A stretch of 64,000 bases of DNA. It comes from Muricea muricata. Its lineage: Eukaryota > Cnidaria > Anthozoa > Malacalcyonacea > Plexauridae. Shown here one piece after another: positions 1-64,000 of the stretch. The position numbers and the translations under genes were made by a program. Under the pieces are notes generated by a model. It ran no database searches. It had not been told where the DNA came from and saw nothing but the letters and a program-made list of their open reading frames with translations. Numbering within the stretch: position 1 is the stretch's first letter; each line of letters opens with the position of its first letter. The stretch covers positions 7,378,001 through 7,442,000 of the forward strand of contig OY979719.1 in assembly GCA_963855995.1 (NCBI GenBank). The letters are read 5' to 3'.

Positions 1-700
1 GGTTAACAAAACAAAAAAGTATTTCACTAATAACTATTTGTACAGTACGAAATTGTGGGGAATTTGGGATATAATACGGTCATAAATCAAAGTAAATGTT
101 GTACAGACAAGCCGACTACACTTTGCGGATTAACAGGTTTTAAGACTACAACAGCGTGATGCAAACACAAAAGAAAGCAAAGATACGGTTTTAGAGTCAG
201 ATGACTTCCCGCTTCGTCGGTCTCCCTTGTTGTTTGACAATAATTTGTGATAACGCGTTTTTACCTACCCCTGCTAAGTACGAATGTCAAGCACCCAAAA
301 TGTGGGTGCCACGTGACCAGCCTGTGTCAGGGTCTTCGCCGTAGCGCGGGTAGCGGAGGTGAAGACCCTGAGAATCAGGTTGCCACCTATGTACCCCCTA
401 CATTGCGTGTCCTGTTTCTTGCAGTGAAATATTTGATCAACACCTTTTTATCCTTCTTTGCTTGTGCTGTCAAACCAGCAGCCTTTCTACTTTTTTTCAT
501 CCTTTTTGATTTTCTTCTTTTTCCCACTATCATTCTCACTTCGCTTTCGTTTTTTGGAACTTTTCTCCACAACAATGTTGGCATCGTCGACGTCAGAGGA
601 AAGATCAAATTTTGCACGATATTCATCCTGAAATAAAAAAAGAAGTGACCTTCTGCCTTGTGTGGAGACTCTGAGATATATTACATGTCAAGTTCATATA
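1..700. other. Unassigned left edge
   Basis: No gene is recognised here. A GC-richer patch around 300-400 contains an imperfect hairpin at about 329-375 with arms CAGGGTCTTC and GAAGACCCTG. Short open frames occur on both strands, but they show no domain, no convincing splice sites and strongly skewed composition, so they are not called. Confidence 0.4.
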
Positions 701-711
701 GGCAATTCCCA

Positions 712-1350
712 TGAACCTCTTAAAGTGAATATAGAATTGCAAAGTTTGGTGACGAAATGTTGTAGTCAGTAGATAACGGAAATACAGGGTGTATAAAAAA
801 ACAGCAATCGTACCTTGGAGTGCTCTAGGGCGTTCAATATTTAGCATACAGAAAAAATTCTTTCATACTTGCATTGGCGTTTGAATAACACCATTTTTGT
901 AAAATTTGAGCCTGATAAAAATTGTCGGTCGAAATCGCATTTTTTCCACCGTTGGGAATTAGCATTAAAATTGACAAATTTTAGCTTGGGTAAGTAAAAT
1001 TAATGCATCTTATTATTAGCGACGTCAATTGTTTCTCGCACAAGATGAATGATTAATGCACTTTTCTTTTCTTCAGAGATAAAAATATGCGATTTCGACA
1101 GGTTATTTTCGTATTATGTTTTCGGTTTATTTATTCGTATTTGCTCAATTTTTCTTTAAATTTCCCAACAAAGATTGACAATTGAAAGCGTAAAGTCTGT
1201 TCCGTTCGACTGTGAAAGAAATATTTCTGTAGATTAAAGAATGAACGCGTCACAGCACCCTAAAGTTCCATTACCTTATAAACCCTGTATAGCCCTCTTT
1301 CCGCTATTCACAATATTTTGCCACCAAACTTTGCAGTTCTACAGATTTAA
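712..1350. repeat. Foldback-like repeat with diverged inverted arms
   Basis: The segment 712-848 reappears in inverted orientation at about 1,232-1,350 with clear but imperfect similarity. Shared blocks include CACCAAACTTTGCA and the mariner-like ACCCTGTAT. The inner end (GGAGTGCTCTAG with TTCAATATTTA) is found again near 15,945-15,975, so this is a dispersed family. About 380 bp of AT-rich sequence without coding signal separates the arms. It is probably an old non-autonomous DNA transposon; the superfamily is not determined. Confidence 0.5.
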
Positions 1351-1569
1351 AGGCCCACACGGCAGACCGGACGAGATTTCGCAACGCGACGCGATTTTTC
1401 AAATCTTAAAACCACATAATTAAAACCATCAGTTAAGGAATGTACACCAAATAGCTCAAATTGCTTAAGTCCTTCCGAATATTGGAGAAAAATAGAACAT
1501 AATTAAAGCTAAAGGACAGTGAAAATCGAAAATTCGCGTTGTTAAATCGCGTCCGGTATGTGTGGGCCT
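1351..1569. mobile_element. Kolobok-type MITE flanked by TTAA
   Basis: A 219-bp segment starts with AGGCCCACAC and ends with GTGTGGGCCT, and each end abuts TTAA (1,347-1,350 and 1,570-1,573). Inverted similarity continues inward through CCGGACG-like blocks. TTAA duplications with AGG-type termini are usual for Kolobok; piggyBac also uses TTAA but normally begins CCC. It has no coding capacity and overlaps the outer end of the neighbouring foldback repeat. Confidence 0.6.
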
Positions 1570-1573
1570 TTAA

Positions 1574-2237
1574 GATGCTATTTTTAGCTGTGTTGAAAGA
1601 TTTTATGAACATTGCCTGCATGATCAAAATTCAGCATATCATGGAAATAAAAACACTTGTTACTAGTAGATAGCTCGTAGTTGATGGCACACATACACCA
1701 AGCAGTATTGCCTATCACCAGGGAGAAATAATGAGCTATACTGTAACATCAGCTGACTTCAAACAAGCAATACAAATGGACCAGGAATCTCCCAAATCCT
1801 GTCATTTTACAGCACCATGTCTCGCATGATCAGAGGTCAAAACGTAACCTATATATTAGAAAATATGCAATTATTCAAATAAAATTCAAAACCCTGTGTA
1901 GGTAACCAAATCTCGAGGGATGGTGTGGTAAAGAAGGATTCCTGATTCACGTAACAGGGTTTTAGACTTTTAGTTTCGTGCTTACGATACAAAGTAAACT
2001 GCTAACCTTTGTACTATTAGTAATAAAAATCATCAAATGTTAACAGGGCCAGGTTTTTTAGGGATTTCCCTTGGGTCTGTTTCTGGAAAAAGAGTGTCTT
2101 GTGTTTAGGGGAGCTGCAGGGGGTCTGCAGTGTCCCCCCCCCCCCCACTCTAAATACTCAAGGTGAATTTGGTCTTTGCTCTCCTGTGCATGATACAAAT
2201 ATATGGTGTAGAATATATAGTGTGTGATCACTTGCAG
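1574..2237. other. Noncoding stretch with poly-C run
   Basis: AT-rich sequence with no recognisable gene. A homopolymer of C near 2,136-2,149 is the only notable feature. The right end forms the presumptive intron before the candidate exon at 2,238. Confidence 0.4.
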
Positions 2238-2389
2238 GTACGTAATACCCAGCCTATAATATTACCATGCAGTAAGCCAGAGATGATGGAAACCATTAAT
2301 CTACAGATCCTGCCAAGAAAATATAGGCAGCTATATGAACAAGAGATTCTATACTGGTATTATACTCACTTTAACTCTCCAGTATCCAG
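2238..2389 (+). CDS. Candidate internal exon, unknown protein
   Basis: An open segment of 152 nt lies between a CAG acceptor (2,235-2,237) and a GTACGT donor (2,390). It encodes about 50 residues, including the stretches ILPCSKPEMMETINLQILP and RKYRQLYEQEILYWYYTHF, with a protein-like composition rich in Tyr and Leu. I do not recognise the family. It enters in phase 0 and leaves in phase 2. No matching upstream or downstream exon was found, so it could also be an isolated open frame or part of an unidentified transposon. Confidence 0.35.
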
Positions 2390-2603
2390 GTACGTTTCCT
2401 TCCCCAGTACAATGGCACATCAATCTTAACAACAACTTGACAATCTTAACAACAACTGAGTTTCTCACATGAGAAGCTTCCTTTTCTTACGACTACAACA
2501 CAAAGTAAATAGTTCTCCTTTATTACTGAAACTTTATAACAAGTATTTACAAAAATACATACACTCATATAGTGTAGTATTTTAAGAACAGAATAAAACC
2601 TAC

Positions 2604-2916
2604 CTTATGCAGGATTGTTTTACAGTAATCATCTCGGGAGCTTTTAATGGAGTATTCCTTTTATTTAGTAATTTTACAATACACCGGTAGCTCTTAGCAT
2701 CTGGCCAACTTGTATTCTTTTTTGAAGTGGTTGGACTTTTCACCTCTGCTTGTCCATTTTGACCTTCCTCATCACTCAAGACAATAACATCTGGCTTGCC
2801 AGGAGATTTAGTGCCTGACTTGCTCGACTTTCCAGATGGTGATTTCAGTTTGTTCTTCGATTTAGGCGAGTCAAAACCATTCACAATCAATGACATTGTG
2901 TAAATAGCCAACAAAT
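2604..2916 (-). CDS. Candidate exon of a charged nuclear protein, possibly BAZ1-like
   Basis: On the minus strand, a TTTCAG acceptor at 2,919 and a GTAGGT donor after 2,604 enclose an open segment of about 104 codons. It is rich in Lys, Ser and Pro (SPSGKSSKSGTKSPGKP) and contains the acidic SUMO-interaction-like run VIVLSDEEG. Such low-complexity linkers with VIVLSDEE-type motifs occur after the WAC domain in BAZ1A/BAZ1B chromatin-remodelling subunits. A WAC-like exon lies upstream on the same strand at 4,683, which makes one gene plausible. The splice phases of the two exons do not match directly, so an intermediate exon would be needed. Confidence 0.4.
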
Positions 2917-4682
2917 CTGAAATTTTTCAATTTTCAGTTAATTAGCCCAAGGATGTGGTCATATATACCTGTATACGAGCAATTACAGCCCAAGTGTATA
3001 GCTAAACTAGCACACCTAGCCAAATCCTATATATGCACATATTCAGGATATATTCAGAGTGAATATAAGTTTATATTCAGAGTGAATATAAATTTATATT
3101 CCGAGTGAATATATGTTGCTGGATCTCTCTATTAGCAAGCTTGTCAAGCTAAGCTAGCCAGCCATAAATATGTAAAGATCTTCATTCAACATATCAGGCC
3201 AAGTAATACAATTAAAAAAGCTTCTCACCTAAAGTTTGCAAAAAAAGATTGGCAATTTTCTATATTTTCAAAGTATTCGTTTGAACATATCCCATAAAAT
3301 GATAAGATTGATACTTGGAAAGACACAATAAGAATGTCTGAATTGTTCATTCTCAGGCAGTTTACATGGGATGTTTTTGTCAAATGAAAGTGAATCACAC
3401 TTCGTAGCCATTCTTGAGTCAGATCATGAACGTGAAGCTTTCTCAATCGCAGATTGTCATTTCAAACAAGAACGCTGACATGTACCATCAACAACAGTAT
3501 CACTTGACTCACTCCTAGTGGACGTCCATATCGGGTTATTCTAGAAGATCAATCAACTCCCTCCTTATGGAAGAAATGAACAACACACCCTCCTCCCCCC
3601 TTTACAGACATCCTATACAAATTTAAGACATTCTTTAGACAAGTAACCTTCCCTCTCACTCTTTCCCTGAGTGGTGGAGATTTCCTCTGTTGGTGGGTCA
3701 TGGATCTTTTTAGAAAAAACACATTCACAAAGACGTTGCTAGTATCTTGTGCTCTCTATTAATGTACAAGCACACCATTGACATTTCACATAACTTTTCA
3801 CTGTAAGATTTCAAACTTCGGAAGTTTGCTGTGAAGTCCATAAAGTTCATTTCAGAATTCACAAGTCGGTTTGTAGACTAAGCATTCCGTTCGCTCTGTT
3901 CAGGAGCCAATCACAGGCTTTGTTTACAATTCAGCTTGTGAACTTTGCAACAAACTTTTAAAATTTGCAACAAAGTTTGGAATATTTCAGTGAAAAGTTA
4001 ACTGAAAACAACTGTAGTAAAAAATAACGCTCAAAGCACAAGAATGCATGGAGGGATAAAGAACTACTAATTTTGGCAAAAAAATACAAAAATAAGCATG
4101 TTCCAAAAAGCATATCCCAATAACTAATTAATATCATTATTTTAGATTTACGATCTAAATTATTATTCCAACAGCAAGTTATAAACAATGATAATTTTAA
4201 AATTTTTCTAATGGCAGCCAGACTGCATTCTGTGCACTCAACGCCGGAGATCTCCGGCGTGGATTTATCATATCAGAACATTAAATATGGGAAATATTAG
4301 AGTTTTCTGGCATGGAGTTTACATGGAATGCACCCTGAAATAGCAGCCATTTTGCATTTTATTTAAAGCATACAACATGGCAACCACCAAATGTTAAATT
4401 TCAGGGAAAAAATAGCACAAATTTAGGAATTGGGTCAGCCCCTCCCAACCCAATACAAGAAAAAATTGAATAAGTATCATTTCTTCTTCCCAGAAATGTG
4501 CAAATTTACTACAAACCATGTCAACATTGCTAACACACCGCCATTTTTGTGATTTACAATCTCTTATCTCTCCTTAACAATCACATTTTAAAAACTCTCT
4601 CCAACCTGTCCCTAAACACCCACATTCTAAGAAGCCTCAGGACGTGGGCAAAAATAAACACCGTTATTCTTTTAAAACATAC
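2917..4682. other. Probable intron with small repeats
   Basis: AT-rich sequence between the two minus-strand candidate exons. It holds a short palindromic tandem repeat near 3,048-3,113 (three units built on ATTCAGAGTGAATAT) and a perfect palindrome GCCGGAGATCTCCGGC near 4,243-4,258. A minus-strand open frame at 3,225-3,446 ends at a possible donor but shows no recognisable domain and is not called. Confidence 0.4.
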
Positions 4683-4870
4683 TTCTCTCTTTTATATTTC
4701 ACATCAATTTCTTCACCTTCTTGGTATCGGTCTCTTATATAGTTGAAAACCTCGTCGCATAAATTATCCAACCGGCTGTGCCGAGTGTAATGTACAAGAG
4801 TGAGACATATTACGCCATACTCGAGTACGTAGATTTTAATATCGCACTGATTTTGTACAAAAATACTCAA
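4683..4870 (-). CDS. WAC-domain (BAZ1A/BAZ1B-type) exon fragment
   Basis: The minus-strand frame encodes ICLTLVHYTRHSRLDNLCDE followed by VFNYIRDRYQEGEEIDVKY, then a strong GTATGT donor (4,682-4,677). The pattern of a hydrophobic strand, SRL-x-x-L-C-D-x-V/I-F-x-Y-hydrophobic-x-D-R-Y and GEE matches my recollection of the second half of the WAC domain. That domain contacts DNA in the ACF1/WSTF subunits of ISWI remodelling complexes. The first half of WAC is not visible upstream. Either an earlier exon is distant, an acceptor near 4,847 is used, or this is a partial copy. The frame has no in-frame ATG. Family assignment is from motif memory only. Confidence 0.42.
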
Positions 4871-4960
4871 TAGTTTTTGTATGAAAAAATGATAAAGTTA
4901 TTAATTTGCGCGAGGTTTTTGTTCGCAGAATTTTTTTGCTGGCGTAGGCGATGGGTCGTT

Positions 4961-5016
4961 CCTATTGGCTGAGACACTTATTTTTCAACATGTACTTCCG
5001 GCAATTACCGGAAGTA
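4961..5016. promoter_or_regulatory. Likely shared promoter: CCAAT box and inverted ETS pair
   Basis: A CCTATTGGCT element (inverted CCAAT box, 4,961-4,970) is followed by ACTTCCGG (4,994-5,001) and CCGGAAGT (5,008-5,015), two ETS-family sites forming a palindrome with a 6-bp spacer. ETS/GABP and NF-Y sites are typical of TATA-less bidirectional housekeeping promoters. The cluster lies about 90 bp upstream of the MRM2 start codon and about 130 bp from the divergent WAC-like exon. Transcription start sites are inferred, not seen. Confidence 0.55.
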
Positions 5017-5106
5017 AATTTGAATCTTTTCGTGGTAATAGGTTATTGTGTCTGCAAATAAGTTGAATTTTTTGCAAGAAATTATTGGTTTTCCTAAATT
5101 TTTACC

Positions 5107-8100
5107 ATGCATTGTTGTGTACCAAGTAAAATTTCTTTCTCGATTATGTTTTTGAGAGTTTCAAATGGCAAAAGAATCAAGGAAAAAGTTCATGTTAGTG
5201 CCCTAATTTTTACCAACAAAAAGTTTTCTGTCAAAGGAAAGTCAGAGAGCTCCACTAGGTGGCTCAGGAGACAAGCTAAGGTTTGTTAAAATACGTGTAG
5301 CTTGCCCTATCATAATTCGCATGTACTACGTTGTGATACGATATTATATTTGGTCTTGGGATAGGTTAGGTATTGGTTACTGGTGAAAAAAATGGGTGAC
5401 CAGTATTGGTTGCTGGCGTTAACACCAGTCATGGGGTGACACCATTGATATTAGTCAGGAATGAGTTGTTCATATCTCCTACCAGGAAAACACAGGAAGA
5501 AATGAAGTACATGCTGCCAAAAATGCAAAATTCTCATTGGCGATTGATCGAAATGTGCCTGTCAATCAAATCAGATAGAATTATGTCGCACACTAGAAGT
5601 GCCTTTTCTTTAGGGACACAATTCAGTCTAACATATCTGATTTGATTGACGTACGCATCAACTGAACACTGGGAATTTTTTGTTGTGCATGGTCAATGGA
5701 TATTTCAATGCCTATGTTTGATTAAATGATGAAGTTAGTTATGTCTAGGCATATGACCATCTACAGCTTTGTATAAATAGTTAGCTAGAATGAGGTAACA
5801 TGTAAAGATCAGTTCATAACTAATGGTAGCTAATTTTTGTAAGGCGTTGGATAGGCTATCCTGTGGGAAGCTATTGCTATCTACAATATAGAGTACATAA
5901 TTGTTAACTGTTAAAAGTCAATCTTACAAAGCTCAATTAGAAGTGGTAAAAAGATTGTCAAATTTAGGAAAGCTAATTTAAAAGTGTAATAGATCTGTGT
6001 TTGAATGGGTTATTTTTGAATCTTCATGATAAACTGTTGTGATTTAGAATGTCTGAATAGGCCGGCTGAGCATGTCAACTAAATTTGTTATAATATTTAC
6101 TTAGTTTATTATCATGAATTAGCATATCTATTACTAGGATCCGTATGTGCACCAAGCACTCAGGGATGGCTACAGATGTCGCAGTGCATATAAATTGTTA
6201 GAGATGGATGATAAATATCATTCTCCTGGCTCTAGAGTATTATATCAAGCTATTTATTACTGGGTGTTAGGAATATGTCATTTTCTGAAGGGACTATTGC
6301 TTGTCACAAATACATCAGATCAGGGTCCGAATTAACGCTTCGCAAATCGCAAATTGCGAAGCGATTTGGAAAATTGCGTAATATTGCGAAGCGATTTTTT
6401 CAAAATTGCAAAGCTCATTTACCATTTTGTAGTAAATTTTGATTAACACTTTTATAGAATGTCTGAGACATTCCAGCCAAAAGAAAAACCGAAAAACGCC
6501 CTCGCGTATGTCCCCTCGCTAATCGCATCGCTAGATGAAAATTCAGCGTTGCCAACTGTTATTCTGTACAAATCCCAAGTAAGCTCCCTAAAAATCCCGA
6601 GATTTCCTCTAAAATCCCGAAATTCTTACTTTCGTTCTCATGTTCCCAGTCTCTGCGCAATTTAGGCCTCAGGCCTCTTATTGTGTGTTCTTTGCCTCCC
6701 GCTTTTGCTTTTGAGAGCCTTCCAAAACGAAATTTTGTTAAATATGCAGGTCAATAGAGCTAAAATACGAGCGCATGAACTGTCTATTTTAACAAAATCG
6801 TTTGTTAACTAGCTAATTTCACCAAAAATTTGATTACTAAATTTAGAACTTGAAGTTCTGAAAAATCCCAAAAAAATCCCGAGATTGAGTTTTTAAAATA
6901 AAAATCCCAAAAACATCCCAACAGATTTAAAAAATCCCGAGATCTCGGGATAAAATCCCGGACTTGGCAACACTGGATGAAATCTAATTTTATCCGTGAT
7001 TTATATGTTGACCGTATTTTCGCCGACGTCCGACTAGACCACCAACCAATCATTAGCCATGAATTTTGATCCGCCTTACGCACTTTCTTACGAAATGAAT
7101 GGTATGATTTGCAGTCCCAAATTTCGTAATGAGCGTTCAATGGCGACCCTGACCGATTCTATTGCTGACAATCTTAAAGAGGAGCTGGTAGAAGAGTTGA
7201 AAAAAACACGCTATTTCTCTTTATTAACTGATGGTAGTACTGACAAAGGCGTTTGTGAACAAGAAGCGTTGTATCTTCTTTTTATTTCTAATGAAGGTAA
7301 CATTGTAACAATGCAATTAGTACATTGATTTTTGGCGGTAGATCTGTATTCATTATTCCGTTTACTTTCAATTGACAGGTATCCCGGAAATACGATTCTT
7401 TGCAGTTGAATCTCCAGCTTCCACAAGTGCGGATGGCCTGAAACAGATGATAGAAGATTGCTTTCCCCGGTTCAGCATTGATAATTTCTCAACACGGTTA
7501 GCGTCGCTTAACGTGGATGGAGCGTCAGTTAATATAGGTAGCATAAACGGACTAGGGACAAAACTTCGTCACGATTCACCTTGGCTACTTATTATTCACT
7601 GCTTTAACCATCGTCTTGAACTTGCAGTTAAAGATGCCTTTAAAGGAACAGGTATATAATCGTATATTATTATTATTATTATTATTATTAGACATTTCTG
7701 TTGTCCTACTTCATACACAGTATCAGTAATGTCTGTTTAAATATTTAAGGTACGAAAACTTAAACATACCTGTTTTCCCACTTTTCTTTTGACTAGAATT
7801 TGATGAAATTGACGATCTTTTGACTAAGCTGTACTACCTTTACCAAAAATCGTCAAAGCGTATTCAGCGAGATTTTTGAGAAGAGCATAGCAAAGCCAGC
7901 CAAAGCCTATGGAACGAGGTGGATTAACCATAAGCTTAAAGCTATGGAAACCTTTGTAGCCAACTATGGTGCATACATGTTGCACCTTGAGTCCTTGTCC
8001 CAAACGGATTCGGTACCGGCAAGAAGAGAAGAGTTAAAAGGTTGGCTGTCAAAATGGACACACGCCAAGTATCCTATGCTGATGACAATATATATTGACA

Positions 8101-11100
8101 TTTTGACGCCATTGAAGGTAAGGACAATCTTCACGTGCCATTCAAACTTAAAAGTTTTCATTTGGTTCCACTCTTGACCTAAAGGTAACAGCTAACTTTA
8201 ACATAGTTTAACTTCTTAATAAATTGTAGTATTAATTCTCTTTTTATTCGTAGGTTCTAAGCCTGGGATTCCAAAAAGAATCGCATGACCCTGTCAAAGC
8301 TGTAAGACGCATAAACGAATTCGAGTGGACCATGGTGAAATTAAAAGATTTGATTGACAAGTGCATTCAAGATGACTCCGAGAAACTTACCAATTTCACA
8401 CGATTTTTGAAGGAGTGCACAGCTAAAACGTCGAATGAAGGTATCATGTTATTTTATGTTCTTTCAATGTCCTACTACTCGCCGACTGTGCGGATGGTAG
8501 CAGTTCATTTAGTCTGCAATGGTGTTGCATTCGTTTCTGTTTATTCTTAACAATATAGAATCTGACGAACCTAGAAACAAACGTCAAAGAATTACGAGGC
8601 AAGAAGCGCAAGAACTTGAGGACGATGAGGATGAAGCAGGTAATTTTACAATTGCAACGTGTTTTCTTATGCTAAACTCTTGATATGTGCTGTCAGAATC
8701 GCTAAGTAACTGTACGTGTTTTATTAAGTAGTTGTATATTACATAATATTGTCAAATGACGTTTATTTTTTAGACTTCCATTACCAAAAAATAAAATTGA
8801 AGAAGTTTGAAGCATCGTTGAAAAAAGTCAACAAGATGTACAGAAATATCATTGACGCAGTTTCTAGTAGTGTAGCTGGGCGATTTCAGGAGTTCCAAGA
8901 AAGCGTTGTATTTAAAAACCTTCCAGTCATCTTGGATGTCCCAATGTGGCCCGAAAACGAAGAATCACTCCAGCACTATGGTGACCAAGCAATTCGCGAG
9001 TTGAAGGAGTTTTATAACGCATTGCTGATGCAAAATGGCTGCAAGATTGACAAGGTTCTCCCAGAGTGGAATCGTTTAAAGGTATGGTAAGTTCCATACA
9101 ATGAATGAACTCGTCGTCCGCCTTGCGTTTTTGTAATATAATGTGATAGATGCCACGGCATAATTGCATGCAAAACAGCAGGCTACGTCTTTAGTGCTGT
9201 AATTATGTACGATATACTTCTCTTGCTAGTGCCACGTCAAAAGCTACATACTTGGAGTGGAGAAGATGGAAAAATATTTGAAAATATGGCAAACCATCTG
9301 GAAAAACGATATTATCCAAGCAGAGTGCAAGAATGTGATGCACATTGTTGAATTACTTCTTATTACGCCATTCACGAATGCAAAGGTCGAGCGTTTATTT
9401 AGCCGAATGAACAGAATCAAGACAACGTTGCGAAATCGTTTAAGCACAGCACGACCAGAGACTCAGTTACGAATTGGCGAAGAAGGGTGTCCGCTGGCCG
9501 ACTTTAAAGCTGACGAAGCTCTCGAATATTGGCTCGACCAAAAGATACGACGTCTAAATAGTGCCAAACCACGAAATATCCGGCGGAAAGGCAATCGACG
9601 ACAGCATCATCTTCCGCGGAAGTTATAGATATCGCAGCTGCTACTCTTTCGGATCTAGAAGAGTTTGAAAGCGATGAATGTGGTGATTTGTAAACACAAA
9701 ACAGTGTATGACACTGACAACTAATGATACAATATTTCTAAAAATCAATAAAGTTTTTACCTTGTTTAATTTTTGCCTTTATCCAGTGGGAAATGTCTGC
9801 GGCAGCGAGCACGTTGAAAGGCATATAAAATGGCCAAAGTCACTGCATGCATGTGCTCCCGTCGATAGTCTCTACACATTCGTAAAAAGTCCCGGGGGGT
9901 GCTAAAAATGGGGGAATGTCAAGAATACAGGGGGGGGGGGCAACGCAAATTTTTCAAAAAAAAAGTTGCGAAGCTGTTTTGTAGCGATAATTCGGACCCT
10001 GCATCATAGACAGGTTTATACAAAAATATTTTTTAACTCTTGCCTCAATTTTTTGCATAATAAAACAGTCTACTATCTAAGTATCTGTTGATCTGTCTGT
10101 CCTCATATTATGTGGTTCCAATTTGTATGCAAATAACTTTAAATAACTCCTCTCCCCATCCCCCACCCCCAAAAAATATTGCCCTATAAAAATATTGAGA
10201 TAGCAATTAAAGCACCACCCTAGTAAAAATATGGAAATAATAATTAATAGAAGTCATTCATAATTCATAAACTAAAGGGGATTATATACTACTCTGCTTT
10301 GCCTGTAGGTAGACTGTGGTGCTTCTCCAGGTAAGCTGTTAAAACTTAAAAAATCAAATGCCTTCAATTTACTTACTAGCAGAATGATGAGCCTTACTTT
10401 ATAGGATCATGGACACAAGTAGCAGTAAAAACAATCAAATATGACAAAAATCATAAAGATCCTGGAATTGTGGTTGCAGTTGATTTATTAGGTAGCTGAT
10501 GTGTAATTATAAGTATTAATTAACTGCTAGTTACCTTATCAGTAGTCATTTACACCCATCAGTTGCCGAGGCCCAGTCTCTTTGTCAAGCAAGATTGTCT
10601 GGTATTCTTAGGCACATGTAATTTTTTTTGGAAGGGCAGATTCGGGCCCCAAATAGTTTTTTCCTGCTCATAAAAATGACTAGAACTTTGCTCGAGTGGT
10701 CCTGATGCGCTCGGAGTGTTTTGACACTTTAACACCAAAGATGCAATTTCCTGTGTACTTTAATCAAAACTTCGTTGTATACCATTTGTATACCATCTTT
10801 TGTTCATAACTTCCCAGGGCTGTAACTACCCCCCCCCCTTCCATATGCCTATGCTTGCATTAGACATGTAAAATGATGAATGTAGCCTATAGAATATGCA
10901 AATCTTTTTTAATGTTTTGGAACTACGTTGAACCAATCACCAGCAGGTTATTCTGACTTATAAACGTCTCAGAACTTTATATACTGAAGCAGAGAGCCAA
11001 ATTTTAATAGTTATGAAGATACACTTCAGAGTGTATTTTTGTGATGCAAAATGTGCAAAAGCCACATTGGTTTGTCTGTTCGAGCTCTAAAGTTGTACTT

Positions 11101-14100
11101 TAGGGACGGACCATTAAATTTTTGAGGGGAGGGTTGGGCAATTTTTTTTGTGCATGTTTTTTTTCGTGCCAGTTAAACACGTTGGATTTTTTTTCTCTAT
11201 CACATTCCATTGCAAGATTTTTTTTCACACACACACATATGTCCTTTCAATTCTCTTTTGAGGTGGTATACCACATATCTTTCCATGCATTTATTTATGC
11301 CATTCATGTTGCACTATTAAATGATATACCCGTTCAGTAATGAACATTTATATTAATAAGTTAATATACACTAGTGCGGAAGAAGGCGTAGAAGTTGTGG
11401 AATGTACTGAGCTTGACTTAATAAGCTAAAATTACTGTGGCTTTTGTATCTTTCCATTTATTTGTTTTTTATATGCATTTTGATATTCATGTTGTCTTAT
11501 AATTATACACAAATAGTTCAATAATGAACGCTGATAACTTGCTACACTGGTATGATTAATGTTGAAGGAACACGTTTAAAAAACTCATTTTAATTTAATG
11601 TTAATTTCCCTAAAATGGCTACCCGATCTTTGATGACCAGGTGGCCATTTTGGACAGAAATACTTGCGAAACATACAATGTGAGCTATTTAATAATACAA
11701 AGATATTTTCGCCAATATCATCTGGGATTTAACAACAGCAACCTTAAACAACCTGCTCGATTTTTTTTTTAAATTTGTTTATTTGTGCGCGATATTTTTT
11801 CTACGTATTTTTTTAGTGCGCGAATATTTTTTTGGTATTTGCCCAACCCTCCCCTCAAAAATTTAATGGTCCGTCCCTTAAGTGAAGGGCTTGAATGAGT
11901 GAAGGGACCATGCAAAATTTATTGTGCCTCCGGGAGGGAGCAAATCAATGGACCGTCGCCCAATCATACAAACTTTTGAATTGGCAAAATTCAGCTGTTT
12001 ATGTGGCTTCACTAAAAAATTTGCCGCCCCGCTACTGTCGGTGAAAATAAGCTACTTTGTTCTTTCCGACGAAAAAGGTGCATGAATTAGATATTAGTAC
12101 CTTCTTATATATACTATAAATGTTCAGTTTCTCTATATGCTTCACGTATTATGAAATAATTTATGTGCCAGTACATATAGATTCCCCCCCCCCCCGCTCC
12201 CATGGAAATTTTATTTAAAGATATATTTAAAGATATATTTTCGAAGGCTACTAAAAATTAGCTATTATATTGCACATGTGCCGTAAGGCTCCCAAGAATC
12301 AAATTAATTATGTAATTAAATAGGTAACTGACAATGATTTGACGTCATTATGAGAAGGGTGTATTACTGTTTTTAATGAGCCAATATGCTCTTTTCTCTC
12401 AAGCAGATATAAAAGACATCCCTGATTGCATAACCCTGGCTTCTTGTAATTTTACCCACAGCGATTTTCAACAGAGGATAAAGCAATTCTTGCCAGACGG
12501 GCAGGCTGATGTTGTCATGAGGTATAATAGATAAATACAAGTCTGCATATCACATTATACTTTTTAGCATTGCCAATAGGAAGGCCGTTCAGGGTTCAGA
12601 TTTGACTTCTACTCCTATTACCTTCCCCTCATCGCTCCTAATCGGGAGGACACGACATACCTGATTAGCAGGTTTGTTAAAAGGTACATAGATTGAAGTA
12701 GTCATAGTGGAAGTCACATCTGAACCTCGCTATTATTGGGGCAGGGCTCAAACAGTCTGAGACATTAATCGAATGCTGAAGACATTCGCCCTGCTGGGGT
12801 GTCTGGTACCAATGGTTTCCAGTATTTTGCATGGGGCGAGATTTTGCGTTGAAATCTGACAACGGTGTCGAGCTAGCGACTTGTAGATTTTACACTCTCT
12901 AATGTCTTTCATGAGTAACGGCGGAGAGACAGTCAATAGACCTTTCATCTAGGAGTCAAACTTTTGAAATAAGAAAATTTATTACTACAGTTGGAAAGAG
13001 CATCCTCAACATAGTAAAATCGTGAAGTTTGGTTGGGAAATGTAGTAAAATGTGGAAAATATAGTCCCGCGAAGTTTGCTAATTTTGTATATAAATGATA
13101 TTCACAACCAAATTTCGCATTTTAGCGAAACTTAGGATGGTCTTTCTAGCTGTGTTAGATATTTCCCAATTCAAAAGATTGTTTAATAGGAGAATGGTTT
13201 ACTCAGAGACAGTCGAGAATTGGGAGATAAGATTCATATCTTCAAGTGGTCATGTGATTTGTTCAATTTGCAAGATATTCAAACACACTCAAACGGCACG
13301 AGTGCAAACGGACTCGAAGTCCCATGCGAGGCACTGTATTGACAAGTAGGTCAGGGATCAAGTCATATCAAGTCACATCATATCGCTTTCAAGTACGGCT
13401 AGTTCAGACAAACAACGCAGCAACCTATTGTATATTACACCCGTAAAAGTGCACTACCATTTCGAGATTTTCTTTTTCAGGTGGTTAAGACACAAACGTA
13501 AGAAAGCCTTATTCTAAAATACTGTCCGTTCTTTTCCAGAGCCTCAAAAACTGAGACATAAAGTAGCTACAGCTCGAAGCACAGCACAGCAGTCTCATTT
13601 TCTGAGTGTTTTTAGTTAAGTTGTCTGCCCTTATACTTGCGACATTTTGAGAGATTTATAGACATGGATGACTATTTTTACATGAATTTGTCCTGAATTT
13701 GTACAGAACCAAAGGAAAAATACCCTGAACGATTATTGTCTATATTGACCCCAATGTATGTTATGTTAGTGTCGTCTTTATACTACAGATCACAAAGTAA
13801 ATACAGAAACACATTCGCCGGATAAAATCAGAAAAACGCCCTACTCTGATCTGATAGGGAAAGTTCCTTATTATATATAATTATCTCAATTCAGAGGAGT
13901 CTGTCGAACGTACACTATATGGCCTAGCTAACACCTTCATTCTTCGCAGCGATATGGCACCGCCATCAACAGGAAATAAGAAACTGGATCATTTCAAGAT
14001 AGTTGTGAGTACATTATGAGTACGAGGTTGAGCATGCATATTTCTACTTACGGTAACTTTCGTATATTCTGATTTCGTAATTAAAATATTGGCGTATATT

Positions 14101-15245
14101 TTATGCAGGATTTAAACAGATCCGCCTTAGAGTTTACAAAAGGCGTGCTTTCAGATAATGGTTGTTTTCTATGCAAAATGTGGGATGGCCAAGAAACAGC
14201 CGGTATGTTGAACTTTCCATCTGAAAACACGGAAACTATACTGGCATTAATTGTCAAACATAATTCCATTTGTCACACAAATTGGTTTTTTGATCCAAGC
14301 TACTGAATGCCTTTATGGACTTTAGGGACTTTAAATTCAACCTGTGTTACGTTAGGAATTAAGCTGAGCCTTAAATTGTTTAAGATTTGGCTTTTGAGGT
14401 ACAGTTTAGCTAGTTTCAGTTTGTTTTTGTTTTTTTTTGGTCAAGAACCCACGACTTTTTCACTTTCAATTCTATACATTTGTTAACATGCAGGGAAAAA
14501 AGTGGACTAAGTTAAGCGGGTTTTCCGCCAGCGAATATTTTCGCGCTAAGTGCAACTAAGTACAGTATAGCATGAAAGTACTGCGTGAAAAAAAGTTTCG
14601 CTAAAAAAATTTTTGCTGGTGCAAAACTGGCTTTACTAATCCGGCCTTTGGTCGAAATTACCATTTTAGGTAACACTGTATCCTATAGCTTTGCTACTTT
14701 ACTACAGGAAATGTTCTAGAACATTAAATGGGCGGAAGGGGGGGGGGTGCATATTGATATATTCAGGCTCTGCCCGACTAATTTCTTTTAAAATAAGATT
14801 GATTTCAATGTATACGTCGTGTATAGCACAGCAAGCATGTCACAGCATGGGCAAGATTGATAATTGCCTGCCTAATACAACGAATTTTTATTGAGATTTA
14901 AGTTAAAATCATATTCAGTTGTTTATTTAAATAATCAGTTTTAGGAGTCTTGCTGCTTACCGTAAAATCATTCAATGTTTCTATGATCCCTTAAAATATG
15001 AATTTGTAAAACCGGAAAGCTTTACCGTGTAGTACATATGGTTGTTAATGTTTTCATTCAGCAGATGCTTCCTGTTTGTAGAACTGATTGAAGAAATATC
15101 TGAAAGTTTTGCATTTTGCAAACAAGTGAAGCCGAAAGCATCAAGAATGGACAGTTCAGAACTTTATATTCTCTCCCACGGTTTTGGTGAAGAAATGACA
15201 GCCAGGAGATCAACGAACCGTTTGGCATTAATTTTGTCGGTATAA
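5107..15245 (+). CDS. MRM2: Mitochondrial rRNA 2'-O-methyltransferase (MRM2/FTSJ2/RrmJ family), eight exons
   Basis: Predicted exons: 5,107-5,280; 6,138-6,236; 10,309-10,330; 10,405-10,491; 12,407-12,521; 13,950-14,004; 14,109-14,202; 15,082-15,245. All join in frame to about 269 codons, close to human MRM2 (about 246). The enzyme uses S-adenosylmethionine to methylate a ribose 2'-OH in the large mitochondrial rRNA. Visible motifs: [11 protein letters not shown] then [19 protein letters not shown] (first catalytic Lys), the SAM-binding [14 protein letters not shown] across exons 3-4, [15 protein letters not shown] (catalytic Asp), CFLCKMWDG (second Lys) and SSELYIL (Glu), which completes the K-D-K-E tetrad. 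The N terminus is basic, fitting mitochondrial import. Translation may start at 5,107 or at the ATG at 5,146. Exon 3 is only 22 nt. At the exon 2-3 join one residue seems missing compared with RrmJ (RVDCG rather than RVxDCG), so that junction is the least certain. Confidence 0.88.
6459..9692 (+). pseudogene. Decayed hAT transposase (ZNF862/ZMYM6-like type)
   Basis: Coding pieces run through 6,459-6,543, 6,976-7,320, 7,379-7,651, 7,797-8,117, 8,254-8,441, 8,561-8,639, 8,774-9,081 and about 9,230-9,692, separated by gaps that mostly carry plausible splice sites. Recognisable parts are [35 protein letters not shown] (first catalytic Asp region), [51 protein letters not shown], and the C-terminal hAT dimerisation block ([19 protein letters not shown] then [10 protein letters not shown]). 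A stop or frameshift near 7,878 cuts the reading frame, a MITE interrupts the first coding block, and the C-terminal end changes frame near 9,600. The gene is therefore probably inactive. Confidence 0.72.
6544..6975. mobile_element. hAT-like MITE inside the hAT element
   Basis: The ends are CAGCGTTGCCAACT and, inverted, GACTTGGCAACACTG. The interior is built of repeated AAATCCCGA-type blocks with a palindrome ATCCCGAGATCTCGGGAT near 6,934. Similar GATGAAA sequences flank both ends, an imperfect target duplication. It splits the first coding block of the hAT transposase, so it inserted later. Confidence 0.6.
10002..10308 (+). other. Rest of MRM2 intron 2
   Basis: AT-rich intron sequence between the hAT right end and the 22-nt third exon. 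The acceptor is TGCCTGTAG, preceded by a short pyrimidine tract. No other feature is seen. Confidence 0.5.
11103..11877. mobile_element. Harbinger-type MITE in MRM2 intron 4
   Basis: Terminal inverted repeats of about 40 bp begin GGGACGGACCATTAAATTTT and close with the exact inverse. Both ends abut TTA (11,100-11,102 and 11,878-11,880). A 3-bp TWA duplication with GGG termini is the PIF/Harbinger hallmark. The 775-bp body has long T runs and no coding signal. The well-matched termini suggest a fairly recent insertion. Confidence 0.72.
11878..13949 (+). other. MRM2 introns 4-5 remainder
   Basis: Apart from exon 5 (12,407-12,521) this stretch looks noncoding. It has a poly-C run near 12,184-12,196 and short open frames on both strands near 12,680-13,350 that carry no recognisable domain or matching splice pattern. 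They are treated as intronic background. Confidence 0.4.
14203..15081 (+). other. MRM2 intron 7
   Basis: An 879-bp intron of AT-rich sequence with a G run near 14,739-14,748. The chosen acceptor (TTTGTAG, 15,079-15,081) is the only nearby one that keeps the MRM2 frame; the CAG sites at 15,060-15,064 would lead straight into a stop. Confidence 0.55.
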
Positions 15246-16560
15246 AATTTTTATCGCATAAAAATTCGATCATTGAAACTTACGTGGTGTTTCCACAAAA
15301 TTAAACCGACATTTATATTCACCATGAAAACCGGGTACCAAGCTCGGCTGGAGCATTAATTGTTTGGTTATGAATATATATTCGTGTTGTTCAATTTCAA
15401 ATTGAAATCAACTCTAATAACAACTGATTTCAAAAGAAATTAGCGGGCATGCAGAACTTCAATATACGCATGAATATAAAGGACAAAATAAGTCAAAAAT
15501 AAAAACGAAAATTCAACTTACTTTGTGTTTTTTTCACACGTGTATAAAAGATATCATGGTGACCAGGTTTATAAAGATGATCTATCATAGGTTCACAGAC
15601 CATGCATCCTCTGGAGAATGGTTGTTGACAGTGACGTCACAGAATAAAAAATAAGCAGAAGAGCCACTAGAGTTGGAACCTTTGAAGTTTGTGTCCACAC
15701 GCATGTCGCATTACGCATGTTCATTATGCAGGTTCTGGCCAGTCAGTTTCCTTTTCTGGCCAATAGAAACGCTGAACAGACTGTTCCGCCATTATGCTGG
15801 CCAGAAAATTGCATAAAAATAGAAGGACATGTTGCACCGCTCAGTGGCTCTACTGTTTATTCCCTATACTGTGGCGGAGTGCCGTCTCGTAAATGGCCGT
15901 GAATAGTGCTTGGCAACCTTTATTATCCTTATGTTTGCCGGACTTTGGAGTGCTCTAGTGCGTTCAATATTTAATCTGCAGGAATGGTCACCATGTTTAC
16001 GAGACAACACACTGTGGCAAATGAAACTAATTAATTAGTAATGATCCGGATATGCGCAAACACACACAGCACAATGAACAACTGTCTTGCGCGAAACAAT
16101 AAACAAAGAGCGTTTGTTGTGATCACATTACGTAATATAGACTCACTTAATGCTCAGGGGTGGTTGTACGAAACGCTGGATAGTGCTATCCACTGAATAG
16201 TGATTTTTTATCCTGTTAAACGTTTTTGCGCATTTTCTGAGAATTTTGTAAGGCGTCCGCGTTTTCCACAAAAGTGGAAAATGCGGACAGGACGGGAAAT
16301 GTCTGTTGCATGTCCGCCTGTCCGTTGTCCGCAGGCGGTGTCCGCAGTCCGTCAAGTCTCCGCTAACTGACGGAGAAGATTCTGCACACTTAGTCTTGTA
16401 TCTAAACGAATTAAAAGAAGACAAGCTATTCTTCCAGAACGGCTCGATGATCCCGCGTATTGTATAGTTAAACATAGTTAGTTTGCTGAAAAAAAATAGA
16501 AGAAATTAACTTGATGGCGAACAAACAAACTCAATGACAAACAAGTTCATTGATCTGATT
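15246..16560. other. Intergenic stretch with repeat fragments
   Basis: This follows the MRM2 stop. A fragment near 15,940-15,977 matches the inner end of the foldback repeat at 712-1,350. A hairpin at about 16,254-16,290 has arms GTCCGCGTTTTCCAC and GTGGAAAATGCGGAC around an AAAA loop, within a run of GTCCGC repeats. No gene is supported. Confidence 0.45.
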
Positions 16561-19270
16561 GCATTTAATGAAACTCGACTTGATCCGCATACAGTATAAC
16601 TAACAACATGATTAGCCTGGATGGCTATGATGCTTTCAGAAGGGACAGATCAAGAAATGGTAGAGGGTTTTGTATTTACTTACGTAGCTCCATCAATTAC
16701 AAAAGAAGATAAGAACTAGTTCCCCCTGAACTATAAGCACTCTGTGTGGAAATTATTAAGCACATAGCAAACCATCTCTTGTTATCACAGTCTACAGACC
16801 ATCCAGCTCATTACCAGAATTTTTTTAAGATTTTGAAAAATTGATCAAAGGTATTGTCAATGAAAATAAAGAAATGTATATCTTGGGTGATCCAAACTGT
16901 AATATGTTAAGGACAGACAAAGATGCAAACATCCCAACAAAGAAAACAAAGTCGTTATATGAATTATACCAATTAACCAAATAATCGTTGAAGTTACTCG
17001 AGTGACTATGACAACCTGTAGCCTTATTGATCATATTGTTACTGACACACCAGAAAAAATTCAGATTCTGGTGTCTTTCACGCAGGTATTAGTGATCATA
17101 GCTTGGTATTTGCAATCAGAAAAATTTCTGTCATAGACAAACAAGAAAATTTTCTTGAAATTAGAAACATGAAAAATTTTAATGAAGAAAAATTTATTGA
17201 AGACAAAGAATCTTATGAATACAAGGGACAGGTTTAAAAGAAAAGCCATATTCACTAACAATGAAAACGACTGGTTAAACTTCAGAGCAACTAGAAATAA
17301 AGTAAATATAAAACTAAGAAATGTCAAAAAAAGATTATTATTCCTCGAAAATAGCTGTCAAAAATTTAATCCTAAGAAAGCTTGAAAGCTTGGTAGGCAA
17401 AACAAACCTACTTTAGTAAACGAACTAACTGTAGGTAATAATAAATTAACATGTCCTGAAGATATTGCAGAGGGCTTTAATGAATTTTTTCAAATATTGG
17501 TCCATATCTGAGTAGCAAAATAGATTCCTCAAATTATAATTTTGAAACATATATCAAATATGCACAATCAGAATTCGCTGCATTTCAGCTTGTTACTGTC
17601 AGCCAAATCTCCAACTTTTACATGGTCTTTCTGGCAATAAACCCACTGGTATTGATAAAATTTCTTGCACAACTATCAAATTAGCAGCATCAGTTATCTC
17701 AGACTTACTGACACTTCTTTTTAAACCAGGCTATTACTTTATCTTCCTCAGTTTCCTGACGAATGGAAAATAGCTAGGGTAGCACCTCTTTATAAAAATG
17801 GCGAACGTAGTATTCCTGGAAACTACACACCTATATCAGTCTTACCAGCCATTAGTAAAATCATGGAACAAATATTACATGATCAACTGTATAACTATTT
17901 AACAAAATTTGATCTTTTCAGTGATAGTCAATTTGAATTTCGAAAATTCCACTCCACGGCTGGTGCATTACTAGACTGTAGTAACGAATGGTATATAAAT
18001 CTAGACAGAAAAATGTTTAACCTAGTAGTTTAATTGATTTGATAAAAGCTTTTGATACTGTTGATCGCCAAATTCTATTAAACAAACCAGAGCTTTATGG
18101 AATAAAAGGACAAGCTATAAATTTGCTCAAATCTTATCTCACCAACCTAAAACAAAAGTGTCAAATAGGAAACTGATTTTCATCTGAGCGCCTGATCAAA
18201 TGTGGTGTACCACAAGGCTCTATCTTAGGGCTATTACTCTTTTTGCTGTACATCAATGATCTACCTCACTGTCGAAGCAAAACAAAACCTCGGTTGTTTG
18301 CTGATGACACAAATTTGACGGCTTCAGCAAATTCTGTGGCTGACCTCGAGGCTGCAGCAAATTCTGATTTGGAGAACGTAAGAAAATGGTTGATAGCTAA
18401 TAAGCTTAGCCTCAATGTGGCTAAGACTGACTTTATATTAATTGGCTCGAACTCCATGATAAAAATATTTCTACTTCACATGCATTCGTGTTCATTGAAA
18501 ATAATCAAATTTTAAAACAAGTTTATGAGTGTAAAATTGACCAGAATTTGTCTTGGAAAGGTAATACTCATAACCGCGAAAATCTCTGCTATTCGTCGAA
18601 TCCAACCGTTTGTTGATCAAAATACACTTATTTTGATATATAACGCTACTGTCCGTCGGTACTTCGACTATTACTCTGAAGTATGGGATGTATTCGGTGA
18701 AGCTCAATCAAAACGACTGCAAAAACTACAAAATAGAACAGCTCAAATTATTTTAAATGTAAGTAATGACGTAGAACATACGATTGCTCTGCGTGCTTTG
18801 GGCTGGGAGCCACTTCAAACGGAAAGGAAAAAAGCCAAAGCAAAAGTTATGTACACGTTAACAAAATGGGTCTTAAATCACTCACAAATCTATTTTCGTA
18901 TAAGAGTGAGAAAGCAAATTATCACCTTCGGGACATTTCTAGTGGCCTTTGCTTACCAAAACCACGCACAAATAATATGAAGAATAGTTTTATGTACGAC
19001 GGAGCACAGCTTTGGAACTCTATTCCAAAAGAAATTAGGGAAGCAAGTCACTTTCTTCCTTTCAAAATAAAATCGCTGCTCATATGGGTGCGTAAAAACT
19101 ATTATCTGTAAATAGATTACGTGTAAGTAGTTCATTATATCGTTACTTTTCAAATTTTCTCCTACTATTCTACTTATCATGTAAAGTCTTTTTGCAACAC
19201 GCCCCTCGTGGAAATCCGCTGCGGTTGAGGGTGTCAGCGTGTATAAATAAAATTATACTACTACTGCTAC
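16560..19270 (+). mobile_element. Decayed LINE (endonuclease plus reverse transcriptase)
   Basis: Reading + frames with many stops and shifts gives an AP-type endonuclease (IAFNETRLDP, SLDGYDAFRRDRSRNGRG), then a reverse transcriptase with the hallmark block LFADDTNLTASANSVADLE and NKLSLNVAKTDFILIGS. The C-terminal tail has GAQLWNSIPKEIREA, common in CR1/L2-type LINEs. The 3' end carries a GTGTATAAATAAA-type terminus and a short (CTA) tail near 19,245-19,265. At least a dozen lesions make it inactive. The clade is a judgement from motif style. Confidence 0.8.
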
Positions 19271-19630
19271 ATTTTCCAAATGTGATTGAATTGGTACCTT
19301 TGTCCTCCAGCGTCGCGGAGGGTATCGCGAAAAGTTGGATAAACATCAGTTATAGGCAAGGCGCTTATATAGCGGGCGGTGAAACGGCAAATAGCGCGCT
19401 GATTGACGTGTGATGCAGTAGCTTGGTAACGAGCCAGACGCTCACTGACCAGACGACGGCGAGTCGGCGACGCTGACTCGAAATCAAAAAGGCGGGTAAA
19501 ACTATTTTATAAAAATATTCAGTGGTTCCCGCAATCACTGAATCAGCTTTGGCAGCTTTGCTGGATACATCTAGGAAGAATGTTACAGTATTTTTAAGTA
19601 ATCTGATGGAGCTGTTTGAGCGATGTTTTA
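19271..19630. other. Unassigned spacer between two LINEs
   Basis: No gene or repeat is recognised. The stretch separates the 3' ends of two oppositely oriented LINEs, which converge here tail to tail. Confidence 0.4.
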
Positions 19631-21060
19631 GACAGATAGATAGATAGATAGATAGAATTTTATTTCAACAGGGTAACCCCTTCAGTGTAAAAACACTGGT
19701 ATCAATGGGGGCCCTGCATAAATGACGAATTACATTTACATAAATACAAAACATAGAAACATCACAGTTTACAAAGTATTTTTATCATCTAAAGTTCTGT
19801 AAAAAATGTCCATACAGTCCTACAAAAAATTTTAAATGAATCAATAGCTTTAATTGCTTGAGGTAGATTATTATATTCCAACGCTCCTGTATAAAAAAAG
19901 AGCGTTTAGCTATCTCTAATCCTAGTAAAGTAAATCTGATCCTAGGTAAAGAAATGTCCATATAGTTCCTAGTGGTATAACGAGACAAAAGATTTTCTAA
20001 TTACTCAGAAAGCAATTGCCCTCGCAAGTGTATTTGCCATCAAAAGATTGGGTTTTACCTTTTAATGGGGTTTGGTTTATTCGCTGACCTTCAATGATTC
20101 CCGCCGCTCATTTTTGAGCTTTGTTTAAATAATGTTGATTCGTCTTGCCACAATTGTTCCATGTCACAAGAGTAGTCAAATAATGGCAGTATTACCGCGT
20201 TACACAGCATAACACACGTTTAATTTGCCTTTACAATCCCAATTTTGATGATATCTTATTGGCAATATGGTCAATGTGTTCATTCCATGTAAATGATGGA
20301 TCTAAAATTGATCCGATTAAGATTTTTAAAAGCATACACTCTTTCGACAGTAATATGTTGATTGTTAGCGTCGTTTACTCAGCTGACAGTGAAGTTTGTA
20401 ACTTTGCGCAACCTATGATGGGTTCCAACCGAAATCACTAGTTTCGTATTTTCAGATTTTGAAAACAAGTAGTTTCCGTTTAGCCAGGAGATCATCCGCT
20501 TCAAATCTTCAGATAATTTAGATTTTGTCACATTTACACAGGGACTGCTGACATAAAGTAACGTATCATCAGCCTATAACAATAGTTTACTTCAGATCAT
20601 GAAGAGTAGTGGGCTTATTATTGACCCCTAAGGTATCTCATGCTGGAATGGTAACGGATCATTAATTTGTCTACTTTAATGCTCTGTGTTCTGTCTGACA
20701 AGCAAGCATTAAATTAACCATTGCACAGCCGAGGATGTAAAACCAAGAATGGACAGTTTTTGTAACATCATTGTGTGATCAAAAGTTTGAAACTCATTGC
20801 CAGGGTCTCAAAACACCAGACCAGTCAATTGACGTTTATCCGTGTTGGAGAGTAAACTATTTGTTATGTCAGCTAAACATATTGTTTTTGATCTGTAAAG
20901 TACGGAATCTAGATTAATACCCGATAAACCATTAACTGTTGCACGTTTCAAAATTTTGGAGAAAACTGATAATACCGATATAGGTCTATATAGATATTAT
21001 AAATCAATTGGTCATTTGACCCAGTTTACAATTTTGGTGTAACAGTATTGTGTTTCCATT
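19631..21060 (-). mobile_element. Decayed LINE, 3' portion, with TATC-repeat tail
   Basis: On the minus strand this reads from reverse transcriptase core to 3' end. Near 20,800 there is similarity to LADITNSLLSNTDKRQLTG and a FDTVDH-like block, near 20,550 ADDTLLYVS, then the C-terminal YNNLPQAIKAIDSF near 19,860. The 3' untranslated part (ACTGAAGGGGTTACCCTGTT, inverse strand) ends in a (TATC)n microsatellite at 19,633-19,657, the usual tail of CR1-like LINEs. The 5' half is missing and stops are frequent. Confidence 0.72.
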
Positions 21061-21460
21061 CAGCGAGAATGCTGCCTTAGCTCTTCAGCTAAACTGTCCG
21101 CACTTTCGGCCCTTTTGTCCGTTTGCGTCTTACCCTTTTATCCGCATGTCCGCAACTTACTTTTCCTAATTTGTTGGAAATTCTGGGGTTCACTCTCCAT
21201 TTACAGTATGCAACGAATCCGAGTGGGGGTCACCTAAGTTGTAGTAGTGCTCATGCTGTGGTAGAATGAGCGAATGATATGAAATTGCGCGTTTTTCCTG
21301 GCAAACACAAGGCCAGCACATACTGTAAACAGTTGCTCTCTCTAATGACTGTGACTCGATTTGGAATCGACCTCCAAAGATGTTTATGACGTCACATGAA
21401 ACCCAAAAATTCTGCTGCTCAAATGGCAACATGGCAAACACACCTTCAAAAGTGAAAACC
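21061..21460. other. Flank left of the P-type inverted repeat
   Basis: No gene is recognised. Repeated GTCCGC-like motifs near 21,095-21,160 recall those near 16,254. The last bases before 21,461 read TGAAAAC, compared with TCAAAAC just right of the inverted arm at 44,559. Confidence 0.4.
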
Positions 21461-21938
21461 ATAGCAGCCCAAAAAGTGCGTGTAAAATTTGTCGCGCGAG
21501 CCGCAAGCGCCATTCATGAAAGTCATTGTACAGTAATTCCAGTTTACGAACATACGACTTTGAACAAACACAAAATACTTCGCACAGGTAAATGAAACAT
21601 GATAAAAAATTATACCTCATTGAACCCTGATAATTTTTCTATATACTAACTAATAAATTTGTTCTGATCCCACCAGAAAGCTGAAAAATTTGGATGTATT
21701 TTTTATGTTTTGAAAAATTTTTTGCCGTCCTGATGTTTTGTCCTGATGCGGGAAGCGATGGAAGCGAGAGGGTGTACAACCACTGAGCTATACTATATAT
21801 CTGGAGATCGCATTCCCGTCCAAAAAGTGTAATCGAAAACATTGCGGATTGTGACGTAAAACGCGTCACTGGTCCCTATTTTTTTCGGATGATCGCTGAC
21901 CAGAAAAACAGTCCAAAGCTTTCCTCCCCCCCTGTTCC

Positions 21939-22207
21939 ATAGGTAGCCCACTAATTGATGGTATATTTTTTGTGATGCGCCCGGTCCAGTTCAACGCGCG
22001 GTCAGCTTGTGATGCATCAATGTTTACATCATGTATATATATTTTCCTGGGGAAATATATATACATGATGTAAACGTTGATGCATCACAAGCTGACCGCG
22101 CATTGAACTGGACCGCGCGCATCAATAAAGTTGTAGAAAGAGTAACACAAGAACAAATACACATTTTTTGAACCAAAAATATACCATCAATTAGTGGGCT
22201 ACCTAGG
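21939..22207. mobile_element. Palindromic MITE A
   Basis: The termini are AGGTAGCCCACTAATTGATG and its inverse. The centre is a near-perfect hairpin with arms of about 70 bp around 22,045, including GGTCAGCTTGTGATGCATCA. The target duplication CCTGTTCC is at 21,931-21,938 and, beyond the second MITE, at 22,714-22,721. The empty site is preserved in the right arm near 44,320. An 8-bp duplication fits hAT or P-type mobilisation. There is no coding capacity. Confidence 0.7.
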
Positions 22208-22706
22208 CACAGATCAGGTATAGAACCAGATGTCTCACTTCCTATCTATTCCTAATGTTTTCGTGTCCGCGATTTTTCGGCTGATCACGAATTGCACACG
22301 CGAGATGACGCAACCAGAGAGCACGAATTGCTCACGCAATGGCACTTGCCACGCTGACGTGTACTGCTTACATGAGAGCACGAATTGGACACGCAACACC
22401 TCTGGCAAGTGTAATGCACATTTTTTATCAGAAAAAAGATAGGGAAGTGCAGAATTTTGGCAGTTAAACGGCGATTTTAGGCGCAACTACCTATTGATCT
22501 TTATTTTCTTGACGAATTTTACTGATAAATGATACGCTGCTTCTTTTTAGCAAGAAAGATTCACGCCACGCGAGCAAATCTGACGCGAGCGATCTGACGC
22601 GAGCCAATCTGACGCGAGAAATTCTGACGAAGGCTGACGCGAGCTCTTCAAAATCGCGGACATAAATTTTGCTTAGTGAGACATCTGGTTCTATACCTGA
22701 TCTGTG
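22208..22706. mobile_element. MITE B, inserted at the edge of MITE A
   Basis: About 31-bp terminal inverted repeats begin CACAGATCAGGTATAGAACC. Direct copies of ACCTAGG flank it (22,201-22,207 and 22,707-22,713), a 7-bp target duplication. The interior has repeated CACGAATTG and TGACGCGAG blocks and no coding signal. It lies inside the target duplication of MITE A, so it is the younger of the two. Confidence 0.68.
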
Positions 22707-22807
22707 ACCTAGGCCTGTTCCCCCTGGATCATTGCCTAAATTTTCAATGAAATTTTCCGGTCCCTGTTGAAATTTTTTAAACTGCAATCACTTTGTTTTA
22801 ATAAAAC

Positions 22808-25800
22808 ATGCCTCGTCCTTGTTCCGTTTTTTGGTGCAAGAACTCTCGAAAGAGAAAAGGAATATCTTTTCACCGGTAAGTTTTCCTCAATATTTAATTT
22901 GTGCCTAGTTATACGCATTTCTTTTATACGCGAAATGTTCGTCACTCAGTTGTTTTGCATCTCGCCATGTTTTGACGAGATCAAAACTTTTGCTGTATTT
23001 TTACAGCTGAATATGTGGTAAGGCGATATTTGTTTTTCGTGATTCTATACAAGCTTGTTCTTGCTTTTAAGTTTGAAATTATTAGGAACAGTCCCGACAA
23101 ATACAAGCGAAATTTACTTGTTATAATGCAAAAAACTTACAGCTTTGGCTGTGACACTTTTAAAAGCTGAGCTGTTTTCGCGAAAGTTTAGTTAATGATT
23201 TACAGTGCTTCTCAACCGGAAGCAGATTTCATACACACGACGTCTACATGCTTTATAAAATTTACAGACAATTGCTTTTTTATCCAATTACAGTTTTCCA
23301 GATAAAATAAAAAGTCCAGAACTGCACGGGAAATGGGTTCAAGGAATAAACAGCTGTTCACCAGTAGAAGTTGTTCCTGTGCAAGACAGCCTGGTTTGTT
23401 CGGAGCATTTCAGTGCTGAAATGTTTGACTATTGTGGGCTGCATGGCGAGAAAGCAGTGTTGAAATCAAATGCTGTGCCAACGATATTTGAAAATCCTGA
23501 ACTTCATAGCGAGCAAGCGACACCAACAATACTTGAAGTGCATTCTCAGGTCAGTACAGTTTTTTCACCCAAACATTATGCGTTTACCAACATAGATTAG
23601 CTTGTAGTGTTTTACACTATTTTGCATTTTTACATGTTTTTATACAAAACTAATAGAGCTATATACAATAATCTTCCCAATGAAAAGTACCTGCCAGGTT
23701 ACAGTAGTTGAGCACATTTTGATAATGGTTATGATTGGAATTTGAGTTGGAATTTGAGCATATTTTGAGTTGCTATTTCCCTCTCTTAAAGTTAGTATAT
23801 GTGTATGATATATTTTTGAATGTGATGTCAGCACTGACAATACAACTTATAATGTGGAGATCACTTGTTATGGTTAGTGTATGATTTCTAGCATACCAGC
23901 ATGCACATAGTGGTAGTACTTCAGCAACCTGATGCATGGTTTAGAAATCTAGTCAGGCTGGGGTGTTGGTTTTTGTTTCTTTAATTTATTTTTTCCCATA
24001 CACTAACCCAGTCAGTGTTACAGTTTCTTGTGCCTGGTGTGGGGGCTCCTGGTTGGCTAGCAGGAAACATACCTCACAAGCCAGGCAATTTGAGAGTAGT
24101 GCCTTCCAGAGGCTGGCTTTGGCAAATTGAAGCCCCTGAATACCTAGGCATCCATTATCCATCAGTGATGCAGTGGATAAATAGCAACACATTCACCAAC
24201 ATTGTGTTTTATATATAACAAAATGTATATGTTTATAACAGTGAATTTTGCCAATTTATATATACATGTAATCAGTGGTGTAGCCAGGGTCATTGTTTTT
24301 GGGAGGCAAGCAGCAAGCGGCGAAGGTATTCTAGGGGGTCCCCCCCACTTCTACACAGATTTAGACTTTTCGAATGGTCTTGAACACAATTGGGGTTGCC
24401 TCGCCCCCCCCCCCCCACCCCACCCACCCCTTAACTACACCACTGCATGTAATCACAAAATTCAAAAATATCATAATTTTTTATATAAGTTATTAATCAA
24501 CAATATTGTTAAAAATTTTAATGTTTTATCAGAAACTAATATAATTGTTATTGCATAGGTGGAGGTGTCCAGTGAAACAGTACAGCTTGCTAACAGTAAT
24601 GAAGAGTTGAATGAAAATGGCAAAAATGCAAGTGATACAGTGGAAATCACTAGTGCACGTATGGGTAATGTAGAAAATGTTCAAAATGACCATACATACT
24701 TTCTAAGTTCTCCTAGTATATTAAAAAGGAAAGTTGATAATCTGCTGGACACAGTTGAAGACCTCAACAAGAGATTGAAGACATCTCATGTAAAAGTGCA
24801 CAGGTTGAAGAGAAAGGTACAATCGTTAGCTTTAGTGGTAAGTGAGTTAAAGAAAAAAAACCTGATAAGTAGTGATTGTGCCAGTCTCCTGGAGACAACT
24901 TTTTCTGGAGTTCCTAGAGAACTTATGAAAAGGTTGGTGACACAGAAGAAAAAGAAGAATCCAGGTGCGTACCCAAAAGAGTTACGTACATTTGCCATGA
25001 CCCTAAAGTTTTATTCTGCTAAGGCATACAGATATGTGCGCAAATCTTTTGATTTAGGGTTGCCAGATCCATCTACGATCAGCAGATGGTACAACGTTAT
25101 TGATGGAGAGCCAGGGTTTACACAGGAAGCATTGACAGCCTTGAAAGCAAAAGTTTTTGCTGGGCAACGCGATGGCCAGAAGGTTGTTTGTGCTTTGATG
25201 TTGGATGAGATGTCTATTCGGAAGCATGTCCAATGGGACCCCAAAGCAGGAATGCGTCGAGGTTATGTAGACGTTGGTACAAAGATTTATGATGACTCAC
25301 TGTCGGTAGCCACGGAAGCTCTTGTGTTTATGGCTGTCTCTGTGAATTCTAACTGGAAAATTCCATGTGGGTATTTTCTAGTAAATGGCCTCACGGCTGA
25401 AGAGAAAGCGAACCTGACGAGAGATTGTCTCACGAAACTGCATGAGACGAAAGTAAAGGTGGTCTCCTTCACATGCGATGGACCAACAACTCACCAAGCA
25501 ATGTTGAAATTGCTTGGTGGTCGACTGTCTGCTGAAGATATGCAGGCATACTTTCCACATCCTTGTGATAATAATGAGAAGATCTATATTTTTTTAGATG
25601 CATGTCATATGATAAAGCTGGTGCGAAATACCTGGTCAGACTGGAAAGTCTTACATGATAAGGATGGCAACACCATCGAGTGGAAGTTTATTGTAAGATT
25701 GCAGGAATTGCAAGAAAAGGAAGGTTTGCGTCTAGCAAATAAGTTGCGATCAGCGCACATAGATTGGAAACCTCAGAAAATGAAGGTAAATTTGGCAGCA

Positions 25801-27003
25801 CAGACTTTGAGCTCGAGTGTTGCAGATGCTATAGAGTGGTGTGAAGGTAAGGGAATGCAGCAGTTTAAAGGCTGTGGCCCGACAGTAGAGTTTATTCGCA
25901 TGTTTGATCGTGTATTTGATGTTTTGAATTCTAGAAATCCAAGGGCGAACAACCACAACGCCCCGATAAGAAAGACAAACTATCAGTTCGTTAAGAAGTT
26001 TCTAGATGAGGCCTGTAAGTATGTTAAAGATCTGAAAGGACCCGAAGGCCAGTCAATGCTTATGTCACAGCGCAAAACAGGTTTTCTAGGTTTCCTCGTT
26101 TGTATCGAGGCAGTTCTTGGAATGGCGAAAGATCTGGTGTGTGGAGAGGACCCAGTCCTAAAGTATATTCTGACGTACAAGATGAGTCAGGATCACCTGG
26201 AGCTGTTCTTCGGTGCCGTGCGAGCCGCTGGAGGGTGGAACAACAACCCGACGGCGTTACAGTTCAGATCTGCATACAAGCAACTGATGATGAGACACCA
26301 GATTACTGGAGGACGAGGAAACTGCATTCCTCAAGACGACACTGAGATGCTAAGCAATTTTGAGGACAATAGCGATAGAAAATCTTCAAGGATTGAGATC
26401 GACCAGGTTACGATTGTAAGAAAATACGACTTGGCTTTGAGACCTGAGCCAGTTACAACAGATCACGATTACTGGGATGCTCCAAACGTGATGGAACTAT
26501 CAGAGTTTAAGTCAGCAGCAATATCGTATATTGCTGGTTATGTTGTGAGGATGGTACAGAAAAAAATCCATTGTTTAAAATGCTTGGCCGCGTTAACGAC
26601 AACCAAAGAGAAGATTCCGGACCTGTTCGTGGTGTGGAAATCGAATGGCGGTCTGAAGTTGCCCTCGCCGGGGCTACTGAAGATCTGTGAAGAAACGGAG
26701 AAATGTGTGATGAGAATGTTAAAAGTGACCAATGGTGGACTTCCACACGACACGGGATTACCAGACGCAATTACCTCAACGGTATTGGAAGTATGTGTGG
26801 AACGCGATGTGTTCAGTTCGTTGAAAGAACACATGTTTGATTCGACAGCAGTGAACAATCACGTGTTCAACCTAATTAAATGCTGTTCAAAGTCTTATGT
26901 GACGATTCGTATGCATCATTTGGCGAAGCAGATAAACTCTAGAATGCATGAGAGGTTGGTACGTAAAGAATATTCGAAACTTACGTTGTTTAAAGGACAG
27001 TAA
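22808..27003 (+). CDS. P-element/THAP9-type transposase, three exons, open frame
   Basis: Exons 22,808-22,875, 23,294-23,549 and 24,559-27,003 join in frame (donors GTAAG and GTCAGT, acceptors CAG and TAG) into 922 codons; human THAP9 is about 903. Residues 1-88 form a C2CH THAP zinc finger: MPRPCSVFWC, KGISFHRFP, GKWVQ, CSEHF and the closing AVPTIF. A coiled-coil-like region (about 163-210) follows. The RNase H-like core shows LDEMSIR (D324), FTCDGPTTHQ (D415), DACHMIKLVRN (D455) and SQDHLELFFG (E656) followed by GGWNNNPTALQF, as in THAP9 and Drosophila P. It would bind its own ends and cut and paste the element. No lesion was seen, unlike every other transposase gene here. It could be an active autonomous copy or a host-retained gene. 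An hAT-like MITE lies in intron 2. Confidence 0.88.
24273..24445. mobile_element. hAT-type MITE in transposase intron 2
   Basis: The ends are CAGTGGTGTAGCCAGGG and, inverted, TTAACTACACCACTG. The 8-bp duplication CATGTAAT is perfect on both sides (24,265-24,272 and 24,446-24,453). The orthologous insertion is present in the right arm at 34,237-34,412, so it predates duplication of the arms. It is GC-rich with C/G homopolymers. Confidence 0.82.
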
Positions 27004-27004
27004 G

Positions 27005-27175
27005 TTTGCGATATGGTCGGTTACTGCACATGTTACATGTGTTCGAGAATATGACCGCGACGTTAATGATACTGCACATATTAAATGTGTTCGAGGATTA
27101 ACGTTAAAATGCTAGCAATGTGTCAATGATACTGCACGTTTTAATACATGTTCGAGAGATTGACACGAGACTCAT
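27005..27175 (+). repeat. Three consecutive stem-loop repeats after the transposase stop
   Basis: Three units share a loop built on TACTGCAC followed by ATGTGTTCGAG or ATGTTCGAG. The flanking stems differ: GGTC/GACC (27,015 and 27,053), ACGTTAAT/ATTAACGT (27,060-27,067 and 27,097-27,104) and GTGTCAAT/ATTGACAC (27,120-27,127 and 27,159-27,166). The last two pair perfectly over 8 bp. A conserved loop with changed but complementary stems suggests that the folded form, in RNA or DNA, matters. A degenerate relative lies near 28,178-28,215. Confidence 0.6.
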
Positions 27176-27940
27176 GTCAAACTGATTTGTTAGCAAGTAT
27201 TATAATTTTTAAGTTTAAAGGGGTAAGTAATGAACTTTAGTTATCTATTCAGTATACATGAAAGTCGATATATAGCTAAATCTTTAAATAACATTTTATT
27301 TTTATCTTTATACTAGAGTAAACCTGGATGTATAATGCAACATTTACTAATATATGGCAAGCCGTGCACAGACCAGCAAAGTAATACCCAACGTCAAATC
27401 CGAAACAAAGACATTTTTCCATTTTATCGGTACGTTACGCATGAAAAAGGGCACAGTGTTTGGAGTTTCACGAAGAAAGGTTGATAGATAGTATAATTGG
27501 TTGTCGACTCGTACGTGACTAGAAGGGGGTTTTTTCAGACGGCTGAACCTCAAGGCGTGCGGATATTCATCGTTACTGCGAGGCCCTATCCTTTTACTAT
27601 AACATAAAAATTATTTGCATTCAGGTTAATTGTATAATCCTCTGAATCAATTCATTGCTAAATAAGAAATAATAAGTTCTAACGCTTCAACATTTATTTG
27701 TAGTGTAGCTCCCTCGGCCTAAAATATACAATCTATACGTGGTACAACGAGTGGTCAATCCTTATCAAATTTAAATCTTGGCGAGCAGCGTTAAGCAAAT
27801 ATTGTGCGACATTATTCGAGTAGTACAGGTAATTATAATTAATATAATAAAGGGTACTAGTAATTGTAGAATCATGCTAATGAACGTATCTTTTTTAATG
27901 TATAGATTCTACGAATACCGAGAATTAGTGGATTCCACTT
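27176..27940. other. AT-rich downstream stretch
   Basis: Beyond the stem-loops I see no gene and no terminal repeat matching the P-type left end. Short open frames on both strands lack features. Confidence 0.4.
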
Positions 27941-27945
27941 TTGCC

Positions 27946-28190
27946 TTTCTAAAAGTTTAATTAATAAGGATTTTTAAGAACCAGTTTGATTTGTCAGCCT
28001 GAGGTGGTTCTTTTATTTTGCGTACCCATTTGTCCAAATTTCAGGCTGGTGGTTCTTAACCCACTGGTTTTTTTATGCGGTGTTTGACTGTATACTATAT
28101 GTGAATGGAATCATAGGAAATACAGGTTATTTTACTTAATATATTATAGTACTGATTACAGAGATGGCTCGCTGTACGGTCATGAACTAA
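27946..28190 (+). repeat. Direct repeat copy 1 (MITE right half plus flank)
   Basis: About 245 bp here repeats at 29,916-30,158 in the same orientation with high similarity, including AAGGATTTTTAAGAACCAGT and GATTACAGAGA-TGGCTCGCTG. The shared part includes the right end of the MITE at 29,596-30,054 and about 100 bp of its flank. This indicates segmental duplication rather than two independent insertions. Confidence 0.65.
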
Positions 28191-28419
28191 ACGTGTTGGA
28201 GGATTGACACGATGATACAACGAAACCTGGTTGAATTTAATCCCACTATAATAAGTAAGTATGTTTGAAATTTAGTTTTTGCTGGATATTTCGTAGGCAT
28301 ATAGCATACCTACTAGTTTTTTCTTTAATTTCAGCAATATTTAAGTACATATCATTGAAGGAATTTCAGTCTTGCAAACTCGTGGAAGGGTAAGTGTGCA
28401 GAGACAATGTCATGTATTA

Positions 28420-28490
28420 ATACGACCACTTTGTTATTACGATCATTTTGTTATTACGACCATTTTGTTATTACGACCACTCCGTTAAAC
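28420..28490. repeat. Short tandem repeat, about 17-18 bp unit
   Basis: About four copies of a unit resembling TTTTGTTATTACGACCA. It lies in AT-rich, otherwise featureless sequence between the duplicated segment and the LINE fragment; no gene is seen from 28,200 to 28,925. Confidence 0.65.
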
Positions 28491-28924
28491 TAATACTTTT
28501 TCACCTCAATATGTTTTTTTTTCTATGACCGCATTAAGAACATCTGTGCTGTAATTTGATCCCGACGTTTATTCAACCAAAATATTTGGACCTAACGGCG
28601 GTCGCATACTCGTACTGACAAATACTGCAGACCAATACTCAAAAGTTTAAAAATCTATTTAGTATATCGCCATATCGGTATGTCATACTCAGTCTATACC
28701 CGCGGGCGCGGAGTAAAAAACACATGCAACTGTAATGATCATTTTTGGTAATTGGTAATGATCATTTTTGTAATTTTTAGCAAAATAACAAATTATTTCT
28801 GATTATTTTTTTTTAAATTTTTGCTTAGGTTTTGTCAATTTCTCTGTCTACATGTATTTGGTCTGCGATGTCGGAATAAATAACGTGAAAACAGGTAACA
28901 AATTCTTACCACGTAATTCCACAT

Positions 28925-29400
28925 AGATTAAATAATAATAATAATAATAATAACAATATTTAATCAGGAGGTCCACTCACAAAAGTGATTTTCAGTGGAG
29001 CCCTGAGCCAAAAAAAATTATAATAATATGAATATATCAGTGATAAATCAGTGTTCGAATTTACGAGTTCATCATTTCAGTTTTCATGAGTGTCTTAAAT
29101 TATTGTGTCAAATGTTTTTTAAGTTTAATTTTAAACTATGTAAATAGTTCTATTTGTCGGAGTTCCACAGGCAGACTATTCCAGTCGTTTGCTGCATGGT
29201 AGGTCAAAGCCTGTTTCCCCCAGTTTCTCTTGATGAGATCTAAATGTAAGTTCTGTTTGTTTTGAGTGTTGTAGCTATAGATGTCAGATAAGTACTGGAA
29301 GTTAAGTTTAAAGTCGACGATATTGTTTAAACACCTATACATCATAAGCCAGCGGTGGAAGTGTCTACGTATCGACCAATGAGTTATTAGCTAACAGTGA
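28925..29400 (-). mobile_element. LINE 3' end fragment with TTA-repeat tail
   Basis: A minus-strand frame at 29,345-29,136 encodes GKQALTYHAANDWNSLPVEL, the C-terminal tail typical of CR1/L2-type LINE reverse transcriptases. It is followed by a 3' untranslated part containing GGGCTCCACTGAAAATCA and a (TTA)n microsatellite at about 28,931-28,952. Only the last few hundred bases of the element are present, as expected from 5' truncation during insertion. Confidence 0.7.
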
Positions 29401-29595
29401 GTAATGGCTCATCAAAAACAGAAAATTGAGCAAAATATACCATCTTAAAATGGTAAATTTTTTGACGTTTTCTATTTCCAGGAAGGTATTGTAGATGGTT
29501 ATGGATAGACTAGAATGTCATTGCATATATGTCTACACCGAGAAAGTATTGTGCTATTAATTGTATTATTTGAAATAATGTGTCTAAAGCACTAC

Positions 29596-30054
29596 ACAGT
29601 AAAACCCCGCATGAAAGAACCAGTTAATTTTGACTTTAGGCTGAAGTGTTTCTTATATAACAGGTACTTGGAAAAGAAATCAGGCTGAAGTGGTTCTTAA
29701 CTGGTTCTTATTTCCAGTCAAAAACAATTGTTCCTGGTATAGAGTTTTGAACCTCTTATTGTGTAAGATGTGTTAAATACATTATGAAGATGAATTATGT
29801 TATGAATTGATTGATGTTTTGATAAAACATATGCATGCAGGATGTGGTTGAAAAACAATTCCTGCTGGCACAGTATTTTGTTTTCCTCCAAGTACATGAT
29901 TAGCACTTATTTCAGCTAAAAGTTTAATAAGGATTTTTAAGAACCAGTTTGATTTCTCAGCCTCAAGTGGTTCTTTTATTTTGGGTACCCATTTGCCCAA
30001 ATTTCAGGCTGGTGGTTCTTAACCCACTGGTTCTTTTATGTGGGGTTTTACTGT
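29596..30054. mobile_element. Mariner-like MITE
   Basis: The terminal inverted repeats are ACAGTAAAACCCCGCATGAA and its near inverse ending GGGGTTTTACTGT. Internal inverted copies of AAGAACCAGT/GTGGTTCTT give extra hairpins. CAGT-type ends are usual for Tc1/mariner relatives, but a clean TA duplication is not visible. There is no coding capacity. Confidence 0.6.
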
Positions 30055-30158
30055 ATACTATGTGAATGGATTCATAGGAAATACTGGTTATTTTACTTAA
30101 TATATTTTGTTACTGATTACAGAGAATGGCTCGCTGGTACAGTCATGGATTAAAACAT
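29916..30158 (+). repeat. Direct repeat copy 2 (partner of 27,946-28,190)
   Basis: Same orientation as copy 1. Similarity runs through the MITE right end into flanking GATTACAGAGAATGGCTCGC. The two copies lie about 1.97 kb apart, with the LINE fragment between them. Confidence 0.65.
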
Positions 30159-30159
30159 A

Positions 30160-31250
30160 GTGTGCAACGAACAGTGGAATCAAAGGAAATTTGTCAGAAC
30201 AATTAGGACATATTTGCTTATTGTATATGCAGTTTTATCTAATGCAGTTGACAGTATCAACATTGTCTCAATAATTTGGGGTTGTGTGTCCAACACAGTC
30301 CTAATATAAAAAAATGATGCCAGATAAACGAAGGAAGTTAGCAAGTAGATTTTCTTAATATGTACAATAAATCTGTTTACAAGTTGTCGCTAGTAAATTA
30401 GCTCTGGTATTTCATTACAATTGATCATAATGAAAAGGGTGCAGGATTTATTTTTTTTAACAGAATGCATTAGGAGCATCAAATATAGACAATGCTGAAA
30501 AAAGGTGACAAGTTGCAAAGCTGATTGATAGAAATTTTAGCATTAGTTAGAAAATAACCTACTAATTTTGTCCGTTCTTCAAAAGATGTTCATTTGCTTT
30601 TTTTAAAGATTTTGGACCGCTATACATTCTCGTAAAATATGCAACTGCCATCTTTTTTATTATGGTCAATTTGGTGTTTATGCTACCTGGAGGTAACACA
30701 TAATTACCTAGTGGATAGAGACTTAGTTTACCCATAAAATTGAGGTAACTAAAGATAATTTGCTTAAAGTGAAAAAAATTTCTGCTGATTACATTTCAGT
30801 TTATAGAATAACTCATTAAAACAAATGTTATTATTTATCAAACAATTAAAACAAATTCATTACAATATTCAACATTAAATTACTATATATTAAAGTTATT
30901 GACAAATCTTGTGTGCCCCTTTTCTCGGCAGAGCCAGCATATCATTCCTATAAATCATAATTTAAAATTTAATAGACATGATAGCACAGAATATAGGAAT
31001 TATTTTGTTTTTGTACATACTTGCTTTACAGTTTCATTTTGTGGCCTTTTAGGGCACATTTCCAACAACGCCCTAATTAAAAAAGAAGTCAATTTATTTT
31101 TTGTAATTGTTAATTTTATTTGCAGATTTTATACCAAATATACACTGTAACTCAATTCAACCTACAACTACTATTACCATACCTTCAACCTTCCCCGATG
31201 GGTGGTCAGCTTCTTGTATGGGAACGAACAAAAAGATACATTATTTTTAA
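30160..31250. other. AT-rich stretch without recognised gene
   Basis: Only short open frames and A/T homopolymers are seen. A frame at 30,899-31,150 has hydrophobic residues but no domain or splice support. Confidence 0.4.
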
Positions 31251-31254
31251 ATTT

Positions 31255-31920
31255 AAAAATATACAATAATATAAAGATTGGCATATCAGGAAATTTAAGA
31301 ATGTGTTGCTAACCTAACCCTAATTACCATTTGATATGTGCATTACAATTAATAGTCACTAGAAAAGAAAGTGTATAATTTTTATCATTTCCTTCTTCAT
31401 AGTTTTCTTCATCTACAAATAATAACAGATTAATTATTAGCTATGAACAAATATACAATAATATAAAGATTAGCAAATCATCAAATTCAAGAATGTGTTG
31501 GTAACCTAACCCTAACTACCATTTGGCAAGTACATTAGAAAAGAAAGTGTATAATTTTTACAATTTTCTCCTTCATAGTTTTCATCATCTACAAATTACA
31601 AAAAAATACTTGGAAAATAAGATACATGATTGCATGCAAGTAATAAACAGACTACAGATAAGTACCTGCAATGAAGTGAACAAAAGATCAATTTTCAATA
31701 AATAACCACCCATAATAATATAAAGATAAGAAAATCAGGAAATTCAAGAATATTTGACATGTGCATTTTAATAATGGTCAATAGAAAAGAAAGTGTATAA
31801 TTTTTACCATTTCCTCCTTCATAGTTTTCTTCATGTACAAATTACAAAAAAAAATACGTGGAAAATAAGATAGATAGATGTGTGCAAGTAATATGATACA
31901 AACAGACTATAGATAACATA
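31255..31920. repeat. Three-copy tandem repeat, about 190-270 bp units
   Basis: Units begin at about 31,259, 31,449 and 31,716. They share AATATAAAGAT, a CTAACCTAACCCTAA-type block in the first two units, AGAAAAGAAAGTGTATAATT and TTCATAGTTTTC. Unit lengths differ through internal insertions. There is no coding signal. The CCTAACCCTAA block recalls telomere-type repeats, but only at two short sites. Confidence 0.7.
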
Positions 31921-32391
31921 ACTGTTTTATAAAACTCAGATCATGAAGTATACTGTATAATTATGTAAACACCTTCAACTCATTTCGTCCTGTTATAAAA
32001 TTGTCTGCTGAAGGTAACATATTAAGATATTGACATTAACTGTAATTTATTTGACAAGTATGTATGTAAACACATTTGTAAAGGTTTCGTACATGTAAAA
32101 AAATCTCACCTTCTTCCTCTCGTTTGCAATCTGTCACTAAAAAACCACACAATTTTCCGTAAAATTTTTTTATTTGAGCAATAGAAAAAATATATCTTAA
32201 AAACTACTTAAATTTCAGCATTAGAAAAGTCGCTTCGTAACTTTTAATAAGCAAAAAATGTTATGAATAAGCTCTTTTATTTCAAAACCTCTAGTTAATG
32301 CAAAACATATAGTACATTAAAAGTCAAACAGTCTTTAATTCAATATAAAATTTAAAAAAATACTGACAACACTTGTGGGATCTTGATCGGA
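31921..32391. other. AT-rich spacer
   Basis: No gene or repeat is recognised between the tandem repeat and the left end of the foldback element. Confidence 0.4.
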
Positions 32392-32401
32392 TCTGATTTT
32401 G

Positions 32402-33926
32402 GCATGGTGGAAAAGACGGAGTGCGGAGTCACGGAGTACGGAGTCACGGAGTGCGGAGTCACGGAGTACGGAGTCACGGAGTACGGAGTCACGGAGTACG
32501 GAGTCACGAAGTACGGAGTCACGGAGTACGGAGTACGGAGTCACGAAGTACGGAGTCACGGAGTACGGAGTCACGGAGTACGGAGTTTATTTATGCTCTA
32601 CCTCCTTCAGTTTTGCCCTGGACAAACCTCCACGTGCTTTGGCTGTGGAAATCCACTAAAACAAGGTACTGCTATTCCTGACGCTCCGAATGATTTGGTC
32701 GTTGTTTCGAAGATGCCCAGAGAATGGATGTTCCAAGGGAGAACGTACAGCAAAATTTCCAACGTTTATTTTCATTGCGCTACAGCATGCATTCTATGAA
32801 AACAGCCAAATTTTGCGGTGAGTTCTTGCTTTGTCGCTCCACAGATTGAGCCTTACCTTCTACCACTTCATCGAGATTACATTCGAATGAACTTGGGCAT
32901 TCACTGTTAATATGAAATATTAAGTTAGCAACGCGTACTTTATAACGCGAAAGTGCACAAAACTGCATATTACTGTTTTTGAGTCCACTGAACAAAATCG
33001 TTTATCGTAAGACGTTGTGAGCGCATATATCAAGTTTATATATAATGCATCCTGCTCATATGATATTATAACTGTTCTGATACGCGTCTCCGTAAGCTAC
33101 AATCATCAATATTATCCTTGAAACCCGAGAAATATACATGATGCTTGATCCCGGATTATTGAACCCCAACTCTTTATAGCCACTCAAAGTTGAATGCTCA
33201 AACACGTGACACGCTCATCCCAATAAAAGAACGAGCCTTCTAGAAAACTGCAAACAAAGCTTAAATTGGCAGCAACGTTGAACATGGAAGGAAATAGTTC
33301 CAACAATAATGAGCATGATATGATTGTAGATTATGAGAACCATAGCTGGAAGTTACCAAATAAATGATAAAGCTTAATTTCATATTATTTTTTGCTACGT
33401 TAAGAGCATAATTGTGTTAGCGTTTGGACGCTGGTGAAACTTTTTATATGATTAGATATAAAGATATCGATATCCGTTATGATTATATGATATCCTGATA
33501 TGTGGTTAAATAGATACGCTACTATACGATAGAACGCTGTAATATGAACGTAGATATATTTATGCTCCCATAAAGTGGAAAAGACGGAGTCTGTTTAAAA
33601 GTCACGGCCACGTCTGGGGAAACACTTTACAGACGGACTCCGTGTTTTCCACTTTATGCCCCCATAAAGTGGAAAAGACGGAGTCTGTTTAAAAGTCACC
33701 GCCACGTCTGGGGGAACACTTTACAGACAGACTCCGTACTCCGTACTCCGTCTTGACTCCGTACTCCGTGACTCCGTACTCCGTGACTCCGTGCTCCGTG
33801 ACTCCGTACTCCGTGACTCCGTACTCCGTGACTCCGTACTTCGTGACTCCGTACTCCGTGACTCCGTGCTCCGTGACTCCGTACTCCGTGACTCCGTGAC
33901 TCCGCACTCCGTCTTTTCCACCATGC
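32402..33926. mobile_element. Foldback-type element with minisatellite ends
   Basis: The ends GCATGGTGGAAAAGACGGAG and its inverse each run into an array of 15-bp units (CGGAGTCACGGAGTA) at 32,418-32,586 and, inverted, 33,735-33,912. Direct copies of TCTGATTTTGG and TCTGATTTTTGG flank the element, a probable target duplication of about 9-11 bp. Terminal repeats made of tandem units with about 9-bp duplications are the design of Drosophila FB and some MULE elements. Inside are a Cys-rich coding fragment and two tandem copies of a small hairpin unit (33,570-33,735) related to the ends. Confidence 0.7.
32593..32799 (+). pseudogene. Captured Cys/His-rich coding fragment
   Basis: The + frame reads FCPGQTSTCFGCGNPLKQG, DAPNDLVVVSKMPREWMF and KISNVYFHCATACIL before a stop. 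The spacing CxxC and later HCxxxC suggests a zinc-binding module. I recall NVYFH-type C-terminal modules in predicted cnidarian transposon proteins but cannot name the family. Upstream the frame runs into the minisatellite array, so the start is lost. It is likely a remnant of the parent element's protein. Confidence 0.4.
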
Positions 33927-34007
33927 CTCTGATTTTTGGATTTTTTTACTTTTTATAAAATCAGGGGGGGTGGAAATTGAGCCCACTATCCATTGAGCCC
34001 CTATTAG

Positions 34008-34131
34008 TCAGCGATCATCCGAAAAAAATAGGGAACAGTGACGCGTTTTACGTCACAATCCGCCATGTTTTCGATTACACTTTTTTGACCAAAAATATTA
34101 AGGAGTGCAGTCTCCAGATATATAGTATAGC
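34008..34131 (-). repeat. Third copy of the P-arm subterminal block
   Basis: This matches 44,370-44,485 in the same orientation and 21,780-21,895 inverted, with shared GACGCGTTTTACGTCACAAT and CTCCAGATATATAGTATAGC. It sits directly next to the truncated end of the right arm, so the arm is bounded by direct copies of this block. It could be a rearrangement scar or the end of a deletion derivative. Confidence 0.65.
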
Positions 34132-34236
34132 TCATTGTGTACAACAGGTGTACAAAGCAATTAAAATTTTTAACAATATTGTTGATTAATAACTTATATA
34201 AAAAATTATGATATTTTTGAATTTTGTGATTACATG

Positions 34237-34412
34237 CAGTGGTGTAGTTAAGGGGTGGGTGGGGTGGGGGGGGGGGGGGGCGAGGCAACCCCAATTGTGT
34301 TCAAGACCATTCGAAAAGTCTAAATCTGTGTAGAAGTGGGGGGGGACCCCCTAGAATACCTTCGCCGCTTGCTACTTGCCTCCCCAAAACAATGACCCTG
34401 GCTACACCACTG
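34237..34412. mobile_element. hAT-type MITE, right-arm copy
   Basis: Inverted counterpart of the MITE at 24,273-24,445, with the same 8-bp duplication (ATTACATG on this strand, 34,229-34,236 and 34,413-34,420). Its presence in both arms shows that they descend from one copy. Confidence 0.8.
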
Positions 34413-34807
34413 ATTACATGTATATATAAATTGGCAGAATTCACTGTTATAAATTCATACATTTTGTTATATATAAAACACAATATTGGTGAATGTGTTG
34501 CTATTTATCCACTGCATCACTGATGGATAATGGGTACCTAGGTATTCAGAGGCTTCAATTTGCCAAAGCCAGCCTCTGGAAGGCACTACTCTCAAATTGC
34601 CTGGCTTGTGAGGTATGTTTCCTGCTAGCCAACTAGGAGCCCCCACACCAGGCACAAGAAACTGTAACACTGACTGGGTTAGTGTAAGGAAAAAATAAAT
34701 TAAAGAAACAAAAACCAACACCCCAGCCTGGCTAGATTTCTAAACCATGCATCAGGTTGCTGAAGTACTGGCATGCTGGTATGCTAGAAATCATACACTA
34801 ACCATAA

Positions 34808-37800
34808 TGCATGTATCAATGTTAAGCCCGAGGGGGGGGAGGCCGGGCATATGTGGGGGGTTTGACATGTGGTTGTGCTCCCACCCTGGGGCTTTTGCTT
34901 CTTAAATGCCGCCCCAGGGTGGGGGTTTTGAACCATATTAATTTTTACGGAATTTACGGTTAATTTCTACGGTATTTTACGGTACACACGGTGTTATATT
35001 TATACGTTCACGATATTCGTGTGCTTACCGCGTGATAGCGATATACACGTGACCATATTAGAGCACATGTCGAAGAATACGATTACGAACTTCAATTGAG
35101 TTTGCGTCTGCGAATTTTTAAAGGTAAGTTTTACATTCAATTTTTGATATAATCCCATTTAATCCATAGACTATTTAAACCATCGATATCAGAAAAGCAT
35201 AACTCTCAAGTGCAATTTTAAACAGTGCAAAACATGCCTGCTTATTTTATTTTAGAAATGCGTATATTTAAATTTTATATGCATGATTCAGTATAATTTA
35301 ATATGTAAATAATGAATTGTTTGAGTATTAAAGATCTTTGAAATATTTGCCGTTATATTTTAACTGGTTTTATATTACAGGAAATAGAAAACAATAATAG
35401 AACTTGCACATTTGAAAGCACATAAAGGGTACAATGAGAATTCAAATTTATGTTTGTATGTATAGGAATGATACCAGTTTGAGAATGCCGTTGTTAAAGG
35501 TGACTGATTGTGCACGGGCAAGTAGAATATGTGTTGTTGCAGCCACGGTGGATGAGCTGATTAAAAAAAGTCAGTGTTAAATTAGTAAAGTGACTAATAT
35601 TGTTTTCTGAATCTGAGACTGGCATGTTTACTATTTGAGCCAAGTGATGGTTCACAGTTTTGATATACACAGAATTATATAGGTGATTTTAAGAAACTGT
35701 GCTAACTGCAACCCCTATAAATTTTTTGGGGTCCCTTGGTAGGCATCAGTATTTATTTGTGTGGGATAGATAGGTTGTGTACTTGATTGGCCAATTAAGA
35801 TTTATTTATAAATATGTTAATTCAATGAAAGCTTTCTTTGTCCAGTACACCCCACTCTGCTCTCAACATTAATATACTCATTTGGTATATGTTGTTGTAG
35901 TACCAGTATCTTTCATATTAAGCCTTTCCCATCTAGGATAGGAAGGCAAGGAATATTAAACATGAGAGAGGGCTGAATAAGTCAATATTATGGAAATTTA
36001 TTTCTGGTTACAATTACTCTGGTAACTCAAAATATAGAAGCATAAAGGGATTGTTTATTTTTATGTTAATATTCCACTCTTGAAATGCATATAGTAGTCA
36101 TGCATGCCATTTGTTTTCTTCACAGCAAATGCAAAAGGTGCAGAAGGATGTATTGCAGTATTGGAGGAAGATGGAACATTGATAGACGATGATGATGTGG
36201 TAAAAGAACTAGACAAGAACACAGTGGTTATGATAGTAAATAGCCAAGATGCTTGGAAGTCTCCAGCTTGCAAAACACAAGGAGAGCAGAACATGGTGCA
36301 TGAAAGTAAAAACGCAGAAAAAGATGAAAATATGCGCTTGGAATTTAAAGGGGGGAACCTTCAGCTAAGAAAGCTAACAGCACTGGTAAATTTTGAACTC
36401 TTTCTTTCAATTATTTATAACTTTTTTTTGCATTACAAGTACATATGTTGCTTATTAAGTGTGAATATGCTTATCTTATTTTGCCACATTTTACTGTATA
36501 CTATTGTTAAAGATGCAGTTGTTGAGAATTAAACCTATGTGTTAAGTCAATAATTTTTATGTCTTGATAGGAAACTGCCCAGTATGAAGCAATGGAAAAG
36601 AATGATGTCATGGAAAAAGCTCAAATTTATGGGCGTAATTCAACCAAACCTCTCACAAAATACCAAATTGCTGTGAATGATGCTGCAGCAGCCATTGCCA
36701 AGGAGAACCCAATGGTAATTCTTAATAGAGGTATTGTATAATTTTCCCAGATAGTATAATAATATGTGACAATTGATTTGAAGTGAATAAATGGGTAATT
36801 TTATAGCTACAAAACAGATTCAGCACTAAATAGTAAACTTCTTGTTTAGGTAATTTGTTGGAAAAGGCGAAAGAAAAGGTCATTCAAGATGGGTATGCTT
36901 TTGTCAAGGGACAGTCAAGAAGCAAAATGGAAAGATCAAAAAGCCCAGCCAAGAAAAGAGCCAAATTATCATCAGAGGAAAGAGCTCGTGAGATTGATTC
37001 GTTACACGAAACTATAAAATTGTTGGAAAATCGTATAATGTTTAAAAACCAACAGCTACAGAAAGAAAAAGCCATGAACAATTATAAGAAGTGTGATGAA
37101 ATTAGTGAGAAAATATTGGAAGTCCAGAAGGAAAAGAAATCTGTTGACCGTCAGCTTACAGCTCTGGTGAAAAAAGAAAGCAAATCTCAATGGTATCTCT
37201 CTGGTAAATCTAAGAAGTCATCTTCAAAACCAAAAAATGTTCGCGACAACCAGTCCAAGCTGCCTGATTTGTTCAAGCAAGATTCAATGTCCAGCACAAG
37301 CACCTGCAGTACTGATGATACACTCATTATTTCTGATCCGGAGGATCTAGATTTTAAAACCCATGCAACCATGGAAGAAGATCTCCAGGAATTGGATCAG
37401 GATGCACCCAAGTCACCTGTCCTAATTTAGGAATCTCGTTCAACGGTAAACGACTGCGCTAAGGAATTGGTCCAAGGGACACCTCAGACAGAAGAAGAGC
37501 AGAATTTTTGTTAAAGGCCTCCCCCAACAGTTGCAAAAGAAGTGAAGAAGAAAAAGATTATGTTGATTTTAATTATGTGAAAACTTACACTGAACAAATA
37601 AAACGTCCTTTGTCCAAATTTAACCGTGTTAGTAATGATGTACATGTTTCTATTTTTGAAGGTCTTACTTTAATTGACTATATAGAAGCTCGGAGGTACG
37701 TCTGTTGCAAGCGACATGCCCAACCCTGCAGTTTGTGTTTTGCCATGCTTAAAGTTGCACAAAAGGTAATTGAAGATGGATACATGAAGTTGAAAGTTGC

Positions 37801-40800
37801 ATTCGAAATAGTAAGCCCAAACGTTACTTACATGGCTTTGCACGCCCGTAGAAAACTTTTACAAATGCCTCTTGCAACTTTGGGGATTGGTGAAAGGTCT
37901 AAAGGCAACTACTGTGTTTTTTTGGTAGAGAAGAATTCTAGTGTCCATTACAATATTTTCAAGTCATTACTTAATAATTTGGTGACTTGCAAACAAAAGG
38001 AAAAACCAGTTCTAAGTAGAGAAACCGTGAACAAGCTTTTAAAACTTGCAGAATCAGAGGGTGAAAAGCAACGCTTGAAATTTGCTATCGTTGGGGCAGC
38101 CGGCTTGTCTAGCACCAAAGCAAAATCTATTTACGGTTTTGACGATATGGCAGCCAAGACCAAAGAGGTCAAAGATGCTCTAGAGGAGGCTACAGCAATT
38201 CGCGAAGTTATTGAGAACATAGCAGAGAGTAAGGATCGTGCACTTCTTAATTTGTTTGGCATTTATGATTCAGACAGCTCGGAAGGTTCCGATAATAGTG
38301 AAACGGACAGTGAACAGGAAGATACAGATGTAACTGTGGGTAATGACGACAAGGTCGACAGTGCTACCGATGTAACTGGGCGTAATCTTCGTGAGGATAG
38401 TGCTAGGAACGTAACTGAAGACCAAGAGTTTTATACTAAGAAGCTGACCATCAACGATGATCAGCTTCTTAGTATACTGTATCAATGCGAACTTAACTGG
38501 TTGGAATTTGTTCGTGTCACAGGCGAAATGCAAAGAAGTCTACCCGCTTCAAATTCTGTCGAAAGTATGCTAAATGCTTTTGCAGCGAGATTACCTAGTT
38601 TTAATTTGAAAGAATGCGAATTGTATGTTATCGAGCAGTCTCGCCAAGTATATAACCTTACAAAACAGCTGAATGAAAAAGAAGATGACATTGACAATGG
38701 AATAATTTTGTCTGAATCTGACTGCGAAGACCTGCACGAACTTTCAACTATTAAAATCCTCTGGACGACAAAGGAAAAGAAGTACTGAGAAGGAAGAGAG
38801 CTTTTATAAAACGAAAGGCTAACAGGGAGATTAAAAAAAGGATTGCAGAGAGACGTTTCCTTCAAAGGCGACGAAGCAAAAAAGTAAAAAGGCTAGAAGA
38901 TGAATGTCCTGACATCGGAACAACGATAGAAGAATTTGTCAGAAAGAGGGGCGTGGGTGCAGATGCATGGCGGAGGACAGGAGTGTTAACATTCGACGGG
39001 AATAGAAAGCTAGGGAAAAAAGTAACATTTCGTACCATTCAAGCACATTTGGAAGCAAAATACCATAGGAAAATCAGCTATGGAACTGTTGTTCAGTTGT
39101 GTATACCTAGGCCGGAACAAACGTCGTAAATCAGCAGCGAGGTACAAGGGACTAGCTGAGGTTACGCAACGTCGTGCAAGGAAAGGATTCACCTTAAAAT
39201 ATAACCCGGACAGTCACTGGAGTGCTGCTCTTTACAGAGGCTTAGATTATGTTCAATACAAAGATGGTACACACATAATGAACGTGGGGCGTGATGATCA
39301 AGCCGGTTTTCGACTAGACACCTTATCGACGAATAAGCAATTTGGAACGCTAACATTGAAGGATCACGTATCTACAACAACCAGAACCGACTACATGAAT
39401 CCGTACCCCTCTGTTTTACAAACAACGAGCTACAACTTCCCTTCAACTGAAACAACAAATGAAATATGTGGTGGAGTTGTAAAGGCAAAGAAATTATTCA
39501 ATAAAAACCCCGCACAACATTATGCTGATATGCTAATGTTAGAAAAACACGAGGACATCAAGCAAGCATTTTTAAATCCTCGCACTGGCAAACAGAAGGA
39601 TATAGAGTGTATTAGGGTTGACGGTGGCGGTGATGAGGGTCCTGTGCACGAGGAGGTACAGTATTGGTGGACCAAAAGACATCTGGTAAAACAAACTAAA
39701 GCAATGATGGTGTCCACGCGAAGCAGTGGTTCAAGTTACAAAAACAGAGTGGAACTTCAAAATGGGTGCATTTCTTTGGGTCATGCTAATCTCTTCATTC
39801 CCTCGACATTAAACGGGTCGTGTATAATTTCAGGCAAGGTGAACGATGAAATGTTATGTAAAAATCTAGATTCTGCTATTGACGTTTACCTTTCTCGAGT
39901 AGACAAATCACCTTGTGCCAAAACCGTTATTCATCTTACAAAGGGAGCAAATAGCGACGATGAGCAGAAAGAGAGAGAAATTGTTATTAAATTCTTAAAA
40001 GGAAAAGCTGAAGACAAGAAACAAGCGAAGTTACAATATCCTGATTTATACAAAAATATTGAGAGCATATGGCAATTAAGACAGAGACATATGGTTAAGG
40101 GCTTGCCTGTTCAGTATGTGTTTTACCTAAGGTGTTGTTACAGTCCACAGTGTATCCATCCATTGTGCCGAAGTGGTGTGTCTGTTGATGAGTTTTGGTA
40201 TCCAGATGGACCCTCCCTAGATTTTTTCCCTTCACCCACGCCTGATCCAGAACGCCTGTTTGGCAACCTCAATTGTGAAGATTGTGATGGGTTTTGTGCA
40301 GGTCACTATTTAAAACCAGACAAGCTTGTGAGTTCCATTACCATTCCATCTAAAGCAATACCCCCTTCACAAGTGCTCTCAAAAGTATTCAAAGAAAACA
40401 ATGGTTTCCCCGATGAAGATGTAATAGCTGCAACTGCAAGCAATGTTTTACTTAAACCTGAAGAAGTACGAATGTGGTTTAAACACCTAGAAATCGTGCA
40501 AAATAACAGGAAGAAAGGAGCGAAGAAAGCTGCCGCTACAAGAAAGGCAAAACATCAAGGTGGGACTACAGACAAACAGCCACTGAGAGATTCAGATGGT
40601 GATGAACTGTGCAATACATGTGGCGAATTTAATCCTCCTGAGCTGCAAGATATTTACGATGACGACTTTGCCTGGATAGCTTGCAGTAACTGTTCATTCT
40701 GGTTCCACCAAATCTGTGCTGGTTTACAACATATTCCTATATATTGGTTATGTGACACTTGCAAAAGTGCATAGATAGATACCACTATTGTTGATATTTA

Positions 40801-41135
40801 TATTTAATTTTGTTAATTGTTGGGAACAAGGAGGCATGTAGTTAAATACCTTAAATACATTAAATTAAAAATTGTGTTGTATTGATTAGCATTTAAAATA
40901 GTTTGTGCCCAGACAAACGTGTTCTAAACTGTTGATCACTATTACCCAAAGTGTGCCATTCCTGGTTATACTAGGTGTGCAAGTTCCATACCTCCCGGGG
41001 GTGGAGATATTTTCCTTTATTTGATTGCCATTTTATGCCCCACTGTCAGGCATTTGAACATTTCTGATGCTAAAATTTCAAATCCCCCACATATGCCCGG
41101 CCTCCCCCCCCTCGGGCTTAACATTGATACATGCA
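34808..41135 (+). mobile_element. 6.3-kb DNA transposon with CIDE-N/PHD gene, family unassigned
   Basis: Terminal inverted repeats of about 55 bp begin TGCATGTATCAATGTTAAGC and include GGCCGGGCATATGTGGGGG. A 3-bp TAA duplication (34,805-34,807 and 41,136-41,138) is confirmed by the empty site in the left arm near 23,868 (AACCATAACAAGTG). The element carries one + strand gene spanning 35,485-40,774. A 3-bp T-A-A duplication could fit Harbinger, CMC or Academ-like groups, but the protein does not look like any of these that I know. Confidence 0.8.
35485..40774 (+). pseudogene. CIDE-N, DDE-like, homeodomain-like and PHD transposase gene with lesions
   Basis: Exons 35,485-35,569, 36,126-36,385, 36,571-36,730 and 36,850 onward join in frame. 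The first two make a CIDE-N-like domain (MPLLKVTDCARASRICVVAA, then GCIAVLEEDGTLIDDDDVV and NTVVMIV), known from the DFF/CIDE apoptosis nucleases. A Lys-rich coiled coil follows (about 36,990-37,190). The C-terminal half has a DDE-like core (CIRVDGGGDEGPVHEEVQYW, NRVELQNG, NLFIPSTLNGS), a Cys-rich patch (CCYSPQCIHPLCRSG), a homeodomain-like helix region (LKPEEVRMWFKHL with NNRKKG) and a PHD finger (CNTCGEF, CSNCSFWFHQICAG, CDTC). Lesions: frameshift near 37,421, stop at 37,460-37,462, frameshifts near 38,757 and 39,112. This copy is therefore probably dead. The catalytic assignment is inference. Confidence 0.65.
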
Positions 41136-41429
41136 TAACAAGTGATCTCCAGGTTATAAGTTGTATTGTCAGTACTGACATCACATTCAATAATATATCA
41201 TATGTACACATATACTTTAAGAGAGAGGAATAGCAACTCAAAATATGCTCAAATTCCAACCCAAATTCCAATCATAAGTAACCTGGCAGGTACTTTTCAT
41301 TGGGAAGATTATTGTATATAACTCCATTAGTTTTGTATATAAAAAACATGTAAAAATGCAAAATAATGTAAAACACTTCAAGCTAATCTATGTTGGTATA
41401 CGCATAATGTTTGGGTGAAAAATACTGAC

Positions 41430-44239
41430 CTGAGAATGCACTTCAAATATTGTTGGTATCGCTTGCTCGCTATGAAGTTCAGGATTTTCAAATATCAGGG
41501 GCGGATCTAGCTTGAGATCTGACCGTGTCTTGTGAAGGACATTGTATTTCAGGGGGAGCAGCGGAACGCTCTCCCCCTACCGCCAAAAAAATTGAAAATT
41601 AAATCGGCTTGGAAAAATTTTAAAAATTGAAAAATTAAATATCAAAAATAAATATTGAAATTTGAAAATTAGAACAGGCTTTTTCACAAAAAAGAAATAA
41701 AAAGCACCAATAATTTGACACATCTATAAATATACATATGTACATTTGACACATTTATAAATACACATAAATATTATCATGACAGTATTTATCATGACAG
41801 TCTGACAGACACTTATTGTGTAGTGTACATGTATCATTTAACAAATTAAGTTAAAGTATTGCAGTACTTTCTTTCAGGGCCAAAGTTAGATTGTTAATTA
41901 GGGGGGATGGGGATTCATATACCAGTACTTGTTTTTTGGCTGACAAATTTCTTTTAAAGTCTAACACATTTCAAAAGAAATTAGTCAGACAGAAACTGAA
42001 TATAGGAATATTTACCCATCTAATTAACACCCTGGCTTCACCCCTGACTTTATCATTCCACTCTGTGCTACAAACACATCATAGAAAGAGCAGTGAATCT
42101 TTGAGGATTATTTGATGTGTACCTAGCCTCATTTGGTCAATTATGTTAAAGCATCAAATTATGCCCTATAACAAGATGTAACAAGATGTGCCCTACATTT
42201 TCCACTGTCTAATACCAGAAGATGCTATGCCAGTGATGAAGTGCTTGTGGTGTTTAATTAACTGGTAATCTGCCTGCTTGCCTAGTCTATACACAAAGCA
42301 GATTATCAGCTTTCGATCAAAGCAGTCTATATGAGCTGTCACAAGCTGAGCATCTATGTCTGCAAGCTGGCTTAAATCTGCAATGGCTGTGAGTTTTATT
42401 TAGCAGCAGGGCCAGGAGAGGGGGGGGGGGGCGGTGCTGCCACTGAAAAATTTTGAAATCTAGGCCAGGGTCCCACAAATAGTTATAAATATCAATACAT
42501 GAAACAACATTGAGTAACATTTATATCACCAAAATATTTCATATTGTTCAAAGCATTGAAGTATAATCATGCTACAACGATTGTTGTCAAATCACACAAC
42601 TAGGGATCCAGGTGACAATAAATGTAGAATTGCTTTCTATTAACTACATAAACCATCATTTACTTTACATTGTAGGTCATAGATTACAATGTAGCACACA
42701 GTAACACAGGCCATATTTAAAAAAATATGTTATATTACCAAGTGTTTTTAGTATAGGATCACGGATTTATATGAACACAAAGTTACACAATCAGCACTTG
42801 TCTGCCACTCGATCAGCACTTTGGTATTGACAGTATTAAAATTTACATAACATTAACGATTTGCATATTAGCAAATTTCATGACTCTTACCTTTCCAGGA
42901 TCTATCATTCTGCCTCGCATATTTACGGTTTAATCCATCAGCAAAACGGGATCGCAGTTATACTTTTCGAAGACCTAATACAATACCCGAATTAGAACAA
43001 GAACTTTCCGAAGTGTTCACGATTATAACTGTTTCTTGATCATTGCGCAATAAAAACATGGCCACCGTGTCTCACCGTGTCGCACGTCACAAAATCTGGC
43101 CTTCTGATTGGTTGGATACCTTCCACCGTGTCTCAAAGTTACTATATTTAGTAACAAAAAACCGCGGACCGTGTCAAAATCGTGTCTGAAAATCGCAGTC
43201 ACATGCTACGATCATTTTCCGAACATGATTAACAACTTCGAGAAGCATTCGGTTATACTTCGTGGAAAACTATAAATATCATGAATTGCGGGGTTTTCCC
43301 ATCGTTAGAACATATTAAATATTTAGTCCTCTTAAGAAATAGACTTTGAGATCTTTGCGTCAGTTTTTTTTTGTTCTTTGCTGAGCTTTTGTTAAAATGT
43401 TGGTATTGGAGACTATATTTGAAGCGTAACAAACTAAGTGTGTAAATACTGACATTTATACTGATTTCTTTGTCTCGATGGACAAGCATATTAATATCTC
43501 AAAAATCTGACGGTGTCTCAAGCCACGCTTGATACCCCCTAGATCCGCCCCTGAATATCGTTGGCACAGCATTTGATTTCAATACTGCTTTCTCGCCATG
43601 CAGCCCACAATAGTCAAACATTTCAGCACTGAAATGCTCCGAACAAACTCGGCTGTCTTGCACAGGAACAATTTCTACTGGTGAACAGCTGTTTATTCCT
43701 TGAACCCATTTCCCGTGCAGTTCTGGATTTTTTATTTTATCTGGAAAACTGTAATTGGATCAAAAAACAATTGTCTGTAAATTTTATAAAGCATGTCGAC
43801 GTCGTGTGTATGAAATCGGCTTCCGGTTGAGAAGCACTGTAAATCATTAACTAAACTTTCGCGAAAACAGCTCAGCTTTTGAAAGTGTCACAGCCAAAGG
43901 CAAGCTGTAAGTTTTTTGCATTATAACAAGTAAATTTCGCTTGTATTTTTCGGGCCTGTTCCTAATAATTTCAAACTTAAAAGCAAAAACAAGCTTGTAT
44001 ACAATCACGAAAAACAAACATTGCCTTACCACATATTCAGCTGAAAAAATACAGCAAAAGTTTTGATCTCGTCAAAACATGGCGAGATGCAAAACAACTG
44101 AGTGACGAACATTTCGCGTATAAAAGAAATGCGTATAACTAGGCACAAATTAAATATTGAGGAAAACTTACCGGTGAAAAGATATTCCTTTTCTCTTTCG
44201 AGAGTTCTTGCACCACAAAACGGAACAAGGACGAGGCAT
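41430..44239 (-). pseudogene. THAP exons 1-2 of the right-arm transposase copy
   Basis: Exon 1 (44,172-44,239) and exon 2 (43,554-43,748 plus 41,430-41,495) match the intact gene closely, with the same start and splice sites. Exon 2 is split by a 2.1-kb insertion, and exon 3 is absent because the arm ends about 30 bp before it. At most a THAP zinc finger without catalytic core could be made, and only if the insertion were removed from the RNA. Confidence 0.8.
41496..43553. mobile_element. Non-autonomous element with CAGGGGCGGATC ends
   Basis: It starts CAGGGGCGGATCTAG and ends with the exact inverse, inside exon 2 of the right-arm THAP copy. AATAT is repeated on both sides (41,491-41,495 and 43,554-43,558) and occurs once in the intact exon, a 5-bp duplication. 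CAG-type ends suggest hAT, but hAT makes 8-bp duplications. The 2,058-bp interior has no recognisable coding region and contains a G-run with a nested CAGGG-like patch near 42,404-42,470. Confidence 0.7.
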
Positions 44240-44559
44240 GTCTTATTAAAACAAAGTCAATCGCAGTTTAAAAAATTTCAACAAGGAGCAGAAAATTTTG
44301 TTGAAAATTTAGGCAATGATCCAGGGGGAACAGGGGGGGAGGAAAACTTTGGACTGTTTTTCTGGCCTGCGATCATCCGAAAAAAATAGGGACCAGTGAC
44401 GCGTTTTACGTCACAATCCGCCATGTTTTCGATTACACTTTTTGGACAGGAATGCGATCTCCAGATATATAGTATAGCTCAGTGGTACAATGACTTTCAT
44501 GAATGGCGCTTGCGGCTCGCGACAAATTTTACGCGCACTTTTTGGGCTGCTATGTCAAA

Positions 44560-47500
44560 ACAATAATAATGCCAAAACAATCCATTTACAGGTGTTTTCA
44601 ACCAAACACAACGCTTCGAATTGAGGAAAGTTTGTCTACTTGGGACGTTCTATTTGTAGGACGGGTAAGCGTGACATTTATAGTTAATTTGTATTCAAAC
44701 ACAAAAGCTGTGATATAGCAATGGTTTTATATTCTGCTGACTCACATCCTAGGAAAACAAAACGACAGCAAAAATCTGAAGTTTCATATAATCTTGACTT
44801 TCTTCGCGTCGTACTCTCTGTTAAGCCTTCAGCCTTAATTTATCCCGTAGTTCAGTAGATTTGATGAATAAACGTTGAAAATATATCATTGTTCAAGTCG
44901 TGTGTTGTCAACCAGTTTATTTATCTTTTATTGTTGTTTCTCAAGCTACCAATTGCTAAATGTAACGAACAACAAAATACATGAATACAATCATGATAAT
45001 ACAATCTGATAATGCATAATGAATAATGCATGACATGATTATTACTGTATAATGTATGTACATGTTGGATTTTATTATTCCTTAAACAATCTATATGCAT
45101 CAATCTTTTGAAAACCTTGACCCTTTCAGTTCTGGCATACCTAGGGCATTTCCTTTGTATATTTAATGAAGTATTGAAGTCCCTAATCACTGCCATTTGC
45201 TGAGCCAAAAAGAATCCTCTGTACTTTTTACATAAAATTTTTGTTCCAGATTTGTTTACTGTTTGCAGGCCAGGGTGCTAATTGAGAGGCTGGGTGAGAG
45301 GCAACTTGAAGGGGGTTTTTTCAGGGTTTTTCCTTAGATTTGGTTTTGCTGCTGGAAAGATTGAGTTAAGGTGAACTGCAGGTGTTGTGCAGGATCAGCT
45401 TGAAGTGGCTTTCTGATCATTATATACAACTACATGTATCATAACTAAAATGTTCAGTTTTTCTTGTGTTGTGAGATTATTTCCAGCCATTTTTTAGCTA
45501 TCAGTTTTCCATCTTTCCACCTGTGATGAATTTCACTCAAACAACTTTATTTTTAAGTATGTGGTCACTGAAAATGTTGGTGTGAAGATTGAGTTTCAAA
45601 TTGCAGTTCAAGAGTTTTAGATAGGGTTTTTATTGTACTAAAAATTCTCTGAATGAAACCATGACTCCATGGGGCTATTTAGGCAAGTGTCACATGTTCA
45701 TTATTTTTGTCCATGAGAAACGTCATATGGACATTGGTGGGTTGGGGTTAGGGGTTGGTGGCAGGTGGCACCTGTGACATTTCTCGGTTGCAAATTGTTG
45801 AAAATTTAGATAGTTTGTTGAAAATGTTTAGTATTTTGAAATCATCTGTACAAAGTACTGGTATACAAAAGTCCAGCAATCATATTTTTGAGAAATATTT
45901 GTGTGGTATCAGGTAGTGGTCTTGTATAATTTCAGAGATCACAGTTCTCAGTTTACATTGGGAACGACCTCATATCATCATAACAACAAATCATTTCATG
46001 ACTTCTTGTTACAAATTTAAATTTTATCATGAGAAATTATTTCATGCAAGTTGTAATTTTTTATGTGCGACAAATGCACTACTTGTAATTTGCCACCCAG
46101 AATCTGGGTGGCACATGACCGGCTCTGAGCCAAGGTTGCAAGCCTTTACCTGTGCCTGGCACTGCAGCCAAGACCCTGGTTGGAGCTGGTCACCCCCAGG
46201 TTTTGTGGGTAAATCGAATTATTCCCTTCTTTTTGCTTAGAGAGGGGTGGTAGAGTGGTGTTGTGTTTCTCGTATTCAATAAATAATTATTTTCAAGAAG
46301 AAATTACTAAGGAAGTTCATCAAAAATTTTACAGTTGCTCCTGGGATTCTTTTTCTATGCATGAAAGCTCAAGCACGTCCCTTGTTTTGTTGTTTCGTGT
46401 ATAAGAAAACCCACAACTTTTTAACCAAACAAAGAACTGATGTAAAAAGTGCTATCTTTGAAATTTTGATCACTTGTCAAACAATGTTAATAATCTTCTT
46501 CGAAAATGCAATAAATGACATTTTCTATATAAAAAATTTTCTGCAGGCATGCCACGTACAGAAGCACCCCCCCCCCCCCTATATACAACAACTAAATCAG
46601 AATTTAAGTCACAGAGTTGGAAGGTGTGTAATATAAAATAGCTACTAAGGTAATATGAATGCAAGTGCTTGTGGACTCAACAGTAATTATTTCCTGTTTC
46701 AAAGTCAGTTAAGTGATATTAGTAAAAATTTAAGGTATAAACATTTTACTGCTAAATTCACTCAAAACAATTTAAGATTTAATAACGAAACAATTGGCAG
46801 CACAGTGCTGTTGAAATGTTCCAACTATCTCTGCATAAAAAGTGAAAGCGAGTAATCTGATTGTTTTAGTAGAATAGGAGATAAAAAATTGTTCTTTAAG
46901 CCATTTTGTTAAAAAATTTGTCTACAAATACAGCAAAAAACTTTGGTACTCGCTATCTATTGACGAATAGATAGCGAGTAGAGTAGCCAATCAAATAACA
47001 GCGTTTGCAATAGTGTACCTAGTTTGATTCTACTCATAGAGTACGAAATATACCGAGCGTCCCAAAATAACTATACACTGTTTGGTTTCATGTAACGTAA
47101 AACCTATAAAAGCTCTTTAACTAAAGTAAAAGCATTGTATTAATAAAGGATCAATTATTATTATCTGTACGATATTGACAGGGGTTATTAATGTTTTAAA
47201 GTTGAACTACCATTTCTGAATCCAGTCTATTTCAGTCTATTTTACTTTCCAGTTACTATTCCAGTCTATTTTACTTGTTAACATTTTATATTTAAGCAAA
47301 AAGAATACATTTATGAACAAAATGATTATGTAATATATAAGTTTACTTATCAGGACAAGCCTGTCCTTGAACTTGTTTGCACCATTGTGCTATACCATGC
47401 TATTGTTTGTCGTGTTTGATACAAGTCCAAACTCTTTGGTCTTTTTTCACTGAGATAAAAAGAATTAAAGAAGAATGAAAGAATGAAAAAATAATCAATT

Positions 47501-47628
47501 GGGCCATGTGGAACTTCAGGCAGGGCCAACTGCTGTCAATTTTGTTTGATTCTGTGATTTTTATTTCGCCATTTTCTAAAAGTCCTTGCCATTTCAAACA
47601 TCAATATCGAGCGAAAGATAATATGTTA
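44560..47628. other. Long stretch without a supported gene
   Basis: It begins at the right border of the inverted repeat. The only distinct structures are a GC-richer patch near 46,090-46,215, a C run near 46,568-46,579 and a perfect 15-bp-arm hairpin at 46,947-46,980. Open frames here are short and lack domains or splice context. Confidence 0.4.
46947..46980. repeat. Perfect hairpin, 15-bp arms, 4-nt loop
   Basis: TACTCGCTATCTATT is followed by GACG and its exact inverse complement. It is isolated: no gene stop or transposon end is visible next to it. Confidence 0.75.
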
Positions 47629-47897
47629 CACAGTGTGTCCCAGAAAAAAGGCTACCCTTTGATGTCAAACGCTAGCGCCGCACGTTCGAATTTGAATGTT
47701 TTAATTCCCTAAAGAGCTCATTCTGTGTTATTTTTGCAGAACAAATTCAATTAACATGCAACGTAAGCATAAAAAATCTCTGTGCAGCAGAGAATTATGC
47801 ATTCTTGTGCTCATTAGAGAGTTAAAACATTCAAAGTCGAACGCTCGACACTGGCGCTTGATTTCAAATGGTAGCCTTTTTCTTGGGACACACTGTA
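47629..47897. mobile_element. Mariner-like MITE
   Basis: The ends ACAGTGTGTCCCAGAAAAAA and, inverted, TTCTTGGGACACACTGT enclose about 270 bp, with further inverted similarity inward (GGCTACC and GGTAGCC). TA dinucleotides lie next to both ends. CAGTGTGTCCC-type ends are usual for IS630/Tc1/mariner derivatives. There is no coding capacity. Confidence 0.68.
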
Positions 47898-48075
47898 TAC
47901 ATCAAAATCTAAGTTAATCCTTTGTAAATACAGTGCTTTTTATTTTTAGTGAAATAATTTTTATATATACTATGTTTTATGTTACATGAAATCAAACAGT
48001 GCATTTAGTTTTTCTATTTGATTGTATCATATATATGGCTGTTAATCTTTAGATGATTTTTTTCTTGATTTTTAG

Positions 48076-51000
48076 TGCCAAAATGTCTTTTTCAGCCAGT
48101 AGTTCACAAGCTGATGTTGCAGGTAAGTTTGGGGGTTAATTTTGGGAATCATTTATTTTTTAATGTTTTACTCCAATTCTATAAACAGCGCAAATATAAC
48201 TGTGCCGACATATAATGGTCTTTATCTGGTTCTTGAATTACCAGAAATTGGCCGCATTGTGATTATTAGACCACATTATTACACAACCATATTACAATCT
48301 TGAAATCTCTACGAGGTGATAATGGATAGTCAACTATCGTCTTTTAGAAATTGAGACCGAATTACCTCGCCAACGTACCCACCCTAAGGCGAATTAGTTG
48401 GCCAGCCTATAAAAATATAGATATTCTACCACTCAACTTCTTAAATAGTTATAAATATGTTTAGCATTTGGATGACTGTCCAATAAAGAAGAATAATAAA
48501 CAGACTGTACCGCCTTTGATGAAGAATATATACAATCTAACAACCATGACACAAATTATAGCGTGCAACGTGTCGTACAAGATTAAGCAGTTTTGGAAGC
48601 AAAAAGAAAACTTTATCATCTGGCCACGGACAGAATTTTTTGACCACTGATGGACATGAGATTAACAAATTAACCTACACTACTATTTTGGCAGAAATTT
48701 TTTTCACGAACCTTTAATAAAGTCCGATAATATGAGATTTTAGAGATTTTTTATGTAAAAATTGCATTACATGGATGGAAATTTTAGTTTCGAAGTCTGA
48801 CTTTTGTATTTAAGTGTCAACAATTAAAGCCATTTTGAAGTCAAATTTGACTTCTCGAAGTGTCACAAAAAGGGACAGCTTTCACGGTTTTGGCCAAGGC
48901 TTTTAACCGCACACTTCGTCAACGGCGAAGCACACATAAGCGCAGGAGAGCAAGGTCCATAAAAGTAAGGGCCCTTTACCCTCGCTCGGATCTTATTTCC
49001 CAAACTCGTCTGAGGCCTTACCCCTACCTGGCACCGCGTTCTGTCTCAAATTTTGGCAAAAAATAGGATTTGCTTGCTCTAATATACCTGTGTTAAGTAT
49101 TAATCAATAATTTACCTTACTTAGTGTAATTACCAGGGTTTGGTTGTATAAAAAAGTTATTAAAGTTAACTATGACAGTGGGAACGTCAACCTATCAACT
49201 GCATATTTTGTATTTGATCACTATTTGACTACAAAACAGTGATTAAAAAGTGATTTTTAAAGCGTGTTGTGAGCGTGGTGTCCTTGAACAATGTTTGCAA
49301 TTTTTTAATGAAAATGTTTGTTTTTAATTTTCAGATGATTCGAGTTCCGATGACTGGGAAGGTATGTCACTTTGCCAAAAATCGAATATATATGACATAA
49401 CTCTCTAAATTTGTGCATTACTACACCGGGTGTGTATAAAAAATAAACAAATTTGAAATCGCTCTCAACCTCCCGAATTTTGCCAACGAACGATTTGCTC
49501 GATTTATTAATCGAACAGTTATTTATCTTACTCAATTACCTGACTTGATATGAGCGTGGAGTCCTTGAACAATTTTTGCAATTTTCTATATTTTTTTTTA
49601 ATTTGGGGATGATCCGAGTTCCGCTGTATAATTCCAACATTAATTATTTTGGCAACAACAAAAAACACAAGGGTTGGTCAACGGAAAAACAATATTAGTT
49701 TTGTTATTAAGCTCAGATCCCAGTTAGAAGATCCCAGATATACTGTAATTGCGCTCCATTAGAAACACACTATATTCTTATGAGAAGAATGTAACCAGTT
49801 TATTTTGGGCAGTGGTCATGAAGTAAGTGCTACCCCAGGATGGATAATATTTTTAATTTTGTGAACAAAATTTTATTCCCCCTCAAGTTTGTCAGATAAT
49901 ATTTGGCACCCCATGGAGAGTATTGGTCGCAATGTTTTTTACACGGTCATAATATGGCCAAAAATATTGTCTTTCTATTAAACATGCGGTGTATAACAGA
50001 CATTGCTTGTATTGATTATTGTATATGATAACTATGTTGATACAAACACCGTTTTATGACCGTTCTCTTGGGGGTACCGATTGTTTTTTTGTACTGGTTA
50101 TTTTTACGTGATTTTTTTCCCACGGGAATTTGATGAATGTATGTTCAGGCTGAATTTTGGTAACCATTTATTATACCGTAGGCGAGGCGGAGTTTTAAAT
50201 TCACCCCGTTTCTGTTTTTTTTTTTCGGTGTCAGAAGTCGGTGCAGCGCTCATGGGTGATACCGCTGGGCACAAACCGCGTGAGCCGAGCTAAACACGGC
50301 GTTTAAACTCAATTTCCAGCGGAATATGTCAACAAAACGCGCATTTTAACATGTATGCTAGAACATCTAAACCGCAAGAAGGTTTTACGTGCAAAGATTC
50401 TCATGCAAATTGTTTTAAACGACAAATTCCACCGCGAAACTTCACCGAGGAGCGATGTATCGCAGTGAAGTTTTGAGAGCGTGTTTCCGTCATTTTCTGT
50501 TGTGTTTCCACTTTATAAGAAATTTACAAATTTCTACACGAGAATCAAACGCAAATTCTACTAAAATATCTATATACAAAACACAATTTTTAACATGTAA
50601 TAGAGAACAAAAAGAGAAAGGAAGGTTCTTTATCAAAACATTGCTCCAGAAATGTTTTAAAACGGCAAATTTTGATAGACTCCATCATTCCATGATCAAG
50701 GAGTGAGTCTAGGAAATGTGTTCCTAATTCTAATCACGAAGTATTCGTTGTGATTTTCTTGGTTGGTGACTTCCTTGGTTTTCTATACCTATGGTGAGAT
50801 GCTGATATTTCGTGCAAAATCATTTATTTGCTTGTGGGATCTCATACATTTATAAAAGGTAAGAGGCATTTAACATTCCAATTTCTGAAATACATATGTT
50901 AGTCCAAAGTTCCCAACAAATTATATCGTGGACACTTCAGGCAGAGTGCTACAGAATTGATTTAAATGATGCTATCAGGTTAATATATTTTTGTATTGTA

Positions 51001-54000
51001 TACACTTTTAGTAAAATTTTCTTTACTTGCAACTACCCAAAAATGAAACAGTCATATGTTGGTTGTATTATGACAAAAGAATATTGTTTAATATATGTAC
51101 TATGAAAGTCTTTAATTTAAATTAAATTCTGAAAAATGCAATCTTACTAGGACTCTGGGCAGAGTCTCTCAGACATTGATTTTTGGTTATTTTAGTGATT
51201 ACATAAGATGTGCTAGCAATGTCTTCACATGCCTTGGAAGGTGCCCTAATAATAACTGATTTAAAGGGAAATGGCAACAATATTTTTTATCATCTTATTT
51301 GAAAGAGACTCCAAAGCAATATATAGAAATCAATTACAGAATTTGTATATCTGCCGTATTTCATGAGATATTTTGACTTAAAATCTTTAGTTGTCCGCCA
51401 TCTTGGATGAGGGTCCTGAAGGGTAAAATGGGAACTGGGATTGACCCATTTTTTGCCTGGGAAAATGGGATTTGGGTTACTGGGACTGGGATTGTGCCAC
51501 TGGGAATGGGAAATAAAGTCCCCCAAATGGGAATGGGATTATGTCAATTAAGGTAATACGAGCTGATTTTCTTTTTTTGTAACGTTTTAAGACTTTTAAA
51601 ATGCATTGATGATGGCCTTTCATCATTTATGTAATTATTGATTATGACTATCTACTGCGTTTACTGCCAGCAGGTATGCGCTTGCGCCTGAAATTTTGTG
51701 TTTTTGAGTTGCGTCATATCAAAACGGAGGAGGCCCTGGTATGGAGGCCATGGCAGACACAGATATACAACTAGCAGCAAAATCGGGGATTGCACATTTA
51801 TTAGCGGCTAAAGACAGGAATCTAGTCAGGGCTGTGATTGGTTAACACTAACCCTAACCCCGATCCTAACCCTAACCCTTCATTTTAATTTTTTTTAAAA
51901 ATATTTTAAAGAACGAGAAATGCCTCATAGGGCGAAAAAAACAAAAACGTTGAAAAAAAAACAAAGAAAAAAAAATAAAACAAAATAGTCATAGGTTGGG
52001 AATCGAACTTGCAACCCTGTAACTGGTGCACAGTATAGCGGCCACACGAGCTCATCGAAACTTCACAATCTTTAATTATATTTATGTGTGATCTTATTTT
52101 AACCTGTGACAAGCCGGATTAGACTCCTGTCTTTAGCCGCTAGTAAATGTGCAATCCTCGATTTAGCTGCTAGTGATATAAATACAAATACACGAACTGT
52201 CATCGTTGAAATTAAACAGGGTCAGTTCAGCAATGTAATGAAATTTCCTCGATCCTATAAACCAGTGCTGGGAGGTAAAGGTCGAAGTAATAGTAGTCTT
52301 TCAATCAATAACTATTTCTTACTGACTGGGATTTTATCAAATTGGACTGGGATTTTTAATAAAAAGCCTACTGGGACTGGGATTTTGGCAAAAAGTTGGG
52401 TGGGAAATGGGATAGCGACCCCCCCTTCAGGACCCTCTTGGATATTTGTAGATATGCATGATACGTCACAACTGGGGTCATGCAATTTTTTTTCTTGCGA
52501 CACAATGATTAATCTTCTCCATTAACCACACACATGGTAAGTATTTCGGATTTCAGTACGAACTGAAAAGGTTTCACATTTTATTGGTGGTAGGTATTTA
52601 GAAGAAGCTTTGAATCGCTTATCCCTGTTGTTACGTCACTAAAACATTGTTAATGAGGTGAAAAATTAATAACAGATGGCGGACAGTTCGATTATTCAGG
52701 TGACAATATCTCCCAAAGTAAAACAGATATAAAAATTTTGTGAAAGACTTCTATATATTATTTTAGAGTCTCTTTCAAATGAGACAATAAAAAGTTTTGT
52801 TGCCATTTCCCTTTAAAAAGGAGTTCGTTGGGCAGAACAGAAATAAGTGAATATACCCCCTCCCCCCCCCCCCCCAATGAACGCTCTAGTTACAGCCCTG
52901 CCTGGCCTTGTGCCCATTTTCGTTTTGGCAGGCGGAGTGAACGCCTTAGCTGGCGCCTTGTTTTTTAATGTTTTATCAACGTAAGTAATAAATGAAAATA
53001 ACAAAAATGTAATTGCGTTGAAAAATATAAGTTGATTTATACAGTGTGGTTATTTACGTATAATGAAAATTTTTTATATAAATGTTGATGAAAAATTTCA
53101 TACGTCAGCCTGCATTTGGCTACCTTATATTGTAATGACCTGCATTAAAAAGACGTTGTGGAGATGTGACAAAGAATGTTCAGAAATTTTGTTGTACAGT
53201 TTCATTTTTTTGTTGTCATGATATTTAGCCAGGATACGAACATCACCGAAGTGTTTTTCAGTTGGGTCCTGCTATTATAAATATTACATAAACATTGATA
53301 ATTAACTATATATACAAGAGCCTGACATACATGTTTTTATTATTTACAATATTATGCAAACTTAGTACATTAAATATTACGTTAAAATAAGCATAGTGCA
53401 CAACCAAACAAGTACGCAACACATTGCATTACATTAAAAAACGATACGATACAATACAATACAATACAACACAATGTGTAACATTAAATATAATAGGATT
53501 CAATTTGTAGTGTATTTATTGACCAGATACCCACACAGTCTTTACCAAAAACAAAAAAGGACAAAAACTTAAGTTCAAGGAGCAAAATAAGAAAATACCT
53601 TAAGGAAATAACAAATAAACGCATTTAGTGGACAAAAGTAATGGATTTGGATATTATCTCTCAATTGTACTTCTCAGATAAGCTTTAAAGCTATGGAGTG
53701 CACGGGCGTTTTTGTTCTTTGAACTAAATTGTTGAAGTCAATAGAGGCTTCGTAGATTGGTTTTTGTTTCCCTTTGTTGCTATTCACTCTTGGTACATGT
53801 AGGTCGTTACTTCTTAGTGTGTTGTGGTTTTGTATACTAACATTTTTGGTTCGGTCAAAGTCTATTAGTCCATTGACACATTTGTAAATGAAGACGAATC
53901 GGTGGTTATGTCTTCTTGTCTTGAGGGATGTCCAGTTAAGTCGTTGTAAGGACGGTAATTGACAAATATCGTAGATGTTCATCAAGAATCAACTTCGCAG

Positions 54001-57000
54001 CTTTGTTATCCTGAGTTTGCAGAGATTCCATAAACGCAAAATTGTTTGTTTTCATCCCCCAGATGGCGTCAGCATAATCAAACAGTGGGTGGACCAGTGC
54101 TGGATATGTAAAGGACACAACGTGTTCCCAAATCTAGAGAATCCCTATTATACGTCGTAAAACGCCGATTCTTTGATTGACCTTTGATTGTGAACATGCT
54201 TATGCCAAGAAAAATGTTCACTGACAGTAATTCCAAGATATTTTATTGGCCTCTGACGTTGTGTCTTTTTACTTTAGACGATGATGATAACGTTAGAACA
54301 GGTTGTTATTGAGACAGTGTGAGACTGATTGCAAATCGGTGTTTAGTTGAGATTCAAGGTCTGTCACTGTCTTCGCAGAGTGGTAAAGTAGGATATCATA
54401 GTATGTTAAAGCAATATTCGTAGATGGCTTAGGATGAAAACCAAATTGGTCTGAAGTGATCAGATTGTTTTGCTGGAAGTACTCGTGTACTTGTTGATGT
54501 ACTATGTGTTCCAGTATTTTGCTTAAGATTGGCAGAATAGTTATAGGACTATAGTTATTAGGAGGTGTTGGATCATGATTTGTGAAGGGGAACAATCTTG
54601 ACCTTTTCCGGATATCTGGAAATGTTTGCGAAAATAAGGACGTATTAATAATCTTGGTAAGACCTGATACAATTGAGGAAGCATAATCTTTAATTTGATC
54701 CAATCTCGTGGCTTTGTTTGTTTTAAGAGCTGCGAGCTCTCGGAGAACGGTTTATTCGTCTACTACTTTAAACTCAAAGGTATAGGGAAGATTAACGAGC
54801 ATTGGCGGTGCTTTTGTTCCAAATGCTTGCTTAATTTTATTGGCTAATTTTGCCCCAATAGATGTAAAATAATCGTTAAAAGATTGTTGCAATAGATTTT
54901 TCATCCGTTACTGGTTCACTTCACTGATTATACATGAAGGGTTTTGCCGTGAAACATTACGTGATGTAAGCTCATGTAGTGTTTTTCACAGACCAGATGG
55001 ATTATCTTTTATGTTTTAACAGCTTTTTTGGCACGCCTGCTAATAGCCACAATATTGTACATAACTAATATAAACTAACACAAAAATAACATGATTTAAA
55101 AGCGTGCCAAAGTTGGAGAAGCTCAAACGAGACGAGGTCCCATGCATGGTGCTCACCATTGATTAGTCTTACGGGACAGTATAGACAAAACAACACATTA
55201 ATATAGACAGAGTAAGAAGTAAGATTGGGAAGGAAAGCAAGAAGTATAGTAGATTAAAATAGTAGAGAGAAGAACAACTGTATAGAAGAAATTATTCAGT
55301 GATGATCCATGAGTGTATGGGAACTCGGTAAGTGAGGAGCGTAAGCAGTGGCAGTAAGTTGGAGATAAGTCTTATGGAGGTTTGTTTTGAAGGAGGATGG
55401 AGTGTTAAAGCTGTTCGAAGGAGCAGTCTTACAAACATAATTCCATAGATTGACAATCCTAACAAAGTAGGAGCTTTGGAATCTTTAAAATGTGTTGACG
55501 TACGTTGATCATAGTAATTTACGACCAGTTCTCCTTCAAACGCCTAATACCTGTTATTCTTATCGATTTCACAAGTCCAGAATCCATCTTTTCCGCCATT
55601 CCACGGATTCCTTTAAAAATCCCCCAACTAGGACACCAAAATCGTTTATTTTCTAACTAAGACATTCTCTTGTTGTTACCTTTGGTATTTTTTGATAATG
55701 AATGTCGTTTCCACTTCCAACTAAGTTTTAACAACGTCCTATCGTGTTTATTGTATTTAAAAGTAATAGCGTGGTTCACCTTGAACATGGAACAGCTTTA
55801 TCGCAACTTTGTCTTAAAGTTCGTAAACTTTAATGAATAGCACTGCTCAATTTGATTACTTACTGCATAAATATCTTATAGAACTAATGCCATGGTTTGC
55901 ACTGTATAACGTGCGTAGTTGATGACCGACTGGGAGAGCGTTGGTTGGGTGTAAGGTGACTAAAAAATTTAAAAACTATACTGTCCGTATGCTCTATCTC
56001 ATACCATCCATTCATCTTTAATGGCAATATCTTTTGTTGAAAGTGTTTGAAGTTTGGATACACTACATTAACTATATAAAAATATTTCTCTTTAATAAAT
56101 TGACCATGCCAACTATGTCTGTCCAATATTTCCTGAAATACCATAATTAAATAATGGTCGGATATGTTTAGGCTAACTTTTGGTAATCATACATTTATCT
56201 TTTAACGTTTTATCCCCAATTTGAAACAAAATACATATAGAATGTTTCTCTGGTGAAATATTTTGCGATTTATACCCAAGCACAAGGGTCGGTCAACAGA
56301 AAAATATTAGTTAAAAGTAATGATGTACTATTATTGCGCTCCATTAGAAATGCACTACAATTTTTATGGGAAGAATGTAAGCAGTGTGTATTGGGGAGCG
56401 GTCATGAAGTAAGTGCTACGACGGGATGGAGAATATTTTTAATTTTGTCAACAAAATTTTATATCCCCTCAAGTTTGTCAGTTAATATTTGGTAGGCCTA
56501 CCCCATAGAGATGATGGAGCAATGTTTCATACCCACCATAAAATGACAAAAAAATATTATCTTTCTATGCAGTGCTTAACAGACGTTGCAAACAAAGTAC
56601 AAATAAAAGCAATTAAATAAAGTATAAAGGCATACTAAACTAGTAGTTGAACGAAACTAGTTGTTGGACAGAACCATTGATCTATTGCACAATATAGCAG
56701 ACAACAATACTTAAAAATGGATGCTTTGTGTTAGTTGTGTAGTAGTTTGCTGTGTAGTAGTTTCCCTTTCCCTTTTCGTTCATACACTCATCCTTATGGG
56801 CCCATGAGAAGGAATATAATGATGAAACAAATAGCAACTGCAAAGTAGACCAGCTGTGTAATGGTCAAATAGTTCGTGAGACAATGATGGCAGTGATGTA
56901 TGAAAAATGTTTGTATGTATGCAAAGTGATGTTTCAAAGCAGACCAGAACAGAAGCACAAACTAGAATTGGAACAAATAAATTTTGTTTCATGTCCCCTC

Positions 57001-60000
57001 TTTAAAGTCATAAATATATTCATACCCCACCCTGATACCTGAAGAAAATTCCTACCCCATGCCAATGTCCTTCGCCTTGGGGGGCACTTATTTTATGACC
57101 GCTGTCTTGGGGGTGACTGGTTATTTTTATGTGAAAATGATTTTTTTCTTAATTTTTAGAATATATTCAAAGTTTGCCAAAAGGTATGTTCAGATTAAAT
57201 TTTGGTAATCATTCATTATTTTTTTAATGTTTGTCAAGAGAAATATTAAATGGAAATAACAGAAATGTGGTTGCGCTAAAAAATATAAGTTGATTTATGC
57301 ACTACACAAGACTTGTGTGGTTATTTACGAATAATGAAAATTTTTTATCTAAATGTTGATGAGAAATTGCATACGTCAGCCTACATTACACTGTCTTGTT
57401 GTGGATGTGACAAAACTCCCAAGAGAAAAAGTCAGTTCTACAACCAATCCCGCTCATTCCTACTTTAGGTATAAGAGATAGACGCCGAGAACGAACGCAA
57501 TGACTATTAAGGATTTTTCATTACCTAAATCAAAAGCCCTCACTGGGAACGCCCAACTTTTGTTTGCAAGGATTAGATTGTGGAATATCCTAGTAGAATA
57601 TTGTGGAATATCATAGTGTTTTGTCTGGATTTCAGATTTGATTATTTCAGGGCGGACACATGAGCAATTATACTACCGAGCATTATTAGAGCATGATAAA
57701 ATGGAAATTCTTAAGTGTATAAAGAAAATTCGCTTCAGTCGAATATTTCCAATAAACGCATAAAAGTTTATTATCGATAATTATCGTACAGCTTTACAAT
57801 ATAAAGCTGATCCAAGATGGACAACAAAGAACTGATCCTGGCGAGTTGGCTGTCGTCTAATCACGTGTATAATATTCCATCGCTTTAGTATATAGTCAGT
57901 GAGCACTTGCGTTTGTCATAAAGTTTTAATTCTTAAAAATTTAACTCAATAAACATAGTTAATACTAACAATATTTTCATGAGGTGAAAGATGAAATTCC
58001 ATCGCATATTGTGTAATGTGATCAAGTTAGATTTCATTAAAATTTGTTCATAAGTGGAGTTCCAGTCACAAAGATTACTGCTCTTAGACGTCTTTCGTTC
58101 ATTCACTCAAGTTTATTCCTCTCAATGGACTTAGAAAAATGCGAGACAAGACTTATCTGTCATGAAAGTATGGCATAAATGCTGCCTTGTAAATATGCAG
58201 TTTTATTGTAGTGGATATTAATTTTCTGAGTCTCGTGAAGAATCTGATTCTCTTGCTGGTATTCTTACAAATATATGACACATGATCTGAAAAGTATCTC
58301 ACGTCTAGGTGCAACAGGCGCTGGGGGAGGTATACTCTAAGATACTGGCATATTAAGGAGGAGATTGCTCCGTGAGCTAGTATTTTACGAGTAGAAACTG
58401 AGAAAACAAAAACACTTACTGTTAAACAAGTGGATACTATCAAGACCAATGTGAACCATTGATTGTGTACATCTTTACACATTCAACTATTAGTACTTTT
58501 GTTGGTTTTCCCTGAGTCTGTTATCCTCACCAACCAGCCTTGTTTTGAATCATTTGATGCAAAGAGAACTATTTGCATCAATGCAACGCTTGGTAGGGAA
58601 GGCAATAGCCAATAAATAGCCTTGGAGAAAATTTCGATCAATGATGTTCAGTATAAAGCTTACTTATTTTATATTGAATCATTAATATAACTGAAGTTCA
58701 TAGTCTTAGAATCTTCTAGTTTTATGATTCCAGTCTTAAATACAATGCGTTAGACCTTGTAAGATCACCATTTGACAAATCTGCATAGGCACTGTATTTT
58801 ATATATTAAATAGGTATTTGCAGCAATATAATCTATTATGTAGTACCGTATCAATTTATAAGGCTTTAACAAGTTTTCGTGAGAAGCAAATTTCATATAA
58901 ACAAAGATTTCCCGTTGTAGTAGGTAGCTAATATTTCACCGAGTATTCTCAAGGGCCGTGACCTGACAGTTCAGTTGCGCACCGAGATGCAAGTCTCATC
59001 GTGAAATCTTAGATAAATTAAAATAAGAATTAGTATGCTTACAACACTCATATTGTTCTTTCCTAAAATGCTTTTCACACATACACGTTCCCGCTATTGA
59101 TTTGTCGACGAAAACTCTCGTCCACAACACAGTCCTTCGTGATCACGCTTATCCAAGCTTCGCGTGTTTTCTTCGATTATTCATCTTTCTCTGCAGGAAT
59201 TTTAAAGATTCACACTCCACTGTGGTTTTGACTTGTTGCGCAACCATATATGAAGCAATGTGCTCCTGGCATCGCGAAAAAATCGCCTAATTAAGTTCCC
59301 TCGGCTAGATTTGTGACCAAAGACAATGAGGTTTTTAGTCACGTGATCGTACCTTCCAAACCCTGCCATTATATTAAATATGTTTGGATTGGCAGAAACT
59401 TGTGAGAAAATTTTTTTGTGTGGGAACCACACTTTTTCTCCACGTTCATAATATCAAGAATTAGCCGGCATTATATCGATTGCATGAGATAAATTGTAGC
59501 AGACTGCGTCAGACTTCATTACCCTGTACGCATCGTACTTTATTATAGACCACCTTACTAAACCACCATTGACATCATGATCGTTTTCCTAAATTTAAAA
59601 CGTACAAAGTATGAGTGTTTATTGCAATAAAATTAATTAAATTCATACGTCATCCCAATCCTCCGCTCCGAGGTAGTATTTACTTGACCTCTCGCTTGTG
59701 GCGTATCGACAATATTTTAATATCACTGGTTATTTTTTTATAAAATGATTTTTTTCTTAATTTTTTAGAAGAACGTCGAATGTGGGAAGGTATGTTCAGG
59801 CTAAATTTTGGTAACCATTGATTATTTTTTGATTTTTTAACAGAAATGTAATTGCGCTGAAAAATATTAGTTGATTTATACAGCACACAAGGCTTTGTGT
59901 GGTTATTTACGAATAATGAAATTTTTTATCTAAATGTCGATGAGAAATCGCATACGTCAGCCTGCATTTGACAGTCTTATGTTGTACTGACCTACATTCA

Positions 60001-60648
60001 AAGGCGTTCTGTAGATGTGACAAAACTCTCAAGCGAAAAAGTTACTAGCTCTACAACAATCCCGCCCATTCTTACTATAGGTATAGACGCCGAGAACGAA
60101 CGGAATAACTATTGAGGATTTTTCATAACCTAAATCAAAAGCCTTAACTAGGAACGTCCAACATTTGTCTCTATCGATTAAATTGTGGAATATCCTGCTA
60201 GATTTTTATATAGTAAAGCCTTCTTGAATGCACTTTGGCTTCCACGTGACCGGAGGCAATGAGTTTTTAGTCACGTGATCGTACCTTCCATACCTTCACT
60301 TTACATTAATTATGTTTATGCATTGCCAGAAAATTTTGAGAATTTTTTTTGTCTGCGAACCATGCACACTTTTCCTCCTCGTTCATTATATCATACGTAA
60401 TTAGCCTGCATTATATAGATTGCGTGAGATAAACTGTAGCAGACTTAATTAGACTTCATCACCCTGTACCCATCGATTTTTATTATAGACCGCATTACTA
60501 GACAACTATTGACATCATGATCGTTTTCTAAAAGTTAAAACGTACAAAGAATTAGTGTTTATTGCTGATACTTCATGTTAGGTGTACAACAATCCCACTC
60601 ATTCTTACTATAGGTATAGACGCCGAGAACGAACGCAATAACTGTTGA
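48076..60648 (+). CDS. Candidate micro-exon gene, small acidic protein
   Basis: Five short segments with consensus splice sites fit one frame. 48,076-48,122 has the ATG at 48,083 (MSFSASSSQADVA). The next three are 49,335-49,361 (DDSSSDDWE), 57,160-57,183 (EYIQSLPK) and 59,769-59,789 (EERRMWE). A terminal segment is at 60,081-60,115 or its duplicate 60,614-60,648 (GIDAENERNN plus one residue and stop). Every junction is phase 1 and internal exons are 27, 24 and 21 nt. The preceding TTTTTTTCTTAATTTTTAG and following GTATGTTCAGGCTAAATTTT are repeated between modules, so exons arose with duplicated intron blocks. The protein would be about 48 residues with no signal peptide or known domain. Short exons fit by chance more easily than long ones, so transcript evidence is needed. 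Confidence 0.3.
49547..49645 (+). repeat. Degenerate duplicate of the 49,335 micro-exon module
   Basis: The flank GAGCGTGGAGTCCTTGAACA at 49,551 repeats GAGCGTGGTGTCCTTGAACA near 49,271. The following ATGATCCGAGTTCCGCTGTA mirrors the start of the 27-nt exon at 49,335. Both its acceptor AG and its donor are lost, so this copy would not splice. Confidence 0.6.
49646..50180 (+). repeat. Duplicated intron module (partner of 56,162-57,180)
   Basis: Shared blocks with 56,270-56,580 and 57,087-57,230 include TTGCGCTCCATTAGAAA, GGTCATGAAGTAAGTGCTAC, CCCCTCAAGTTTGTCAG and TTATGACCG-TCTTGGGGGT. The micro-exon position near 50,120 lacks a usable acceptor. Confidence 0.6.
50181..51260. other. Stretch without recognised gene
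   Basis: Short plus-strand frames (50,455-50,706 and 50,896-51,105) show no domain or splice context. No repeat is recognised apart from T runs near 50,218. Confidence 0.4.
51847..51879. repeat. Short interstitial telomere-type repeat
   Basis: A run of CTAACCCTAACCC, an imperfect CGATCCTAACC and CTAACCCTT. It matches the TTAGGG-type metazoan telomere unit read from the other strand, over only about five imperfect units. Confidence 0.55.
51990..52056 (-). repeat. tRNA-derived SINE-like fragment
   Basis: On the minus strand, TGTGGCCGCTATACTG (A-box-like) is followed about 30 nt later by GGTTGCAAGTTCGATTCCC (B-box-like), next to an A/T-rich tail. This is the layout of a pol III promoter in tRNA-derived SINEs. 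A full tRNA cloverleaf with acceptor stem is not evident. Confidence 0.5.
52955..53230 (+). repeat. Duplicated intron module, additional copy
   Basis: Similar to 57,220-57,410 and 59,833-60,020: shared TATAAGTTGATTTAT, GTGTGGTTATTTACG, AATGAAAATTTTTTAT and CATACGTCAGCCT. It lacks a recognisable micro-exon. The preceding stretch 52,820-52,955 holds only a C run and no gene; 53,231-53,435 is featureless. Confidence 0.6.
53436..54990 (-). mobile_element. Decayed LINE with internally deleted reverse transcriptase
   Basis: On the minus strand the reverse transcriptase N-terminal blocks are seen at 54,703-54,400 (SRLFPFTNHDPTPPNNYSPI, ILPILSKILEHIVH and SDQFGFHPKPSTNIALTYYD). The frame then jumps to TVTDLESQLNTDLQSVSHCL, so the central FxDD catalytic part is missing. 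C-terminal pieces follow (FTYPALVHPLFDYADAIWG near 54,100 and LPSLQRLNWTSLKTRRHNHR near 53,930). The 3' tail is a (TGTAT)n microsatellite at about 53,440-53,472. The catalytic deletion makes it inactive. Confidence 0.78.
55020..55560 (-). mobile_element. LINE 3' fragment (second family)
   Basis: Minus-strand translation near 55,490-55,330 gives YFVRIVNLWNYVCKTAPSNS and FNTPSSFKTNLHKTYL, the RxVxLWN C-terminal signature of CR1-like reverse transcriptases. An untranslated tail follows. It adjoins the upstream end of the LINE at 53,436-54,990 and is interrupted by stops. Confidence 0.55.
55561..56160. other. Stretch without recognised gene
   Basis: A minus-strand frame (56,144-55,884) shows no domain or splice context. 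Nothing else is recognised before the duplicated module begins at about 56,162. Confidence 0.4.
56162..57650 (+). repeat. Duplicated intron modules with micro-exon at 57,160
   Basis: The first part matches 49,646-50,060. The second, from about 57,130, matches 59,740-60,160 and includes the 24-nt candidate exon and a block GACGCCGAGAACGAACGCAA. In this copy the terminal-exon block has a small insertion (57,469 onward), changing its frame relative to the copies at 60,081 and 60,614. Confidence 0.65.
57940..58490 (-). mobile_element. LINE fragment, copy 1 of a segmental duplication
   Basis: The minus strand encodes VSYICKNTSKRIRFFTRLRK then LISTTIKLHIYKAAFMPYF, the post-catalytic region of a LINE reverse transcriptase. 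It is followed by a half-palindrome block (ATATTTTCATGAGGTGAAA). The same arrangement recurs at 60,735-61,365, about 2.7 kb away, so both are parts of a duplicated segment. Confidence 0.7.
58491..59295. other. Stretch without recognised gene
   Basis: AT-rich, with no domain-bearing frame. A short plus-strand frame at 59,102-59,290 lacks splice or family support. Confidence 0.4.
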
Positions 60649-60700
60649 GGATTTTTCATTACCTAAGTCTAAAACCTTAACTAGGAACGTTCAGACACAT
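59300..60700 (+). repeat. Second segmental copy with micro-exon 59,769 and paired terminal blocks
   Basis: Blocks at 59,310-59,630 recur at 60,255-60,565 (TTTTTAGTCACGTGATCGTA, TTGACATCATGATCGTTTTC). Blocks from 59,740 to 60,160 match 57,130-57,560. The GACGCCGAGAACGAACG block occurs twice, at about 60,086 and 60,619. The layout indicates repeated tandem duplication with about 2.65-kb and smaller offsets. Confidence 0.68.
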
Positions 60701-60734
60701 GACCAGATATAGTTGATAAATATAGTTAATGCTA

Positions 60735-61370
60735 CATACAAATAATGAATGTTTATGAGTGTAATGATAAGAATATTTTCATGAGGTGAAACGTAGAATA
60801 TTCCAGTCCCATTTCGTATAATGTGGTCAAGTTAGATTTCATTAAAAGTTATTCATAAGTAGAGTTCCAGTCACAAAAGACTACTGCTCTTAGACCTCTT
60901 TCGTTCAAGTTTATTCCTATCATTGGACTTGAAATGCCAGACAAATCTACCATCATTACAGTATGGCATGAATGCGGCCTTGTAAATATGCAGTTTTGTT
61001 GTAGTGGATATTAATTTTCTGAGTCTCGTAAAGAATCTGATTCTCTTGCTGGTATTCTTAAAAATATGTGACACATGATTTGAAAAGTTTAATTCTTTAT
61101 CCAAGGTTGCTCCAAGAAGCTTCATCTGGGCTAATACTTGATTGTGAATGTCTATTTTTGAGATATCAATTTTACCTTTAGCCATCATCATAACCTGATA
61201 TGTACTAAGGTTTTCTTCTAGATAGTTCGCCTTATACCTTTCACTCGTAATCTTGCCATTCTTCTCCAGCATCTTTGCTGAGTCCTCAACTGTCTCATTT
61301 GAGGAATAAAGCCGATGGTCATCTGCATACATTGATTGTTGCAAAATCAAATTCTCATAAAACATGGTTT
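60735..61370 (-). mobile_element. LINE reverse transcriptase fragment, copy 2
   Basis: A minus-strand frame reads QQSMYADDHRLYSSNETVED (catalytic YADD block), LGATLDKELNFSNHVSHIFK, then the same NTSKRIRFFTRLRKLIS tail as copy 1. About 164 codons are open, but both ends are truncated. It is more complete than copy 1, which has lost the YADD part. Confidence 0.75.
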
Positions 61371-61450
61371 CGATAAATTTTCCGAAGAACTGATCCAGAG
61401 GAACATTCTGGGCAACCTGGGCACCAAAATTTAATGAGTTACTTATAAAA

Positions 61451-61614
61451 CAAATAATGAATGATTTTATTCGTGCAACGGTAAGAATATTTTCGTTCGG
61501 TGAAAATGGAATGTTTCATTCAACTAGGCTATCGCCTCGTTCAATGGAACATTCCATCTTTCACCTAACGAAAATATTCTTACCATTGCACGAATAAAAA
61601 ACATTCATTATTTG
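61451..61614. mobile_element. Palindromic MITE, about 70-bp arms
   Basis: The arms begin CAAATAATGAATG and include AAGAATATTTTCGTT; the right arm is the near-exact inverse, with the centre near 61,530. Half-copies of the same palindrome occur at about 57,950-58,030 and 60,738-60,830 beside the LINE fragments. There is no coding capacity. Confidence 0.7.
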
Positions 61615-61620
61615 TATAAT

Positions 61621-62100
61621 TATAACCGGCAAATCTTTCTCAACCTCAGATGTCTTAACAGTGATTGCAAATGTTTAGCGGACTGACAGTAAAGTCGTTT
61701 TAATTAGCTGAACATATGTTTCAAACATCGGTCATCCTGGTAATCAGAACTGCCCCCATATCAGTAGAAGAAGTTGAAAATTACTTCAGTCACATAATTC
61801 TTTCAGTATATATAGTCTTAAATATTTCTAAAATTCCCAGTTGGACGGATTGTCGGGGGAGGGAAAATGCGTTTTTTTTATGTTGGAAGACGTCGAGAGG
61901 GAATGCTCAAGCTAAATTTTTCAGCAATTTATTATTTTTAATGTTTTATCAGACATTTAAAACGCTTGGGGTTTGTGTGACTCTATAAGGAACTAGAAAT
62001 TGATGACAAAAATTTAGTTGTCTGATTGCTTGTATTATAGACTGCATTGCAATATTAAATAGACTGTGTTAAACCATTGTCCGGTAAAAATGACGAAATT
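61621..62100. other. Spacer with degenerate micro-exon module
   Basis: Near 61,860-61,970 the sequence resembles the modules at 59,769 (GAAGACGTCGAGAGG, then AAGCTAAATTTT, TAATGTTTTATCAG), but acceptor and donor are degraded. No other feature is recognised. Confidence 0.45.
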
Positions 62101-62108
62101 CTCACGCC

Positions 62109-62830
62109 TTGAAAAAAGACATTTATATCCTTAGTGATTTGAATTGTAATGTCATTAACAGCAGCGATAGCGGTGCTATGGCTCTGTTAGACTTTTGTTC
62201 CTCGTTTAGCCTCAAAGAATTAATAAACAAACCGGCAAGAATAACTGGATCATCTGAAACTTTGACTGATATTGTTTTGGTCACAAACAAAAGTATGCCG
62301 GCGTGACACCGGTCTCTAGCTATCAGTGATCATCATTTGGTGTATATAACCCTCAATTTCAAGAAAATTTTCGCTAAACCAGTTTACATATCATATCGCA
62401 GTTATAAACATTATGACGCTGATTCGTTCGTACAGGATATTTCTGACGTTCCTTGGGCAGTTATAGATGATCTTAATAATTTTGAGGACAGGCTGAATGC
62501 CTTTCATATGCTTTTCAACTCAATGCTTGACAAGCATGCCGCTATCAAACGTGTTAAGCTGTGGACCCGCCCTAGCCCTTCGTAACAGATGGGATAAAGG
62601 TATTAATGCAAACTAGGGATGAGTGGCGTAGACTGGCCGAGAAAACCAATAATTCCAGTGCCTGGTCAACATATAGATTGTTAAAATGCGAAGTAAGGTG
62701 TGAGTTGAGAGAGGCTGAGAAGGAGTTGTTACGAAACAAATAAAAGAAAACCCTAATGATTCGGGCTGTTTATGGAAAGTCATTCGCTCATGCCTTCCAA
62801 AGAAAATAGCTGGCGTCAAAACGTAGCATA
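62109..62830 (+). mobile_element. LINE fragment, endonuclease C-terminal part
   Basis: The + frames give YILSDLNCNVINSSDSGAMA, FSLKELINKPARITGSSETL, TDIVLVTNKS and AISDHHLVYITLNF, the last third of an AP-type LINE endonuclease with its SDHHLV catalytic His. Then comes a linker (DEWRRLAEKTNNSSAWSTYR). A stop at 62,304-62,306 and another at 62,583-62,585 break it, and the reverse transcriptase part is missing. Confidence 0.75.
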
Positions 62831-63400
62831 TATAAAGTAAAGCGTTTTTGTGAAGCTGGTTATCGACTTCTCACAGCGAGAGAATGAGAAAGCTCGAGAA
62901 AAACTTTTTTCCGATTTTTCCACACTCAAAGTTTTTTATGTAAAAACAAAGGCGAAGATGTTAAAGATTAGTGCGAGATTGCTTTAAAGGTTTTAAATTT
63001 TGTGTTCTGGATGCAAGATAAAGTTGGGTGTGTTTGTGTGTGTGGGCGAAAATGCAATTTTTGTATTCGAAAAATCAGTTGAACACACTTGAAAAGTCTT
63101 TAAAGTCTAAATAGATCGCAGTATTGTGATTGTACAACTTGTTGCACCTCTAAAACAATTTTGATAACTGTTTGAAGGCAAAAAGTTCAATTTGTATCCA
63201 GATGTTGGATAATTTGGCAGATATTTTACAAAACCTCGCTGCAAAAAGCCGGTCGAAAACTGGTTGCTATGCTTTGCTAGGGAGAACCTAAGGTTGAAAA
63301 ACTCCTTTGTTTACACAAAGATTTGGCTGTCTGCACCTAAAATTACAAAAACTAGAAAGCTACAACATATTTTCTCAATATAGTTAATATCTGTGTGATC
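62831..63400. other. Unassigned sequence before the gag-like frame
   Basis: No gene is recognised. It could contain the leader or long terminal repeat of the retroelement that follows, but no matching second repeat falls inside the window, so this cannot be tested here. Confidence 0.35.
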
Positions 63401-63536
63401 CATGGTCATAAAAACAAGCAAAAATTGTGTGCTTTCATCGCTATACATCCGGGACTTAAGTTTGGCCGCCATTAGATTTGTTCAATTTGTCCCGAGATTC
63501 GTCCCCAGATGTCGCCTCTACTCATTTATAATCTCT

Positions 63537-64000
63537 ATGGGGAACCATGGCAACGAGAGAGAAACTGCAGGCGCCAAAACAGAAAATGAGGCAATACCAG
63601 CTTGGGCGAAGATATATTTTAATCAGCGAGTGCACCTTTTGGAAAGGATGAATTCTTTGGTTATGGATAATTCCAAACCCAAACAGAAGAAAGCTAACGT
63701 TCAATGCTATAAATGCGGCAAATATGGTCATTACGCTAGAGAATATCGATTAAGTGCACCGAGTCAGGGAAACGCCAAGATCCCGCCCGCGCCGCACTGT
63801 ACACACAGAAACCCCAGAAATAAGCAAGATAGCCAGTGCAACGGACGACAGTCCAGTATTTGTAAACTGTCGAGTAAATGGATATTACGTGAAGACTTTG
63901 GTTGACACTGGCGCTGCCGTGACCATTATGCAGGAGGATTTACTTGCTCGAGTAAGTAGGAAGGAGACACAAGTTAGGCCGGTGACGAAAACAATTCTGG
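63537..64000 (+). mobile_element. LTR-retrotransposon gag-protease fragment, runs off the right edge
   Basis: From the ATG at 63,537 a short gag-like frame leads to a zinc-knuckle-like CYKCGKYGHYAREY (63,705 onward), where the expected final Cys is Tyr. An overlapping frame shifted by one base (from about 63,811) reads DDSPVFVNCRVNGYYVKTL then VDTGAAVTIM at 63,901-63,930, the active site of an aspartic protease. This order fits Gypsy- or BEL-type retrotransposons. The frame change may be programmed or a lesion. The rest of pol lies outside the window. Confidence 0.7.

Follow-up and report, generated by a model that had tools for sequence, protein, structure and literature searches.

The window analysed here is a 64,000-nucleotide stretch of contig OY979719.1 of the anthozoan Muricea muricata. 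Its positions 34808 to 41135 are a genuine animal DNA transposon that is no longer intact, with the following features (positions are those of the window):

34808..41135, cut-and-paste DNA transposon, decayed copy, with terminal inverted repeats (TIRs), TAA duplication and an empty site
34805..34807, no strand, left TAA target-site duplication
34807..34868, plus strand, left TIR from the repeat search; the element proper starts at 34808 with TGCATG
41075..41136, minus strand, right TIR from the repeat search; the element proper ends at 41135
41136..41138, no strand, right TAA target-site duplication
23729..24028, minus strand, paralogous empty site within an inverted copy of the surrounding DNA
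35434..35569, plus strand, first exon of ORF A, encoding the start of the CIDE-N module and followed by a GT donor at 35570
36126..36385, plus strand, ORF A exon 2, remainder of the CIDE-N module and linker
36571..36730, plus strand, ORF A exon 3, first part of the NCD2-like region
36850..37514, plus strand, fourth exon of ORF A, with the last portion of the NCD2-like region, a coiled coil (judged by sequence) and an acidic tail
37463..40774, plus strand, ORF B, in the −1 frame relative to ORF A, broken
37502..37508, plus strand, candidate site for a −1 slip, GAATTTT (read G AAT TTT in the ORF A frame)
39293..39295, plus strand, first catalytic Asp candidate (RDDQAGF)
39620..39622, plus strand, second catalytic Asp candidate (RVDGGGDEGP)
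39752..39754, plus strand, catalytic Glu candidate (NRVELQNG), 44 residues past the second Asp
40370..40483, plus strand, homeodomain-like stretch
40610..40762, plus strand, PHD-like finger

The two TIR arms found by the repeat search are 62 nt each and 97% complementary, TAA stands on both flanks, and the flanks joined with one TAA match 24028–23729 on the minus strand at 90.8% over 304 columns, in an alignment that spans the junction. The duplication (TAA or TTA across the family) is 3 bp long and present as a single copy in the empty site. An initial annotation of this DNA had called a DNA transposon with a TAA duplication and an empty site, which is what we find, and further copies of the sort that it proposed to look for, with ends of the same kind and 3-bp duplications, do exist. 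Relatives in the same genome (loci designated by L numbers) share ends of the type TWA followed by TGCA as well as a common core, and wherever both ends of an element fall within a single locus (10 of 10 elements), the duplications match as TAA or TTA. Near-identical copies occupy sites with differing duplications, an internally deleted derivative has TAA on either side, and the genome also has nearly identical copies whose frames are open over long stretches. Judged from these sequences, relatives of the window element have moved recently.

The description of the coding region as one multi-exon gene fails because ORF A and ORF B sit in different frames, and the window copy is defective, with an extra stop at 37431–37433 in exon 4 of ORF A besides the regular stop (TAA, 37512–37514) and with ORF B split over three frames (37463–38788, 38755–39129 and 39026–40774). 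The introns within ORF A are GT-AG. The peptide of exons 1 and 2 matches the CIDE-N profile PF02017 at E 6.6e-15 (55.4 bits, cut-off 23.5), which bears out the proposed CIDE-N domain within the terminal repeats, and the joined peptide of exons 3 and 4 matches NCD2 with 28.2 bits (cut-off 25). An NCD2-like region lies behind the N-terminal module in 8 of 9 members. The possibility that the N-terminal exons are those of a host gene outside the repeats was rejected: they sit between the ends in the window and in eight relatives (L013, L015, L016, L018, L019, L024, L026 and L028). Among the SAM-type relatives described below, one end could be placed, the left end of L029. Neither of the outcomes that the initial annotation had named as refuting it was observed.

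In ORF B, conserved D, D and E sit at the expected places of a predicted RNase-H-like fold, the first Asp being present in 27 of 27 filled rows of the alignment and the second Asp and the Glu each in 27 of 28. These residues, in an RNase-H-like order, mark ORF B as carrying a candidate DDE core, which has no match to any Pfam DDE family. Foldseek searches of the core against PDB and BFVD returned nothing at E ≤ 0.001 (Mos1 ranked fourth, E 0.49), and the core profile matched no PDB sequence at E ≤ 10. Of the homeodomain-like region a weak similarity is left (E 0.023 at residues 449–486 in the window, 0.0032 in L013), below cut-off in both. At the PHD-like C-terminus, scores in the window copy are below cut-off (PHD 0.005, residues 529–579; PHD_2 2.2e-5, residues 551–580), and PHD PF00628 is above cut-off in the 3' ORFs of four relatives (L023, L024, L028 and L029).

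Relatives with the same core carry, in place of CIDE-N, TDP-43_N, SAM or a ubiquitin-like fold (module X) in their N-terminal slot. CIDE-N exceeds the Pfam cut-off in L014 (52.6 bits), L016 (50.7) and L028 (78.2) as it does in the window, TDP-43_N (PF18694) in L013 (58.4 bits) and L018 (65.8), and SAM_1 (PF00536), on hand-spliced peptides, in L029 (31.0 bits) and L044 (29.9). L013, L018 and L039 retain the TDP-43 interface residues E17, E21, Q34, R52 and R55; E14 is not conserved. Scored against human TDP-43, the TDP-43_N modules of the transposons reach 88–150 and the host gene 242, so these captures are not recent. Module X adopts a ubiquitin-like fold by Foldseek, matches nothing in Pfam, and its profile gave a single chance-level match among PDB sequences. 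PB1 domains are described by a beta-grasp fold with a Lys in b1 and/or an OPCA motif D-x-D/E-x-D/E (PMC7051960). An OPCA-like FDNDWDEW occurs in L024 and in partial form in other members, no b1 Lys was seen, and module X is perhaps PB1-like.

Every lineage that could be typed has its module at the same position; the modules of five lineages (L022, L023, L045, L046 and L049) are untyped. A SAM domain in L022 had been suspected by eye, and this lineage was left untyped because its best Pfam SAM match had an E of 0.13. Modules were linked to core or NCD2 matches in 39 of 53 cases, compared with 0.13 on average for shifted sets. In a tree of 28 rows, with the five untyped rows outside the label counts, a single clade per module was rejected for CIDE-N and X and was not rejected for TDP-43_N (p 0.158); L001–L010 (shorter cuts of other entries), L031–L043 (modules only) and L051–L058 (later finds or coreless) lie outside this tree. 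These comparisons indicate that the module has been swapped during evolution among CIDE-N, TDP-43_N, SAM and the ubiquitin-like fold. CIDE, TDP-43_N, SAM and PB1 domains are head-to-tail polymerisers (PMC5491494, PMC7156525, PMC7614096, PMC7051960), and the self-assembly role that had been suggested for CIDE-N gains weight, at the level of sequence, because relatives place other published polymerisers in that slot.

In all 14 lineages read, a slippery-type run marks the junction, and there ORF B lies one frame back (−1) from ORF A; this run is a T-run in 13 (mostly of 4–6 T) and a G-run in L022. The two frames overlap by 7–49 nt, always −1, in 12 loci that are independent or near lineages (L011, L012, L014, L016, L018, L022, L024, L027, L028, L029, L044 and L045); ORF A of L011 ends just ahead of the run. 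The candidate slip heptamers, chosen by eye within the overlaps, are canonical in 7 of the 14 lineages, GGAUUUU in 4, GAAUUUU in 2 and GCCUUUU in 1. The GAATTTT of the window family is the weakest site type among them and not canonical, and the GCCTTTT of L016 is non-canonical too. Canonical heptamers stand in frame at 7 of 96 overlap positions (counting an additional TTTGGGT in the overlap of L014) versus 28 of 3,025 upstream. A hairpin of 9–13 bp lies 6–9 nt downstream of the run in 8 of 14 lineages (combined p 6e-10) and in none of the 14 at any of the four control offsets; no significant stem was found in the window family (read in L012), L014, L022, L027, L028 or L029. This test was run at first on 12 lineages (6 of 12 below 0.01), with L046 and L050 added once their frames had been read.

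The frameshift set holds one locus per lineage, 14 of 25 loci, and omits near copies (the window, L011, L015, L017, L019, L020, L025, L026 and L030) together with L021 and L023, in which the frame upstream is either broken or unknown. For L013 the frame follows from an inferred splice donor, and for L030, L046 and L050 it comes from inspection by eye; the automatic frame table gives an offset of 1 for L013, L015, L030 and L050 from a wrong ORF A, and places L046 at another, broken position.

We propose, with a probability of about 0.72, that the window holds a decayed member of a transposon family in which ORF A carries an exchangeable self-assembly module and a −1 slip would yield much A and little catalytic A-B fusion, the two co-assembling. 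At the run in the A/B junction, a minority of ribosomes would move back by one base, making A abundant and A-B scarce. Using the module, both products would form head-to-tail polymers in which the catalytic subunits could be gathered on the ends of the element, and A by itself might set or damp the level. Through avidity, the PHD finger may tether such an assembly to histone tails.

The frame change at the junction could have more ordinary sources. If an undetected intron bridged ORF A and ORF B, the −1 offset would be an intron phase in a normally spliced gene, without any frameshifting. Such an intron is compatible with the sequence data alone, the gene has other GT-AG introns, and L013 has one just upstream of the junction. 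Splicing, however, predicts neither the short overlaps, invariably −1 in 12 loci, nor the enrichment of canonical heptamers within them, nor the stems at 6–9 nt that vanish at the control offsets, and we regard it as improbable. We give still less credence to stuttering of RNA polymerase at the T-run, a transcriptional slippage used by some bacterial IS elements (PMC5009743); the prevalence of T-runs would suit it, but most are only 4–6 T long, and the hairpins keep the distance from the run that is described for stimulatory structures at ribosomal −1 sites, 5–9 nt downstream. Another objection concerns the modules, which might be passengers, fragments of host exons caught by chance that contribute nothing to assembly or transposition. 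Capture of host exons by DNA transposons does occur, and the PB1 domain of plant MUGB was probably acquired in this way (PMC8616336). Against this stand the constant position of the module in every typable lineage, exchanges that replace one published polymeriser with another, the retained TDP-43 interface residues and the age of the TDP-43_N captures, and mere passengers seem to us a poor explanation.

Whether the family is new is a separate matter. It might belong to a superfamily already described, for instance in Repbase, whose core is absent from Pfam, and be unusual only in detail. PIF/Harbinger elements make a 3-bp TWA target-site duplication, and that trait is present here as TAA or TTA, which is what speaks for such a placement; in 23 members, in contrast, neither a PIF/Harbinger transposase of the DDE_Tnp_4 type nor any other Pfam DDE family, including the CACTA/EnSpm, MULE and Ginger profiles, was matched at E ≤ 0.1. 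Tc1/mariner (IS630) was rejected, with an hhalign Prob of 0.1 against five DDE_3 proteins of the same genome and a duplication of 3 bp (TAA/TTA) where that group has TA. With these results and the lack of PDB sequence matches, membership in a described superfamily appears rather unlikely, and the statement of the initial annotation that the element cannot be placed in a named superfamily holds for comparison by Pfam, PDB sequences and DDE_3 profiles. Among the matches listed for the open PMC literature, no title or abstract opening describes this element family. We lean towards these animal DNA transposons being a new superfamily, one that would have reached the Gag/Gag-Pol plan independently, by way of an exchangeable polymerising module and a −1 frameshift to a DDE-PHD enzyme, with transposition in polymers that contain few catalytic subunits.

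If this is true, evolution has already made the swaps, placing several published polymerisers into the single slot of an enzyme family, and whether higher-order self-assembly drives or limits transposition becomes testable. It would also be a case of an animal cut-and-paste transposon that uses programmed frameshifting, and near-identical open-frame copies are available to assay. Two Hydra species have 10 and 7 CIDE-N genes versus 1–3 in five other cnidarians (PMC7642931), and, if the proposal holds, such transposons may be a reason for the higher numbers in some genomes. For annotators, matches to CIDE-N, TDP-43_N, SAM or NCD2 in animal genomes can be transposons.

The order of domains in ORF A recalls the NAB1/NAB2 co-repressors, in which an NCD2-like region likewise follows an N-terminal module, the NAB NCD1 being SAM-like; ORF A may be kin to these proteins, which differ in having no transposase part. 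In retroviral Gag/Gag-Pol, −1 frameshifting yields many self-assembling subunits and few that bear the enzyme. The family appears to resemble this pair, and the link from A to the enzyme looks like a programmed ribosome slip, although here the element is a DNA transposon with different proteins and the resemblance is one of working only.

Other systems share single parts of the arrangement. The nuclease DFF40 is concentrated in CIDE filaments (PMC7156525) and VEL proteins gain avidity from a PHD finger combined with a head-to-tail polymer (PMC7614096), but neither is a transposase. PHD fingers occur in the transposases of one listed Ginger1 family (PMC2836005) and of Rehavkus (PMC6446971), which differ in their 4-bp and 9-bp duplications, respectively, and in their cores. 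Plant MUGB, a domesticated Mutator transposase, has captured an N-terminal oligomerising PB1 on a separate short 5' exon; it represents a single capture in a MULE, and the available part of that source describes no domain exchange or frameshift (PMC8616336). In the bacterial IS3 family (and IS1), an upstream ORF able to act alone is followed by a DDE ORF in the −1 frame at a slippery run (PMC5009743), as proposed here, whereas the window family has a eukaryotic host, introns and a PHD finger, and a putative polymerising module takes the place of the usual DNA-binding OrfA.

The element at 34808-41135, in a window that corresponds to G000:C4:7378001-7442000 of a 453 Mb genome assembled in 74 contigs, is bounded by 62-nt terminal repeats with 97% complementarity and by a TAA at each side, and a paralogous empty site was found in which the match crosses the junction. 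The initial annotation had read CIDE-N at the start of a single multi-exon gene, and the exon 1-2 peptide does match this domain (55.4 bits). The gene consists of 2 reading frames: ORF A (an exchangeable N-terminal module, an NCD2-like region, and a coiled coil), with introns of 556, 185, and 119 nt that are all GT-AG, and ORF B (a candidate DDE core, a homeodomain-like region, and a PHD-like finger). The window copy is dead; it has decayed, with a stop at 37431 and the core spread over 3 frames. The core is one open frame of 892-1132 aa in related loci of the same genome (L013, L014, L015, L016, L018, L019, L024-L029, and L045). The window also contains an inverted duplication, 22714-24522 versus 34160-34807 plus 43554-44334 (~96% identity in the 2 longest pieces), with the transposon in one arm and the empty site in the other. 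An inverted repeat at 38432-38476, inside ORF B, has near-perfect 21-nt arms around a 3-nt loop.

A protein search of this genome found at least 82 matches, a lower bound because 75 of 223 candidates were scored. Matching TAA or TTA flanks all 10 elements with both ends within one fetched locus, and TAA stands at both sides of L011 (left end located in L058) and of L056. The latter joins the 5' 537 bp of the window family (the window element and its near copies) to the 3' 568 bp, and is an internally deleted derivative. This derivative occurs twice, as L056 (G000:C15:7961200-7962400) and L057 (G000:C15:7921340-7922545), with flanks that are reverse-complementary by eye and resemble an inverted duplication. 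With up to 2 mismatches allowed, left ends of the type TWA|TGCA (TWA being TAA or TTA) were found at loci with different modules: CIDE-N (L014, L017), TDP-43_N (L041), SAM (L029), and a type we call X (L025, L027). Recent movement is indicated by the near-identity of L013 and L015 (99.92% over 6382 bp), whose duplications differ (TTA and TAA), and of L024 and L026 (99.9% over 8575 columns). The module of 11 X-type copies matches at 98-99%. At L016, more inverted matches starting with TGCA (103-8836 and 530-8386) flank the CIDE-type element, as if it were nested within another element, and in the L014 family the tail of ORF A carries an in-frame 120-bp direct duplication (L014:6067-6306).

The module position is occupied by CIDE-N in L014 (52.6 bits) and in hand-spliced peptides of L016 (50.7) and L028 (78.2), by TDP-43_N in L013 (58.4) and L018 (65.8; cut-off 27.1), and by SAM_1 in hand-spliced peptides of L029 (31.0) and L044 (29.9; cut-off 23). 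Module X is without a meaningful Pfam match; its predicted structure has a ubiquitin-like fold (pLDDT ~89 over residues 1-70), for which Foldseek ranks ubiquitin variants top (E 2.3e-4) and AtNBR1 PB1 filaments fourth (E 5.5e-4). Passages of PMC7156525, PMC5491494, PMC7051960, and PMC7614096 describe head-to-tail polymerisation by CIDE, TDP-43_N, PB1, and SAM domains. TDP-43 interface residues E17, E21, Q34, R52, and R55 are retained in L013, L018, and L039, and E14 is not.

Genome searches returned 20 CIDE-N, 12 TDP-43_N, and 21 X hits. Counted as linked when at most 15 kb upstream of a core or NCD2 hit on the same strand, 39 of 53 modules are linked (CIDE 12/20, TDP 8/12, X 19/21); across 2000 shifted sets the linked number averaged 0.13 and peaked at 3. 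The highest-scoring CIDE-N (89.6 bits) and TDP-43_N (93.9 bits) of the genome are unlinked to core or NCD2 and look like host genes. On a core tree of 28 rows and 530 columns, 5 changes among the 4 module labels are required, the minimum possible being 3; monophyly of the module label was rejected in CIDE (p 6e-196) and in X (p 9e-5), and not in TDP (p 0.158). The simplest reading is that CIDE-N was the ancestral module and was later replaced. Transposons of this kind could underlie the higher CIDE-N counts of Hydra, for which the table of enriched domains in PMC7642931 gives 10 and 7 in 2 genomes, with 1-3 in 5 other cnidarians.

Behind the module, the NCD2-like region (PF04905) was detected in 8 of 9 members at E<=0.1, above cut-off in the window element, L013, and L027, and a coiled coil is also present by sequence judgement. 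NCD2 takes its name from the NAB co-repressors, whose genes may have a common origin with ORF A of these transposons. Of 17 NCD2 hits across the genome, one is host-like at 95.2 bits; the hits (G000:C2:59798825-59799082 and 16 others) lie mostly within or close to these transposons. The catalytic candidates of the core are conserved as D (27/27 rows), D (27/28), and E (27/28), and in a structure model of the L014 core (23 rows, mean pLDDT 72) the two D residues fall at the ends of b1 and b4, and the E in the helix following b5; this model had zero Foldseek matches at E<=0.001 in PDB and BFVD. PHD fingers score above cut-off in the 3' ORFs of L023, L024, L028, and L029, where they form separate exons. 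Two successive PHD-like ORFs lie past the core in L024 (8314-8791, gene-strand orientation) and L023 (8383 and 8889), perhaps as alternative or tandem 3' exons.

ORF B lies in the -1 frame in all 14 readable lineages (L021 and L023 are unreadable). The frames overlap by 7-49 nt in L012 (representing the window family), L014, L016, L018, L022, L024, L027, L028, L029, L044, and L045; L013 agrees provided that its donor is CAG|GTGATA, as do L046 and L050 from a reading of the frames. The runs at these sites are as follows.

Candidate slippery runs by lineage
U_UUU_UUA/C/G: L027, L028, L029, L044, L046
A_AAU_UUU: L024
G_GGG_GGG: L022
GGAUUUU: L013, L014, L018, L050
GAAUUUU: window family, L045
GCCUUUU: L016

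G_GAU_UUU is given as a typical -1 slippery motif in the abstract of PMC11050907. An uninterrupted stem of 9-13 bp starts 6-9 nt past the heptamer in L013, L016, L018, L024, L044, L045, L046, and L050, each with p 0.0027-0.0055 in a set of 365 windows from its own locus, and the combined p over 14 lineages is 5.6e-10 with the 6 stemless ones counted. When the site was shifted by -300, -150, +300, or +600 nt, stems were found in 0/14 at every shift, and the mean folding energy of 12 lineages dips solely between -10 and +10 relative to the site. Stem sequence varies across lineages and stem location is constant; a spacer of 5-9 nt is stated for many studied -1 sites in part of PMC5009743. The window family, which has no stem and a non-canonical run, is the weakest frameshifting case.

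Pfam DDE families gave zero matches at E<=0.1 among 23 members, and profile comparison of the core with DDE_3 proteins was negative. Elsewhere in the genome, G000:C8:6500248-6593113 holds ~40 DDE_3 (Tc1/mariner-type) matches at near-regular ~2.45 kb spacing, like a tandem array. PIF/Harbinger elements share the TWA duplication, but their transposase type was not found here by Pfam in the 23 members. According to passages of PMC2836005 and PMC6446971, PHD fingers are also present in one Ginger1 family and in Rehavkus; the duplications of both are of other kinds. The nearest precedent for the module is the captured PB1 of plant MUGB, as described in part of PMC8616336. Judged against Pfam and DDE_3 proteins, these elements would count as a new type of DNA transposon and may form a new superfamily.

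At the level of sequence, the architecture, the module exchange, the frame arrangement, and the signal are demonstrated, and the mechanism is a proposal. Slippage would yield much A and little A-B, both of which would assemble via the module, with the polymer carrying transposase to the element ends at a level set by excess A and the PHD contributing chromatin contact. This scheme follows the same logic as OrfA/OrfAB of IS3 and as Gag/Gag-Pol. Frameshifting is named for bacterial IS families in part of PMC5009743, which also indicates that it would be required for the telomere-bearing elements of Oxytricha.
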